The translations under genes were made by a program, and so were the position numbers. From Austropuccinia psidii (lineage: Eukaryota > Basidiomycota > Pucciniomycetes > Pucciniales > Sphaerophragmiaceae), in the NCBI GenBank assembly GCA_023105745.1, contig JALGQZ010000019.1:4712001-4776000 (forward strand): a DNA stretch of 64,000 nt. Direction: 5' to 3'. The notes under the pieces were generated by a model. That model made no database searches, was not told where the DNA came from, and was given only the letters and a program-made list of their open reading frames with translations. Below, piece after piece: positions 1 through 64,000 of this stretch (position 1 is the stretch's first letter; every line of letters begins with the position of its first letter).

Positions 1-3000
1 CAATCATACCATTTTTATTATCCAGTAAAAGAAGGCACACCAGAAAATCAAACACCCAAGGATATTGATTTACTCATTGCAACACCAAGAACAGAACAGA
101 AGGAAAAGGAAGAATTAAGGAGATTTTTCTTCAAGTTAATTCAAGAAGCAAGAAAAAACAAGAGAAGTACAAAAGAATTTAAAAGATCAGTTTATCAAGT
201 AGAAATGAATCAACAATCAACATCTGACTTACCACCATTACCTGAAGATACTATAGAAGGACAGTATGCAGAAGAAAGTGAAGAGGAAGATCAAACAGTA
301 CAGATCCAAAGTCTTATGAAGCAAATGCAAGATTTATTATTAACACAAAGTAAAAAGAAGGGAAAAAGAAGGGAACAAACATCTTACACACCTGGAGCCA
401 GCCCAAGTGAACAAACATTACCAAGGCATGTTAGGCCTGAAGACTCACCAATATCACCTACACCTGGACCAAGAGCAACCTCTACTCCAGCAACAGAACC
501 AAGAGCTCAAAATATTCCAAGGAGAGTGTTTGTCACTACACCTAATAACCCAAGTCCATTACAGCAGAAAGTTCCAAGACAAGAAAGACCTGTGGTTAAG
601 ATTAAAGCAAAAGATTACAATCTAAATTTTGATGGAGAAGAAGTAGAGAAATTTATCAAGAAAGTGGAAAGAATAGCTCAAATTGAAGGAGCAACAGATG
701 AAGACCTAGCAATGCAAATGGCATTTTGGACAACAAACCAAAAGGTGAGTGATTCAATTGAAGCTATGCCAGGTTATGAAGAAGGAAATTGGACACAGCT
801 CAAGAAAGATCTTATAACAAAATGGGGAAGAGTTGAACCTGAAAGAAGATACAGAAAAGACTCACTGATGAAGCTTTTTTCTGAAACTCAAGAAGATGGA
901 GGAATTGGTAGTCTATCACAATATAAAAAGTTTATGGGAGAATATGAAACTATTGTTACTTACTTATTAAGATACAGGTATATTCCTCAAGATAACATGT
1001 TCCATGAAGACTTATTTGATTGCCTTTCAGCTGATATTAAAGGGGCCATAAGCAAGGAAATGATCAAAGATAATGTTATGGTTAGAGCTGAAGATGGAGG
1101 ATACCTTATACCACCTATGAAGATCCTCAAGAAGTACATTGAACAAGAATTGGAAGCCAGAATATTAGTAACCAAAAGATTCTCATCATCAAGAGATACA
1201 GGAAGGTATATCACTGAAAATAAGAATAAAGTTCATTTCAAGGAAGAGGTTTTCCCAGGAATGAATGAAGCTTTTAATAAAATGAAGGAAATTACTGAAT
1301 CCCTCAAAGAACAAAAAATGGAAACTAGAAAGCAGGCACAAGTGGAAAATGAAGATGTCAAGAAATTTATTACTCAACTGGAGGAATTGAAAAGTTTATC
1401 CAAACCTCAAATGGGAGGGCCTACCAATAACCAACTCAATAATCAACAGTTCAAACCAAGAAATGATTTACCCCCATTCTCACAAAGGCATGTTCCCTAT
1501 GCACCAGCACAAAACATACCAAAACCTTATGTCAAATGTTATTACTGTCTGGAAGAAGGACATTCAGTTAATAGATGCAACTACCTATTTGAAGATCAAA
1601 ATAAAAAATGGGTCAGCAGACAAGGAGGTGGATTCTTATTTCCAAATTGGCAAAGAATACCAACAGATGGAAAAATATCACCAAAGAAGTTAGTCGAAGA
1701 ATTTGCAAAAGAACAGGAAGAACTTACCAAGAAAAGAAAAGAAAATGAAGCTAAAGAATCAACACACCAACCAAAAGAAGTAAACATGATACAAGTAAAG
1801 AAAAATGACATTTCAACAGCTATAGCCAAAATCGAAGATTGGGGAAGCTGGCAGCCACCAACTATATCATCAGCAAATGATCCATTTCTCAATAATTATG
1901 GATTAAGAAACACCAAACAAAGATCCTCAAGAAATGAGCATCCAAGTCAAGAAGCAACAAAGTCATTACCAAAAACAATGGAGACACCACTCAAAAAGAA
2001 GCCAAACATACCTGGAGCCTATATTGAAGATGAAAATGGTACAGTGGAAAAAACAATTATTCCCACCAAATTCAAAGAACCTCAAGAGATCAAAGGTGAA
2101 GAAGAAGTTAGCCCAGAAGTTGAAGAAAAACAGGATTCTGAAAAGAAGCAAGAATTGACTCAAAATACTGTTAAAAACAAGAATATCAAGCAAGAACACA
2201 CAGAATTTCAAGAGGTTATGAGTCAAATTATCAAAAAGGTTTTGGATCAGAAAATAAATCTCACCTTAGAACAAGTTCTTGTCATGTCACCCAAAGTTAT
2301 CAACCAGCTTCAAAATTTGACAACAGAAGAAAGAAACTCAATCAACTCACTTGACACAAAAGAAATTCAAACCAAACTCATAAACCACCACTTAGGAGAT
2401 TATGAACAGCCCAAACTACATTATGCCTGTCCATTGGGATTTATGCAAGTGTATGTAGGTGAAGAAGGATATGAAATAATGGCATTAGTAGATACAGGAT
2501 CAGAATTGAACATAATACCAGAAGATTCAGCAATAAAAGCAGGACTCACCACAAGATGTCTCAACATGAATTTAAGGGGGATTGGTGGTCACTGTACTTC
2601 AATTGTTGGATTAGCAGAATTTACCCCAATCACTCTAGTTACTGGGGAGGAAAGAAATATACACCTTTTTGTGGCAAGGGGAGCAGTACACACAGTATTG
2701 GGAAGGCCCTTCCTTGCAGACAATAACATCAGATTAGACTTTTCTCAACAAAAAGGGGAAATATTCAGTTATATAGAGCCAGATGGAAGAAGGCTTTGCT
2801 TACCTATTTGTTCACCACAGAAAGTAGGATGGAGAGAAAACCCACCAGCAGGAATGGAAACATGTGCAGTTTCTAAATTGGAAGATTGGAAAGAGTTACC
2901 AGAAGAAGAAGAATCAAGTTCCAACAATCAGGAAATTTCAGAAGAACATCCTCACCAAGTATTTAAGGAAAAAGAAATAATAGAATCTGAAGATAAAAGG

Positions 3001-5178
3001 GAAATAAAAGTGGTATCAGCCTCAGTCAATGCAGAAGATGTTAAGCCAAGGCCTAAAGAAATAAGGCTTACAGGAATTAAAATCTCAAGAAGAGAAAATG
3101 GAAATACTGGTAACCAAATAACTCAAGCTATCAACTATTATAATTTCAAGAATCCTGAAGAAATCAGAAGAAAATCACTCATCAAGCTCTTGTCACCTAT
3201 CAAAGCATTAAAGTCCCTTTCAAAGGGAATATTTAAGAATAATTGGAAATCAAGTGTAAAACCAGTTATGTCAATAATTCATGTCACAGCAGAAGAAAGG
3301 AATTTTCACTCCAATTCTAATACATCAGCATTAAATTCCTTAAAAGAAATTTCTCTCAAACATAAAATTACCATAAATAAGGATCTCAAACATCAAGACC
3401 ACTCTTTAGTTCAAGAAGAAAGTATGGACTCAACCTCAAAAGCTAAAGAATCTACAGAATTAAACAAAAAATTGGAATATATCAGGAAAAATCAATCAAC
3501 AAATGGAAATGATTATGGTCAAGCAACCTTTAAGAAAGCATCCAGAAAACCCAACATCAAAAATAATGGGAATAAAGATAAATCACTCTTACCACAAGAA
3601 GTAACCAGTCCACCAATTTTATTTTCAAAGTTACTCAAACCAGAAGCATCACCCAAACAGGACAGTGATGAAATTCAGAAACTTCAACTTTTCCCCTCAA
3701 ATATGGTAAACATTGACCCAAGGCTTATTATGGAAAACAAAGATTTTATCAAACAAAACCTAAATAAGTCAGAAATTGAAATAAGCAAATCAGAACAAGA
3801 ATTGTCAAAAGAACTCATTCAAGAACCAAAAGAAGAATCAGATACTTATCTTCCCATAGAAAATAACCTATTTCATATCCACACACCCAATAAGGATCCA
3901 ATATTCCTAGAATATCCTCAACACCTTAAAGCTTTCAACCCAAACAGCAAAGTGAAAAGACAAATTCAATCTGGAAATAAAACTATCCAACAAGAGATTA
4001 ATGCACAAAAAGAAAGTGACATTACCAAAAATGAGGATTTAATGAACTCAAGACCTAAAGATCCTACCAACATCAGTATTCAAGAAAAAGAACATGAAAA
4101 TAAAATAACTCACCATCATGGACACTCACCACAACATAAAAATTATCTTGGAAAAGAAAATAAAAATGTCAAAAGGAACTTAGTCAAAGGGATAAGTCAA
4201 ATATCTTATAAGAAGAAAAGAAGAAGGGCAAACCCATATGATAGGATTGCCCCAAATCAAAAATTATCCTCCAATTCACCATTACATTTGGCATACAGAT
4301 ATCAGGCTTCAATTCAAAATAAAAAAAATCTGCAAAATAAAAAGGAAGAAAATAATTATTTCAGCACACAAATAGGTCAAAATACAGAGGAAATGGACAT
4401 TCATAAAAAATTCACTTACCCAACAAACACAAGGGAATCTATGGAAAACAAATTAGAGCCAAATATAATATTTAGGTCAAATTCTATAAATCATTCAACC
4501 AAAGCCAAGGAGGAAGACTCACCTACCCCACACCATTACTCTGATAAAGAAAATACCAATTTCAATCTGGGAATAAATTACTTTTCTTTGGACAAAGCCA
4601 AGGAAATCCAAATTAATCAAAATAAAGAAATAAATGAAGACATCAGTAATAAACAGGACCAAAAGGCTTTATCAAAACCAACAAACATGGAAGAACTTTC
4701 AGAAGATGGAATTTTACTTACAGAAGACCAATTTCCCTGGGAAGGCTATACCAATTGGCAGCCTTTGAGGAATGAAAATTGTAACCAGGAACTGTACAAA
4801 ATAACTGAACAAGATCATCAATGCTCAGTTCAGCATGTAAAGTGGCTAGAAGGAATAAAGAAAGCATCAAATAAACAAACAGGAAGTAATAAAAAGAAGA
4901 AGAAGACTAAGGAAGAAAAGGAGTATTTTTGGATTACTCAGAACAAAAAGCTATGCCCAAGTTTGCAAGCCCATTTGGCAAGGCAATATCAGACCTCTAC
5001 ACAAAATGAGGACTGGACAGAAAATAATGATAGAAATGGAAAACTTATCCAGGATTACAGTAATAATAATGAAGATTTTCAAGATCAATATATCAATGAA
5101 GAAAGAAGAAATGAGCTTACAGCTAAAAAGGCCAAATTCAAGAATGGTCTTGATAGCAAATTTTTACATCCTCAATGA
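1..5178 (+). CDS. gag-pro: Gag-protease polyprotein of element A, 5' partial, intact
   Basis: The frame is open from base 1; the first ATG is at 205 (1657 codons from there). Upstream codons match the homologous stretch in E (shared IATPRT), so the true start is probably outside the window. From the ATG: a gag core at about residues 130-330, a CCHC zinc knuckle at 445-458 (CYYCLEEGHSVNRC), and a retropepsin-like protease with VDTGSELNII near 762 and VLGRPFL downstream. After about residue 900 comes a K/N/Q/E-rich tail of roughly 750 residues with no recognised domain. That tail contains two related segments (about nt 4240-4330 and 4930-5030, both with a LxxxY/RQYQxSxQN pattern). Such a long open frame in otherwise decayed sequence suggests a fairly recent insertion. 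There is no pol fused downstream. Confidence 0.88.
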   Translation, partial: QSYHFYYPVKEGTPENQTPKDIDLLIATPRTEQKEKEELRRFFFKLIQEARKNKRSTKEFKRSVYQVEMNQQSTSDLPPLPEDTIEGQYAEESEEEDQTVQIQSLMKQMQDLLLTQSKKKGKRREQTSYTPGASPSEQTLPRHVRPEDSPISPTPGPRATSTPATEPRAQNIPRRVFVTTPNNPSPLQQKVPRQERPVVKIKAKDYNLNFDGEEVEKFIKKVERIAQIEGATDEDLAMQMAFWTTNQKVSDSIEAMPGYEEGNWTQLKKDLITKWGRVEPERRYRKDSLMKLFSETQEDGGIGSLSQYKKFMGEYETIVTYLLRYRYIPQDNMFHEDLFDCLSADIKGAISKEMIKDNVMVRAEDGGYLIPPMKILKKYIEQELEARILVTKRFSSSRDTGRYITENKNKVHFKEEVFPGMNEAFNKMKEITESLKEQKMETRKQAQVENEDVKKFITQLEELKSLSKPQMGGPTNNQLNNQQFKPRNDLPPFSQRHVPYAPAQNIPKPYVKCYYCLEEGHSVNRCNYLFEDQNKKWVSRQGGGFLFPNWQRIPTDGKISPKKLVEEFAKEQEELTKKRKENEAKESTHQPKEVNMIQVKKNDISTAIAKIEDWGSWQPPTISSANDPFLNNYGLRNTKQRSSRNEHPSQEATKSLPKTMETPLKKKPNIPGAYIEDENGTVEKTIIPTKFKEPQEIKGEEEVSPEVEEKQDSEKKQELTQNTVKNKNIKQEHTEFQEVMSQIIKKVLDQKINLTLEQVLVMSPKVINQLQNLTTEERNSINSLDTKEIQTKLINHHLGDYEQPKLHYACPLGFMQVYVGEEGYEIMALVDTGSELNIIPEDSAIKAGLTTRCLNMNLRGIGGHCTSIVGLAEFTPITLVTGEERNIHLFVARGAVHTVLGRPFLADNNIRLDFSQQKGEIFSYIEPDGRRLCLPICSPQKVGWRENPPAGMETCAVSKLEDWKELPEEEESSSNNQEISEEHPHQVFKEKEIIESEDKREIKVVSASVNAEDVKPRPKEIRLTGIKISRRENGNTGNQITQAINYYNFKNPEEIRRKSLIKLLSPIKALKSLSKGIFKNNWKSSVKPVMSIIHVTAEERNFHSNSNTSALNSLKEISLKHKITINKDLKHQDHSLVQEESMDSTSKAKESTELNKKLEYIRKNQSTNGNDYGQATFKKASRKPNIKNNGNKDKSLLPQEVTSPPILFSKLLKPEASPKQDSDEIQKLQLFPSNMVNIDPRLIMENKDFIKQNLNKSEIEISKSEQELSKELIQEPKEESDTYLPIENNLFHIHTPNKDPIFLEYPQHLKAFNPNSKVKRQIQSGNKTIQQEINAQKESDITKNEDLMNSRPKDPTNISIQEKEHENKITHHHGHSPQHKNYLGKENKNVKRNLVKGISQISYKKKRRRANPYDRIAPNQKLSSNSPLHLAYRYQASIQNKKNLQNKKEENNYFSTQIGQNTEEMDIHKKFTYPTNTRESMENKLEPNIIFRSNSINHSTKAKEEDSPTPHHYSDKENTNFNLGINYFSLDKAKEIQINQNKEINEDISNKQDQKALSKPTNMEELSEDGILLTEDQFPWEGYTNWQPLRNENCNQELYKITEQDHQCSVQHVKWLEGIKKASNKQTGSNKKKKKTKEEKEYFWITQNKKLCPSLQAHLARQYQTSTQNEDWTENNDRNGKLIQDYSNNNEDFQDQYINEERRNELTAKKAKFKNGLDSKFLHPQ

Positions 5179-5252
5179 AATTTTTTTTTATATGATAATA
5201 AATTTTCCCCCCCTTATCTCATAAATTTTAGTTTCTCAGATATTAATAATAA

Positions 5253-5283
<31 letters not shown>

Positions 5284-5620
5284 AGAAAATTTAAAAGATA
5301 TATATATATATATGTATAATAATACTTATTTTTTAATTTTTCTTAGTTTTATTTAGATATTTATTTTTATTTTATTATGGTTTCAATTAAATATCTGTTA
5401 TGTCTTATTTATTATTATTTTATTTTTTTTATATTTTTTTTTTATTTTTTTTTATTTTTTGATTTTATTCTTCATTTTGACTTTTTATTTTTTTATTTTA
5501 TTTTTTCTTGTTTTTATTATTGTTTTTTATTTATTATTTTCATTTCTTATTTTTTTCATTATTTTGATTTTTATTTCTTATTTTTTTTTCTCTCATCTCA
5601 CAGCTAACAGGGTCTAAGCA

Positions 5621-5663
<43 letters not shown>

Positions 5664-5712
5664 ATTTATTTTATTTCAAACAAAAAAAAAAAAAAAAATA
5701 TTTATTTTAATT

Positions 5713-5749
<37 letters not shown>

Positions 5750-6650
5750 TTTTCAATTTTTATTATTTTGACTTTAATTTTTTTTTAAAAAAAAACTTTA
5801 TTTATTTTATTTTAAATAATAAAAAAAAAAAAAAAATCAAAAAACAAACAAAAAAAACCAAAAAAAAAAAAAAACGATCGATCGCGATGGAAAGAGAAGG
5901 GTACAGCACTGTACATCAAACAAAAAAAAAGAAAAAGAAAATTTATTGCTTTTTTATTATTTTTTTATTTTTTTTTTTTTTGAAAACAAAAAATAAATAA
6001 TAATAAAAAATTATAAAAAAAAAAAAAGAAAGGATCAATCACAATGAAAAGAGAAGAGTACTGTACTATACAGTACAGTACAGTGTAGAAGCTACAAAGA
6101 AAAAAAAAAAAAAAAATCATTATGAATAAAAAAATAGTAGAAAATCAGATTGAGCGGACAGAAGAAAGAAACACCCGCGGCTAGAAAACAAAACCAAATA
6201 CTTCAAATTTGAAGTATTCACACCCAGATACTTCAAAAAAAAAAAAAAATTAAAAAAAAAAATTAAAAAAAAAAAAAAAAATTAAATTTATTAAAATTAT
6301 TACTATGATTAAAAAAATTAAATTAAATTTATTAAATTTATTAAAATTATTATTATTATTAAAATCAAATTAAATTTATTAAGATTATTATTATTATTAA
6401 AAATAAATTAAATATATTAAAATTAAAATTATTAAACTAAATTTATTAAAATTAAAATTATTATTATTATTAAAATTAAAAAAAAAATTAAATTTGTTAA
6501 AATTATTACTATGATTGAAAAATTAAAGTAAATTTATTAACATTATTTAAAAAAAAAAAAATAAAAAAAATAAAAAAAATAAAAAAAAAGCAAAACAAAA
6601 CAAAACAACACATCTTTATTATAAAAGATGGGAAGTAGGTTACAATTATT
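5179..6650 (+). repeat. AT-rich low-complexity spacer of element A
   Basis: No gene. The stretch is dominated by poly(A), poly(T) and TTA/ATT simple repeats. Two related islands (about 5872-5917 and 6030-6078) share a GATC-AATGRAAAGAGAAG pattern followed by self-complementary TACAGTAC-type runs. The ORF-length frame at 5377-5607 is a homopolymer artefact. Confidence 0.7.
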
Positions 6651-6666
6651 AAATGGAGAGGGGGGG
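6651..6666 (+). promoter_or_regulatory. Internal polypurine tract of element A (cPPT-like)
   Basis: AAATGGAGAGGGGGG matches, except for the last base, the polypurine tract just before the 3' LTR (7564-7578). Element E has the same sequence internally at 61427-61441. A candidate second site for plus-strand DNA priming; the function is inferred from similarity. Confidence 0.6.
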
Positions 6667-6870
6667 TGCCCACCCATTTAATAATCATCAATGGATTATA
6701 GTGTAGAGCTGTCATGAAGAGGATGACATGGGTATTAATTTTACTCAAGAATATATGGGGTCTCAATATTATTAAAATACAATAGGAGAAAAAAAAATAA
6801 CTAAACAAAACTCACCAAAATCAATCAAATTAGTAAAACAATAATACCAACAAAATTTCAACTCAAGAAT

Positions 6871-7210
6871 AGGTCCTAGATAAGACCTTAAACTGTCTGA
6901 ATTATTATTTTATCTTTCATCAAGACACTTGAACAAAAATCAATTTCAGAAAAGGTCCTAGATAAGACCTTAAACTGTCTGAATAATTACTTTATCTTTT
7001 ATCAATACCATTCAACAAATGTCAACTCAAGCAGAGGTCCTTGATAAGACCTTAAACTGTCTAGTTTATCTTTATTTTATCAATAATCAATCAAAATTAC
7101 CTCAAGAAAAGGTCCTGAGTATGACCTTAAACTGCCTCATCAACATTATTTTATGCTAATTACAGTCTCAGGACTAAAGCAGAGGTCCTGGATAAGACCT
7201 TAAACTATAC
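6871..7210 (+). repeat. Five class I pseudoknot-like repeats in element A
   Basis: Copies begin at about 6871, 6952, 7035, 7109 and 7183. Each has a 5-6 bp stem (AGGTC with GACCT, or AAGGTC with GACCTT), an 8-nt loop beginning CT, then a tail beginning TAAAC. In copy 4 the loop TGAG can pair with CTCA in the tail. In copies 1-3 loop AGAT or GATA can pair with GTCT or TGTC using G-U pairs. In copy 5 the pairing is weak. Spacing is about 75-82 bases. The same motif recurs in E. Confidence 0.75.
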
Positions 7211-7313
7211 CAATTTTCTTTTTTATTATTTTTTCATCTATTTTATTTTTATGGCAATACTGGTGGAAATATTTAATCAAGATAATTTATTAGTACCTGG
7301 AAGAATTTTTATC

Positions 7314-7328
7314 AAATGGAGAGGGAAA
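7314..7328 (+). promoter_or_regulatory. Second internal polypurine tract copy of element A
   Basis: AAATGGAGAGGGAAA, a third version of the element's polypurine tract, lies 250 bp before the 3' LTR. It may be a relic of a duplication of the pre-LTR region. Confidence 0.45.
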
Positions 7329-7563
7329 TCACCCTAAATCAGTATTGATGATATAGGACAACATTAACATGGATAAACAAACAAACAAGAAGAAACAACA
7401 GGGTACAAATCAAATATGAAGAAATGGAGATTCAAAATCAATATAACAAGCCATCAATGGAATTATCAACTGAATTTTTTGAAATAGAAAATTTAAAGGA
7501 AGAAAATTTTCATTTATGAACCCAGGATACTGTACTTGAAACTGGAATGCTGGGGAGAGCATT

Positions 7564-7578
7564 AAATGGAGAGGGGGA
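7564..7578 (+). promoter_or_regulatory. 3' polypurine tract of element A
   Basis: AAATGGAGAGGGGGA directly precedes the TG that opens the LTR (TGTGGTATTCC at 7579), the expected place for the plus-strand primer of an LTR retrotransposon. Confidence 0.8.
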
Positions 7579-9467
7579 TGTGGTATTCCATACCTTTTTA
7601 CCAGTTTCAAGAAAGTTTTGGAAATTTAAAAGTTGGAAAATCAAGATCAAAATGACTAATTCAGGAAATCACCACTCAAAGGACATGCTTAAAATCACAA
7701 AAAAAAAACCAGGAATAACATCAACAGTAGGGTGGAATGGGAGATTTTAGCATTCACAATTGAAATATTCAATATACTTCTATAATTAAATGAATAATGG
7801 AGGAGTCCAATCTTATGGAGTTACACAATAAAGCTTACATATAAGGCTTACATGATCAACAATAGGCTTAATACATACAGAAACTCAAAATTACATGGGA
7901 AAAGTAACATTGTAACATTATATCCACTCTAAATCCCTCAAGAAGACTATATTACCAACAATTACAGTAACCAAATACAGTTCATGTGACACAAGGATCA
8001 TATGACAGTATCCAATCCAATTCAATACAGGAAAATCCACTAAAAAAAAGAAAACTTAAAAATTACACAACAATACAGGAGCCCAAATAAGACTTATGCA
8101 GTCCACATGCATATGATCTGTACAGTACACAGCCTCAGGGTCATCAAATACAACTCAATTCAATTTCAACTAGCTGCATGCAAGGGGAATACACTAAAAC
8201 TGTAAACCACACAGCAATTACAGTAATCAAGAATTAAAACTCAAGAAGATATCCCCACATTACACAGCATGATCACCTGGAACTAAATTAATCTTACAAA
8301 CAAATTATACAGGGGCTTATTCACATGACACCGCCTTCATCCTTAACTCACCAGCATTAATTCCTCAAGGCTGTGCAAGCTGACTAAAGCAGTGCAAAAG
8401 AGAAGTCACCTGATATTCTTATCAAAATCCCCACCAAGAAAAACATCTCAACTTTCATTTTGACCAAACAAATGGTGAAAATATCTCAGTCATATGATAC
8501 CATTCCCAATTTTACACACTAGCAATAATTTCTCAAGGCTGTGCAAGATTACTAATGCAGTATAAAAGATAGGTCATCTGACTTTTGTTACAAAAAATCT
8601 ACACCAGCAAAATTATCTCAAGGGCAAGAATAACACTTTACATGGAGACCCATGGGTACTTCTCACAACATAAAAGGAGGCCTCTCTCTCTCATTTTTCT
8701 CCTCTTTCCTCATGCAAATAATTATATACCAAGAAGGAGAATAATTATTCATCCCTTACTAGTAGGTTAATCTAGAAATTATTATTATTAAATTACACTC
8801 AATAGTGGTTTATAAATAGCTGTAGTTAACAGTAGGTCTGCCTATATTATAAATTCATCTATTAGTGAAGTACTCATACTCAACAAAATATTTATATTAT
8901 ACTCTTCTCACTAGAAGAAAATCTATATCACTAGTATTATTATCACAAAATATATATTTAACATATTATCAAAATTATTTATCAATTACACTTATTTAAA
9001 ATATCAAACAATATTATTATATTATCACTATTACTAAATTTTCTCATATTGAGCTATTATCCATTAAACAAAATACCTTCAACAAAGAAAACAACTTAAA
9101 ATCACCACTCAGTATTATTATATCTCGTATTTATTTTACTCAATTATTACTTTATTATCCTAAAATCACCTACAAATTTATCTTTTGAAATTATTTTATC
9201 TAAATTAGTATTATTATTTTATCATTAGGCTGATTATTGAATAGGTCTGATAGAGACTGCTAAAAAGTCTTCTTTAGTTGTAAAGCCACAATCTTAAATA
9301 TTGATTTGTGAGCTCTGTAGGGAGATTGTTTAGTATATTCAGAGGGGCAGCTAAAACACCATTAGCACCCTTGGTTACAGGATTATTTCAGAAATTCAAA
9401 ACTGTTTACCTGTGATTTCCCCCTCAAGGACTGCCTTATCCAATCCCACACCAAGAGGAGTTCCACA
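7579..9467 (+). repeat. 3' LTR of element A (1889 bp)
   Basis: Begins TGTGGTATTCCATACC and ends GTTCCACA, matching the start (48187) and end (50043) of the 5' LTR of E. A likely TATA box, TAAAAGG, is near 8671, followed by a pyrimidine-rich stretch. Inside the LTR two related segments (about 8360-8400 and 8530-8570) share CTCAAGGCTGTGCAAG; the E LTR also has repeated AGGCTGTGCA. The short ORFs in this interval are not genes. Confidence 0.85.
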
Positions 9468-9885
9468 GTATGGCATCTTCTGCCAACCATTTGTCCTTAT
9501 CAGCTGTCTGATTCTTGAATCTGACTAAGTACTGTCTTTGATCCTCCCCATTGAGTCTGATCTTTCTGGCCCTGATGATTTTACTCACGGGTCCTGGGGA
9601 ATCCTCCAATTCCACTATCTCCGGTGTTGTGAGGATCTTTTTCCTGAAGGGGAATTTACCCTTCTCAGTTTGGAAGTATGGTTTGACCAATCTCACTGGA
9701 AAGACTGGGTGTTTCCTTGAAAACTCCTCTGTGAGCTTGACCTCCACTGCATTCTTTCCTATCAACTTTATGATAGTGAAGGGCCCTAAAAATGAGTCTC
9801 TCATCTTTTTGGGTCCTTGAAGATTGTTAAATTTCAGTGTGGATACCTGGTCCCCTTCCTTAAAGTCAGGTTCCATGTGTGTCAT
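9468..9885 (-). pseudogene. pol: Integrase C-terminus and chromodomain of B, cut by A
   Basis: The N-terminal part carries the integrase C-terminal SH3-like region (FKEGDQVSTLKFNN, then GPFTIIKLIGKNAVEV and HPVFPVRLVKPY). A chromodomain follows, with QYLVRFKN and KWLAEDAI. Homology stops at KWLAEDAI; the next codons come from the LTR of A. The preceding integrase core is in a separate segment because of frame disruption around 9886-10013. Confidence 0.85.
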
Positions 9886-10013
9886 GTCCCACCTCTGCTT
9901 GGTATAATCTTTTGCCTCAGCTATGCATTTTGAAGCTGTGTTACAAGCTCTCTTTCACATATCATGGAAGTGGTATTTCCTGTGGTAGAGTGCCGACTTG
10001 TATTATAAGCCAG

Positions 10014-10514
10014 TTAAACAGCTGGTAGAAGGGTAACCCAGTCATGGTTATATCCCTCATGGTCCTTATATTCTATGTGATAGGCACAGAGCCTCCTAAG
10101 GATTTCCTCCATTGTTTGGATCATTCTCTCTGCTAGGCCATCTGTTTGTGGATGGTAAGCTGTGGAAAAAGCAAGCTTGGTGCCAAGCATGTCATACAAG
10201 TTGGTCCAAAATTCAGATGTGAATTTTGGGTCCCTATCACTGCTGATGATCTTAGGGACTCCACAGGTGGATATGATATTATTCCAAAATAACAAAGCAG
10301 TATCCATTGCTTTATCCTCTTTTTGGCATGGTATACACCTCATGCTCTTGCTGAACCTATCAACTATTATCAAGCAGGCATTGTAGTTTTCTTTGACTCC
10401 TGGGACAAGCTCTGTAACCCAGTCCATGTTGATGGTTTCCCATGGGTGTTTAGGTTCTTCTATATGCTGAAGTAACCCATACTTCTTCTCATGTTTCCTA
10501 TTTGCCTTTTGCAT
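10014..10514 (-). pseudogene. pol: Integrase catalytic core of B
   Basis: Retroviral-type integrase core with all three acidic positions: [19 protein letters not shown] and [19 protein letters not shown]. It inserts retrotransposon cDNA in the nucleus. It overlaps the upstream H2C2 segment in another frame, so a frameshift separates the two. It breaks off after the core near LLPAV. Confidence 0.88.
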
Positions 10515-11011
10515 CTTTCACAAGTGTTAATATATTCACTAAACTCTTGTTCCCACTTGGGCCACCAAGCTGTGCTTTCTACCCTCTCCTTGGTCCTGTC
10601 TTCACTGATGTGTCCCATATAGGGGCAGTCATGGCATTCCTGCAGGATCAAGGAGATGTTGTCTCTGTCTACCACTGTGAGTGCACTTGTGTGTTTCTCT
10701 CTGTGGTAGAGCAGGCCATCTATAAGGAAGAACTTGTTATCCTTATAGGCCCTCAACCAGGGTTCTTCCAGCTGGGATTCCAGTTCTGGACTCCTGGAAT
10801 TTTGTTGAAGCAGTTGTAGTAGTATGCGACACTGTTTGTGTTTGGCATAAGACTTCAGTACTGCACTAGAAAATTCATTGTGCAGTTCAGAGGAACGTAT
10901 TCCCAATATGGGAGTTTCTGTCCCCTTTGAATCAGTGTTTCCACTTTCAAGGGTACCACTCTCTGGTGCCCATTCAGAAAATCTGAAGTTCTTCCTCCTA
11001 TCTATTTCCAT
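10460..11011 (-). pseudogene. pol: Connection and integrase H2C2 zinc domain of B
   Basis: Contains the conserved linker (FFLIDGLLYHREKHTSALTVV) and the integrase zinc-binding domain (HDCPYMGHISEDRT, then CERCKR). It follows the RNase H segment after a break at 11012-11152 and is out of frame with the core downstream. Confidence 0.85.
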
Positions 11012-11152
11012 GAAATGGATAGGGATTTTGGCTGCAACTTCAGGGTCATAAGCTGGATTGCTCTTGACATTACCTAGTGGCTATCTGCTAAGGCGGTCTG
11101 CATTGGTATGGCTTTTAACTTCTTTGTATATGATGGTCATGTTCCCTCTATA

Positions 11153-12382
11153 CTACTGGATGGCTATTTGCCATCTCAGCATGTGTCTATTTGTAGTCTT
11201 CATGTTCAGTAAAGACTTCAAGGCTGTGCATTCTGTGTAGACTCCAAAGACTGCACCCTCCAGATAGTAATGGAGTTTTTCTAGAGCCCAGACTAGACAT
11301 AGACACTCAGTCTGGGTGGCCCCATACCTGGCTTCTGAATCTTTCAGCTGCCTTGAGATGTAGCAAATTACTCCTTCTCTTGGTTCACCATCCACAATTT
11401 GTCTTTGGTGAAGGGCTGCTCCTAGGCCTTGACTGCATGCTGCATCTATATATAACTTGAATGGTAGTTCAAAGTCAGGTAAGATGAGCACAGGTGCATT
11501 GGTGCGTTCATATTTGATCCTCTCATATGCATCCCTCCTTTCCTTGGTTATTTCAAAAACTACATCTTTTGAACATAACTTGTATAAACTACTAGTTATG
11601 TGTGCAAAGTATTTGATGTGGTTTCTATAGTAGCTAGCAAACCCAAGGAAAGATTGCATCTCTTTGATGCTCTTTGGTACTGGCTTTTGCAGTACTGCTG
11701 CTACTTTATTATGGTCAATTGCCAGACTAAGACCTGAGACTTTATGTCCTAGAGCCAGTAAATCTTGTTGGCCAAAATTGCACTTTTTAAGTGAAATTTT
11801 CAGATTTATGGGTGTGCACTTACTTAGTACTCTGTCTATGTATTGCACATGGTCTTCCCATGTCTCTGAGTATTTAATGATGTCATCAATATATACCACC
11901 AACCAGCCTTCCAGTATTTCTTCTTGAAATATTGTGTCCATCATCCTTTGGAAATGGGCTGGTGCATTTTTGATGCCAAATGGCATCCTTGTATACTCAT
12001 ATATGCCCATATGGCATATTATTTTAAGTAATTTCATGGAGTTAGGTTTAACTACATTTTGGTAGAAGCCTTTCATACAATCCATTTTGGTGATGTATGT
12101 GGCTTTTTCCAGTTTATCCAAGGCATGAGGTATCCTGGGTATAGGGTACCTGTCTGCTTTTGTGTAGCTATTCAGAGCTCTGAAATCTCCACACAGTATA
12201 GACTTGCCATCATGCCAGGTGATTAGGACAGGGGTGGTGATTTCCACTATTTCATTATATCCAATCTTCCTGATGACATCCATGTCCAGGAGTTCATTGA
12301 TATGTTTCTCAATTTCTTTCCTGGTTTCCAGGCTTGCTGGATAAGGAGGTCTCCTAAGCATGGGTGGATAAGGTCTTTCCAC
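11153..12382 (-). pseudogene. pol: Reverse transcriptase and RNase H of B
   Basis: 409 open codons. Reverse transcriptase landmarks in order: [47 protein letters not shown], the catalytic YIDDII (about 11880) and [12 protein letters not shown]. RNase H follows with [17 protein letters not shown] and [15 protein letters not shown], and the segment ends [17 protein letters not shown]. Catalytic residues are preserved, but the frame is isolated from protease and integrase by stops. Confidence 0.92.
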
Positions 12383-12420
12383 ATCCAGATATAGTTCTAT
12401 ATCATGGCCTTTGATCTTGC

Positions 12421-13032
12421 CTAATGGTTCTTCACCAATGGCAAATGCTGGTCTGTTTTTCTCAGCATCTTCAGTAAACTTAGTTTCTGTTTGCTGGTGA
12501 GGGTATTGCTAAACTGTCCCTCTCTGAATTCCTTCAGAAGTTCTTCTAGTGGGTCCTGAGAAGATATCTGGTATATATCAAGTGAACATTTCTTTTCTTT
12601 GTTAGTACCAATGGTGATGTGCCTATTTTTACTGTTGTAAATTTCTATGCCATACATCCTCTGGTAATCTGTTCCCAGTAAAAACCCTTGGATGTGGGCA
12701 TCATCAAGCACTAAAAACTCTGGGTTGAGTCTGTTATTACCCTTCCTGTGGTGTATAACTATTTCTTTGATGATTGTCCCAATGGAAGTCATCTTCCCTG
12801 ATGCACTTTTAAAGTTCTTGGCCTTAGTGGGCAAGAGCTGTTTTTCCCAGTTTGGGACGTGGTTATCCAGGTAGTTTCTGGCCACTATGGAGAAGTGCGC
12901 TCCACTATCAACGGTCAGTGGATGCTGAGCATTGTCAATACAAACAGTCATTTTGTGGCTGTCCCATGTATATATTCCGTTCCTTTGGTTGGTGTAACCA
13001 GGAATGTTTGTGCATCTTGTGTGTGTTTGCAC
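12421..13032 (-). pseudogene. pro: Aspartic protease region of B
   Basis: Retropepsin-like domain with active-site VDSGAHFSIV and the flap/substrate region FLLGTDYQRMYGIEIYN. It overlaps the zinc-knuckle ORF (12948-13331) in another frame, marking a frameshift. The LGTDYQ and DRYFTIG-type ending matches the protease layout of C and D. Confidence 0.85.
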
Positions 13033-13331
13033 AAGTTCTTGTTAGCAGTGTCCTGTGGCATGCCTGCTTCCAACTGTATGTCCTGAATTTCTAGTGGGGT
13101 TTCATCTTGGTATTCCACTAGAAATTCCTCTCTTGGGTGTTGATCATCATCAGATGGTTCTCTGATGGCATCACCCACGGAGTCTGATTCAGAATCTTCT
13201 GTTGGAGGTTCTTCCTGTGGGACTTTCTCTATGGCATAGAGTTTTTTCTTTGCCTTTGGACAGTTGTTGGCATAGTGGTCTGTTGAACCACAATTGTGAC
13301 AAGAATTCCTCTTCTTTGCCACTTCTGCCAC
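12948..13331 (-). pseudogene. gag: Gag zinc knuckle of B, copy next to the protease
   Basis: CCHC knuckle CHNCGSTDHYANNC followed by an acidic stretch (PTEDSESDSVGDAIREPSDDD). This is the downstream unit of the 531-bp tandem duplication; the other knuckle is at 13560-13853. A gag nucleocapsid-like RNA-binding segment. Confidence 0.85.
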
Positions 13332-13559
13332 TCTTTCTTTGGGTTTTTCTTCAAACTATACCCTGAAAGGTTGTTTCTCTTTGAAACCACTGCTTCTATA
13401 TGGGGTGAATTTCCCTATATTAGTCCTCTTCCTTATGTCTTGTAAGGTGTTGGCCATGTCATATAGAGTGCAATTTTGGTTGCATCTGCATTTTAATGCA
13501 TGCTCTGGTTCTCCTGGGAGTTGTGTCAGAAGCTTGTGATTCCTCACTTGGATGTTCAT

Positions 13560-13853
13560 CTAAGAGTTCTTGTTAGCAGTGTCCTGTGGCATGCCTGCTT
13601 CCAACTGTATGTCCTGAATTTCTAGTGGGGTTTCCTCTTGGTATTCCACTAGAAATTCCTCTCTTGGGTGTTGATCATCATCAGATGGTTCTCTGATGGC
13701 ATCATCCATGGAGTCTGATTCAGAATCTTCTGTTGGAGGTTCTTCCTGTGGGACTTTCTCTATGGCATAGAGTTTTTTCTTTGCCTTTTGACAGTTGTTG
13801 GCATAGTGGTCTGTTGAACCACAATTGTGACAAGAATTCTTCTTTTTTGCCAC
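13560..13853 (-). pseudogene. gag: Second gag zinc knuckle of B (duplicated unit)
   Basis: CHNCGSTDHYANNC with the same acidic tail as the copy at 12948-13331. It ends at a stop (TANKNS) at the unit junction, so the duplication itself interrupts the polyprotein. Confidence 0.85.
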
Positions 13854-14090
13854 TTATGACACTCTTTCTCTGGGTTTGTCTTTATACTCTACCCTGAGAG
13901 GCTGTTTCTCTTTGAAACCACTGCTTCTATATGGGGTGAATTTCCCTATATTAGTCCTCTTCCTTATGTCTTGTAAGGTGTTGGCCATGTCATATAGAGT
14001 GCAATTTTGGTTGCATCTGCATTTTAATGCATGCTCTGGTTCTCCTGGCAGTTGTGTCAGAAGCTTGTGATTCCTCACTTGGATGTTCAT
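13854..14090 (-). pseudogene. gag: Gag C-terminal region of B (duplicated unit)
   Basis: Encodes MNIQVRNHKLLTQLPGEPEH, CNQNCTLYDMANTLQDI and FTPYRSSGFKEKQP. The same segment is repeated at 13356-13559. It corresponds to the gag stretch just before the zinc knuckle in C and D. Confidence 0.75.
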
Positions 14091-14240
14091 CTAAGGATCA
14101 ATGGCTTTAAGTCTTTTAGACTGTCTAAGACACCACTCATATGGATCTTTGTCCACTGAGTATTTGTCATTTTCAAATGACATTGTCTTCTGCCATATAC
14201 AAGCTCCATTACTGTACTTTTGGATGATTTGAGTCTTCCA

Positions 14241-14855
14241 CTATGGCCAGTTTCTTATGCCATGGATTTCTTTCATTTCTGTGTACCATATACTAGCATG
14301 ACCTTTAAATGTAGTATTAAATCTAGCAGTGATCCAGTAGTCTGGTATTCTTGGTACATCAATGAAGAGTACATCAATATGATCTATGAGTTCCATATGA
14401 TCATATTCTCCTGATCCAGAGAATTTGGGCCAGCTTGAGGCCTCAGGAAGCTGTTTCAAGGCTTCATTCTCTGAATAAGACATTCCATCTCCATCCTGGT
14501 ATTGTGATGGAGATCTTGCCTTATTCATCAACATGGCATCTGGCTTGATGTCATCTGGTTTATATGGATTCTCCATAACTTGGCCTTGTGGTTGGGGCTT
14601 GAAGTTATGGTAGACATTAAACAATTTTTTTATGTCTTGGTCCAGAAAATCCCTGTCCCTTTTGCTGTGGTGTTGTTCTTCAAATACTAGATTCCGTCTT
14701 TTGTTGGTTTCTTCAGAGGCTTTGCTCAATTGAGCATATCCTTCTTGAAGATTCTTAACTATCTGTTTCAAGGAGGCTTGTGTTTTTTTCATCCTCTTGT
14801 GGGCAGCTTCAAGCTCTGCAAACTGCTTTGCAGATTGCTCACCATATTGGGACAT
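14241..14855 (-). pseudogene. gag: Gag coiled-coil and core region of B
   Basis: 204 codons. The N-terminal half is rich in K, E and Q and coiled-coil-like. The C-terminal half carries the gag core signature shared with C and D (WPKFSGSGEYDHMELIDHID, compare [20 protein letters not shown] in D). It is open but separated from the first gag ORF (14972-15691) and from the duplicated knuckle region by stops. Confidence 0.8.
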
Positions 14856-14971
14856 TTGTAACCCCAGTGTATCACTGTTGATGTTACTCTCAGATGTGAC
14901 AATGTTATGTTCAGTCTGAGTGGGGGTAATGTTTCTATTACTAGGACTACTGATTCTAGAGTGGTTTACAA

Positions 14972-15691
14972 CTACTTCTGGTTCTTGTGCACTTCTTTTA
15001 CCAACCCAACAGCTTCTGAATCATAGGGTCTGACTCTTTCCTCCTCTGGTTGAAGGAGGTTTTGTTCTTGCCCTTGTTTCCTTGTCTTCTCCTGGAAACT
15101 TCCTGGAATTGTGAAGAATGGTGACTCTTGGCCACTGATCTGCTGGTTTCTGAATGGTGTGAAGCCACTGGAGAGCTGATTTGGCCTGCTCCTTGTGAGA
15201 CTGAAGGAATCTGAGTAGGCCTTGTCTGGGTTAACTGTTCTTCTAAAGCTTGGATAGTGGCTTGATTCTCCCTTATCCTCTGTGCCCTTGGCTCCAAGAG
15301 TCTGAACTGCCTGGTAGGATTCCAACCTTTTGTGATTACCATCAGGTCTTTGAATTCTATCTCTCTGAGACAGATCTTCTGGCAACTTGCTCCAAGTTCT
15401 GCCCAGTGAGATGCCAGGTTGAACCTCTTGTTGTCCATGCTCCATTGGAATAAGTCCTTGAGGAGTTGGTGGAGCTGAAGAACTTAATCCATGTCTTTCC
15501 AGTCCTCTTTTTTGAGGTCTCCATTGAATTGGAGTGTGAATGGCAGGGTTGATATTATCTCCCTCATTGTTTTGCCATCCACTACTGTGTCCAAGGTGTC
15601 CTCTTTCAGGTCTTCTGGTTCTGGACAAACCTTCTCTGTCCTCTGGCTGGTTCCTTTGGAAGCCAAGATCTCTGATGTGTACAGGTGACAT
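14972..15691 (-). pseudogene. gag: Gag N-terminal frame of B
   Basis: 239 codons starting MSPVHIRDLGF, rich in Q, S, R, G and P. The ATG at 15691 lies inside the putative intron (15739-15672), 20 nt before its end. It overlaps a second long frame on the same strand (14998-15671). C and D have the same pair of overlapping frames at the same place. Confidence 0.65.
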
Positions 15692-15875
15692 GTGAGTGTT
15701 TGAAAGCAGTCAAAAACCTTATGTTCTTAGGGTATTTACCTTTGACTGTGCCTTGTACAAATTTGTTGTCTGCTGATTTGGGCAATTTACCTTTAGAGGT
15801 TACAACTGGGTTAATTATAGTAATTTTCCCTGTACAAGGTATCAAGGTTGGTTTAACTTGTATTGATGCAGAATG
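14998..15875 (-). pseudogene. Spliced overlapping accessory frame of B (one nonsense change)
   Basis: Exon 1 is open at 15875-15740 (contains CTGKITIINPVVTSKGKL). Removing 15739-15672 (donor GTAAAT, acceptor ATCAG) joins it in phase to a second gag-region frame that overlaps the MSPVHIRDL frame. That frame contains TLPFTLQFNGDLKKEDW and SHWAELGASCQKICL and reaches 14998. One stop interrupts it after KDMD (near 15486), at a site where CAA to TAA would explain the change. The protein is unknown. The equivalent frame in D is open throughout. The exon and intron calls rest on sequence reading only. Confidence 0.5.
15672..15739 (-). other. Putative 68-nt intron in the 5' region of B
   Basis: Donor AAAG|GTAAAT and acceptor CACATCAG|AG. 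It contains the ATG (15691) of the MSPVHIRDL gag frame. Removal restores the reading phase between the upstream exon and the overlapping accessory frame. Confidence 0.5.
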
Positions 15876-16648
15876 TCATGGTTTTCTATATTTCTGTGTG
15901 GCAATTGGTGTCCAATTCTTTGCTGTTATCAGGCCTTCACTGTGCCTCTTTCCTTTGCCTTTGCTGCCCTCTGGTTCTGAGGGTGTCACTGGTGTGTTGG
16001 CCTGTGACTGTCTTTCAAGTGGTATGAAGTTATATTCCACTGAATCAAAACAGGAAAAAGAGGGCGTATTTCAGTTAAGACTTCTCAAAAAATGCTGGTT
16101 TTGCACGTCTAATAATGGCCTCTGGTCTTGTATATTATTATAATGTGCCCTTGTATAATGACAGTGTGATTTGAATTAACAATTACACATCAGAAATACA
16201 GCTTACTGATATTTGGTATACTGTTTGTATACCAATATCTCACAGAATAACTTGTAATGAGCAAGTGTAAACTGTCAAAAAAGTGGTGTGTAACACGGAA
16301 ATTGAGTTAACAATATGTCCAACCATGCCTCAACTGTTGGTTTATCAGTATGAGGTGTCTTATTTTAATTAAAAAATCAGACATTATTAATGGCTTAAGT
16401 GTTTTTATATGTAAAACACGCCAAAAATAAGGGTCTTGTGGTTATTAGCCACGTGAGAGGTACTCATGAAATATGAGTATAAAAGGGGTATATGTACCAA
16501 AAAAAGAAATATATATATATAATATATATATATTTAAGAAATATTATGCCTAAAAAGAATAAAACAATTGTCAGAAAGTGAGAAATAAGAGAAAGACTCA
16601 CTTATAAGGGTACAAAAAAAGGTTTAAAACACGGCCAGGTCCACAAAA
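15876..16648 (-). other. Leader of element B
   Basis: Between the B LTR end (16649) and exon 1. On the minus strand it starts TTTTGTGGACCTGGCCGTG, matching the post-LTR primer-binding position of C and D (GGCC-GGCCGTG). No convincing ORF is present. It holds an inverted repeat at 16208-16239 and a short TA-rich run near 16510. Confidence 0.55.
16208..16239. repeat. Near-perfect inverted repeat
   Basis: GATATTTGGTATAC and GTATACCAATATC flank TGTTT and give a 13-14 bp stem. It lies in the leader of B. Confidence 0.6.
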
Positions 16649-17888
16649 TGTCAGCTGGAGTCTATGTTGAAGCTGTAATTAGGCTATTTACAACAAGAAC
16701 TATGACTGTGAGACGTGGAAATAATTTTTAAATAAGGAATTTAATTTAATATAATGACTTAGAATATAATATCAGGGCTCTACTATTGAAGAAATAGTGG
16801 TGGTGAGTGCTATTGAGAACCCTGGGTGCAGTTTTACCAGTTGGATTACTATAATAAGAACTACAATAATCAAGATTATAATTATACCCTGATTATTACC
16901 CAAGAGTAAAACTGTTTTTGACAGTTTACTACGTAGGATATTCAAGAGCAGGATGAGGAAACAATTCTGGCTGTGAAAAGCCTCCTTTTTATCCTGAAAT
17001 GGGGAGGAAAAGGTGCTTGACCTTTCCACATAGAGGAAGTGAAGATTTTTCACCCTCTAGTACTGCCTTGTGGTTTTCAAACAGCATGTATAGCCCGTAT
17101 TGGGCTCAGATGTGGTTTTGAAACCACATCTGGGCAGTTTTCACCAATACAGGGTGAAAGTTTTGATCTGGGGACCTCACAGCCTGATTCTGACGTTTAT
17201 GATGTGTAGAATGCTGTACAGAAACTGTATGGGACCCCAGTATTGACTGACATATGAGGTATTGAAGTAAAAACAAGCTTCTTTGTCTATTTGACACCTC
17301 ATATTCATGGTTATGGGATATTATCCCATGCAAGGCTGTATATGACAGCAGTTGGGAATCTGACCTTAAAACAGCCATAACTTTGTATATTCTTGAGATA
17401 TCAACCTCAAAATTGGTTCTGTGTGTAGCCCTGTATGTTCTCTACACAATGGTACCTCATTTGATATGGGTATCATTAAGTATGGCAAAGTTATCCCATG
17501 TACAGGACTTTTGTACATTTGCATGGTATAGGCAAAAAGCTGTATTGAGCTTATTTGCCCCATAACTGTTGTTCTGGTTGAGCCATGGGGAAATGGATGA
17601 CACCATCAGATAGCCCTGATTGTGCTCTTTCCCAAAAGACCCCACTTCAAGTATCTCACACTAAAACTGTAGAAGTTAGATGAGAGGTGAATGTTTTGTT
17701 CACCCTTATTTGGCCTGAATTTGACCATAACTCCAGTAATATTGGTGCTAGCTCAGTTTGGATGGTACCATTGGATAGCCCTGGTTTAGAGATTCATTTT
17801 TAATACCCATTTGATGGGTTTAAACCTCTCCTTTTGGATTTTAGATGAGAGGTGAAAATTAAGGTTTATGCTCAGCAATAGCTTTGAG
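16649..17888 (-). repeat. 5' LTR of element B, truncated
   Basis: The minus strand ends GCTGACA next to the primer-binding region at 16649. The interval is the inverted homologue of 47.0-48.2 kb; for example, the stretch with CTCAGCAATAGC at 17880 matches GCTGAGCATAAACC at 47210. Homology ends at about 17888, where C LTR sequence begins, so the U3 start is missing. The ORFs here on either strand are spurious. Confidence 0.7.
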
Positions 17889-20800
17889 CAGGATAATATC
17901 ATGGTATTCTTACATGGACTTTTGGTACACCCATAGTGGATATCTCACTTTAAGCTTAAATTACTATTTTGACGTAAAAAATAGGCAAGGGGGACAAAAG
18001 ACATCAAAGAGAGCCAGGGTACCCAACTTCTGAGGACTCAGAGGCGTGGATAGCTCCAAAGCTTGGTTCCATGGTTTATCCTGACCCAATTGGTAAACTA
18101 AACCTCTTTGGGAACTTGGTTACCATGTCACAACTACTGTAAATCTTAAGAAAATAGCAAATAACCTGCTATTTTGACGTGCCAAGGAGGTAAAGAGCTA
18201 CTTAGACTCCTGTAACAACGTCAATTCTTAATGACTTTCCATAGATAAACCCCAAAAGAGTAATTAAAACCCTTTTTGGACTTGTATCGATTGAGTTACC
18301 TCATAGCAACCAGTGAAACAATGATATTTGCAATTCTTCGTAGAAATGAGGTAAAAACTTCAAAAATTCATTTAAAATACAATTCTTAATTAATCTTTCT
18401 GAAACTTTCAGGACCGATGGAGAACTGTATTATCTATGGTACAACCAAAAATGAACTACAGTTTTACTAGTAAAATTAAAAGTTTTACTTACAGTCCATT
18501 TTTGACCATTCTACGTGAAACACTGAATCTTCAAAAATTCACAGTAATTAAAACCTGTGATGGAATTGGCAATAACATTGATAAATTTGAGAAATCAATG
18601 ATTCTTTTAGAATAAAAGAAGATTTACAGATGTTACTCCTTTTATTCTTAACCATATTGGGGTTGGTAGTCACGTAAAAGCATCAATTAAGTAATTATGA
18701 TAATCTTACGTGACAACAGATGATGCAATCATTAATCCAAAAGGGTTTTGTAAGGTTTGACTATGAAACAATAAGTAAAAATTACTAATTCATTACTTAT
18801 GGTACTCTGAGTGTCCTTATGAATTGAATAAATAAGATTAAAAATATAATAATAATAAATAATTATTATTATTATGGCGTAAAATAATTATATTATTAAA
18901 TAAATATAATAATATAATTTATATTATGAAAATATAATATAATAAATAAATATATTAATATAAAATAGTTAATATATTTAAAACGCTCTTTATTATTGTT
19001 ACCAACAAATAATAAAGGCGTAAAAAATTGCTTTTTATTAATAAAAAACAATTAATAACAATAATATTACTAATATTAAAGTTATGAATTAATATAAATA
19101 CTATTTATATTAATTAGAGAGTTATTAAGAGAGTAATAATAGAGAAATTATTATAATAAGAGAAAATAACCTACTTTTAACACTTAATATAATAATTTTG
19201 AAATATTTTATGCCAAAAAAATATAAATACAACCTTTTCAAATTGTATTTACAATAAAAATAAAGAAAATTACAAATTATTCTGGATTTTTATGTGGAAA
19301 TGAGTTTTAGAGAGATTTTTAACAAAAAAAATTAAATAAATGATTTAATCACTTCAAAAGAGATGATTATAATAAGGTGGTCTTTGGTGTTTAATAATAT
19401 AATAGTTTTATATATAAATAATAAAGAAATTACCTTTGATTTAATTGATTTAATGTTTTTGATGCATCTGAGGGGAAAATAGAGTAAAAAGAGCTCTATT
19501 TATAGTAAATACCTCCCTCCTAGAGTCCAACAGGCTTCTAGTAGACGTGTACTGATCATATCCACTGGAATTGATCAATATTTTAAGGTTTGATGATGAT
19601 TACATCATGATCAAACCATATTACATCATTATTACACCATTATTTAGAGTTATCACTATAACTCTAAGTTTGATGACATCAGAGGCTTGGCAGAACCCCA
19701 AATTTCGTGGATTTTATTAGTTTTAATCATAAACTAATAGTATTCACCAATTTTATCACTCTTAAGACTGTTAAACTTAATTTAAGGTTACTGTGAGTGA
19801 TCATAACTGCTCCAACTAAGCTCAAACTTTGATCCTCAATAACTTTTGAGATTTTCACGCTACAGAAATTCAAAGAGTGAATTCTGATAGCCTGGCATAA
19901 CCTTATTATGCTTCCAAGAGCTTTTCATTACATCATCAAAACTCTAATTTTGATGATTTTTCTTGTAACTCATCTTTTCTGTCGAAATTCAATATTTTAA
20001 ACTTCAAACCTTGATTTCAGGGGGTTATACCCTGAATTTAATAATAAAAATTACATCATTCTTCACGAATGAACTAGTAGAATCCAACTGTATACCTTTT
20101 TTTAAGTTTGGAACACTTTCACAACAAAGTGGTCAACAGCTCTGTTGATTTTTGTCAATATTTCATCATAGGTTTTAACATTGTTTATAATTTGTAAAAT
20201 AAAGTTCATATCTGTGCTATTACAGTAATTACGTGGTAAATTTATTTTTGGTTCATCATTCTATCATGTATAGTTTAGGAGATATTAGCTTTGATCCTTG
20301 AATATATGCGTTGACCAAAAAAGTGCATATATTCAGGTTAATTCCTTAAGTATTAACTTTGGAAATTAGCTTATTAATTGTTGTATGTGTGGAGTTTCGT
20401 GAGGAATCCACTGGTACAATTTATTTCACATGTTGTTTCATTAGTTCTTGAGATAAATAAGGTTTTATGGTTTTTATAAGGTATTATACCTTATAACTCA
20501 TTAAATATTGACTTTACAGATATGCCATAAAAATGGTATATGTGTATTTTACCATGGGGAATCCAATGGTATAATTTATTTTACATGTTGATTCATTGGT
20601 TCTTAAGTTAAACCAATTTTTGTACCAATTTATGGTATTTTTTGTATATTTAAGTAATTATTTTTAATGTATAATTATTCTAAGTAATTTTAATATAATT
20701 ATATTAAAGGTATAATTATTCTAAGTCTTTTTTGTGACCTTATTGAGTATGTGGTCATATCTCAAAGGCTCACAGGTTTATTGTTTTCTCACTCACTGGT

Positions 20801-21450
20801 TTTTCAGTTTGCTCCATGGCACGCCTCTGTGAGCTGTTGTTGACTTAAAAGAAGCCTCTTCTTGCTGTTTTTTCCGTATCATCATCATCATCTTATTATC
20901 ACTTTATATCATTGTTACCAACAAGTAAGTATTAGTCAAACTATTCTTAAGTGTTTTTAATCTTTCAGAATCAATCAGAAAGACGTTAAATCATAGAATC
21001 CAACTATATATTGTTGTAATCCTGCTATAAATCATTTTGATCCCTCGAATCCACAATTCTACGTCAAATTTCTCTACTTTTATCTATCAATAAGTTCTTC
21101 GGAGTATTAGTGAGTCATTTATCTTTAATTCTTAATGTTTTTCTCTAGTAATAGTTTTCTTCAAGGATTATCCTTATAATTATTCTTTCAAAAGATAATT
21201 ATACATTAAAATAATTTTATCATTTTAATAAAAGAAGTTTTTATTATTAAATTCTTCTTGTAATTGATTCTTGTAGACAATTACTTGCTCACTGTTAAAA
21301 TCACTAGTAGTGCTTAACACGTGAAAGAAATAATTCTTTAATTATTCAATTGTGGTTATAATAATATTTTATTATTATATTTCATAAGAACAGACATCGT
21401 ACTGTTGATTAATAGTAATATTATCATCAGTTTCATAGTCACATCTTACA
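17889..21450 (+). repeat. 5' LTR of element C, very long, truncated at its start
   Basis: From ATATCATGGTATTC onward it matches 38376-39898, ending CACATCTTACA before the primer-binding region. The 3' copy lacks about 2.03 kb present here (about 18747-20777); the break lies at a shared GGTTT. Without loss the full LTR would be near 4 kb. The interval contains no gene. It is AT-rich around 18830-19420 and has many TTATTA runs. Confidence 0.8.
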
Positions 21451-21470
21451 TTTGGGGGCCTGGCCGTGTT
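21451..21470 (+). promoter_or_regulatory. Primer-binding region of C
   Basis: TTTGGGGGCCTGGCCGTG follows directly after the LTR-terminal CA. D has TTTGGGGGCCCAGCCGTG at the same place. A TGGGGG start is typical of a tRNA 3'-end complement; I cannot assign the tRNA. Confidence 0.6.
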
Positions 21471-21842
21471 TTTTGAACCTTGTACCCTTAATTAATATAT
21501 TTTTAAGCTCTAAAATATATTAATTTAATAATTTTTTCTTTCATTTTAAAGTTAAAATAATTCTTATTTTTGAAATTGTTTTGGAAATCTTTTTCATTGA
21601 GGAATTTGGTTTAATTTTATACTGTTTTACATGTGGCTCTTTCACATCCAAAAACTTATAAAATTATTCTTTGAGTTACTCTGAATTAATTTTCATTCAA
21701 AATCTTAAGTTTTAATTTTTTTTTCTTTAAAAAGAATAATTTTTTCATATTAAAAAATATAAAACTTATAAAAAATCTTTAAAAATATTTTAAAAAAAGT
21801 ATAAAAAATAATTTTTTTCTCTTTTTTATAATTTTTTTCTAG

Positions 21843-22815
21843 TGTCTTTAATCAAATACTGTGCACCTGCCAACAGACTCAGTAAAAGATACATCAATAG
21901 TCCTGAATCTTCAGAAGCAGAATCTGAAGAAAGTATTGAGGTGCAAATTGCTAAAAGAGGCACCTTATTTAATTCAAAAAAAGCTAAATTACCACCAAAA
22001 GGTGTGTATTTTATCTTATATTTTCACTTTTTATCTTTAAATTGACGTGGAAATGGTGCAGACCAGAAATGGAAGCAACTATTCAGTCCAACCAGATGGA
22101 TGTGGACAAGGAAGAGGCAAGACCAAATCTTCCACAAGAAAGACACATCTGGAGGATGCCAGAGTTGCCCCCCATTCCCCAAGGTCTGTACCAACAGATT
22201 TTGACGTCAATTCTGAGCCTGAATTAATTCATGATATTATTTCCAGGGCTGAACCATTTTCAAGTGGCAGCAATAGAAATATATCAATGCCAGTACAAAA
22301 ATTGGTTCAGACCAGCCAAACAAGAGGAGTGGGAAATATGCCCAAGCCTTTGGCAGGGGGCCATGAACTCCTACTTACACATCAAGAGCTTTCTGGGTCA
22401 GGAGAAGACCATAGAACTCTTAGGAGGACGGAGCCCCCTGTCTTGCAAAGACAAGGTCAAAAAGATAAAGAATTGGTTGAAGAACCAAAGTCTTTTATCT
22501 ATAGACCAGAAGAGAGAGTTGCAAATGACTCCAGCCTTGGAGACAGAGGCACCAGTCGCGTCTACCAGCTCCAAACCAGCTCCAGAAGTGTCCAAGGACA
22601 AGCCCAAGGGACCTCAGAAGAAGCAGAAAGGTCCCAAGAACCATCAAGGCAAAGGAAAAGGCAAAGCCAATTGGCACAGACCTTACCCACAAGGGTACAG
22701 GATGTTCAAATTGGAGCCTTCAGCCGTGGACAGTGTCTTCAATATGGCCAGAACTCTGATGGAATTCAAAGCCAAGGAGCAGGAAAGGATGAACAGAAAC
22801 TTTCCACGCAAATAA
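21843..22815 (+). pseudogene. Spliced overlapping accessory frame of C (one stop)
   Basis: The exon opens after TTTCTAG at 21842 (frame reads SLIKYCAPANRL) and runs to 22005. Removing 22006-22061 (donor GTATTT, acceptor GTGCAG) joins it in phase to a frame at 22062-22815 that overlaps the gag frame. That frame contains AMNSYLHIKSFLGQ, KGKGKANWHRPYPQGYR and FNMARTLMEFKAKEQERMN. One TAA at about 22225 interrupts it. It aligns with the open 199-codon frame of D ([30 protein letters not shown]). Function unknown; lysine-rich C-terminal third. Confidence 0.5.
22006..22061 (+). other. Putative 56-nt intron in the 5' region of C
   Basis: Donor GTATTT, acceptor GTGCAG. A competing donor (GTGTGT) 4 nt upstream would give the other phase. 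The gag ATG (22053) lies inside, 9 nt before the end, as in B and D. Confidence 0.45.
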
Positions 22816-23039
22816 TTGGTGTACAAACTAGTATTAATGTAGAAATTGGTAAACTTGATAAAAAGTTAACTAAAATTGCATCAGATATAGTTGAATTAAA
22901 GAAAAATGATAAAACATACATTGAATTTCACCAAGTAACACATGCCAGACTTGACTCAATTACCAATTCTTGCAAAAGAATTGAAAGCATGTACCAAGTT
23001 CAGCATGATGAGATGGAAAATTTTCCATTTTTAAAGTGA
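22053..23039 (+). pseudogene. gag: Gag N-terminal frame of C
   Basis: Starts MVQTRNGSNYS. It is Q/S/G/R-rich to about residue 240, then becomes a coiled-coil-like stretch (INVEIGKLDKKLTKIASDIVELKKND). It stops at 23037 through a frameshift: the homologous sequence continues in the next frame (LTILQDQVLKIVENTNQF) with further stops near 23151, 23314 and 23459. Confidence 0.75.
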
Positions 23040-23464
23040 ATAATCAACTTACAATTTTACAAGACCAAGTTTTAAAAATAGTTGAGAATACCAATCAATT
23101 TGCTATACACTTAGCAAAAAGTGACAGTGAAAGGCAGAAGTTGAAGAATTAAATAATTGCAAGTGTGGAACAAATTCATAAGAATCATGAACCACATATG
23201 CCAAGACATTCTACACCTTTAACTGAAGAAAAACTTTCTGTTAAGGAAAGTCTCACCCCATTCTTGGGAGAAAATGCCTACTCTGCAAAAGATATTCCCA
23301 AAATAGAAGAATAGCCAACATTCTCTGGTGAAGGAGAATATAACCATATTGAATTCATCAGGACTATTGATATGTTTCAAGAAGACTTTAATATACCTGA
23401 TGAAATAATAGTGGGAAAATTACACTGTTTGTTTACCAGAACTGCAAAGAAATGGTATTAAAAA

Positions 23465-24106
23465 ATGAGTATTGATCATGGTGAACATGATTGGTCTTGG
23501 TGGAAATCTGAAATGATTACAAAATGGGCCAATAATTCTTGGAGGTTTAAAAGAGAATATGCCTTTGAAAATGCCATTTTTAACTCAGATAAAGATAAAC
23601 CACTTACTTGGTTCTTCAAGCAAAAAGACAGATTATCTGCTTTACAACCAGATATGTCTGACACTATGATTAATATGAAAATATTAAGAAAGTGTGGAGG
23701 GGAATTGGAACATGCTATCAAAATCAGATGTGTAGAACCCTGTTCAACAGAAGACTACATTAATGCTATGGAAGATATCATTACCAGAACAAGAATTGGT
23801 AAAACTTGGTCTAAAATCCCAACAGAATCCAAGATGACCTCTAAGATTCCCAGAGAGGATAATAGACCAGAAAGACCTGTCTTAAAGTGTCATAGATGTG
23901 GAAGCACTTCACATTTAGCCAACACTTGTACAAAAAAGACAAAAATCAATGAAGTTCAAGTCATTGAAGAAATTCAGTGTACTGAAGAGAAAGGAGAGTC
24001 TGATCAAGATTCTGCAGTCTCTGAATATACACCAGTAGAGGACTATCCCATTGAAAACATCACAGCTTTCTTTGAGGTCACAGAAATCCACACCCACTTG
24101 CCATAG
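23465..24106 (+). pseudogene. gag: Gag core and zinc knuckle of C
   Basis: Follows a TAA at 23459. Gag core with WSWWKSEMITKWANNSWRFK and LRKCGGELEHAIK, then a CCHC knuckle CHRCGSTSHLANTC (about 23888-23929) and an acidic spacer. It ends at TAG after THLP, where a CAG or CAA codon change would explain the stop. Confidence 0.88.
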
Positions 24107-24151
24107 TACAGTGAGGATTGCTGCAACCTGACCAATATCCAAGATTCCAGA

Positions 24152-24568
24152 ATGTGTAAAACAAAACCTGCTAGAGGAAAGGGTTATACTGCTGGAGCAT
24201 CCTGTATCACATCAGTCTTGATGAGGGATATTGAATCCAGAGTAAATTTGGATACAGGGGCATTTTGCACTTGTGTGGGCCAAGATTATCTCCAAATTAT
24301 ACTTCCTGGATGGAAGAACCATCTGTTACCAATAGGAGGTGTACAATTTAGTAGTGCCAGTAACAATATGTACCCCTTGGGTATATTAGACACTAATCTT
24401 GTATTCCCACACCCAGCAGGAAGTGTCAGGATGAAAAGTGAAATTGTTGTGATGGATAATTGCACATCTCAGCACATCATTCTTGGAAATGATTACTTGA
24501 GTATCTATGGTATTGACATCAATAACCATAAAGACAGATATTTCACAATTGGAGATAACAAAAGATAA
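24152..24568 (+). pseudogene. pro: Aspartic protease of C
   Basis: Retropepsin-like: LDTGAFCTCVG active site (about 24250), VVMDNCTSQHIILGNDYL, and [10 protein letters not shown] at the end. It stops at 24566; a stop codon plus an extra A in a run of A residues separates it from RT. Confidence 0.88.
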
Positions 24569-24588
24569 AAAAAATTGCTTTTTCCAAT

Positions 24589-25971
24589 ATGCCAAAACAA
24601 ATATCTGTGGTATCTTCTGTCAAAGATACTTATAAAGATGAATTTGTGTCTAATCAACTTGTTGAAGCACAGATTAATCCATCTTTGTCACCAAAAATGA
24701 GGAATGAACTTATTGACGTGTTATACACATACAATACTGCATTTGCCTCTGATAATGAACCATTAGGTGCTATAAGAGGACATGAAGTTGATATTACTCT
24801 TAATATTGACAGACCATATCCCCCAGTACTTAGAAGACCAGCTTATCCAGCCATTCCCAGAGCTAGAGAAGCCTTGGAGAAACATATCCAAGAATTAATT
24901 CAACTTGGTGTACTAAGGAAAGTAGGCCATAATGAGGACGTTGAGGTGACAACACCTGTTATCATTGCTTGGCATAATGATAAGTCAAGAATGGCTGGAG
25001 ATTTCAGAGCATTGAATACCTACACAGTTCCAGATAGGTATCCAATCCCTAGAATCCCAGAAACCTTGACTCAATTATCCAAAGCCAAGTATATAACATC
25101 AATGGATGCATTGAAAGGCTTCCATCAAAATGTTTTGACGCCTAAAGCTAAGAAATTACTTAGAATCATCACTCACTGTGGTATTTTTGAGTATCTTAGA
25201 ATGCCATTTGGCATTAAAAATGCTCCATCTCATTATCAAAGAATGATGAATACCATCTTCCCCACAGAATTGTCTGAGGGATGGCTTATTATTTATATTG
25301 ATGATATTATCATATGTTCTGACTCATGGTCTTTGCACCTTGAAAGACTTGCAAGAGTACTTCACAAAGTTGCCGAAGTGAATATGAAAATTTCACTTAA
25401 GAAATGCAACTTTGGTTTTGAACAACTTAAAGCATTAGGACATGTTGTTTCTGGTTTAAGCTTGGGTATTGACAAAAATAAAGTTGCAGCAGTATTGCTT
25501 AAGCCAATACCCCAGAATAAAAAAGAAATGATGTCTTTTCTTGGATTTGCTAGCTACTATAGGCAACATTTAAAAGACTTTGCAATTCTAGCCAAATCAC
25601 TCTATAGAATCTGTGATCAACAGACTGTATTTGAGATGACACAGGAAAGAATTAAAGCTTATGAGAACATAAAGATAGCCCTTACAGAAGAACCTTTACT
25701 CCTCATGCCTGACTGGAATATTCCTTTTAAGTTGTACATTGATGCATGTGGAGATGGATTAGGGGCAGCCCTACATCAAGTCCAAATTATTGATGACAAA
25801 CCTACAGAGGGACCAGTTTGTTATATCTCAAGGCAGATCAAACCAACAGAAGCCAGATATGGTGCAAGCCAAATGGAGTGCTTATGTTTGGTATGGGCAC
25901 TTGAGAAATTACACTATTACCTTTATGGCAGTGTTTTTGAAGTGATAACTGACTGTAATGCAGTAAAATAA
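24589..25971 (+). pseudogene. pol: Reverse transcriptase and RNase H of C
   Basis: 460 codons with [47 protein letters not shown], the catalytic [11 protein letters not shown] (about 25290-25320), [14 protein letters not shown] and [16 protein letters not shown]. RNase H follows with [16 protein letters not shown] and [15 protein letters not shown]. It ends at a TAA where D reads a serine codon (AVKSLLNMK). Confidence 0.93.
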
Positions 25972-25980
25972 CTTCTTAAC

Positions 25981-26472
25981 ATGAAAACTCCCAACAGACA
26001 TATGTTGAGATGGCAAATAGCTATTCAAGAATATAGAGGAAACATGACTATAGTTCATAAAGCAGGGAACATTCACAAAAATGCTGATGGACTTAGTAGA
26101 TGGGCTTTAGCCAACACTCCTGATAACCCAGCTTATGTACCTTTGGAAGCTGAACCACAGATTCCAATTGAAGGAATTAACATAACTGATATTGGAACTG
26201 AATTCTTTGAGGAGGTCAGAGAATCTTATAAACAAGACAAGAATTGCCATATCTTGACTTCTTTATTAGATAGGGACTGCAAAGATACTTCTTTAATTAA
26301 TGCACTTGATGAAGTTTGGAAAAATTCCTATTCTGAAGGAAGATTTCACTTGTTCGATGGAATCATTTACCACAGAATGAAAAATTCTTTTGTTATGACA
26401 TTGTGCAGTAGATTACTTATCAATACCATTCTTCATGAATGTCATGATAGTATCTACTCTGGACACCTGTAA
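25981..26472 (+). pseudogene. pol: RNase H end and integrase zinc domain of C
   Basis: Begins [20 protein letters not shown] with the RNase H terminal motif [10 protein letters not shown]. It then has the linker [16 protein letters not shown] and the first half of the H2C2 zinc domain ([12 protein letters not shown]), cut by TAA at 26470 where D reads SEDR. Confidence 0.88.
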
Positions 26473-26493
26473 GAAGACAGAAAACTTGAAAAA

Positions 26494-27561
26494 GTGAAGA
26501 ACTGTGCATGGTGGCCATCTTGGAGAAAAGAAACCATTGAATATTGCCATACCTGTGACAGATGCCAAAAAGCAAACAGGAGTACAGGCAAGAAATTTGG
26601 ACTTATGATCCATATTCAAGAACCAAAATCCCCATGGGAAGTTGTTCACATGGATTGGGTCACAGCACTTCCTCCAAGTTGTGACAGAAGTTATAATGCT
26701 TGTTTAGTCATTGTAGACAGATATAGCAGAACTCCCATATTCTTACCATTTCATAAAGATGACACTGCTATGGATACAGCTCTTCTTTTATGGAATAGAG
26801 TTATTTCTCATACAGGATTATTTAAGAATATCATAAGTGACAGAGATCCCAAGTTCAAATCTGCACTTTGGACCAATCTTCATAGATTGTTTGGGACTAA
26901 GTTATCATTCTCTACAGCATATCACCCTCAAACAGATGGGCTAGCAGAGAGGATGATTCAAACTTTAGAAGACATGATCAGGAGATTCTGTGCTTATGGA
27001 TTAGAATTCAAAGACTCATATGGCTTTACCCATGACTGGTGCACTCTGATACCTGCACTAGAATTGGCATACAAGACATCAGTCCATTCTTCCACAGGAC
27101 AAACTCCTGCTATGTTAGAAAAAGGATGGAATCCAAGACTCCCAGCAGACACACTGAGGAAAGACTTGATTGACATTCATCCTACAGCTTCCAGCTTCAA
27201 GATAATGCTTGATAAAGTAAAACACCACGCAAAAAAAAGTATGGATGATGCTTTTGATTATGCAAAACAGAAGTGGGACAAGAGTCATAAAGTACCAGAC
27301 TTCAAAGTAGGGGACTTAGTTTTAGTTTCAACCTTGAATTTTAATAATATCAAAGGCCCAAAGAAGCTTAAAGATTATTATGTAGGACCTTTTGTTATTG
27401 TTGCTTTACATGGAACCAATGCAGTTCAAGTGGAATTGAGTGGGGAATTGGAAAATAAACACCCCACCTTTCCAGTCAGCTTGATAAAGCCTTATCAACC
27501 AGCTGACAAAGAATTGTTTCCTTTAAGAAACCCAACTCCTTTAACTGTACCACCTGTGTAA
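26494..27561 (+). pseudogene. pol: Integrase core and C-terminal domain of C
   Basis: Zinc-domain cysteines CHTCDRC, then the core with [20 protein letters not shown] and [20 protein letters not shown] (all three acidic residues present). The SH3-like end follows ([30 protein letters not shown]). It ends at TAA at 27559, after which the chromodomain continues in the same frame. Confidence 0.9.
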
Positions 27562-27747
27562 CAGAATAAAGACAAAAAGATAAAGAAAGTAATTAAAGAA
27601 AGGAGACTTAGGGGTAAAAATCAAAGAGAATATCTTGTCAGATATAGAAATGCAGTACATGAAGATGAATGGATGGCAGAATCAGAAATACCTGACTCAG
27701 ATAAACTCTTAAGAAGATTTAGACATGAAAGAAGGCCACAACCCTGA
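27562..27747 (+). pseudogene. pol: Chromodomain of C
   Basis: In frame after the stop at 27559: VIKERRLRGKNQREYLVRYR, then EDEWMAESEIP and LLRRFRHERR. The chromodomain at the integrase end is thought to bias insertion in chromoviruses. The natural stop is TGA at 27745. Confidence 0.8.
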
Positions 27748-27875
27748 ATATGTCTATAAATGTGCTTTAAATTACTTGATCTGAGTAATGTAAAGAGGTT
27801 GGAAAGTGGACATTAACCCCCTTGAGGGCCTTATTCTTTTATCACTAATAAAATTGTGGTACAATTTTATTTTTT

Positions 27876-27887
27876 GGTGGGAGGGAA
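27876..27887 (+). promoter_or_regulatory. Polypurine tract of C
   Basis: GGTGGGAGGGAA sits directly before the TGTGAGCCTTGA that opens the 3' LTR of C. D has AGGGGGAGGGAA in the same position. Confidence 0.75.
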
Positions 27888-27899
27888 TGTGAGCCTTGA
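27888..27899 (+). repeat. First 12 bp of the 3' LTR of C
   Basis: TGTGAGCCTTGA. The LTR is interrupted here by element D and continues at 37981. The last five bases (CTTGA) are the target site duplicated by D. Confidence 0.85.
27895..27899. repeat. Left target-site duplication of D
   Basis: CTTGA directly before the D 5' LTR; the same CTTGA occurs at 37976-37980 directly after the 3' LTR. Confidence 0.93.
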
Positions 27900-29727
27900 T
27901 GTGAGCCTTAGAGGTAATTTCATATACCCAAAAGACCACAAATATAAAAAATAACATATTAATATAAATAAAATAAATTTATTTATATTATTAAAATAAA
28001 AATAAAAAATATAAATATAAAATTATATTAAAAATAAAAAATTAATTATAATTTAAAAATAAAATTACTTTAAATTTTGTAAATATAAAATTACATTTAT
28101 ACTTGAAAAATTTAAGTAAAAATGAAATTTTAACAAAATTGTGAAAAAATAAATAAATTTGGAAAAAAGTTAAATAAAATTTATTATAACTTTTTATCCA
28201 ATAAATAAACATATAAATTTTATTTCACCATTGGATTCCTCATAAAAAATCAGGTGGGGTCACCTCTGAGTGAAATTTTTGTAACTCAACTCTAAATAAG
28301 CTTAAATTAAGTTTTTAGTATTTTCAATACAAAAGTTGAAAATCCTCAAAACCTTAATTTAATTCACACCACATGTGGTGTTAACCATCAATTTTTGTGT
28401 TAAAATTGAGGTGTTGTGTTTAGTTTAGAAGTTATGAGGAATTAAAGTATTTTCAATTGAATTCAATTGAAATGTCAAAATGTGCACGTGTATTACATAA
28501 GTGAACTTTGATTTACATATGAGGTGTCAATTATTACTGTATTGTACTGTGCAATTGAATTGAATTACATATGTAAATTATAAGTATAATACATGATGAG
28601 GAATTAAAAGAAAAATAAATTGGAAAGATTAAATTTGGGGGGGAAAAGGAACTCCAGCTCTAAGGGGGAGCTAGACCCCCAAAATCCTTGCTGACAGGCG
28701 TGGGATGTCAAAATTCACGCAAAAGTTCATCAATTTTGGCCTGGAATTGAGTTACAGGGTCTGTGGACTCAATTGATGATGAGGTTTTGATACCAACTGG
28801 GGTAGTTTTAGCTGTTGCCAAGAGGGTAAAACTACCCTTAAGATAAAACAATCATAATAAAAACAGTTTTAACTGGTTTCTACGCCTCTGACACACATTC
28901 TGACGTGTTTTGAAGGCTCTAGGCCTGGTATTGCTATAGTAATGGCTGATTTAAGGGTCTAAAATGGCTAAAAATGGCTTAAACCAGCCTTTTTTGGTCT
29001 AAACCAGGGTTCAATGATGCCATAATTGGCTTTTCTGTTGTCAGACTGTTTTTCACGACTGACAAGAGTAAATTTTACTTTTGGAGCAAGAGAATTGATG
29101 GCTATAAAAGAATGTCTTCTTTGCCCCACTTTTCTCTTCATGTTAGAATCTTTTCCTTTTATTAATTAGTTTAAAACTGTTAAACCAATCAATAAAAGAT
29201 TCCAACCACCCTTTTTAAATCATTTTAATCCTTTTAACCACGTGAAAAAATCATTATAATCATTGTTTGTAACTCTTATAATCATTTTTACCCCTGAACC
29301 ACCCCAAAAGTGAATTAAAGCATCTTTCATCACTGTAAACTTTGTCACTTTGTTTCCAAATTCACTCTGGTCACTTTTGGGCGTGTTTTCTCTTTAATAT
29401 TCTTTTTAAAGACTTTGTTCTTTAATTAATTGCTTGCAGTTCTTTGCTCAATTAATTCCAATTGAAATTGCTCTTGAAGAAATTTCTTTTGTAGCCTTAA
29501 AATATCTCTTGTAGAGTATTTTTTGGATAAATCTTTATTGTTGGTAAAACAATAAATTTTTATAATATTATTGTTTTATACTAATAAAGTTATAAACAAT
29601 AAAATTGGCGTGTTTTCTCTTAAAAATAATATTTCATACTATTTTTAATTGATTTTTACCTTATACAAATTTTGAGGACAGGAAAAGTACTTGATTTTTA
29701 ATCAAAGTTTCATATCCACACCTTACA
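27900..29727 (+). repeat. 5' LTR of D
   Basis: Begins TGTGAGCCTTAGAGG and ends CACCTTACA. Very AT-rich in the first 400 bases. A TATA-like GGCTATAAAAG is near 29100, followed by a pyrimidine-rich stretch, suggesting the transcription start near 29130. No gene. Confidence 0.95.
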
Positions 29728-29747
29728 TTTGGGGGCCCAGCCGTGAT
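29728..29747 (+). promoter_or_regulatory. Primer-binding region of D
   Basis: TTTGGGGGCCCAGCCGTG directly after the LTR CA, the expected tRNA-primer site. It differs from C in two bases (CCAG versus CTGG). The tRNA is not assigned. Confidence 0.65.
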
Positions 29748-29951
29748 ATTTTACCTGTGACATATTTTTTACTCTTTTTAAATCTTTTTTTTCTTATATT
29801 GAAAAATTTAAAAACATATAAAAAATACTTATAATCCAAAAAAATCCTTAAAAAATAATTTTTTTCATATTATAAGTGAGGCTTATATTTTTATTTCTTT
29901 TTTGAAATAACCTTTTTTTACTTAATTAATTGGCTTTTTCATTAATTTTAG

Positions 29952-30863
29952 TGTCTGACAACGTGGTAAGACAAGAAAACATTGAAACAGCCTCAACAGT
30001 AACCAGCATTATCCCTGCCAGTACTGTTAATTCTGATCATAATAGTACTGTTATTGTGACTCAAAATAATCAACCTGAACCAATATCTTCTGAATTAATT
30101 AACTTGGATATAAGTAATACACTTCAGAAAGCCAAAAATTTGGCCAATAGTAAGTTTTTGACGTAAAAATACTATTTTAAGCCTTTTTTAACCATAATTA
30201 TGCCTTCAACCAGGTCAGGACCCAGCTACAACCCCTCAAGCAGCTCCCAAAAAGGTAATAGACGTGATTATGGCAGAGGCCAACCAGGTACAGAAGGAAA
30301 AGGGTCAGTTGATGACTTCCAAACAACTAAAATGGGTCATTCTGAAGCTGATAATACCATTTTACCTTCAAAAAGAGCTGACACCGCCACAACAAGCCTC
30401 TGTGGACATATACAAAGCCAGCCACAGTGCATACAACAATGCACTCCAATTCAAGGAGTACCAGATCCTTGCAGACCTGTGGAAGAATTGCATGAATTCT
30501 TACCTGACAGTAAGAAAATTCTTGGGCCATCCCAACACTTGCAAATTGCTCAATGGATGGCATCCATTGATGGAGAAGAAAAACATGATGCTTTTGACAC
30601 TAGAATGGAGGAAAAACAACCCTCCACCAGCCAAACCAGTGCCAAAAACAGCCCCAGTGGCCAGCAGCAGCAATTCCAACGTGAAAAAGCAGCCACAAAC
30701 TCCAAACAAGGGCAAAGGGAAGGCACCAGCCCCAAAACCTTACAGCCAGGGCTACAGAATCCCAAAGATTCAGCAGGATGCCATGGAAAATGTATTTCAG
30801 ATGGCCAGAACCATGATGGAATTACAGAAGAAGGAGGAAGCCAGATTAAGGTTCCAGAAATGA
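29952..30863 (+). CDS. Spliced overlapping accessory ORF of D, intact
   Basis: Exon 1 (29952-30149) follows a likely acceptor TTTTAG and encodes [14 protein letters not shown] onward with no internal ATG. A start might be formed as A|TG with an upstream exon, or be non-AUG. Removing 30150-30213 (donor GTAAGT, acceptor AACCAG) keeps phase into 30214-30863, a frame overlapping the N-terminus of Gag-Pol. That frame has a helical-looking segment with [13 protein letters not shown], a basic proline-rich stretch ([20 protein letters not shown]) and a C-terminal [20 protein letters not shown]. The corresponding frame is recognisable in C and, less closely, in B. I do not recognise the protein. It could be an alternative Gag N-terminus or a regulatory protein. 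Confidence 0.6.
30150..30213 (+). other. Putative 64-nt intron containing the Gag-Pol start codon
   Basis: Donor A|GTAAGT and acceptor TTCAACCAG, with a possible branch region TTTTTTAACC. The Gag-Pol ATG is at 30200, 14 nt before the 3' end, so splicing would delete it. On unspliced RNA the exon 1 frame stops at 30166, 34 nt before that ATG. Confidence 0.6.
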
Positions 30864-33800
30864 TTTCTGACATATTTGATTCCATCCCAGAGTTGTATAA
30901 TGCTATAAATGACGTGAAAAAACATCTTTCTGATAAAAATGACACCATTTGTAACAACATTAAAACAAACAACCTGAGTCTGTGCCAAATTAATGAAACA
31001 CTTATGTGTTTTGAAAAAGTTTTGAGAACAATTAAAAATTCCAATAATGATAATTCTTCTAACAATAAAATAAATGAACAATCTGCCATTATTAAAGAAT
31101 TAACAGATAAATATTCTAAATTCAATATTGATGACATAATTGAAACAAGAATTAAACAAGCCATAAATATTATCAAGACAGATAACAAGAAAGTCCTTGA
31201 TGACATTTCAAATTCATTTACTGAAGTAAAGACATATACCATTGCCTTGAAAAAGTGTTTTGATGCTTCACAAGAAGAAGTATCAAAATTATCAATGAAA
31301 TTGAATCAAGTCACTGCTGATAATACAAGACAGACAGAGTTATGGCAAGAACTTACACATAAAGAAGACATGTATAAAATTGAAGTAATAAATTTAATAC
31401 AAAGCTTCCAACATGAATACAGAAATTCCCAAAGGTGTAGCAACAGTAAAATGAATGACATTGAACAATTACTGAACACCTTACCAAGAATGTCTACACC
31501 TCTAAATCAAAATGAGGGCACAAGAATTTCAAATCCACAAGTATTGGATCCTGATAATTCACAATTAAAAAATGAATTATCCACTTCTTTTCATAACTTG
31601 GAACCATCAATGGGCCAAGCACTCTTGAAAGAAGTTCCAAAACTTAAAGAATGGCCTCACTTCAGTGGTGAAGGAGAGTATGACCATATGGAATTCATTA
31701 GAGGTATTGACATGATCAAAGAGGATTTTGAATTACCAGACAGATTGGTAACAGCCAGGTTTAACACCTTGTTTACCAGATCAGCTCACAGATTGTACAT
31801 CAAAATAAGACAAGCACATGGACACCAGAGTTGGACTTGGTGGAAAACCCAAATCATCAACAAATGGGCAAATGATGCTTGGAGGTTTAAAGTTGAAACA
31901 GCCTTTGAATCTGCCAAATTTAATGCTGATAAAGACAAAGCTTTACCATGGTTTTGCCAACAAAAGGACAGATTAACAGCATTATATCCTGACATGTCAG
32001 AATTTATGATCCATAGAAAAATTCTGAGACAATGTGGAGGTGACTTAGAGCATGCTGTCAAAAGCAGGACTACTGAACAATCTTCAGCAGAGGATATTAT
32101 CAATATACTAGAAGAAGTAACCACCAGAACCAAAATTGGTTCTAGTAGGGTGAATCTTAAAACAAGGTTTAATACACCTTGGAAAGATTCTGTGGACAAA
32201 AACCCCAAAGAAAATTCTAGTAATATTAAATATAAATCTGCAGATACAGTCAGAAAATGCCATATTTGCCAAAGCACCACCCATTTAGCCAATACATGTC
32301 CAAAAAGGGGGAAAATCAATGAAATTGAGATTGAAAAAGAACCAGATGTTGAAAAAGAAGACATAATTGAAGACAATTCAGATGATAAGTCATCCATATT
32401 CTCTGAATCTTCAAAAGATATAGAAAATATCAATGCCACTTTTGACATCATGGAATCTTATTCCCACTTACCACAATTGAGCAATGGTCAAGTTGATTTA
32501 TCAAAAGTTCAAGATGCACAACTTATGAAGACAAAACCAAACAGAGGAAAAGGTTATACAGCTGGTAACTCCTGTATAACAGAAGTGGTGATTGATAACA
32601 AACCCACCAAACTTTTGCTTGACCCAGGAGCCTTCTGCTCTTGTGTTGGAAAATCTTTTCTTAAGACTTGTGTACCAAATTTTGAAGACCAATTGTTACC
32701 AATTGATGGTATAAAATTCAACAGTGCAAGTAACCCAATGAAAGCATTAGGAATCTTTGAGACCAATGTCATATTCCCACACATAAATGGGAATTTAAGG
32801 ATCACAGTTGAATTTGTTGTTATGGAAAATTGCTCTAGTACCCATTTTATATTGGGAAATGACTATTTAATCATGTATGGAATAGATTTACATAATAACA
32901 AAGACAGATACTTTACAATTGGAGACAATAAGCGCCAGAAATTTGCCTTTTTACCCTTTAAAAGACAAATTACAGTAAACAAAGTATCACCAGTCAACTT
33001 AGAGTTAGAGAAATTCAAGTCTGAACAGTTAAGTGAGGCTGAAATAAGCCTTCATCTGACTGATAAGCAAGAAAATGAACTTTCTTCCCTTTTGTATGAC
33101 CACAGAGGAGCATTTGCTACAGACAAAGAACCCCTGGGAGCAATTATTGGTCATGAAGTTGACATCATTCTTAACATTGAGAGACCTTATCCACCACTCT
33201 TAAGAAGACCTGCTTATCCAGCAAGTCCAAAATCAAGAGAAGCTCTAGAAATTCATATCAAAGAACTTCTAGACCTTGGTGTAATAAGAAAAGTAGGCCA
33301 CAATGAGGAAGTAGAAATAACTACACCAGTCATAGTGGCGTGGCATAATGGAAAATCCAGAATGGTTGGGGACTTTAGAGCTCTGAACACTTACACTGTT
33401 CCAGACAGATACCCAATACCAAAAATCCAAATTGCCCTTACTCAAATATCTCAAGCAGTGTATATAACCACTATGGATGCCCTTAAAGGATTCCATCAAA
33501 ATGTAGTAACACCAAGAGCAAGAAAATATTTGAGAATTATTGTTCATTGTGGAGTGTATGAATACTTAAGGATGCCCTTTGGTATCAAAAATGCACCTTC
33601 ACACTTCCAAAGAATGATGAATGAAATCTTCCCTGAAGAACTCTCAGAGGGATGGTTAATCATTTACATTGATGACATTATTATCTGTTCAAAGACTTGG
33701 GAGGAACACATGTACAGATTATCAAGAGTTTTGACAAAAATCCAATCAGTAAACATGAAAATCTCCTTGAAGAAATGTCATTTTGGATTTAAAGAACTTA

Positions 33801-36124
33801 AGGCACTAGGACATGTTGTATCTGGTTTGTCCCTTGGAATTGATAAAAACAAAGTTGCAGCAGTATTGTTAAAACCCATGCCTCAGAATAAGAAGGAAAT
33901 TCAGTCATTCTTAGGTTTTGCAGGATATTACAGGCAGCACATTAAAGACTTTGCATCCATAGCAAGACCACTTTATAAGTTGTGTGACAAAGACACAGTA
34001 TTTGAGATGACTGTTGACAGAGTCAAAGCTTTTGAGTCTCTAAGAGAAGCATTGACCACTGCTCCACTCTTACTGATGCCAGACTTTAAATTGCCTTTCA
34101 AACTGTATATTGATGCATCAGGGGATGGACTAGGTGCTGCACTTCACCAAGTTCAGATCATAAATGACAAACCTGTAGAAGGACCAATATGTTTCATATC
34201 CAGGCAAATCAAACCAACTGAAGCCAGATATGGAGCAAGTCAAATGGAATGTCTATGCCTTGTCTGGGCCTTAGAGAAATTGAACTATTTCTTAGAGGGA
34301 TGTGTTTTTGAAGTAATAACAGATTGTACAGCTGTGAAATCACTTTTGAACATGAAAACACCTAACAGACACATGCTCAGATGGCAAATAGCCATACAAG
34401 AATACAGAGGCAATATGACTATTGTTCATAAGGATGGGAATATTCATAAGAATGCAGATGGACTAAGCAGATGGCCATTACCAAATAACATTGATAATCC
34501 TGCTTATGTACCAGAAGAAGCTTCACCACAAATTCCAATAGAAGGAATAAGTGTTACAGACTTGAACACCACCTTCTTTGAAGAAGTCAGAAGCAGCTAC
34601 ACTCAAGATAAGAATTGTAGCATCTTATGCCAATTACTTAACAAAGACTGTAAAGACAACTCTCTAATACATGCCTTGGATGAAGTATGGAGAAAATCTT
34701 ATAATGAAGGGAGATTTCACCTACTGGATGGTATAATTTACCACAGAACCAAGCACACATGTGTCATGACAGTTGTAGACAGGTCATTAATCAATCTTGT
34801 ACTGAAAGAATGCCATGATAGTCCCTTTTCAGGACATCTTTCTGAGGACAGAACAATAGAGAAAGTAAAGACCTGCATATGGTGGCCAATGTGGCAAAAA
34901 GATGTTGCAGAATATTGCAAAACCTGTGACAGATGCCAAAAGGCAAATAAATCCACTGGCAAAAGACTTGGAAATATGATGAAAATCCAAGAACCAAACA
35001 GACCTTGGGAAATTGTCCATATGGATTGGGTAACTGGCCTACCACCAGGAGGTGACAGGAGCTATAATGCTTGCCTAGTAATTGTGGACAGATTCAGTAA
35101 AACTCCAATCTTTTTACCATGTCACAAAGATGATACAGCCATGGATACAGCTCTTCTGATATGGAATAGAGTAGTGTCATGGACTGGGATATTTACAAAT
35201 ATCATCAGTGATAGAGATCCCAAATTCACTTCAGCTCTATGGACAAATCTTCACCAATTATTTGGCACAAAACTGTCTTTCTCTACAGCCTACCACCCAC
35301 AAACTGATGGTCTGGCTGAAAGAATGATCCAAACCTTAGAGGACATGGTGAGAAGATTTTGTGCATATGGCCTTGAATTCAAAGATTGTGATGGATTTAC
35401 CCATGATTGGTGTACTCTGTTACCAGCACTGGAATTAGCATATAAAACATCAATCCATTCCAGTACCAATCAGACTCCTGCTATTCTAGAAAAAGGATGG
35501 AACCCCAAGTTACCCCAAGATTCCTTGAGGAAAGACTTAATTGAAATACATCCCACAGCTGCTAGCTTCAAAGGAATGCTAGACAAAGCTAGAAAGCATG
35601 CAGTGAGATGCATGGAGGACTCTTTTGCATATGCTAAAGACAAATGGGATAAATCTCATGCAACTCCAGATTTCAAAGTGGGGGACCTAGTTCTTGTATC
35701 CACCACTAACTTCAATAACATCAAAGGATGTAAAAAGTTAAAAGACTCCTTTGCAGGACCTTTTGTGATCAAGGCCCTCCATGGAGAAAATGCTGTTGAA
35801 GTAGAGTTATCTGAAGAACTTAGCAATAAGCACCCTACATTTCCAGTAAGCTTGATAAAGCCATACAAATCTAGTGATGCTGAGAAATTTCCCTTGAGGA
35901 ATAAGATTCCCCAAGTTATACCTCCTATTGAGACATCTGGTGCTAAGAAAATTACCAAAGTTCTTAAAGAAAGGAAATTAAGAACCAAGAAAGTAAGGGA
36001 ATACCTTGTTAGGTACAGTGACCCAACTTGTGAAGATGAATGGTTAGAAGAAAAAGATATACCAGAAGCTACCAAACTCCTCAGAAGATTCAGACACACT
36101 AGAAACTCCAATATTACAAAGTAA
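30200..36124 (+). CDS. gag-pol: Gag-Pol polyprotein of D
   Basis: 1974 codons, one open frame, starting [12 protein letters not shown]. Layout: Q/S-rich N-terminus (1-215), coiled-coil gag (about 220-470), gag core [15 protein letters not shown] at 485, CCHC knuckle [14 protein letters not shown] at 687 and protease at about 790-900. The protease active-site triad reads LDPGAF (D at 808), not DT/SG. RT follows with [18 protein letters not shown] and catalytic YIDD at 1156-1159, then RNase H with LYIDASGDG (D at 1305) and [10 protein letters not shown]. Integrase has an H2C2 zinc domain near 1538 and the catalytic triad D1609, D1671, E1707 (D-61-D-35-E), and a chromodomain lies at about 1920-1965. 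Gag and Pol are fused without a frameshift. The first about 220 codons overlap the accessory frame. Confidence 0.96.
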
Positions 36125-36135
36125 TATTCTTTTTT

Positions 36136-36147
36136 AGGGGGAGGGAA
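36136..36147 (+). promoter_or_regulatory. Polypurine tract of D
   Basis: AGGGGGAGGGAA immediately before the TG of the 3' LTR, 12 bases after the Gag-Pol stop. Confidence 0.88.
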
Positions 36148-37975
36148 TGTGAGCCTTAGAGGTAATTTCATATACCCAAAAGACCACAAATATAAAAAAT
36201 AACATATTAATATAAATAAAATAAATTTATTTATATTATTAAAATAAAAATAAAAAATATAAATATAAAATTATATTAAAAATAAAAAATTAATTATAAT
36301 TTAAAAATAAAATTACTTTAAATTTTGTAAATATAAAATTACATTTATACTTGAAAAATTTAAGTAAAAATGAAATTTTAACAAAATTGTGAAAAAATAA
36401 ATAAATTTGGAAAAAAGTTAAATAAAATTTATTATAACTTTTTATCCAATAAATAAACATATAAATTTTATTTCACCATTGGATTCCTCATAAAAAATCA
36501 GGTGGGGTCACCTCTGAGTGAAATTTTTGTAACTCAACTCTAAATAAGCTTAAATTAAGTTTTTAGTATTTTCAATACAAAAGTTGAAAATCCTCAAAAC
36601 CTTAATTTAATTCACACCACATGTGGTGTTAACCATCAATTTTTGTGTTAAAATTGAGGTGTTGTGTTTAGTTTAGAAGTTATGAGGAATTAAAGTATTT
36701 TCAATTGAATTCAATTGAAATGTCAAAATGTGCACGTGTATTACATAAGTGAACTTTGATTTACATATGAGGTGTCAATTATTACTGTATTGTACTGTGC
36801 AATTGAATTGAATTACATATGTAAATTATAAGTATAATACATGATGAGGAATTAAAAGAAAAATAAATTGGAAAGATTAAATTTGGGGGGGAAAAGGAAC
36901 TCCAGCTCTAAGGGGGAGCTAGACCCCCAAAATCCTTGCTGACAGGCGTGGGATGTCAAAATTCACGCAAAAGTTCATCACTTTTGGCCTGGAATTGAGT
37001 TACAGGGTCTGTGGACTCAATTGATGATGAGGTTTTGATACCAACTGGGGTAGTTTTAGCTGTTGCCAAGAGGGTAAAACTACCCTTAAGATAAAACAAT
37101 CATAATAAAAACAGTTTTAACTGGTTTCTACGCCTCTGACACACATTCTGACGTGTTTTGAAGGCTCTAGGCCTGGTATTGCTATAGTAATGGCTGATTT
37201 AAGGGTCTAAAATGGCTAAAAATGGCTTAAACCAGCCTTTTTTGGTCTAAACCAGGGTTCAATGATGCCATAATTGGCTTTTCTGTTGTCAGACTGTTTT
37301 TCACGACTGACAAGAGTAAATTTTACTTTTGGAGCAAGAGAATTGATGGCTATAAAAGAATGTCTTCTTTGCCCCACTTTTCTCTTCATGTTAGAATCTT
37401 TTCCTTTTATTAATTAGTTTAAAACTGTTAAACCAATCAATAAAAGATTCCAACCACCCTTTTTAAATCATTTTAATCCTTTTAACCACGTGAAAAAATC
37501 ATTATAATCATTGTTTGTAACTCTTATAATCATTTTTACCCCTGAACCACCCCAAAAGTGAATTAAAGCATCTTTCATCACTGTAAACTTTGTCACTTTG
37601 TTTCCAAATTCACTCTGGTCACTTTTGGGCGTGTTTTCTCTTTAATATTCTTTTTAAAGACTTTGTTCTTTAATTAATTGCTTGCAGTTCTTTGCTCAAT
37701 TAATTCCAATTGAAATTGCTCTTGAAGAAATTTCTTTTGTAGCCTTAAAATATCTCTTGTAGAGTATTTTTTGGATAAATCTTTATTGTTGGTAAAACAA
37801 TAAATTTTTATAATATTATTGTTTTATACTAATAAAGTTATAAACAATAAAATTGGCGTGTTTTCTCTTAAAAATAATATTTCATACTATTTTTAATTGA
37901 TTTTTACCTTATACAAATTTTGAGGACAGGAAAAGTACTTGATTTTTAATCAAAGTTTCATATCCACACCTTACA
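36148..37975 (+). repeat. 3' LTR of D
   Basis: Same 1828-bp length as the 5' LTR and, in the parts I compared, nearly identical; it ends CACCTTACA. It is followed by CTTGA, the right target duplication. The TATA-like GGCTATAAAAG recurs near 37350. Confidence 0.95.
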
Positions 37976-37980
37976 CTTGA
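37976..37980. repeat. Right target-site duplication of D
   Basis: CTTGA, identical to 27895-27899. Confidence 0.93.
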
Positions 37981-39898
37981 GGTATATTTTACATACCCAA
38001 ATAGGCCACAATTATCTTAAAAAGAACTTTTGAATTATACATAACTCATAAATCATGCATATTTTCAAAATTCATCATTTTTGATTTCAGAAAAGATGAA
38101 TAACTTTTTATTGAGTAAGTAAATCCATGGATTTAAGGCCAGATTTGGATTCTACACAAAAATTCACCTAGGGTAGCTCCATAGAGTGAATAAGCTCAAA
38201 TCAACTCTTTGAGGTGGTAAAATGGAAAATACTTCAATACCACATCATCAATACCACATAAAATATTCGTGAAGATTTTTGTTTTTCTTAATTTCACACC
38301 AAAATAATGGGAAAATGAGAAATCCCATGTTACATATACACTAAGAATAGTGTTATGCATGTTTTGAGCACTTAATATCATGGTATTCTTACATGGACGT
38401 TTGGTACACCCATAGTGGATATCTCACTTTAAGCTTAAATTACTATTTTGACGTAAAAAATAGGCAAGGGGGACAAAAGACATCAAAGAGAGCCAGGGTA
38501 CCCAACTTCTGAGGACTCAGAGGCGTGGATAGCTCCAAATCTTGGTTCCATGGTTTATCCTGACCCAATTGGTAAACTAAACCTCTTTGGGAACTTGGTT
38601 ACCATGTCACAACTACTGTAAATCTGAAGAAAATAGCAAATAACCTGCTATTTTGACGTGCCAAGGAGGTAAAGAGCTACTTAGACTCCTGTAACCACGT
38701 CAATTCTTAATGACTTTCCATAGATAAACCCCAGAAGAGTAATTAAAGCCCTTTTTGGACTTGTATCGATTGAGTTACCTCATAGCAACCAGTGAAACAC
38801 TGATATTTGCAATTCTTCGTAGAAATGAGGTAAAAACTTCAAAAATTCATTTAAAATACAATTCTTAATGAATCTTTCTGAAGCTTTCAGGACCAATGGA
38901 GAACTGTATTATCTATGGTACAACCAAAAAAGAGTTACAGTTCTACTAGTAGAATTAAAAGTTTTACTCACTGTCCATTTTTGACCATTCTATGTGAAAC
39001 ACTGAATCTTCAAAAATTCACAGTAGTTAAAACCTGTGATGAAATTGGCAATAACATTGATAACTTTGAGAAATCAATGATTCTTTTAGAATAAAAGAAG
39101 ATTTACAGATGTTACTCCTTTTATTCTTAACCATATTGGGGTTGGTAGTCACGTAAAAGCATCAATTAAGTAATTATGATAATCTTACGTGACAACAGAT
39201 GATGCAATCATTAATCCAAAAGGGTTTATTGTTTTCTCACTCACTGGTTTTTCAGTTTGCTCCATGGCACGCCTCTGTGAGCTGTTGTTGACTTAAAAGA
39301 AGCCTCTACTTGCTGTTTTTTTCGTATCATCATCATCATCTTATTATCATTTTATATCATTGTTACCAACAAGTAAGTATTAGTTAAACTATTCTTAAGT
39401 GTTTTTAATCTTTCAGAATCAATCAGAAAGACGTGAAATCATAGAATCCAACTATATATTGTTGTAATCCTGCTATAAATCATTTTGATCCCTTGAATCC
39501 ACAATTCTACGTCAAATTTCTCTACTTTTATCTATCAATAAGCTCTTTGGAGTATTAGTGAGTCATTTATCTTTAATTCTTAAAGTTTTTCTCTAGTAAT
39601 AGTTTTCTTCAAGGATTATCCTTATAATTATTCTTTCAAAAGATAATTATACATTAAAATAATTTTATTATTTTAATAAAAGAAGTTTTTATTATTAAAT
39701 TCTTCTTGTAATTGATTCTTGTAGACAATTCCTTGCTGACTGTTAAAATTACTAGTAGTGCTTAACACGTGAAAGAAATAATTCTTTAATTCTTTGATTG
39801 TGGTTATAATAATATTTTATTATTATATTTCATAAGAACAGACATAGTACTGTTGATTAATAGTAATATTATCATCAGTTTCATAGTCACATCTTACA
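37981..39898 (+). repeat. 3' LTR of C, continuation after D
   Basis: Continues GGTATATTTTACATACCC and ends CACATCTTACA like the 5' LTR. Relative to 17889-21450 it has an internal deletion of about 2.03 kb at about 39223, joined at GGTTTA. The first about 390 bases (to 38370) are absent from the truncated 5' LTR. No gene. Confidence 0.85.
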
Positions 39899-40115
39899 CA
39901 AACCTTACAAGTACAGTGGAAGGGAACTCAAATTTGAATCAAAAAATAATGAAGCATATCAAAATTCAATTGAATTTTGTGAAAGAATTTTTCAAAGACT
40001 CAATTATCCAGCTGATCTATACACCAACCAACTTGATGCTAGCAGACTTTGTGACAAAGTCCATGAATTGTCTTTCCCTCTCTTGTTCATTGGACTCTCT
40101 AGGCTTGAAGGGGGG
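39899..40115 (+). pseudogene. Ty1/Copia RNase H C-terminal remnant
   Basis: The frame reads IKIQLNFVKEFFKDSIIQLI then YTPTNLMLADFVTKSMN and SLGLKGGVV. This is the typical end of Copia-type RNase H (KHIDIRxHFxR...YxPTxxxxADxxTK). It begins at the border of the 3' LTR of C, so C was inserted into a Copia element. The upstream part of the Copia element is not in the window. A polypurine GAAGGGGGG leads into its LTR. Confidence 0.8.
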
Positions 40116-40640
40116 TGTTGTAAATAACAATCAAGACTGACCTGATCAACAACCAGCCACTCCTAAACACCAAACACCACACCGCTGCAATAACTGGTAA
40201 TTATGTGTAATACACCAGTCAATATTGCAGATCCTGCACAGCAATGCAACATCAATCCCAACAAATATTTACTCAACCCTGCTCTCCCAAAAAAAATCCA
40301 GATCATCGTCATCTCATCTCTTTTCTTTCTTTACATTCTTCCTTTTTTCTTTTCAATGCTTTTGTCATCATATTTCTATTATCCATTTCTCCTATTTCCT
40401 TTTCTCTCACTCATATTATTAAAACTCATCATATTGACTGATTCAGGTATAGTTGTAATAATTTTTAATTACTCACCAAGATGTTCTTGTAATGAATTAA
40501 TGAAAACATTCTCCTAAGACTGTTTCTAGTATTTAATTTTTTTGTATCTTAAATTGTATTGTTTTGGTTACTTGTTGTCCACTGTTTAGGTATAAAACTG
40601 TTCATTTGTATTGTCACTAAATCATTCCTTCTAAAACAGC
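40116..40640 (+). repeat. 3' LTR of the Copia element
   Basis: Starts TGTTGTAAATAACAATC directly after the polypurine run GAAGGGGG. The end is placed near AAAACA at about 40638 from composition only. The ORFs at 40203-40517 fall inside the LTR and are not supported. Confidence 0.6.
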
Positions 40641-41580
40641 AATCCAATATACAATGCTTAGTTATTCACTTTATCACCTCTATATTTCTTTATCTCAAGT
40701 AATATTAATCTAGTCAAAAAGAATTCAAGTTTGTAACTGGAACTAAGGTATACATTGTATTACAAACTATGTCATTATTCTAATTAGTTAAATACCATAC
40801 TGTTTGAACAGATGCACTCAAAATTTGTTATTGTTTTATTTATCTCTGATGTAATAACAATTAGACTGTTTAAATAATTATTATTCTCTTTACTAAACGA
40901 ATTATACGCTCATGAACTTACAAGATTATCAATTAGTATACATTTCAGTATAAGATGACATAGTCATTTATCAAAGTATCTTCTAATTGAATTTGGCAAA
41001 ACCAGGTTAATTCAATTCTTATTTAATCATTTACATAAAATATACAAAATTAGACTAATATATATAATGTCAGTTATTGCGACTGGTTAAGATTTTATTG
41101 AAATAGAAAGACACTTTTTACTAAACTCTTGCAGATATTATTGAATTTAATTCCAAGTTAATGTGGAGATACAAAACAATTTCATTGTAAGGAACTGTCT
41201 TGTTACACAGTAAAACTAAAGAGTATAATGAAATTAATGGATGTAAACACGGTACAAGAATGGATAGTGAATGATAAGTACCTAAATGGTGGACTACAAG
41301 TGTTTACACAAATAACTAGGCTGATTACTAAGTTTGGAAGCTACAAGATCAATGAACACTGATTGAGATAACATGTAATTAGGTTAGTCTCCAAGGAACA
41401 TATATGAACAAGATGAATCTACTCTACCTGAATCAATTACAATACTTGTTAAATAATAAAATAATAAAAAGAAAGAAAGTTATAACAAAGAATAAAGATA
41501 GAAAAGGAAGAAACAGATGGTAGGATACAACAAAAAGAAGGAAAAGAGATAACAAAATAAGAGAAAGGAGTCGAATCATT
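40641..41580. other. Intergenic sequence
   Basis: AT-rich with no supported gene, LTR boundary or repeat. CpG dinucleotides (such as ACGAATTATACGC near 40900) are more frequent than in the retrotransposons. The ORF on the minus strand at 41449-41691 has no recognisable content. Confidence 0.4.
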
Positions 41581-41659
41581 GTCTTGATAATTATTCGAGG
41601 AGTTGAGTTTAAATATTTGCGGATGTTGTTTTTTGGTGATTTGTTTTGTGAGTCCTGCG

Positions 41660-41682
41660 CAGGATCTGCGCAGGATCTTCAT
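41660..41682. repeat. Short direct repeat of GCGCAGGATCT
   Basis: CTGCGCAGGATCTGCGCAGG repeats an 11-base unit twice in a GC- and CpG-rich stretch upstream of the host-like gene. Possible promoter-proximal repeat; role unknown. Confidence 0.4.
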
Positions 41683-41875
41683 GTCGATCATTGCGGCGTC
41701 GGCTACGCATTATCTTTTATAACGTTGGTTGTGGCGTTGGAAGGCTTGGAAGTGAACTACCTAATTTTCTACAAGTCTCACCCCCCTCTCTCAAGTATAT
41801 ATATATATATACTATAGTAATTCAATTCCTATTAACTTGAACGCATTGCACTGTGAACGGAGATCAATCTTGCAT

Positions 41876-42561
41876 ATGTTTATACTATTACCGATGATCG
41901 CACGCTTCCTCGTCAAATGTGTTCCAGCGGAGACAAAGCTTGCTGGGAACAAGCTCTCGTTCAAATGGGTCAAACCAGCACGAGTGGAGAATTCTAGTTC
42001 AAGTTTTGACGCAGGAACTGAAGCGCAAAGCAAAAGCTTTATGGCCTATTTTTCAAATTCCGCACGGTTAAAACAAGACAAAATTTCAGTGTGGCTGTGA
42101 TCTCTGAAACGTGATTGGACGTGGGCTCAAAGATAATTACAACCTGCTTTGAAACTTCTGCGCAGTATCTACTGATTCATGACCTGAAATTTCTTCATGT
42201 CCTTTCGCCACGGGGACCTTGAGTGCATACAGTATTAAGGGTGTTCAGGACAGTTTGAGGTATTTGGGGACTTGCTTTCCAAATTGCGAGCCGGTCATTC
42301 ATTGGCTTCGAACCTACTATTTTGTTTTTGACATTTTCAGAAGTAACTCATTTTCCTCAAAAGAGCTTCAAAACAAGAAAAGATTTACAAGCCTATTTGA
42401 ATTCAACGCCGGCGTTTTTAATGGGGATATGTTGGGTATTACTTCATATACTCTCATTAATTAGGCTTTCTTTTTGTGTTCCATTTCCTTCACTCAAGCC
42501 TTTCAGCGATGGTTGGTACTACTTTGATTCTTGGGAAAAAACTGAGCCTGTTAATTTAGAT
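41876..42561 (+). other. Possible upstream exons of the 405-codon gene
   Basis: CpG-rich sequence with three coding-like stretches. A frame from ATG 41876 (MFILLPMIARFLVKC, hydrophobic start) runs to 42098. A second frame holds GTCFPNCEPVIHWLRTYYF and FEFNAGVFNGDM (42183-42464), and a third holds GWYYFDSWEKTEPVNLD (to 42561). A 53-nt intron at 42562-42614 (donor GTTAAA, acceptor ATGCAG) would join the last in phase to the main ORF at 42615. Splicing of the earlier stretches cannot be settled by eye. Confidence 0.4.
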
Positions 42562-42608
42562 GTTAAACTGATCACCATGTAATTTATTGTCCGATTGGGA
42601 ATATAGTA

Positions 42609-43826
42609 ATGCAGGTTGACGACAGAACACAGGCTAATGTGCTTCGCAAACGTTGTGAGACAGAAAACGTAGGAAGAAAGGTCAATGTAATAGTAAACTG
42701 GGTGCAGCCTGGTTTCGAGAAGAGCTGGAAGGACTACAACTTATCAGATGACTCGATGCTTGAATTGGGCGAATACATAACTCGTCCTCAAGGAAAGGAA
42801 TCCGACTATTTACTTACAAGCGAGAGCGAACAGACTTGGAAAGCTTTGAGCACGAAATACTGTGCGCATTCAGGTTTTCGTCAAACTTACTTGGAGATGA
42901 AAAACTGGTTTTTAGAAAACGTTGCACTTGATGAGAAATCTTTAAATGACATATTTGAAGAATTCGAATGGAGTCTTCGGCGCGCAAGCCTCGACCAAGG
43001 AGTTTGGTGGAACGCAAAGCGACTTGAACATTGGAAGAAAGTTACTCGCAACTGGAAACTTCTCATTCAAATTGGTGATGCTCTAAAATTCGATGATACA
43101 AACAAAGAGTTACAGTTCTCTAAAGAAGAAAGCTCGGCCATTAGAACAAAGTTATTGAATTTTCTCCGCGCCGAAAGTTTTCGTCAAAAGGATACCGGAA
43201 GAAGTCAGGCTGGGAGTTTTTCGAGCGATGGCTTGCTTTTAGAGGAGCTTTGGTTCAGTGAGGATCAATGCAACCCATTCTTATACGAAGAAAGGATTGA
43301 GAAAATCTTAGGAAAACTAGATCCCACCTCAAATTTAGCTGAACATGCCCTACCTAACCGCTTAAAGAAATATTGGTACAATCAAGAAGTTGAGCTTTCT
43401 TGGTTATTGAATGGAGTTGATCCGCACAAAGCAAGGATTTGGGGAATAATGTTATGGTTGGGAGGTCCAGCACCAGAGAATAATGGGAGAGCACTCTTGA
43501 AGTATGATAAACTCACTGAGGATGAAAAAATTCGGTTTAGAGAATTGTTGAAGGAAGTCACTTCTACTGACGGCCTAGCAAAATTCTTAAGATCTCTCAA
43601 GGAGGATCAAGTAATTGGAGAGTGGTACCGTCAGGCCTTGGGCGAAGAAACATTCAATCAGCTAACCGAAGGGGCCTTGAAGGTTTCTCTCAAAGAAATG
43701 CGCTCACAATTGTGGACGTCTATGAAGACAACCATCAGACCATTGGACCCTTCATGGTGGTCGAGTCTCTGGGAGCGGTCCAGGACATGGTGGCGGAGAC
43801 TGTGGCAAGGCTCGGAGAACGCGTGA
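42609..43826 (+). CDS. Hypothetical protein, likely host gene (possibly only the last exon)
   Basis: 405 codons from ATG 42609 to TGA. I do not recognise the family. The protein is charged and tryptophan-rich, with repeated W pairs: VWWNAKRLEHWKKVTRNW, LWFSEDQCNPF and a C-terminal PSWWSSLWERSRTWWRRLW. No transmembrane segment or known motif is visible. CpG is normal here (for example GGCGCGCAAGCCTCG), in contrast to the methylation-decayed transposons on both sides, and no retroelement motif is present. If the 53-nt intron upstream is real, the ATG is not the true start and coding enters at 42615 (VDDRTQANVL). It could be a rust-specific gene. Confidence 0.65.
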   Translation: MQVDDRTQANVLRKRCETENVGRKVNVIVNWVQPGFEKSWKDYNLSDDSMLELGEYITRPQGKESDYLLTSESEQTWKALSTKYCAHSGFRQTYLEMKNWFLENVALDEKSLNDIFEEFEWSLRRASLDQGVWWNAKRLEHWKKVTRNWKLLIQIGDALKFDDTNKELQFSKEESSAIRTKLLNFLRAESFRQKDTGRSQAGSFSSDGLLLEELWFSEDQCNPFLYEERIEKILGKLDPTSNLAEHALPNRLKKYWYNQEVELSWLLNGVDPHKARIWGIMLWLGGPAPENNGRALLKYDKLTEDEKIRFRELLKEVTSTDGLAKFLRSLKEDQVIGEWYRQALGEETFNQLTEGALKVSLKEMRSQLWTSMKTTIRPLDPSWWSSLWERSRTWWRRLWQGSENA

Positions 43827-43879
43827 GCAAGGGTGTTGTGCAACCGAATCCCTTAGCGAGTTGGCTAACATGATCTATT

Positions 43880-45736
43880 TCTTTATTGTCAGGTCATCAT
43901 CAGCTAAGAAATCCGAACTTCATCAAAGTTAGAATGCCACATTCTTTATTCATATGGGTTTGAAGACGCCGGAAACCGGAAGGGCCTGATTGAATTTGTT
44001 TGAAGAGCTTCATTGGCAGACGCCGTTGTCTATTTTAAAAGAATAGAAGAACTGAAGGTTTATATTAACAAAAGAAATAACACATGAGAACTATTGTAAG
44101 AGTATAAATCCCTGAAGGTGAACAACAGAATATAATACACAGATCAATACGACTGATGAGTACGATGGAACTAGAATGTAAAACTAAGCCAGAAACATAA
44201 TACAAGGATTAACAGCTGAGTATTGTAGAGGTGCTAGATAATAGCATACCTCTGATCTCAAGACTCCTTGAGTTTATGTAGATAGCAAGTAACTACTGAT
44301 ACACGCTTTTGTTAGTCTATAAAAGAGAATATGATTAATTTACTACTGTGCAATCTTGATGAGTTGTGAGTGGTTTAACGCACCACTACTTAGCTGTAAG
44401 AATAGGTTAGTGCATGCGAGAGTGTACAACACTTAGTTGTATCACTCGTGGATTGGGTGTGAGGTGGATACGAGAAATAAGAAAATGAAACGGCACTGAG
44501 GATTCGTGGAGTAACATCTTTCCTCGGTGCTTATAATAGTTTGTCATCTTAAGAGCACGGCTTTAAGGAACACGTCACAAAGCTCTTTACGGATAGGTTT
44601 GGGAACAAGTTGCAGGATTGAGGTTTAGGAGAAATGCTCAGATATATTTCGCATATTTTACACTCTTGAGTGATTTTTCATGTATCTTTACCATGCATCT
44701 TGTCTTCAGCTTGTTTTGGTTTGTTGTTGGAAAAGGATGGGGAATGATCAATGACCATTCAGCTTAAAAAACTATGGGTATTTTATTTATAGCTATGTGA
44801 TCATGAAGTCACCCCTGTTGAACATTGACATCTTTTGTCAGCTTGATAAGTTGTTTTACTTTTACCAATTTCACCATTATTAAAGCCTTTGTTGGATTAT
44901 TAGCTACCATTCTCATGTTTGTTTTCCTCATGGTCCCATCTCATTTGAACTTAAATATTCTTCCTATTTGAAGATTTCCACCCAATGCAAGCTATAAAAT
45001 GGAAAAGTCTATAAAATACTTCGTTTTATTTTGAAGCTTTCTACACAAAATTGATTGAATTGTTATATATAGAACTACAAGCTTTGAATGCTTAAAGCCT
45101 AACTTGTTCTTTGAAATTAACTCCTTTCATGATTGAGTACTCACCATTTCATTGACAAAAATCAGCAATTTCTGAGAGTTATGGTAAAAATTTTAAAACA
45201 TTCTGATTAATTATTTGTCAAAAAAGAATGCTCGGAACAAGTAAAAATCTTCAGACTACCAAATTTTTTTTCTTCAAAAGAGATATAAAAAGATTTGAAA
45301 TTTGATTAAAGGATAGAAATTATAAAATAATAATGAATTTATACTAATAAACAAAGGAATACAGCTAATACTAACGACAATAAAGATATAGTCACCCAAG
45401 TAATCATAGAGATAACACAAAACAATATAAAAATGAATTTAGAGGATAAATTATCAAGGAAAGAGTGAAATTCATATGAGAAAAGGGAATATAAGCAGAT
45501 TTTTTAACATTTTCTCTGCTGAAATTCTGACCCCTTCAATAAACACCTTCTTTTGAATAAATCATCCTTGAAAAGTTTAGTATAATTAGACATTCTCTCT
45601 TGATATGTGAGCTTATTCCGTTGAGTATACGATAGCGAAGGGACGACGACGAAGATGATATTAATGAATTATTATTTTTTAATAATTTTTATATTATCAT
45701 ATATTTTCATATCCTAAGCTACAACGAAGTAATGTC
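43880..45736. other. Intergenic sequence after the host-like gene
   Basis: CpG remains moderately common to about 44.6 kb, then the sequence turns AT-rich. No supported ORF, RNA gene or LTR was seen. Confidence 0.4.
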
Positions 45737-45934
45737 TGTTAAAGTCTAACCGAACTCTACGATGTCTATAGCATTACCTAGACTAGACTAGCTCAAACTT
45801 ACTTTAGTCAAAACCATGTCTCTAGTCAGAACTAGCCATGGTCTCCTACCTTTTCGACCAAACCAGTCACTTAGAGATCACTATAGTTATATGTTGTACT
45901 TATCTCTCCGTTGTATATAAATATCTTACGAGAA

Positions 45935-45967
45935 CTGAGCAAAATGGTCTTTATCCATTCTGCTCAG
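45935..45967. repeat. 13-bp stem hairpin
   Basis: CTGAGCAAAATGG and CCATTCTGCTCAG pair at 12 of 13 positions around TCTTTAT, just after the TATA-like box of the candidate solo LTR. Its 3' arm lies in the duplicated 58-bp unit. Confidence 0.6.
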
Positions 45968-46084
45968 CTTATTCTCAACAAGACCTTGTTCTAATCTTTT
46001 TGCGTCTTTAGGTGTGCTCTCTTGCAATCCATTCTGCTCAGCTTATTCTCAACAAGACCTTGTTCTAATCTTTTTGCGTCTTTA
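45953..46084. repeat. 58-bp direct duplication
   Basis: 45953-46010 and 46027-46084 both read ATCCATTCTGCTCAGC through GCGTCTTTA, apparently without mismatch, separated by 16 bases. Confidence 0.92.
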
Positions 46085-46085
46085 A

Positions 46086-46999
46086 TGTCTCTTTAAATAC
46101 TAAAGAGTAAAGTACTTTTTAGTAAAATATGTACAATAAGCAAACGCGAAAAAGTATTTTTACTTTTTGTTTTATGAAAAGTATTTTAAATGAAAAGTAC
46201 AAATATTAAAAGGAGAAAGTACCGTTTCAATGGTGAAATGCTCCAACGTATTCCCTACAGTTGATTTGGATTCATGATCAACATTCAATAGAAATATCTT
46301 CTTGTTGGAGACCTTCCATCTGGGGTAGTGATAAAACCAGAATTCTAGAAGATTTATGTGAGAAAAATAAATGAAAAGGGTATATATTGAGATATATTCC
46401 TCAAATACCCCAAATAATGAAAAATTACATATTGGATCATGAGAAAAAAAATTTGAAATTTCCAAATGGGCTTTTAATTCACATTTTTTGGGTCCTGCTA
46501 ATTCTATTCCTAAACAATAAATTCAACCCCCTCACAAAGGCATTGATTTTTTGGCATCATACACACCCTCAGGGCCTCTAAGGCAGTCTATTTCAAGATT
46601 GACACCAATGTTTCATTGATATTCCCACAGAAAAGTAGTCAAGGTTAGATTAACCATTCAGGGACATTCCAAGGCCAATAATGGAGCCAACCTCAGATGA
46701 TAAGAAAAAAACATTAATTCATCAAATTAAAAGTCAAACACATTTTTATATATAATCACACTTACGTTGGCTTATACTTTTCATTCATTTTATATGTATT
46801 CATCATTATCAATGAATAAGTTTCTCAAATGAAGGAAGGTCATTATAGAGTGCATTGTTCATCTGAAGGACTTACAAAGATATCATCAGAATTAGCAACA
46901 AAATCCAACCAACGGGTTCAGAATACTCACTCTCCTAAGGAAGTATTTTGCTTTTGGACCTGTATTAATGATACCGATATTAGCATTATTGTGTTTTAT
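46086..46999. other. Unassigned AT-rich sequence
   Basis: No supported gene. Short ORFs on both strands lack recognisable content. The transition into B-family LTR sequence near 47.0 kb was not resolved to the base. Confidence 0.35.
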
Positions 47000-48186
47000 T
47001 TTTTGAGCATATGTGTCAGCCTGTGACTCAAAACCAGAGCACAAGCATGACAGCCAATATACCATAAATCAATGGTATAGCCAAGATACCACCAAAACAT
47101 GGAGCTGAGACAAATCAGCTGAAAAGATATCAAAAGAAAGAGGAAACTCACCCCTTTCTGAAAATATAAGTCCCATCACCATAGGACAAGAAATAACAAA
47201 GTTATTGCTGAGCATAAACCTTAATTTTCACCTCTCATCTAAAATCTAGAAGGAGAGGCTTAACCCCATCAAATGGTTACTTAGAATGAAGGTCTAAGCC
47301 AGGGCTATCTAATGGTACAAGCCAAACTGAGCTAGCACCAATATTACTGGAGTTATGGTGAATTTCAGGCCAAATAAGGGTGAACAAAACATTCACCTCT
47401 CATCTGACTTCTACAGTTTTAGTGTGGGATACTTGAAGTGGGGTCTTTTTGGAAAGAGCACAATCAGGGCTATCTGATGGTGCCATCCACTTCTTCATAT
47501 CTCAACTATAACAGAAGTTATGAGGCAAACAAGCGCAATACAGCTTTTTGCCCAAACCACGGCTATGTATAAAAAACCTTGTACGTGGAATAACTTTGTC
47601 ATATTTAATGATAACCATACCAAATTGGGTATCATTGTGTAGAGCACATACAGGGCTATCCAATGAACCAACTTTGAGCATGATATCTCAAACACTGACA
47701 GAGGTATGGCTATTTGAAAGTTAAAATCCCACAATATGACCAATACAGCTGTATTATGACGGGATACAGTTTTACTCTGATTATGAGGTGTCAAACAGGT
47801 GCTGAAGCTTATTTATACTTCAATACCTTATAATTAAGTCAAATACAGAGGTCCATACAGGTTCTGTACAGTTTCTGACGTGTCAGGAGCACCAGAATAC
47901 ACCTGTAAACTCCATTGGTGAAAGTTTTCACCCTGTATAGGGTAAAAATGACTACTTGTGGTTCTAAAACCACATTTCAACCCAATACTAGCCTTTATTG
48001 AGTGTATAGAACCACAAACCAGCCCACAGTAGTGAAAAATTTCACTCTGTGGTTGTGTGCAGAGGTAAACCACCTCCCACTACCCCAGAACAAGATAAAC
48101 GGAGGCTTTGCCTCACCAGGAAGAAAATCCAGCATCCTGTTCTTGATATTCTTACGTGGTATAGCTTCTTAAAAAAGAAGTGGTAC
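47000..48186 (+). repeat. B-family LTR, split by element E
   Basis: Inverted homologue of 16.95-17.89 kb: for example GCTGAGCATAAACC at 47210, and GTGAAAAATTTCACTCTGTGG near 48030 matching the B LTR. It is interrupted at 48187 by the LTR of E; the five bases before (GGTAC, 48182-48186) should be duplicated after E, outside the window. The start near 47.0 kb is approximate. The minus-strand ORFs here are spurious. Confidence 0.65.
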
Positions 48187-50043
48187 TGTGGTATTCCATA
48201 CCATTTTTTTCACCAGGCTCAAGCTCATAGTACCCTATAACAGCAGAAAATCCAGCCTACAGGCAGACTTACACTCAAATTTTACACCAAAAGGTCAATT
48301 TTACAGCAAGAAGCTGGATTTAACTCATAAAACCATGGCACAGGCACCAAAGGGAAGTGTATGTGTTAAAATAAATTATTCAATTTCATTATGCATATCC
48401 AAAAAAATCAAGTTACATATAGCAAACTAGTTACAACAAATAAGGTACCACTCTTTAAGTTAAACACCCCACCCAGCTTTACACCCCCTTACAGCCACAG
48501 GAGTACCTTATCTTATATCCAAAGTAACCCCACTGGAAACCTTAAAATAGAATCAGATCTATTTACACCACTCATCACCTCATGCAAAACAAAGCTAGTT
48601 ACAACAGGCTGCATGCAGTACACCATTTTAATTAAATCTCAACCACATGACTATGCACAGCATGTGTCAAGCTCAAAAATCACATCATCTCATACATAAC
48701 AGTAAATTCACCAGTAAAAGAAACTATCACCTGACTTCATTTTAAAGTTCAAAAAGAAGAAAAACAACCATGACACCTGCATAAATTACACAGCCACTTC
48801 TACCAAACCTAAAATAGGACATATGCAAAGGAATTACAAGTTCATCATGTGATACTGCATCCACCAACAGAATATCATGTGACAAGAAAGAGGCTGTGCA
48901 TAACAAAAATCCCCAGCCAAAATTGAATCACCTGATGTATGCAAGGAAAATTCAAGAATATCACATCATAATTAGTTCACCAAAAGACAATCATGTGATG
49001 AATGGAGGCTGTGCAAAGAGAAAATTATCACCAAACCTTAAATCACCTGACCCATGCAAGAAAGGTTCTCACCAAAAACAGAGTCACATGATGAAATCAA
49101 GAGGAATTAAAGTGGAAAGAGACAGCTCCCATGGAGGGCCCTCTAGGCTCCCAAAAGGTATAAATAGAGGGGCTCTCTCCCCCCAAATTTCAAATTCTCC
49201 CCATGCAAATTATATCCACTGCACAGTAGGAGCATAGGAATAATTCATCCCTCACCTGGGAGGTCGTCCAGCATATTATAGTAAATTTACTTGCCCAGTA
49301 GCTAAGCTCAGTGGAAGTATAGTGTTGAAGATTAACCAGTAGCTAAGGTCAGTGGAATTTTATTATTATTAAAAATAAAAATAAAAATTACCCAGTACCC
49401 AAGATTAGGGTTACTACTCTATTAAAATATTTTAACTAGTAAAATTAACTTCATTTAACAAGATTTAATACTAACTTACCCATTTAAGATCAAATATCAA
49501 AGAATCTTACCTCTTGAACTTAATAAATACTATTTTATCTCATTATCAACACTGTTAAAAAAATAACAAAACTTTAAAAAAATTATTTTACTCTATTATA
49601 ACTATACCTTAACAAAATTACATTTATCAACACCAATTGAATTCTCCAGAAAACCTTAAATAACCCATCTTACCAAGGATTTATCACCAAGAAGAAACCA
49701 TTCACCTCAATTTCACTAAAAAAAATATTAAAATTAAACAGACAAGTATTTCATTAAAATCTAAAAATTAACCAAATTACTGACATTATTTTTCATATTA
49801 TATATTGAATAGGTCTGATCTGAGACTGCTGAATTTTGTCTTCTGCAGTTGTAAAGCCACTTACTAATTTTATTTTGGTTTGTGAGCTCCAAGGAAGATT
49901 TTGTTCAGTATTTTAGGAGGGGCAGGCAATACACCCTTGCCACCCTTGGTTACAGGAGTTATGAGCAATTCAAAACTAGTTACCTGTGATTTCCCCCTCC
50001 AGGTACTGCCTCATTTTAATCCCACACAAGAGGAGTTCCCACA
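48187..50043 (+). repeat. 5' LTR of E (1857 bp)
   Basis: Begins TGTGGTATTCCATACC and ends GTTCCCACA, parallel to 7579-9467. TATAAATAG at 49159 is a good TATA box. The last 240 bases (from GAATAGGTCTGATC) closely match 9238-9467. Repeated AGGCTGTGCA units lie at about 48887 and 49005. No gene. Confidence 0.88.
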
Positions 50044-50064
50044 TCTGGTGTCCCAACAGTGGCA
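50044..50064 (+). promoter_or_regulatory. Primer-binding region of E
   Basis: TCTGGTGTCCCAACAGTGG follows the LTR CA, with TGG at 50046 as expected for a tRNA complement. It differs from the TGGGGGCC type of C and D. The tRNA is not assigned. Confidence 0.6.
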
Positions 50065-50096
50065 GACAACTTCAACTTCAATAAAAAAATTCTTAA

Positions 50097-50615
50097 CAAC
50101 CCCAAGAATACTATTTTTATAACAAAAAACTGGATTCAAATAATCAAAATCAGCAAAAACCATCATCTCAAGAATCTGAATCATCAACTCACTCTGATCA
50201 TTACTATTATCCACCCAAGCAAGAAACAGAACTAGGGGAGGAATCAAATAAATATTCCAATTTCCCAATTGCAACACCAAGAACCAATAAAAGGGACTTG
50301 AAGGTTGTGGAGAAATTCTTCCTTGATCTCCTTGAAAGAAATAAAATCAATAACTCAACACCAAAATCAAAGGAAGAAATAAAAAAATCAAAAATGGATA
50401 AACCTTCATCATCAAAGTTACCTGGTAGTATTGAAGAAATTCAGGGAGAAAACTTTAATGAAGAAACTGTTGAAGGACAGGAAGAAATGTCTTCAACAGA
50501 GAGACTTCAGCAGAAGATGCTAGAAATGCAAGCAGAATTACTAACACTAATCAAAAAGGAAGGCAAAATTAAATCATCAAGCTATACTCCACAAAATAGT
50601 CCACTTGAAGAATAA
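50097..50615 (+). pseudogene. gag: Gag N-terminal region of E
   Basis: Open from 50097, just after a TAA, without an early ATG (first ATG near 50394). Contains HYYYPPKQE and NFPIATPRTNKRD, matching the start of A (FYYPVKEG, LLIATPRTEQK). It ends at TAA 50613 (SPLEE). The missing start codon suggests non-AUG or spliced initiation, or decay. Confidence 0.65.
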
Positions 50616-50744
50616 ACCACCCTTCCAAGATCATTCAGGCAACATGGATCACCTTCACCTTACCCAAGACCCATGGCCACATGAACACCTTATACAGAAC
50701 AAAGACAAAGTACCTTACCAAGAAGTGTCAACATTTCTTCCCAA

Positions 50745-51515
50745 ATGCCAACTCCATTACATCAAGAAATTCCAAGAAACACTACTCCAATGGTGAAAAT
50801 CAGAGCCAAGGACTATAACTTGTGGTTTGATGGAAAGGATGTTGACAGATTCATCAAGAAAGTTGAAAATATTGCAGAAATTGAAGGAGCAAGTCGAAGA
50901 GACATTGCAAGACAAATAACATTTTGGACAAAAGATGAAGAAATCAGTTATCATATTGAAGGAATTCCAGGATATGAAACAGCTGATTGGGATCAATTAA
51001 AAGTGGATATGAAAAGAAGATGGGGAACAGTCTCACCTGAAAGAAGATACAGATTATCCTCAATCACTGAATTATTCACAAAAACTCAACAAGAAGGTGG
51101 AATAAGAAACATGACGCAATACAGAAAATTCATTGGGGAATATGAAGCAATCATCACTTACCTCAAAAGATACCAATACATCCAAGGTGATATCAATCAT
51201 AACCAGGAAATATTAGCCAGCCTTTCCACTAGTGTTCAAGAATCAATTTACAAAGAAATGATTAAAGACAGAGCTATGGTTCAAGCCTTGGATGGAGGTT
51301 ACATCATTCCAAGATTGGATATTTTGAAATTATACATTGAACAAGACTTGGAGGCCAAGGTACTTATTCAACAAAAAGAATTTTCTAAACCAAAACATCC
51401 AGAAAAGAAAACAACATTTGAGGATAAAAGCTGGGATGAAGTTTTTGAAACAAGTAAAAGAACTCACCCAAAAGATCAAAAATCCTCCACAACCAGAAAC
51501 TCAGCCAAGAAATGA
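50745..51515 (+). pseudogene. gag: Gag core of E
   Basis: 256 codons: VKIRAKDYNLWFDGKDVDRF, WTKDEEISYHIEGIPGYE, PERRYRLSSITELF and MIKDRAMVQALDGGYIIP, all closely parallel to A (VKIKAKDYNLNFDGEEVEKF). It shifts frame near 51400-51500 into the next segment. Confidence 0.85.
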
Positions 51516-52026
51516 GGGAAAAGAATCAGTTAAAGAAGTTTTAAATCAACTCAAAACACTTTCAGAAGCAGTTAATCCACCAAGAAGGAACTGGAACGAT
51601 AATCAAGAGCAAAGATTACCTCAAAATAATCAGCCATACAGGCAAAGGAATCCTTTACCACCATTTTCATCCAGTTATCAACCTTACATACCAGCTCAAA
51701 TGGCTCCAAGACCACCAATGAAATGTGCTTACTGCAAGGAAGAGGGTCATACAGCAACTAGATGCACTCACCTTGCTGAAGATTTAGACAGAAGAATTGT
51801 CAGAACCCAAGGAGCATCTTACCTCTTCCCCAATTATCAGAGAGTACCTATGGAAGGAAATGAAAGTGCCAAAAACATAGTCAGGGCTTTTGCAAAAGAA
51901 CAATCAGAACTCAACAAGAAATTTATGGAAAAACCTCTTTTCAAAGAAAAACCAGAAGAAGAGGTTAAGCCCACTGAAAAGAAATCAGAAGATAAATCAA
52001 CCTCAATTGCTCATGTTGAAGATTAG
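51337..52026 (+). pseudogene. gag: Gag C-terminal region and zinc knuckle of E
   Basis: Supported in its second part: PPFSSSYQPYIPAQMAPRP, the CCHC knuckle CAYCKEEGHTATRC (about 51724-51765) and LFPNYQRVPMEG, parallel to A. It stops at TAG after HVED, where A reads EDWGSW, so a TGG to TAG change fits. Another stop near 52177 (YIEE) follows. Confidence 0.83.
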
Positions 52027-52377
52027 TCAAATTGGAAACCACCTACCATTTCCTCAGCCAATGATCCTTTTGAATCACACATTGGACTAAGGCAGACCAA
52101 GCAAAGAATGGAAAGACAATCCCAAAATCAAGAGACAAAGAAGAAAACAGCTCTTCCAGGAACTTACATTGAAGAATAAAAAGAGGAAGAAAGAGTAATA
52201 ATTCCCACCAAATTCCAAAACTCAAATATTCCAAAACCAGACCAACCTGAGGAGGAAATTGAAAAAATTGCCAATAAGAATGAAGATGAAGACATTCCAA
52301 AAGAAAAGAAAGTCATCAAACCTCAAAAGAAAAAAGTTGAAAGCAAACTAGAAATTGAAAAAATTATTAAGAAAATC

Positions 52378-53214
52378 ATGCAACAAAAGATCAACCTCAC
52401 CATTGAAGAAATCTTGAGGATGTCACCCAATTTTGTCCATAAATTACAAGAATTATCAGAAAAAGACAAGGAAAAGATTAAATCACTCAACTCAATGGAT
52501 CTTCAAGAAAGACTATTAACATTTGGATTCAAAGAAAAACCAAAGCCCAAGATTCATTATGCTTGTCCTTTGGGATTTATGAAAATCTTCATTGGAAGGG
52601 AAGAATATCCTATCAGAGCATTACTGGACACTGGTGCAGAACTCAACATTATACCAGAAGAAATAGAAATCAAAGCCTCACTCACAACAAGAAATCTTAA
52701 TATGAACCTTAAGGGAATTGGAGGCCATACCACTTCATTGGTTGCACTTTCAGAATTTACTCCAATCATTTGGGCTTCAGGTGAAGAAACTCTAATTCAC
52801 ATCTTCATTGAAAAATGATCTGTCCATACAGTACTTGGAAGACCTTTCTTGGAAGACTACAATATAAGACTAGAACTTTCCCATAAACAAGGTGAGATAC
52901 TCAGTTATCAAGAGCCTGATGGAAGAATATTATGCATTCCAATATGCAAGCCTCAAGCACTTGGATGGCATACTGGACCACCTAGAGGAATGGATTTATG
53001 CAATATGGCAACATTGGTCAGAAATAACCCAGGAAAAAAGGATCAAAATGCAAAAAGAGAAAATACCATAATCAATTTGACCCAGAAGACCCAACATTTA
53101 TCCATATCTCCAAAAAGGGATAAATTTGGCCAAGAATTCAAAATACAAAAACGCCAAACAGCTTCAAGAGACAATTTGAAGACTCAACCTCTGAAGATGA
53201 ATTACCCAATATAA
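52378..53214 (+). pseudogene. pro: Aspartic protease region of E (one internal stop)
   Basis: MQQKINLTIEEILRMSP, then HYACPLGFMKIFIG, active site LLDTGAELNIIP (about 52620-52660) and GIGGHTTSLVALSEFTPI. TGA at 52816 interrupts the frame, which then continues SVHTVLGRPFLEDYNIRLEL and ILCIPICKPQALGW to TAA at 53212. Parallel to A throughout. Confidence 0.88.
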
Positions 53215-53390
53215 TCTACAAGCCAATTAGAAGTAAGGAAGAAACTTTCCAGATTTTAGTAGATGGAAATGAGAAAATACATGGAAACCCTTTCAAACCT
53301 AAACCCAAAAAGAAGAAAGTCAGATTTAGTGAGCATCATGAGCTCTCAGATGAAGAAACTATCAATGAAATAGAAAAAGACCTCAAAATT

Positions 53391-54020
53391 ATGGAAGAAA
53401 GAGACAAAAATTTAAAAGACACATACCATATCAACTTCTTGGACAGACCATTGAACAACCAAGAAGAACCTTATGAATGGCAACTGGAAAACCCTGAATT
53501 TATCCAGAAACCTCCCAATGAAGAGGATGAAACAGAATCCATCTTAAAAAATGAATACAATTACATTTACCTGCCATACATCACCTTTGAAGACATTTAT
53601 GGGGATGAATCTCAAGAAATTTCATGTGAAGATAAATACTTATGTCACCTTCCAGGATCAAACTTGAACAATATCAAATTCTTAGATTTAATAACTGAAG
53701 AGGGAATTAAAGGTAACCTTGGAAATCAATTCTGGGATGAAATATTTGAAATGGCCACACTACCAAGAAGAGGACTTTATTTCAACCAAATTTGGGCCCA
53801 GTGGTACCTTGGATTGAATGGATCAACATACCACACTGGAAAATTGAAATGGGTTGGAGATGGATATATATTCATTGATGAAGACTTATGGTGGTCAGAA
53901 TTTCCATCAGAACGAGAAATTGAGGAAAGAAATAACTTTGTGGAAGCCCTCAAAGACCTGATTTTGGCCAGGTTACTCAACAGACACTCACCTTTCCCAC
54001 TTGGGGGAGCTCAACTTTGA
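53391..54020 (+). CDS. Accessory ORF 1 of E, unknown family
   Basis: 209 codons to TGA at 54018. An open upstream stretch (DEETINEIEKDLKIM) suggests it was the C-terminal part of the Gag-protease ORF, now separated by a frameshift near 53214. The core reads IYLPYITFEDIYGDE, HLPGSNLNNIKFLDLITEEG, GNLGNQFWDEIFEM and GLYFNQIWAQWYLGLNG. It is paralogous to accessory ORF 2 (54938-55579). Rich in acidic and aromatic residues, no transmembrane segment, no motif I recognise. It is not part of any standard gag, protease or pol domain. Confidence 0.65.
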   Translation: MEERDKNLKDTYHINFLDRPLNNQEEPYEWQLENPEFIQKPPNEEDETESILKNEYNYIYLPYITFEDIYGDESQEISCEDKYLCHLPGSNLNNIKFLDLITEEGIKGNLGNQFWDEIFEMATLPRRGLYFNQIWAQWYLGLNGSTYHTGKLKWVGDGYIFIDEDLWWSEFPSEREIEERNNFVEALKDLILARLLNRHSPFPLGGAQL

Positions 54021-54125
54021 ATAAAACCAACAAAATCAAGATTTTTTTCTCTAAAAATGTATCAGTATCACCCATAAAATGTATCATTAGTTTCTTTTTT
54101 TATTTATTTTATTTTTTATCTCAAA

Positions 54126-54815
54126 AGGGCATTGACTTCCTGCCTTAACAAAGAAGAAACTTATCAGTAAAGTATTTCTTAAAGAAAAAAAAAAAAGAAA
54201 AAAAAAGAAAAAAACTACATTAAAAAAACAGCTCACCTCCACCATGGCCAATTCACCTAATTTTTGGATCCTATGGGGAAGAATTAATAAAAGAAGACCA
54301 AATTATCAATGAAGAACTTCATTGGTCATCAAAAGATGAATATTTCAATAAAGAGAACCTTTGGGACTTTAAGGATACTTCATCAATATCAATAAACCAA
54401 GAATTTGAAGAAGTCAAGGAATTGCTGAAAATTATGGAGATTTCTGACAAAATCAATAATCAAATGATTCAAAAATTAATGGACCAATTAAATTTCAAAC
54501 CATCAAGGCCCATCTTGAAGACACATAACACCTCTAAAAAAGCAAAAATAAAATAAAATAGTCAGATTTCAACTCAATCAATCACTAGGCAGTGACCTCC
54601 TGCCTTATCAAAGAGGAACATCAACTCTCATCAAATCAAGTCAATAATTCCACTCACCAATAAAAAAACACAATATCTAACCATAAGATCATAAGGCAGT
54701 GACCTCCTGCCTTATCAAAGAGGAAAATCATTTCTCAGCAACCAAAATAACCATTTTCATTCACCAAAACCCAATCATCACTAGGCAGTGACCTCCTGCC
54801 TTATCAAAGAGGAAT
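54126..54815 (+). repeat. Four class II pseudoknot-like repeats
   Basis: Copies start at about 54126, 54587, 54692 and 54783. In copies 2-4 the stem is AGGCAG with CTGCCT (8 bp in copy 3, TAAGGCAG with CTGCCTTA), the loop TGACCTC and the tail TATCAAAGAGGAA. Loop CCTC can pair with tail GAGG. In copy 1 the loop has CTTC and the tail GAAG, so that pairing covaries. Copies lie between or beside the accessory ORFs. Confidence 0.7.
54244..54556 (+). pseudogene. Small accessory ORF of E with one frameshift
   Basis: ATG 54244 (MANSPNFW) leads by a frameshift at about 54260 into a frame open from 54266 to TAA 54554 (GSYGEELIKEDQIINEELHW, ISDKINNQMIQKLMDQLNF). Acidic and lysine-rich, with a coiled-coil-like middle. 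Unknown function. It lies between class II repeats 1 and 2. Confidence 0.4.
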
Positions 54816-54937
54816 ATTCAAATTCTTACCCAAAATTATCACCCAAAAACCCATCAAACCTACTCTCAAAATCTTTTTATAAATAAATCAAATATTATTA
54901 CCTTTTAACACTTCAAAAATTCACCAAATCCTTCAAA

Positions 54938-55579
54938 ATGAAATCATGGCCATTAATTAAAGAAAATCCCTGGTCATTGGACATAGATATCAGATGGCTA
55001 GAAGAAAAAGAAGTCTGGGCCAATTACATTAATCAACAAGAAATAGAAGAAAATCCTGACTGGTTCTTGCAAATAAAGCCAGAACTCTGTCCTGATATTT
55101 CCACCATTGTCCTTCCATATATTGAGTTTGAGGACATCTTTGAAAAAGAAAACTCACCATCAGAAAGTGTCATATCTCATCCATGGAAAGAATTACCTGG
55201 ATTTAACCTCACAAAGTATGAATTATTGGATTTAATGACTTGGGATGGAGTTGAAGGCAACCTTGGAAACAATTACTGGAATGAAATATTTAACATGGAT
55301 GAACACCTCAGAAAATTCCTATTTTGGAGGACCTGGGAATGCCAAGACTGGTTCAACCTGCAGGATTTTGAAATTGAAAATGGAAAAATAAGCAAGATCT
55401 CAGGAGGATATAATATAAAGAATGCCATATGGGATTATCATTGGGAAGAAACACTTATACCAGGCATACTCCATCTTAGGGGTGGTGCAACTAAAATGAT
55501 TACAGAAGATTGGACATACTTCTTCCAAGAATACTTTTTCAAAACTTTCAAAAGAGAAAATGCAGGGGAAGAAATTTGA
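54938..55579 (+). CDS. Accessory ORF 2 of E, paralogue of ORF 1
   Basis: 213 codons, MKSWPLIKENPW to TGA 55577. It shares with ORF 1 the ordered motifs LPYIEFEDIF, ELPGFNLTKYELLDLMTWDG, GNLGNNYWNEIFNM and a C-terminal GGYNI-IWDYHW block (compare DGYIFIDEDLWW). Tryptophan-rich, acidic, no signal peptide or membrane segment. No homologous domain known to me. The intact ATG-to-stop frame in a decayed element could be chance or could reflect selection. It is followed by a short low-complexity 3' region. Confidence 0.68.
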   Translation: MKSWPLIKENPWSLDIDIRWLEEKEVWANYINQQEIEENPDWFLQIKPELCPDISTIVLPYIEFEDIFEKENSPSESVISHPWKELPGFNLTKYELLDLMTWDGVEGNLGNNYWNEIFNMDEHLRKFLFWRTWECQDWFNLQDFEIENGKISKISGGYNIKNAIWDYHWEETLIPGILHLRGGATKMITEDWTYFFQEYFFKTFKRENAGEEI

Positions 55580-56580
55580 TCAAACAAGAATTAGTGAAGA
55601 AGGTACTTGGTCAAAGGAATTAATTAGAAGAAATAGCACCTGCTAAGTCCTCAATTATTTTCTTAATCATTCATACCAATTCCATTGATATTATTATTTA
55701 TTTCTTTAATTTTTCATTTACCTTTTTTTATCTTTCTTCTTTAAAGCTCAATTCTTTCTTCATACTAAAAATAAAAAATAAAAAAATAAAAAAATAAAAA
55801 AATAAAAATAGAAAAAGAAAACCAAACATTTTAAATAAGCTTCAATTCATATAAGCTTTGAAGGAATAATTAGAACATAAGCTTACCTAATATAAAGGGT
55901 TTTGTCTTATAATTATATTTATTTATTTATTTTATTTTATTGTTCAAAATAAATATAAAATACACTTATAATTGAATCTAAAAAAAAAAAAACAAAAAAA
56001 AAAACAATTCGTTTCAATTGATTTTATATTAGAAGATGATAACTATAAAGGAAACAATATCTTACATTACATTATAGTTCTATTTTAGTCTTTCCTGATT
56101 TTATGATATATTCCATCCCATTTCTAATTCTATTAGTTAAAAAATTATATAACAAAAAAAACAACAAAAAAAAAAAAAAAAAAGAGATTTTTAGCTTACT
56201 GACCTCCTTTACCTCTATTTGATTGGTTTATTATTTTTGATTTTAATTTATTTTTTATTTTTTTATTTTTTTATTTTTTTATTTTTTCATTTTTTTATTT
56301 TTTTATTTTTTTATTTACTTTATTTTAATTCCTATTTTACTTTATTCTTATTTTATTCTTATTTTATTTTATTTTACTTTTTTTTTCATTTTTATCTTTA
56401 TTTATTTTTTATTTTTATTTTTTTATTTTTTATTTTTATTTTTATTTTTATTTTTTTATTTTTTATTTTTTTTGATTATTTCCACTGAACTCATTTCATT
56501 TTTAATGTGATCCTCACTGAAAGTAAGTTTTTCTTTTTTTAAAAGAAAAATAAAATAAAATAAAATATATAAATAATAGA
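55580..56580 (+). repeat. Low-complexity AT-rich spacer of E
   Basis: Poly(A) and TTTTATTTTT runs, with one pair of GAAGC/AAGCTT-like short repeats near 55835-55885. The frame at 56219-56488 (F/I/L only) is an artefact of the T-rich run. It parallels 5179-6650 in A. Confidence 0.65.
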
Positions 56581-56743
56581 GATGAAGTAACTGAAGACAT
56601 AGCCTCTTCCTTTCAAGTACAGGAGGCCTAACAAGGTGCTATAACAAGCTAAGTAACAAAATTTTTACTAATAGTAACCTAAATAATATATAAAAATAAA
56701 AAATAAAAAAAAGGACAAGTACAAACTTACCCTATGACTTGCT

Positions 56744-57142
56744 TCATTTAGAAGGGTAAATAACATGACCTAAAGTGTTACGAGGGCAAAGAATGTAGGG
56801 CCCTTTTGGAGCGCTTTTGGAATAAAGAGATGAGGGTGGTTGAGGATCCAAGAGCCTTGGATCAACCTCTCCATTCAAGAAGGAATAGAATGCTGAAGCT
56901 ACAGCGGGAGTAGGTTTGCAATGGTCAGAAGAGCCAGTGGGTGCGCTTGAAAGATCAGCAAGCGGTGGTGGTGATGGAGGGAATGTTGGATAAGGGCCGT
57001 TGGCAGTAAGCCATTCCCACACCGACTTCCTCAACCTGTTGGTTGGAGGAATGCCAAGCACAAGGTCCTCTAGCTCCTTGGTGGTAAATGGTTGGAAAGC
57101 GTTGAAAAAGTTGGAAGCAAAGCCAACATCATGGGAGCTCAT
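56744..57142 (-). CDS. Hypothetical proline-rich protein on the minus strand
   Basis: About 132 codons from MSSHDVGFASNFFNAF to TGA. The frame extends upstream through an AT repeat, but the second ATG is the better start. Middle part proline/serine-rich (YPTFPPSPPPLADLSS), end GPYILCPRNTLGHVIYPSK. CpG content (GAGCGC, AGCGGT, GGGCCG) is higher than in the rest of E, suggesting captured or inserted sequence. Not recognised; no membrane segment. Confidence 0.35.
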   Translation of the reverse strand: MSSHDVGFASNFFNAFQPFTTKELEDLVLGIPPTNRLRKSVWEWLTANGPYPTFPPSPPPLADLSSAPTGSSDHCKPTPAVASAFYSFLNGEVDPRLLDPQPPSSLYSKSAPKGPYILCPRNTLGHVIYPSK

Positions 57143-57594
57143 TGTTATTCTAAAACAGATATATATATATATAAAATAATAAAAAAGAATCAATAAATAA
57201 AATAATAAAAAGATTAACCTCTAGAAAGAAAGACAAAGCATACCAAGGTTGATGGGAGAAATAAATTACAACTATTGGATTGATTGGCTGGATGAATAAA
57301 AAACCAATGCTGGTCTCTTGATCCTTTTATCTAGAAAACAATATTCAATGCTTCAACTCCATCCTCACTGTCAAATCAACCAAGTTCTCCAAAAAAGGAA
57401 TCAGCTGTTAGCAGTCTGGACATTAGTCTATCAACCGTTGGGTGGCAAAAGAGAAGAAAGAAAAGCAGGATTTCTTTGTTCCCTGAAGTAGCAAACAAAC
57501 CTGTACTCTAATAATGAAACTAAGAAGAATCTAATGATGAAAACTCTTTTGGAGGAGAATGTCATTCTAATAAAAAAAATAATTAATAAATAAA

Positions 57595-57885
57595 TTGATC
57601 AATGTTAAACCTCCAAGCCACTTGCGTGACTTGGACTGGGCATTTGACGCCATGGACAATATAGTACAAGTTGCAGATAATCGCTTATTTTACTCGTATT
57701 TTTCCGCCCTACACCCAATGCCAGAAGTGGAATGGATAAAGAGTGGGTCTACAACAATACGATACATCTCCAAATTTGTTATGATCACATCCAAACACCA
57801 CTCAAAGAAAATCCAACACAGTGCAAATGAAGCTATTATTTTAAGCTATAGCAAATTGAAAGTGAAACACTTGAACAATGAATAA
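57595..57885 (+). pseudogene. Unidentified coding fragment
   Basis: Frame containing PPSHLRDLDWAFDAMDNIVQ and SALHPMPEVEWIKSGST, with relatively high CpG (TTGCGTGACT, TTTGACGCCATG). The end is low in information. It lies 60 bases upstream of the eL31 pseudogene and shares its composition, so both may belong to one captured segment. Product unknown. Confidence 0.35.
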
Positions 57886-57945
57886 TAAAAGAGAAAATCA
57901 CTGTTCACAGATCGAATACACCAGCTTGACTTCAATTTAATTGAC

Positions 57946-58251
57946 ATGGCCCTTGATAAAAGAAAGAATAAAAAAAAATGCTTGGCCCTCTCGGATGTGA
58001 TCACTTGGGAGTACACCATTCACCTTCACAAACATATTCATGGAAAAAGCTTCAAGAAACATGTGCCCAAGGCCATAAAGGCCGTCACTGAGTTCGCGCA
58101 GAAGGACATGGGCACAAATGATGTATGAATCAATCCTGGACTCAATGCTGCTATTTGGAACAGGGGTATTCGTAATGTCCCTCGCAGGATTCGCATTCGC
58201 CTTGCTTGTCTTTGGCACCGTGACAGAGATTTAAAAGAAAAGCTCACCTGA
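57946..58251 (+). pseudogene. rpl31: Ribosomal protein eL31 (RPL31) pseudogene, intronless
   Basis: The frame reads LSDVITWEYTIHLHKHIHGK, SFKKHVPKAIKAV, FAQKDMGTNDV, a TGA at 58126, then in the same frame NPGLNAAIWNRGIRNVPRRI and RIRLACLWHRDRD to TGA 58249. This matches the large-subunit protein eL31 (family pattern TREYTIxxHKRxHG...FKKRAPKAI...GTxDVRIDxxLNxxxWxxGIRxVPxRIRVRL) over most of its length. The C-terminal about 20 residues are missing. Expected arginine codons have become W, H or stop, each explicable by C to T at CpG on one strand. No intron is visible, which fits a retrocopy. Confidence 0.88.
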
Positions 58252-58252
58252 A

Positions 58253-59190
58253 GTTGTTTCAGCATGAAAAGGGGTTTATGGAGCCTATTAAAGCACCATA
58301 CAGCCCAACCAACTTAACCATTTAACAATATAAGGGGCTGAGAGCATCCACCTATTGAAAAATAAACCACCCGAAGTGGTTTGAAGCACAACAAAGTGGT
58401 TTTCAACGTGATTGGAGATAGAAACACCCTACCCAAATCACCCTGGAGGGTTTTAACAACCTCTAGATCAGCCTGTCAAGCTGACTACCTTACATTCTGA
58501 CTAGCAAGCACCTAACCCGACTGAATCACAAGTACAGGAAAGGTTTAAGGTATGAAAATAAGGAAAAAAAAGTCACCCGATTAATCAATATATCCCAGAA
58601 CTTCGTCAACACTTACACCCTCTAGAAACTACAACCTGACCTGCTTGCAAGTACCAGAAGGGCTGCATCACATGGTGCTTTGACAACTAGTGAGCCAAAA
58701 GCTTCTAACCCGAAGCTGTTTAAATGTTATTCAAGACCAATTAACAAAAGAAAATGCCACAAAAAGTGGTTTAACACACAAGAAAGTACTTCGCAAGGAG
58801 GTTAGATGCAAAAAAGCAACTCACCCGATCTGCTTCTACACAGTAGAAGGGTGGAAAGGCCCTTCAATCATCAAAAAAAACACCACAAGCGAAATAATTT
58901 TAAGCAGTAATAAGGGTAGAATAACCCTTGATAAACCCAAAACAATTCACCTGATCATATTTTAAAATACCCTAAAAGCTTATTAGAGCACCACACACTC
59001 TAACCGACATGATTATTTTTTTAAAAAAGAGAGGGGGTTTAAAACACCCAAAGTTGATTATATCACACTAAAGATTTTTCAAGGAGATTCTGAATGGAAA
59101 CAGCCTACCCAAAGCATCCTGGAGGGTTCTAAGAACTTCTAAATCATCCTGTAAGGCTTACTACCTTACCTTCTAACAATGACAGGGTTA
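58253..59190 (+). repeat. Diverged tandem repeats and hairpins downstream of the eL31 copy
   Basis: 58425-58500 and 59092-59175 are related (both read CCTACCCAAA, CCTGGAGGGTT and CTACCTTAC in the same order), about 670 bases apart. AACCACCCGAAGTGGTT at 58363 and AGCTTCTAACCCGAAGCT at 58700 are hairpins of similar layout with different stems. 58822-58853 forms CACCC/GGGTG around CTTCTAC/GTAGAAG. No credible ORF. Confidence 0.55.
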
Positions 59191-59274
59191 ATATATATAT
59201 ATATATAACAATAAATTAAATCACTTTCAATTTAAAAAAAAAAAAAAAATAAAAAAAAGAAGAAGAAAAAAAAA

Positions 59275-60320
59275 ATGCCCTGAGCAAGGCATTAAACTGC
59301 TCAAATTTTATTTTTTATGTTTTTTTACTGATTTTCCCTTTAGTTTAATAATTAGAAAAAAAAATAATATAAACAAAAGCCCTCAGCATGGCTTTAAACT
59401 GCTGAGTTTTCTTATTTTAATTAAATAATTTTCTTATTAATTTTTTTATGCTACAGGGCTATAAACAATGAATGTCCTCAGCAAGACATTAAACTGCTGG
59501 AATTTTCTTTCATTTGCTCTTTTTATATTGGATATTAAATTAAACTGACATATTTAAATTTGGATATGGCTACAGGGCTATAAACAAAAAAAATGTCCTC
59601 AGCAAGACATCAAACTGCTGGAATTTTTTCATTTTCTCCTTAATAATACATGAAGCTGACATATTTATTTTTATGTGCTACAGGGCTATAAAGGACAATG
59701 CAAAGCACTAAGAAAGGCTTTAAATTGCAATTTCTATTTTTTTTATTTTTAATTTTTTTCTTATATTTTATAATATATTATACTGACATATTTTATTTTG
59801 AATGCTACAGGTGTTCATAATGAAGATATTTTTCTGATTTTATAACATTAAAAGTGTTTTTAAAGTGAAAAGTAGTCCTAAATAAGACTATAAACTGTTT
59901 AATTCAATTTTCAGCTTGGCTTTGAAGATAAATCAAAGCCAAAAGTATTATCAAGAAAAGAAATCAACCAATGGTCCTTGGCAAGACCATAAACTTCCCA
60001 TCAAAAATTCTTAACATGGATTCAAAATACAAAAAAAATAAAGTAATGGTCCTTGGCAAGACCATAAACTGCCCCTTCAAATATCAACATGAAATCAAGC
60101 CAATATCAACAAAAAAAACAACAAAAAGAAAATCTGTGGTCCTTGGAAAGACCATAAAGTGGCCACCATTAGAATTATCAACAAGGACTCACAGCTAAAA
60201 CACAATCAACCAATGGTCCTTGGAAAGACCATAAACTTCCTATTTAAAATATTCAACAAAAAATATTGAACAAGGACTATCAAAGGAGGATAAGTCCTAG
60301 GCAAGACTATAAACTACCCA
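59275..60320 (+). repeat. Array of eleven class I pseudoknot-like repeats
   Basis: Copies start at about 59275, 59376, 59471, 59593, 59702, 59873, 59971, 60046, 60137, 60213 and 60293. Stem 1 varies but stays paired: ATGCC/GGCAT, AAAGCC/GGCTTT, AATGTC/GACATT, TAGTC/GACTA, ATGGTC/GACCAT and others. Loop and tail also pair in many: TGAGCA/TGCTCA (copy 1), CTCAGCA/TGCTGAG (2), CAGCA/TGCTG (3, 4), GGCA/TGCC (8), GGAA/TTCC (10). In copies 5, 7, 9 and 11 the second pairing is weak or absent. Between copies 2 and 6, GCTACAGGGCTATAAA and CTGACATATTT recur as part of a longer unit of 100-120 bases. Confidence 0.78.
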
Positions 60321-61426
60321 AGGTTTTATTTCTTATTTTTTCTAATTTTATTTCATTATAAACAAGTATTAGAAAGATGTACTGACTTGAAACTTTTGAA
60401 CATACTTTTTTTTCTTTTTTTAAATTTATTTATTCATTTTCACTAAGAATTAGGGGAATATCCCATTCATGATCTCAAGAATATTCTATTTATTTATTAT
60501 TTTTATTATAATTTTCCTACTATTACAACAAAAGCCATTAAATTGGCTTAATTTTTCAACTCAATAATGATAATAATTCAAAAAAAAAAAACTCTAAACC
60601 AACTAATTGGTTAGAAAAAAAAATCAATTTATTTGAAATATTTCTTCAATGACAAGAAAGTGATTGGAGCTTGTTTGAAAAGAAGAAGTATTTGTGCCAT
60701 GAAGGCATTAATTGAGCTCTGAAGGAGTTATATATATTAAAAACTCATAAATTGATGACATAATTTGGGGAATTTACATATTAATAACACCTCAATGTGC
60801 TATTTTATTCCAAATGGAATTTAAAAAGCCCCCCAAAAAGCAAACAAGAGTTTTCTCTTATTGTGCAAATTTTCATTTTTCACTGTTTCTATTTTTTAAC
60901 AACTCAAATGCATTTATGGGTAACAGAAAATCTGAACCATAAAGGGGATGGACTTGAAACAAAGCCTGAGTCAAAATGATGATTCCAAAAGGAAGAGTTG
61001 TGGCATCATAAGGGTAATTATATGAATAAAGGGCTCAAATTATGATCATTCAATTATGTAATATTAATTATAAATACTCCCAAGAGCACCAATTTTTGCT
61101 AAATGGCACAAATTACCACCTTCAACCAAACAGCTCCATGATATTGATTGTGATTCAGGTTTATTTCCTTTGAAGTGTCATTTTTACTCAGATATCTCAC
61201 TTTATGGTTATTTTATACTTACATCAAAAAAAAAAAGCAAATTATTATTGAATCATCATTAAAAGAGAATTATGTATATTTACTGTATCATTATTTATCC
61301 TCATCAAAATCACCATAAAAAATAAGGGGTGGGTAAACTTATTTCTTACACTATCCCTTATAGTCGAAGTTTTGGGGGAATGAGAACATATCCTCTTCAA
61401 AATTTGAAAACCAACTCAAGATTTTT
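60321..61426 (+). other. Non-coding spacer of E
   Basis: AT-rich with no supported ORF. It contains homopolymer runs, and no class I copy was seen here. Confidence 0.45.
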
Positions 61427-61441
61427 AAATGGAGAGGGGGG
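61427..61441 (+). promoter_or_regulatory. Internal polypurine tract of E
   Basis: AAATGGAGAGGGGGG, the same as the internal tract of A (6651), about 1.1 kb upstream of the RT ORF and thus far from any 3' LTR. Candidate central polypurine tract. Confidence 0.6.
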
Positions 61442-61929
61442 CCCTTATCCAAACAAATATTATTAAAGAAAATATATATATATCAATAAATTAATATTAA
61501 AATTGGTTTTTAAATCACCTTATTATTAAATTTTTTTATTTTTCATTTCTTTAGAACAGGTATAATTCAGGAATACAAAAGAACAAAAGGACATAAATTA
61601 GTTTGAAGAAATAGAAAGAGAATTGGGAAGCAATTCATTATAGGAAAATTATTCACAATACTGAGAATAAAGAAGATTTTTTATGGAGAAAAGCAGGAGT
61701 TCCTTATGGATTGACCTTTGGACAGCACAAGAACTTGGACACTTCTTTGATTCTGGATTGAAACTCATTTGGAATTCAAGAATCATTGGTCAGGATTTAT
61801 GGACTGAAGGATGACCCACTGGATTAATTATGGACTCAGGACTCACTCAACATGAAGGACTAACAAGATGATGTACAACGCTCAAATCAAATTGCCCTTG
61901 GGATTTTAAAGAAGATTGAAGACTCAAGA

Positions 61930-62415
61930 GGTCCTCAGCATGACACTAAACTGCTTCCCCTGTAGACTTGGGCAGGGAAACTTATAAAAAAAAAAGCCAA
62001 GAAGCTGGAGGGGATTTTCCTAGTCAGGAGAAGTGCTGAAGGACCATTTTTGTCCTCAGCATGACAATAAACTGCTTGCTTTGTGTAACAGGAACAAGGG
62101 GTTTCACAGGTGTTTAGCATTATCAAATTGGCCAGAATGAACAAAGTGGAGTCTCAAGCCATCAATGAAGACAAGAAAATTACTTATCAAGAAATAAAAC
62201 AACCAGAAGAGTCTTTCATAAAGTGGGAATCATGAAGATTGAAGAATAAAACAAGAGTCAAGTGCAATCCAAAATCAAGCCCAAAGGAGCTCAAGAATCA
62301 AGATAAGCCCTTGGATTAGGCCAGGAGGTCCTTGCATGACTTAAACTGCAGGACTTGTATACCTAATATACAGGGCTTACACACCTAGTTGTAGGTCCTG
62401 TATGACCTTAAACTA
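61930..62415 (+). repeat. Four class I pseudoknot-like repeats before the RT ORF
   Basis: At about 61931, 62050, 62327 and 62393. Stems GTC/GAC, TTGTC/GACAA, AGGTC/GACTT (one G-U pair) and AGGTC/GACCT. Loop-tail pairs AGCA/TGCT (twice), TGCA/TGCA and TGTA/TACA, with the TAAAC linker kept in all four. Confidence 0.75.
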
Positions 62416-62536
62416 CATTTTTTTTATGGAAGAAAGAAGAAAGAAGAATTGTGAAGACCTCAATAGTTTAGGACACTAGCAAATTCTTAGAAATAATTCA
62501 AAGCAAGAAGAAAAAAAACAAAATAACTAACTGAAG

Positions 62537-64000
62537 ATGGATCACCAAATTTTAGCAGCCAAATACAAATCAGTCCTGAAGAAGGTGAGACCAGTCAATG
62601 AGCCAATGCCTCAAGACCTTAAACCACCTTTGGAAAGACCACCTTTGTCAAGAGATCCTTATGAAACACCCTTATCACCAAACCCACCTGTATTTCAAGA
62701 AACCTTCAAGGTCACCCATGAAAGACTGCAAGCAGTCAATTTCGGCCCACCAGGATGGTTATCAAATGAAGAAATCAATTGACTCAAAAATGTTATTACC
62801 TTAAGGGAAAAAGCAATAGCCTTTTGTGAAGAAGAAAGAGGATTACTCAAGCACTCATATGGAAAGCCTTACAAAATACCAGTAATAACTAATGAACCTT
62901 GGCAGAAGAAACCAATTCCCATTCCCAAATCAATTTTACCTCAGTTTACTGAATTAATCAGAGAAAGAATCAGGACTGGACTCTATGAGAAATCCACCTC
63001 AAGCTACACAAGCCCAATCTTTTTTGTGGCCAAATCAAATGGGAAACTCAGAATTTTCCATGACCTTCAAGAACTCAACAAAGTCACCATCAAGGATGCT
63101 GGCTTACCACCTCATATTGAAGAATTTGTAGATGCATTTTCAGGAAGAGCATGCTATGGACTAGGAGACATCATGGGAGGATATGATGAAAGAGAATTAG
63201 ATGTCACTACAAGACCCCTCACCACTTTTGAAACACCCCTTGGAAGGATGCAACTCACAAGACTACCCCAAGGAGCCACCAACTCAGTAGCAGTATACCA
63301 AGCCCAAATGACCTGGATACTCCAAGAAGAAATACCAGAAAGTGTAGGAATTTTCATTGATGATGGAGGAATAAAAGGACCAAGATCACTTTACAACCAA
63401 GAAACACTACCAGAAAACCCCTCAATCAGAAGATTTATATGGGAATATGCCATAAACTTAGAAAGAGTTTTATTCAGGATTGAAGAAGCAGGACTTACTA
63501 TCTCAGGATCAAAGTTTTCATGCTGTGTTCCAGCTTTGGACATATTAGGGCATGTTGTATCATTTAAAGGAAGAAAAATTTCAAAACAAAAGATTAACAA
63601 AATTCAGAATTGGCCAACACCTCTTAATAAGAAGGAAATAAGGGGATTTCTTGGACTTTGTGCCTATGTAAGGATGTTCATTGAAAACTTCTCACAAGTT
63701 GCATCACCACTCAGAAGGCTCACAAGAGAAGATGTTGACTGGGATTGGGATCAAAAATGTGAAGAAGCTTTTCATAAGCTCAGAAGAATAGTTGGAGAAG
63801 AAATACTCCTCAAGAAATTGGATTATGACAAAGGAGCAGGAAAAATTAAGGTAGCAGTAGATTCAAGCTACATTGCTGCAGGAGCAGTACTCACTCAAGA
63901 AGATAAAGAAGAAAAAGACAGGCCAGTAATATATAAATCAATAACTTTTTCAAAATTGGAATCAAAACACTGACAACCCAAATTGGAACTCTGTGGAGCT
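62537..64000 (+). pseudogene. pol: Reverse transcriptase and RNase H start of E (two stops, runs off window)
   Basis: One frame from ATG 62537 (MDHQILAAKYKSVLKKVRP), interrupted by TGA at 62780 and again at 63971, then continuing to the window end. RT landmarks: SSYTSPIFFVAKSNGKLRIF, HDLQELNKVTIKDAGLPP, LGDIMGGYDERELD, LTRLPQGATNSVAVYQAQM and the catalytic FIDD at 63353-63364 (F in place of the usual Y). Then comes LDILGHVVSFKGRKIS and the RNase H start KVAVDSSYIAAGAVL. It belongs to a different Ty3 lineage from B, C and D. Pol is in a separate ORF about 9.3 kb after the protease. Confidence 0.88.

What the first reader, a model, noticed from the sequence alone, without database searches (positions are those of the whole stretch)
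59275..62415. Class I: recurrent H-type pseudoknot motif with covariation in both stems
About 15 copies here and five in element A (6871-7210) share one layout: stem 1 of 4-6 bp, a loop beginning CT, stem 1 closing, an almost invariant TAAAC linker, then a tail complementary to the loop. Stem 1 sequence changes between copies while pairing is kept (ATGCC/GGCAT, AAAGCC/GGCTTT, AATGTC/GACATT, TTGTC/GACAA, TAGTC/GACTA, ATGGTC/GACCAT). Independently, loop and tail covary (CTCAGCA/TGCTGAG, TGAGCA/TGCTCA, TGTA/TACA, TGCA/TGCA, GGCA/TGCC, GGAA/TTCC, TGAG/CTCA). By my reading about 11 copies have a Watson-Crick second helix, four more need G-U pairs and five are weak or lack it. Two-level covariation in a repeated element suggests selection on RNA structure. 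Possible roles are packaging, RNA stability or recoding; all are inference.
Basis: partly seen in the sequence, partly recalled or inferred. Interest (0 to 1): 0.93.

Follow-up and report, generated by a model that had tools for sequence, protein, structure and literature searches.

The report
Coremin-like RNA pseudoknots in rust retroelements
A tiny knotted RNA shape, thousands of copies of which sit in jumping genes of a rust fungus, closely resembles a plant-virus RNA that stops an RNA-eating enzyme, and the same shape turns up in front of genes in bacterial viruses, which suggests an unrecognised, widespread way of protecting RNA.

Summary
The window holds about 20 copies of one H-type pseudoknot in two LTR retroelements of a 1.015 Gb rust genome, which has 8,690 exact skeleton matches against 2 for the reversed pattern. 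In tree-aware tests the pairs beyond the null, apart from one fixed by my search, are predicted ones: one per stem in the rust set, four in an independent phage and bacterial set. Of 247 copies, 246 lie outside same-strand ORFs of 150 codons. The arrays lie downstream of gag-pro and, in the autonomous element, upstream of a separate pol.

The conserved letters match the "coremin" Xrn1-resistant RNA of plant and fungal viruses, but loop G2 is U and a loop-tail pseudoknot replaces the second hairpin. I call it a coremin-like variant that probably blocks 5'-3' decay (inferred, not shown).

Unexpectedly, the same pseudoknot, and coremin-type CGNNAD loops, occur in DNA phages, between genes, often just upstream of head-scaffolding genes; no Rfam 15 family covered it where scanned. 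Against: RNase J is not enriched in carrier genomes, and phages tolerate C at the last loop position. Recoding is not supported.

The parts
6871..6899 (+). pseudoknot copy A1 (S1 AGGTC/GACCT, loop CTAGATAA, S2 6 bp)
6952..6981 (+). pseudoknot copy A2 (S2 6 bp)
7034..7061 (+). pseudoknot copy A3 (S2 4 bp)
7109..7135 (+). pseudoknot copy A4 (S2 3 bp)
7182..7208 (+). pseudoknot copy A5 (S2 3 bp)
59274..59303 (+). array 1 copy 1 (S1 AATGCC/GGCATT, loop CTGAGCAA, S2 6 bp Watson-Crick)
59376..59406 (+). array 1 copy 2 (S1 AAAGCC/GGCTTT, S2 7 bp Watson-Crick)
59471..59500 (+). array 1 copy 3 (S2 6 bp)
59593..59621 (+). array 1 copy 4, linker CAAAC (S2 6 bp)
59703..59726 (+). degenerate copy
59872..59901 (+). 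array 1 copy 5 (S2 6 bp)
59971..59995 (+). array 1 copy 6 (only the first S2 pair in register)
60046..60073 (+). array 1 copy 7 (S2 4 bp Watson-Crick)
60135..60160 (+). array 1 copy 8, linker ends AAAG (only the first S2 pair in register)
60213..60240 (+). array 1 copy 9 (S2 4 bp Watson-Crick)
60293..60315 (+). array 1 copy 10 (only the first S2 pair in register)
61931..61955 (+). array 2 copy 1 (inner stem GTC/GAC only)
62050..62076 (+). array 2 copy 2 (S2 4 bp Watson-Crick)
62326..62352 (+). array 2 copy 3, 7-nt loop CTTGCAT (S2 6 bp)
   Evidence: like spacing in L016, L018, L022, L027
62393..62417 (+). array 2 copy 4, 6-nt loop CTGTAT (S2 4 bp)
1..5178 (+). element A gag-protease-like ORF (runs in from upstream); protease matches are below Pfam cut-offs (best E 0.00018); no pol follows before the 3' LTR
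7579..9467 (+). element A 3' LTR (99.7% identical to the 5' LTR at L009:7917-9805)
48176..50043 (+). element B 5' LTR (3' LTR at L010:1738-3634, about 97%)
50097..52818 (+). element B gag-protease region, interrupted ORFs (retroviral protease domain in 52180-52818 just over its Pfam cut-off)
53124..55579 (+). two element B ORFs without a Pfam match (53124-54020 and 54887-55579)
62537..64000 (+). element B pol (RT and RNase H domains, continuing to an integrase-type end in L010), own ATG at 62537, stop at 62780-62782 in this copy
6651..6662 (+). internal polypurine-tract-like AAATGGAGAGGG 5' of array A; others at 7314, 7564 and 61427

Best explanation
Each copy is a compact H-type pseudoknot RNA: S1 of 4-6 bp ending in GUC/GAC (or GCC/GGC); a loop C-U-NNNN-A-D whose interior pairs with the tail; and the linker UAAAC, which would cross S1. 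I think it works like the coremin Xrn1-resistant RNA. The exonuclease that degrades decapped retroelement RNA from the 5' end runs into the knotted 5' side of S1 and stops, leaving the RNA downstream intact, and a tandem array makes the block tighter. In element A this would protect the 3' part of the RNA (primer tract and LTR); in element B it would leave a stable, uncapped 3' RNA that begins in the array and carries pol. Shown: the structure and its covariation, strand, position outside long ORFs, and overlap of the conserved letters with the coremin core. Inferred: the three-dimensional path, the exonuclease block and its use by the element.
For: Structure. Coremin match, one position left free at a time in the fetched rust stretches and window: loop position 1 is Y in 217 of 217; loop A(n-1) in 212 of 213; last loop position A/U/G, never C (0 of 212); U after the spacer in 212 of 216; top stem pair C-G in 212 of 222. 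Genome-wide the last loop position is D 8,690 to C 15. PMC10520033 (text parts 1-5 of 6) reports that the loop rule YGAD/YGNNAD and the spacer's C and U (changed together) matter for stalling Xrn1, that tested loops of 4, 6, 7 and 8 nt can work while 5-nt loops fail, and that Xrn1 halts one nucleotide before hp1. Coremin stalls Xrn1 in yeast, a fungus (PMC5869530, abstract and passages). The genome encodes XRN_N domains. In 38 of 39 sources the copies lie on one strand (L036 has one on each), and in the 8 fetched loci with ORFs bearing gag- or pol-type motifs these are on the copies' strand. The same pseudoknot lies between genes in phages, often 5' of head-scaffolding genes, where a stability block makes sense.
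Against: Loop position 2 must be G in coremin; here it is U in 212 of 218 and never G. Coremin needs a second hairpin; the 40 nt after the spacer are no more foldable than shuffles in rust (mean z +0.29, 120 sampled copies). In phages C at the last loop position is common (at least 120 stretches), so the D rule is not general for this octaloop class. RNase J, the bacterial 5'-3' enzyme, is over its cut-off in 19 of 33 carrier genomes and 10 of 16 chance-hit genomes, and in none of the 9 carrier genomes titled Omnitrophota or Omnitrophica nor in Saelkia, so the bacterial copies do not track RNase J. No RNA data were available.
Confidence: 0.6

Rival explanations
1. Translation control: the pseudoknots stop scanning or reinitiating ribosomes between gag-pro and pol, or gate initiation at the downstream start codon.
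For: Coremin also slows scanning ribosomes in vitro (PMC10520033). Array 2 ends about 120 nt upstream of the pol ATG in the window and in L016. Phage and bacterial copies with an ORF start within 250 nt precede it by a median of 27, 66 and 54 nt in the three sets.
Against: Element A has its array after its only large ORF, where no start codon needs gating. Some phage copies precede tRNA genes (by eye; a CG-type copy at L380:388-407 before the Rfam tRNA at 414-485). Scanning does not apply in bacteria.
Confidence: 0.12
2. A protein-binding or packaging signal: an element- or phage-encoded protein recognises the knot, for genome packaging, dimerisation or autoregulation.
For: The association with phage head-scaffolding genes could be autoregulation by a coat or scaffold protein. 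Packaging signals can be repeated (recalled).
Against: The same letters occur before many unrelated genes (SSB, Rrf2, ribosomal L11, perhaps tRNAs) and in a fungus, so no single shared protein partner is apparent. The loop interior and S2 are free to vary.
Confidence: 0.15
3. -1 ribosomal frameshifting pseudoknots (luteovirus-like).
For: Similar size and A-rich linker (recalled).
Against: Tandem arrays; 246 of 247 copies lie outside same-strand ORFs of 150 codons or more; pol has its own ATG about 120 nt after the last copy. Slippery sites were not searched for.
Confidence: 0.02
4. No RNA function: an old repeat that spread by duplication, with pairing inherited from one founder.
For: The copies mapped to elements lie in mobile elements, and some are recent duplicates (206 distinct of 230 octaloop rows).
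Against: Tree-aware covariation in both stems; near-invariance at single positions left free; the same structure in unrelated phages and bacteria.
Confidence: 0.03

Closest known systems
coremin / xrRNA-C of benyviruses, cucumoviruses, hypoviruses and others (BNYVV RNA3; PMC10520033, PMC5869530)
   Same: GUC/GAC stem, loop Y...AD, UUAAAC-U spacer at the same spacing, 6-8 nt loops known, repeats in some viruses, 3' UTR or intergenic position, works with a fungal Xrn1
   Different: loop position 2 is U not G; no second hairpin detected, instead a loop-tail pseudoknot of up to 7 bp; tandem arrays in an LTR retroelement
xrRNA-LT of Tombusviridae and Solemoviridae, and flaviviral xrRNA (named in PMC10520033; PMC5760640 passages)
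   Same: pseudoknotted RNA in 3' UTRs or intergenic regions thought to block Xrn1 mechanically; a flaviviral xrRNA also blocks bacterial RNase J1
   Different: larger folds; no shared sequence core that I know of; no Rfam match in the window
Upstream pseudoknot domains of tobamo- and furovirus 3' UTRs (recalled, not tested beyond Rfam)
   Same: consecutive H-type pseudoknots in a 3' UTR
   Different: no Rfam match to such a family even at E up to 10 in the array regions
DUF2800 RNA, RF02960
   Same: in two clostridial loci (L466, whose S2 is only 2 bp, and L542, S2 6 bp) it starts a few nt 3' of a copy
   Different: a separate 158-nt family; its match does not include the pseudoknot core

Membership tests
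coremin (xrRNA-C) | hp1 stem with GUC/GAC top | tested here: met
   GUC/GAC or the compensated GCC/GGC; S1.2 pair standard in 211 of 217, one of them U-G
coremin (xrRNA-C) | loop starts with Y | tested here: met
   217 of 217 in the rust stretches
coremin (xrRNA-C) | loop position 2 is G | tested here: not met
   U 212, C 4, A 2, G 0 of 218; no CG..AD loop in the fetched rust stretches. The genome-wide check did not complete
coremin (xrRNA-C) | loop ends A-D (last not C) | tested here: met
   rust: A 212 of 213; last position 0 C of 212; 8,690 to 15 genome-wide. Not met for the last position in phage copies
coremin (xrRNA-C) | spacer UUAAAC followed by U | tested here: met
   NWUAAAC in 205 of the 240 copies with one of the twelve commonest linkers; U in 212 of 216. 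The variant with UUUAAAC-like or AUAAAC letters is common, so UUAAAC itself is not strict
coremin (xrRNA-C) | a second hairpin (hp2) after the spacer | tested here: not met
   mean folding z +0.29 for 120 sampled rust copies; for comparison +0.05 (113 phage copies), -0.34 (63 GCC-stem copies) and -0.66 (73 phage CGNNAD copies); the tail pairs with the loop instead
coremin (xrRNA-C) | stalls Xrn1 in vitro | not testable with these tools
   no wet laboratory
any Rfam 15 family | match over the motif at the curated score | tested here: not met
   window whole, arrays at E up to 10, and 59 distinct phage or bacterial loci (at the curated score; at E up to 5): matches were found only beside the motif
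-1 frameshift pseudoknot | lies in an ORF next to a slippery site | tested here: not met
   1 of 247 copies inside a same-strand ORF of 150 codons or more; slippery sites themselves were not searched for
Ty3-type LTR retroelement (host of the arrays) | LTRs, gag-protease, RT-RNase H-integrase | tested here: met
   element B: LTRs, protease, RT and RNase H over Pfam cut-offs, integrase-type motif by pattern only; element A has LTRs and a protease-like match below cut-off but no pol

The most novel reading that the evidence does not exclude
One minimal pseudoknot, of which viral coremin is the best-known cousin, is a general 5'-3' RNA-decay barrier used across domains: DNA phages put it between genes, often just before head-scaffolding genes, to keep a downstream part of a transcript alive; some bacteria use it before their own genes; and a rust retroelement lineage has amplified it into arrays, thousands of copies in all, that separate gag from pol and could generate a stable pol RNA. 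It would make exonuclease-resistant RNA a feature of DNA viruses and transposons, not only of RNA viruses.
Probability: 0.42. Interest if true: 0.95.

Novelty: new variant of a known kind. Interest (0 to 1): 0.86.

Why it matters
Exonuclease-resistant RNAs are described, in the papers read here, only from RNA viruses. If these copies block 5'-3' decay, then LTR retroelements and DNA phages use the same trick: it could explain how pol is expressed from a cistron about 7 kb downstream of the gag-side ORFs, how phages set the dose of scaffold relative to neighbouring genes, and it provides a small, pseudoknot-only version of coremin, whose three-dimensional structure was unsolved when PMC10520033 was written. 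The phage versions make the question directly testable in ordinary laboratory systems.

Tried and rejected
Rejected: frameshifting (position), chance (reversed-pattern controls), inheritance alone (tree-aware nulls), membership in a described Rfam family. Led nowhere or against the reading: an RNase J association test (19 of 33 against 10 of 16 over the cut-off; none of 9 titled Omnitrophota or Omnitrophica, nor Saelkia; 49 genomes searched, L433 not held); the D rule does not hold in phages (of 83 distinct C-ending rows 59 have S2 of at least 5 and 22 lie inside ORFs); no second hairpin in rust; one rust source, L036, has a copy on each strand; BLAST of two scaffold loci against named phages found nothing. 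A control of the rules: with loop A(n-1) changed to not-A, phage hits fall to 33 stretches, 27 distinct rows without S2 beyond permuted tails, 18 of 27 inside ORFs, that is, chance. Conservation counts from the first collection are partly fixed by its search pattern, so only (one position free at a time) is used for them. Papers: PMC10520033 read in text parts 1-5 of 6; PMC5760640, PMC5869530, PMC12191101 and PMC12210899 as passages; the 2019 structural paper on coremin is not held. That this is not in print outside RNA viruses rests on searches of an open-access library, of which only the listings (and the papers just named) were seen. Dropped before counts: loci L001-L008 (they duplicate L011-L014); 2 of 247 copies lacking flank; near-identical rows where thinning is stated (326 to 279, 206 to 149); 7 of 103 downstream phage proteins of about 570-590 aa, left out of the PHROGs set by me.
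Full report
What is there. The window is G000:C19:4712001-4776000 of a 1.015 Gb, 84-contig genome. Most of the named relatives listed for its pol protein are Austropuccinia psidii MF-1 proteins, up to 93% identical over part of the query, so the genome is that myrtle-rust lineage or close kin; the species is not proven. The arrays lie in two LTR retroelements. Element A has its 5' LTR at L009:7917-9805, a gag-protease-like ORF at window 1-5178 (protease matches below the Pfam cut-offs), an array at 6871-7208, a primer-tract-like sequence at 7564 and its 3' LTR at 7579-9467 (LTRs 99.7% alike); no pol lies between. Element B has its 5' LTR at 48176-50043, interrupted gag-protease ORFs at 50097-52818, two ORFs without a Pfam match up to 55579, array 1 at 59274-60315, array 2 at 61931-62417, pol from an ATG at 62537 into L010 (RT and RNase H domains, integrase-type motif) and its 3' LTR at L010:1738-3634. 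Between 55579 and pol lie about 7 kb without a + strand ORF of 150 codons, and they hold both arrays.

Is the observation right? Yes. A structure-based finder gives 18 copies in the two regions, none in the rest of the + strand that it covered (100-6500, 7500-58900) and two weak ones on the - strand; a 19th has a short stem and a 20th is degenerate. S2 has 4-7 consecutive pairs in 13 of 18, 3 in 2 and only the first pair in 3. Genome-wide, GTCCTNNNNAAGACNTTAAACT has 2,993 exact matches against 0 for the pattern read backwards, and GTCCTNNNNADGACNWTAAACT has 8,690 against 2.

Covariation in the rust. From the sites that one search listed on contig C1, I fetched stretches around 38 of 54 clusters, and two stretches flanking the window. 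With the window they gave 247 copies from 39 sources; 245 had enough flank, 230 had the 8-nt loop with a 2-nt gap, and 206 were distinct. Against permuted tails, mean S2 length is 4.07 against 3.00; sliding the register drops middle-pair pairing from 0.78 to at most 0.515. I wrote a tree-aware test in the manner of R-scape (FastTree, per-column parsimony changes replayed on the tree, average-product-corrected G). One pair, s5.2:s3.2, was fixed by my search pattern. Among the others the top two are loop5:tail3 (S2.3; beyond all 99,900 null values) and up-1:g1 (S1.4; E 0.007 on 206 rows, 0.04 on 149 thinned rows); the next, g1:tail4, has E 0.18-0.19 and is not a predicted pair. So in the rust set one pair per stem is significant; S2.4 and S2.5 are not significant there on their own. 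The S1.2 pair, left free, is U-A 155, C-G 55 and 7 others of 217.

Unexpected relatives. The scan yielded 144 copies, 134 distinct; S2 is at least 5 bp in 113 of 134 against 53 expected from permuted tails. The stem variant GCC/GGC gave 111 stretches, 80 distinct rows, S2 of at least 5 in 63 against 30. On 279 thinned rows of these three sets pooled, the tree-aware test puts S2.4, S2.3 and S1.4 (and the fixed s5.2:s3.2) beyond every null value and S2.5 at E 0.02; S2.2 has E 0.4 and the next pair E 10. With the GTC-stem rows alone (217) the same four pairs come first, at E up to 0.013. This is independent support for the pseudoknot, in sequences unrelated to the rust.

Position in phages and bacteria. 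Copies with S2 of at least 5 lie inside an ORF of 100 aa or more in 17 of 113, 10 of 63 and 10 of 72 cases, against 69%, 76% and 79% of random positions in the same loci. Where an upstream ORF ends within 300 nt (67, 41 and 37 cases) the median gap is 19, 45 and 118 nt; where a downstream start lies within 250 nt (90, 59 and 55 cases) the median gap is 27, 66 and 54 nt. Five phage records, chosen because they showed several copies, carry 4-6 each, all on one strand, with no control hits. Synechococcus phage S-EIVl (KJ410740.1), a named isolate, has four, all on the minus strand like the genes around them, with S2 of 4, 6, 5 and 1 bp; one lies just 5' of the ssDNA-binding protein gene. Of 96 distinct downstream phage proteins given to PHROGs (of 103 available), 18 match phrog_194 and 13 phrog_172, both head scaffolding proteins (the groups may overlap). 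Of 94 random proteins from the same loci, no scaffolding family is among the 25 most frequent of 148 families (families with one member are mostly not shown). In prokaryote genomes 7 of 37 downstream proteins match the capsid scaffold family DUF4355 and 6 of 37 Rrf2.

Coremin-type loops in phages. Of 101 distinct rows, 83 have a 6-nt loop, CGAAAT in 33 and CGCAAT in 14, and 73 of the 83 are followed by UA. CGAAAU and CGCAAU are loops that PMC10520033 found Xrn1-resistant. They too lie upstream of scaffolding genes: 8 of 49 proteins match phrog_194 and 8 match phrog_172. A named example is Enterococcus phage VEsP-1, with the copy between the stop at 5912 and the start at 6053 of the gene just before the major capsid gene. 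No reversed-pattern control was run for this loop type; its evidence is position (7 of 73 inside ORFs against 71% of random positions).

What it works like. Coremin blocks yeast Xrn1; PMC10520033 finds that the loop rule (YGAD, YGNNAD), the spacer's C and U, and a second hairpin matter, that a 7- and an 8-nt loop can work, and that it also slows scanning ribosomes. The rust motif shares the stem top, the Y, the A-D loop end, the spacer and the U. It lacks the loop G (0 of 218) and shows no second hairpin (z +0.29), and has the loop-tail helix instead. The near-invariant loop A(n-1) and the U after the spacer form the first S2 pair; coremin needs the corresponding A, and its spacer C and U were changed together to abolish stalling, so coremin's core may be a minimal form of this knot (inference). 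I therefore do not file it as coremin but say that it most likely works like it: a mechanical stop for 5'-3' decay. That a flaviviral xrRNA stops bacterial RNase J1 and yeast Dxo1 as well as Xrn1 (PMC5760640 passages) makes a phage use conceivable.

Against. By contrast the A before it is required: without it hits fall to 33, S2 is as in permuted tails, and 18 of 27 distinct rows are inside ORFs, as chance. One rust source, L036, has one copy on each strand. No expression or 5'-end data were seen.

How it would serve the retroelement (inference). Array 2 ends about 120 nt before the pol ATG in the window and in L016, and the pol-bearing loci L016, L018, L022 and L027 share the layout of two blocks followed by pol. 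A 5'-trimmed RNA starting in the array would be a pol RNA; in element A it would be a short 3' RNA with the primer tract and LTR. Splicing to a pol acceptor, or an internal promoter, could express pol just as well and was not tested.

Noticed in passing
IMG/VR loci L313-L431: Coremin-type CGNNAD hairpins with the UAAAC-UA spacer are found in DNA phages, often upstream of head-scaffolding genes; no Rfam match over them in the 20 of these loci scanned at the curated score.
   Followed up: partly
L434, L448, L471, L482, L484, L491, L530: In Omnitrophota the pseudoknot recurs upstream of an Rrf2-type regulator gene (6 of these confirmed by Pfam). Five of the seven genomes were tested for RNase J and none is over the cut-off.
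   Followed up: partly
L443, L447, L496: In Clostridia the pseudoknot lies upstream of a ribosomal protein L11-like gene (Pfam L11 for the one tested).
   Followed up: no
L466, L542: A copy ends a few nt 5' of the DUF2800 RNA (RF02960); the family's described 5' boundary may be too short.
   Followed up: no
window 6651, 7314, 7564, 61427: AAATGGAGAGGG, the primer-tract-like sequence before the 3' LTR, is repeated around the arrays, perhaps as internal primer tracts; present in 17 of the 19 long array sources examined.
   Followed up: partly
window 59450-59820: A second short repeat, GCTACAGGGCTATAAA, alternates with the pseudoknots in array 1, and ATACAGGGCTT at 62368 is complementary to the loop of the last copy: possible alternative pairing (read).
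   Followed up: no
window 62426-62479 and L016:7712-7765: A short ORF of 17 codons begins soon after the last pseudoknot, before the pol ATG, in both copies read.
   Followed up: no
window 27899-29731 and 36147-37979: 99.9% identical direct repeats flanking a 1985-codon ORF at 30167-36124 that looks like a retroelement polyprotein: apparently a very young LTR retroelement.
   Followed up: no
L535 and L493: Two bacterial loci have a second, variant copy directly downstream (tandem), one with a 5-nt loop.
   Followed up: no
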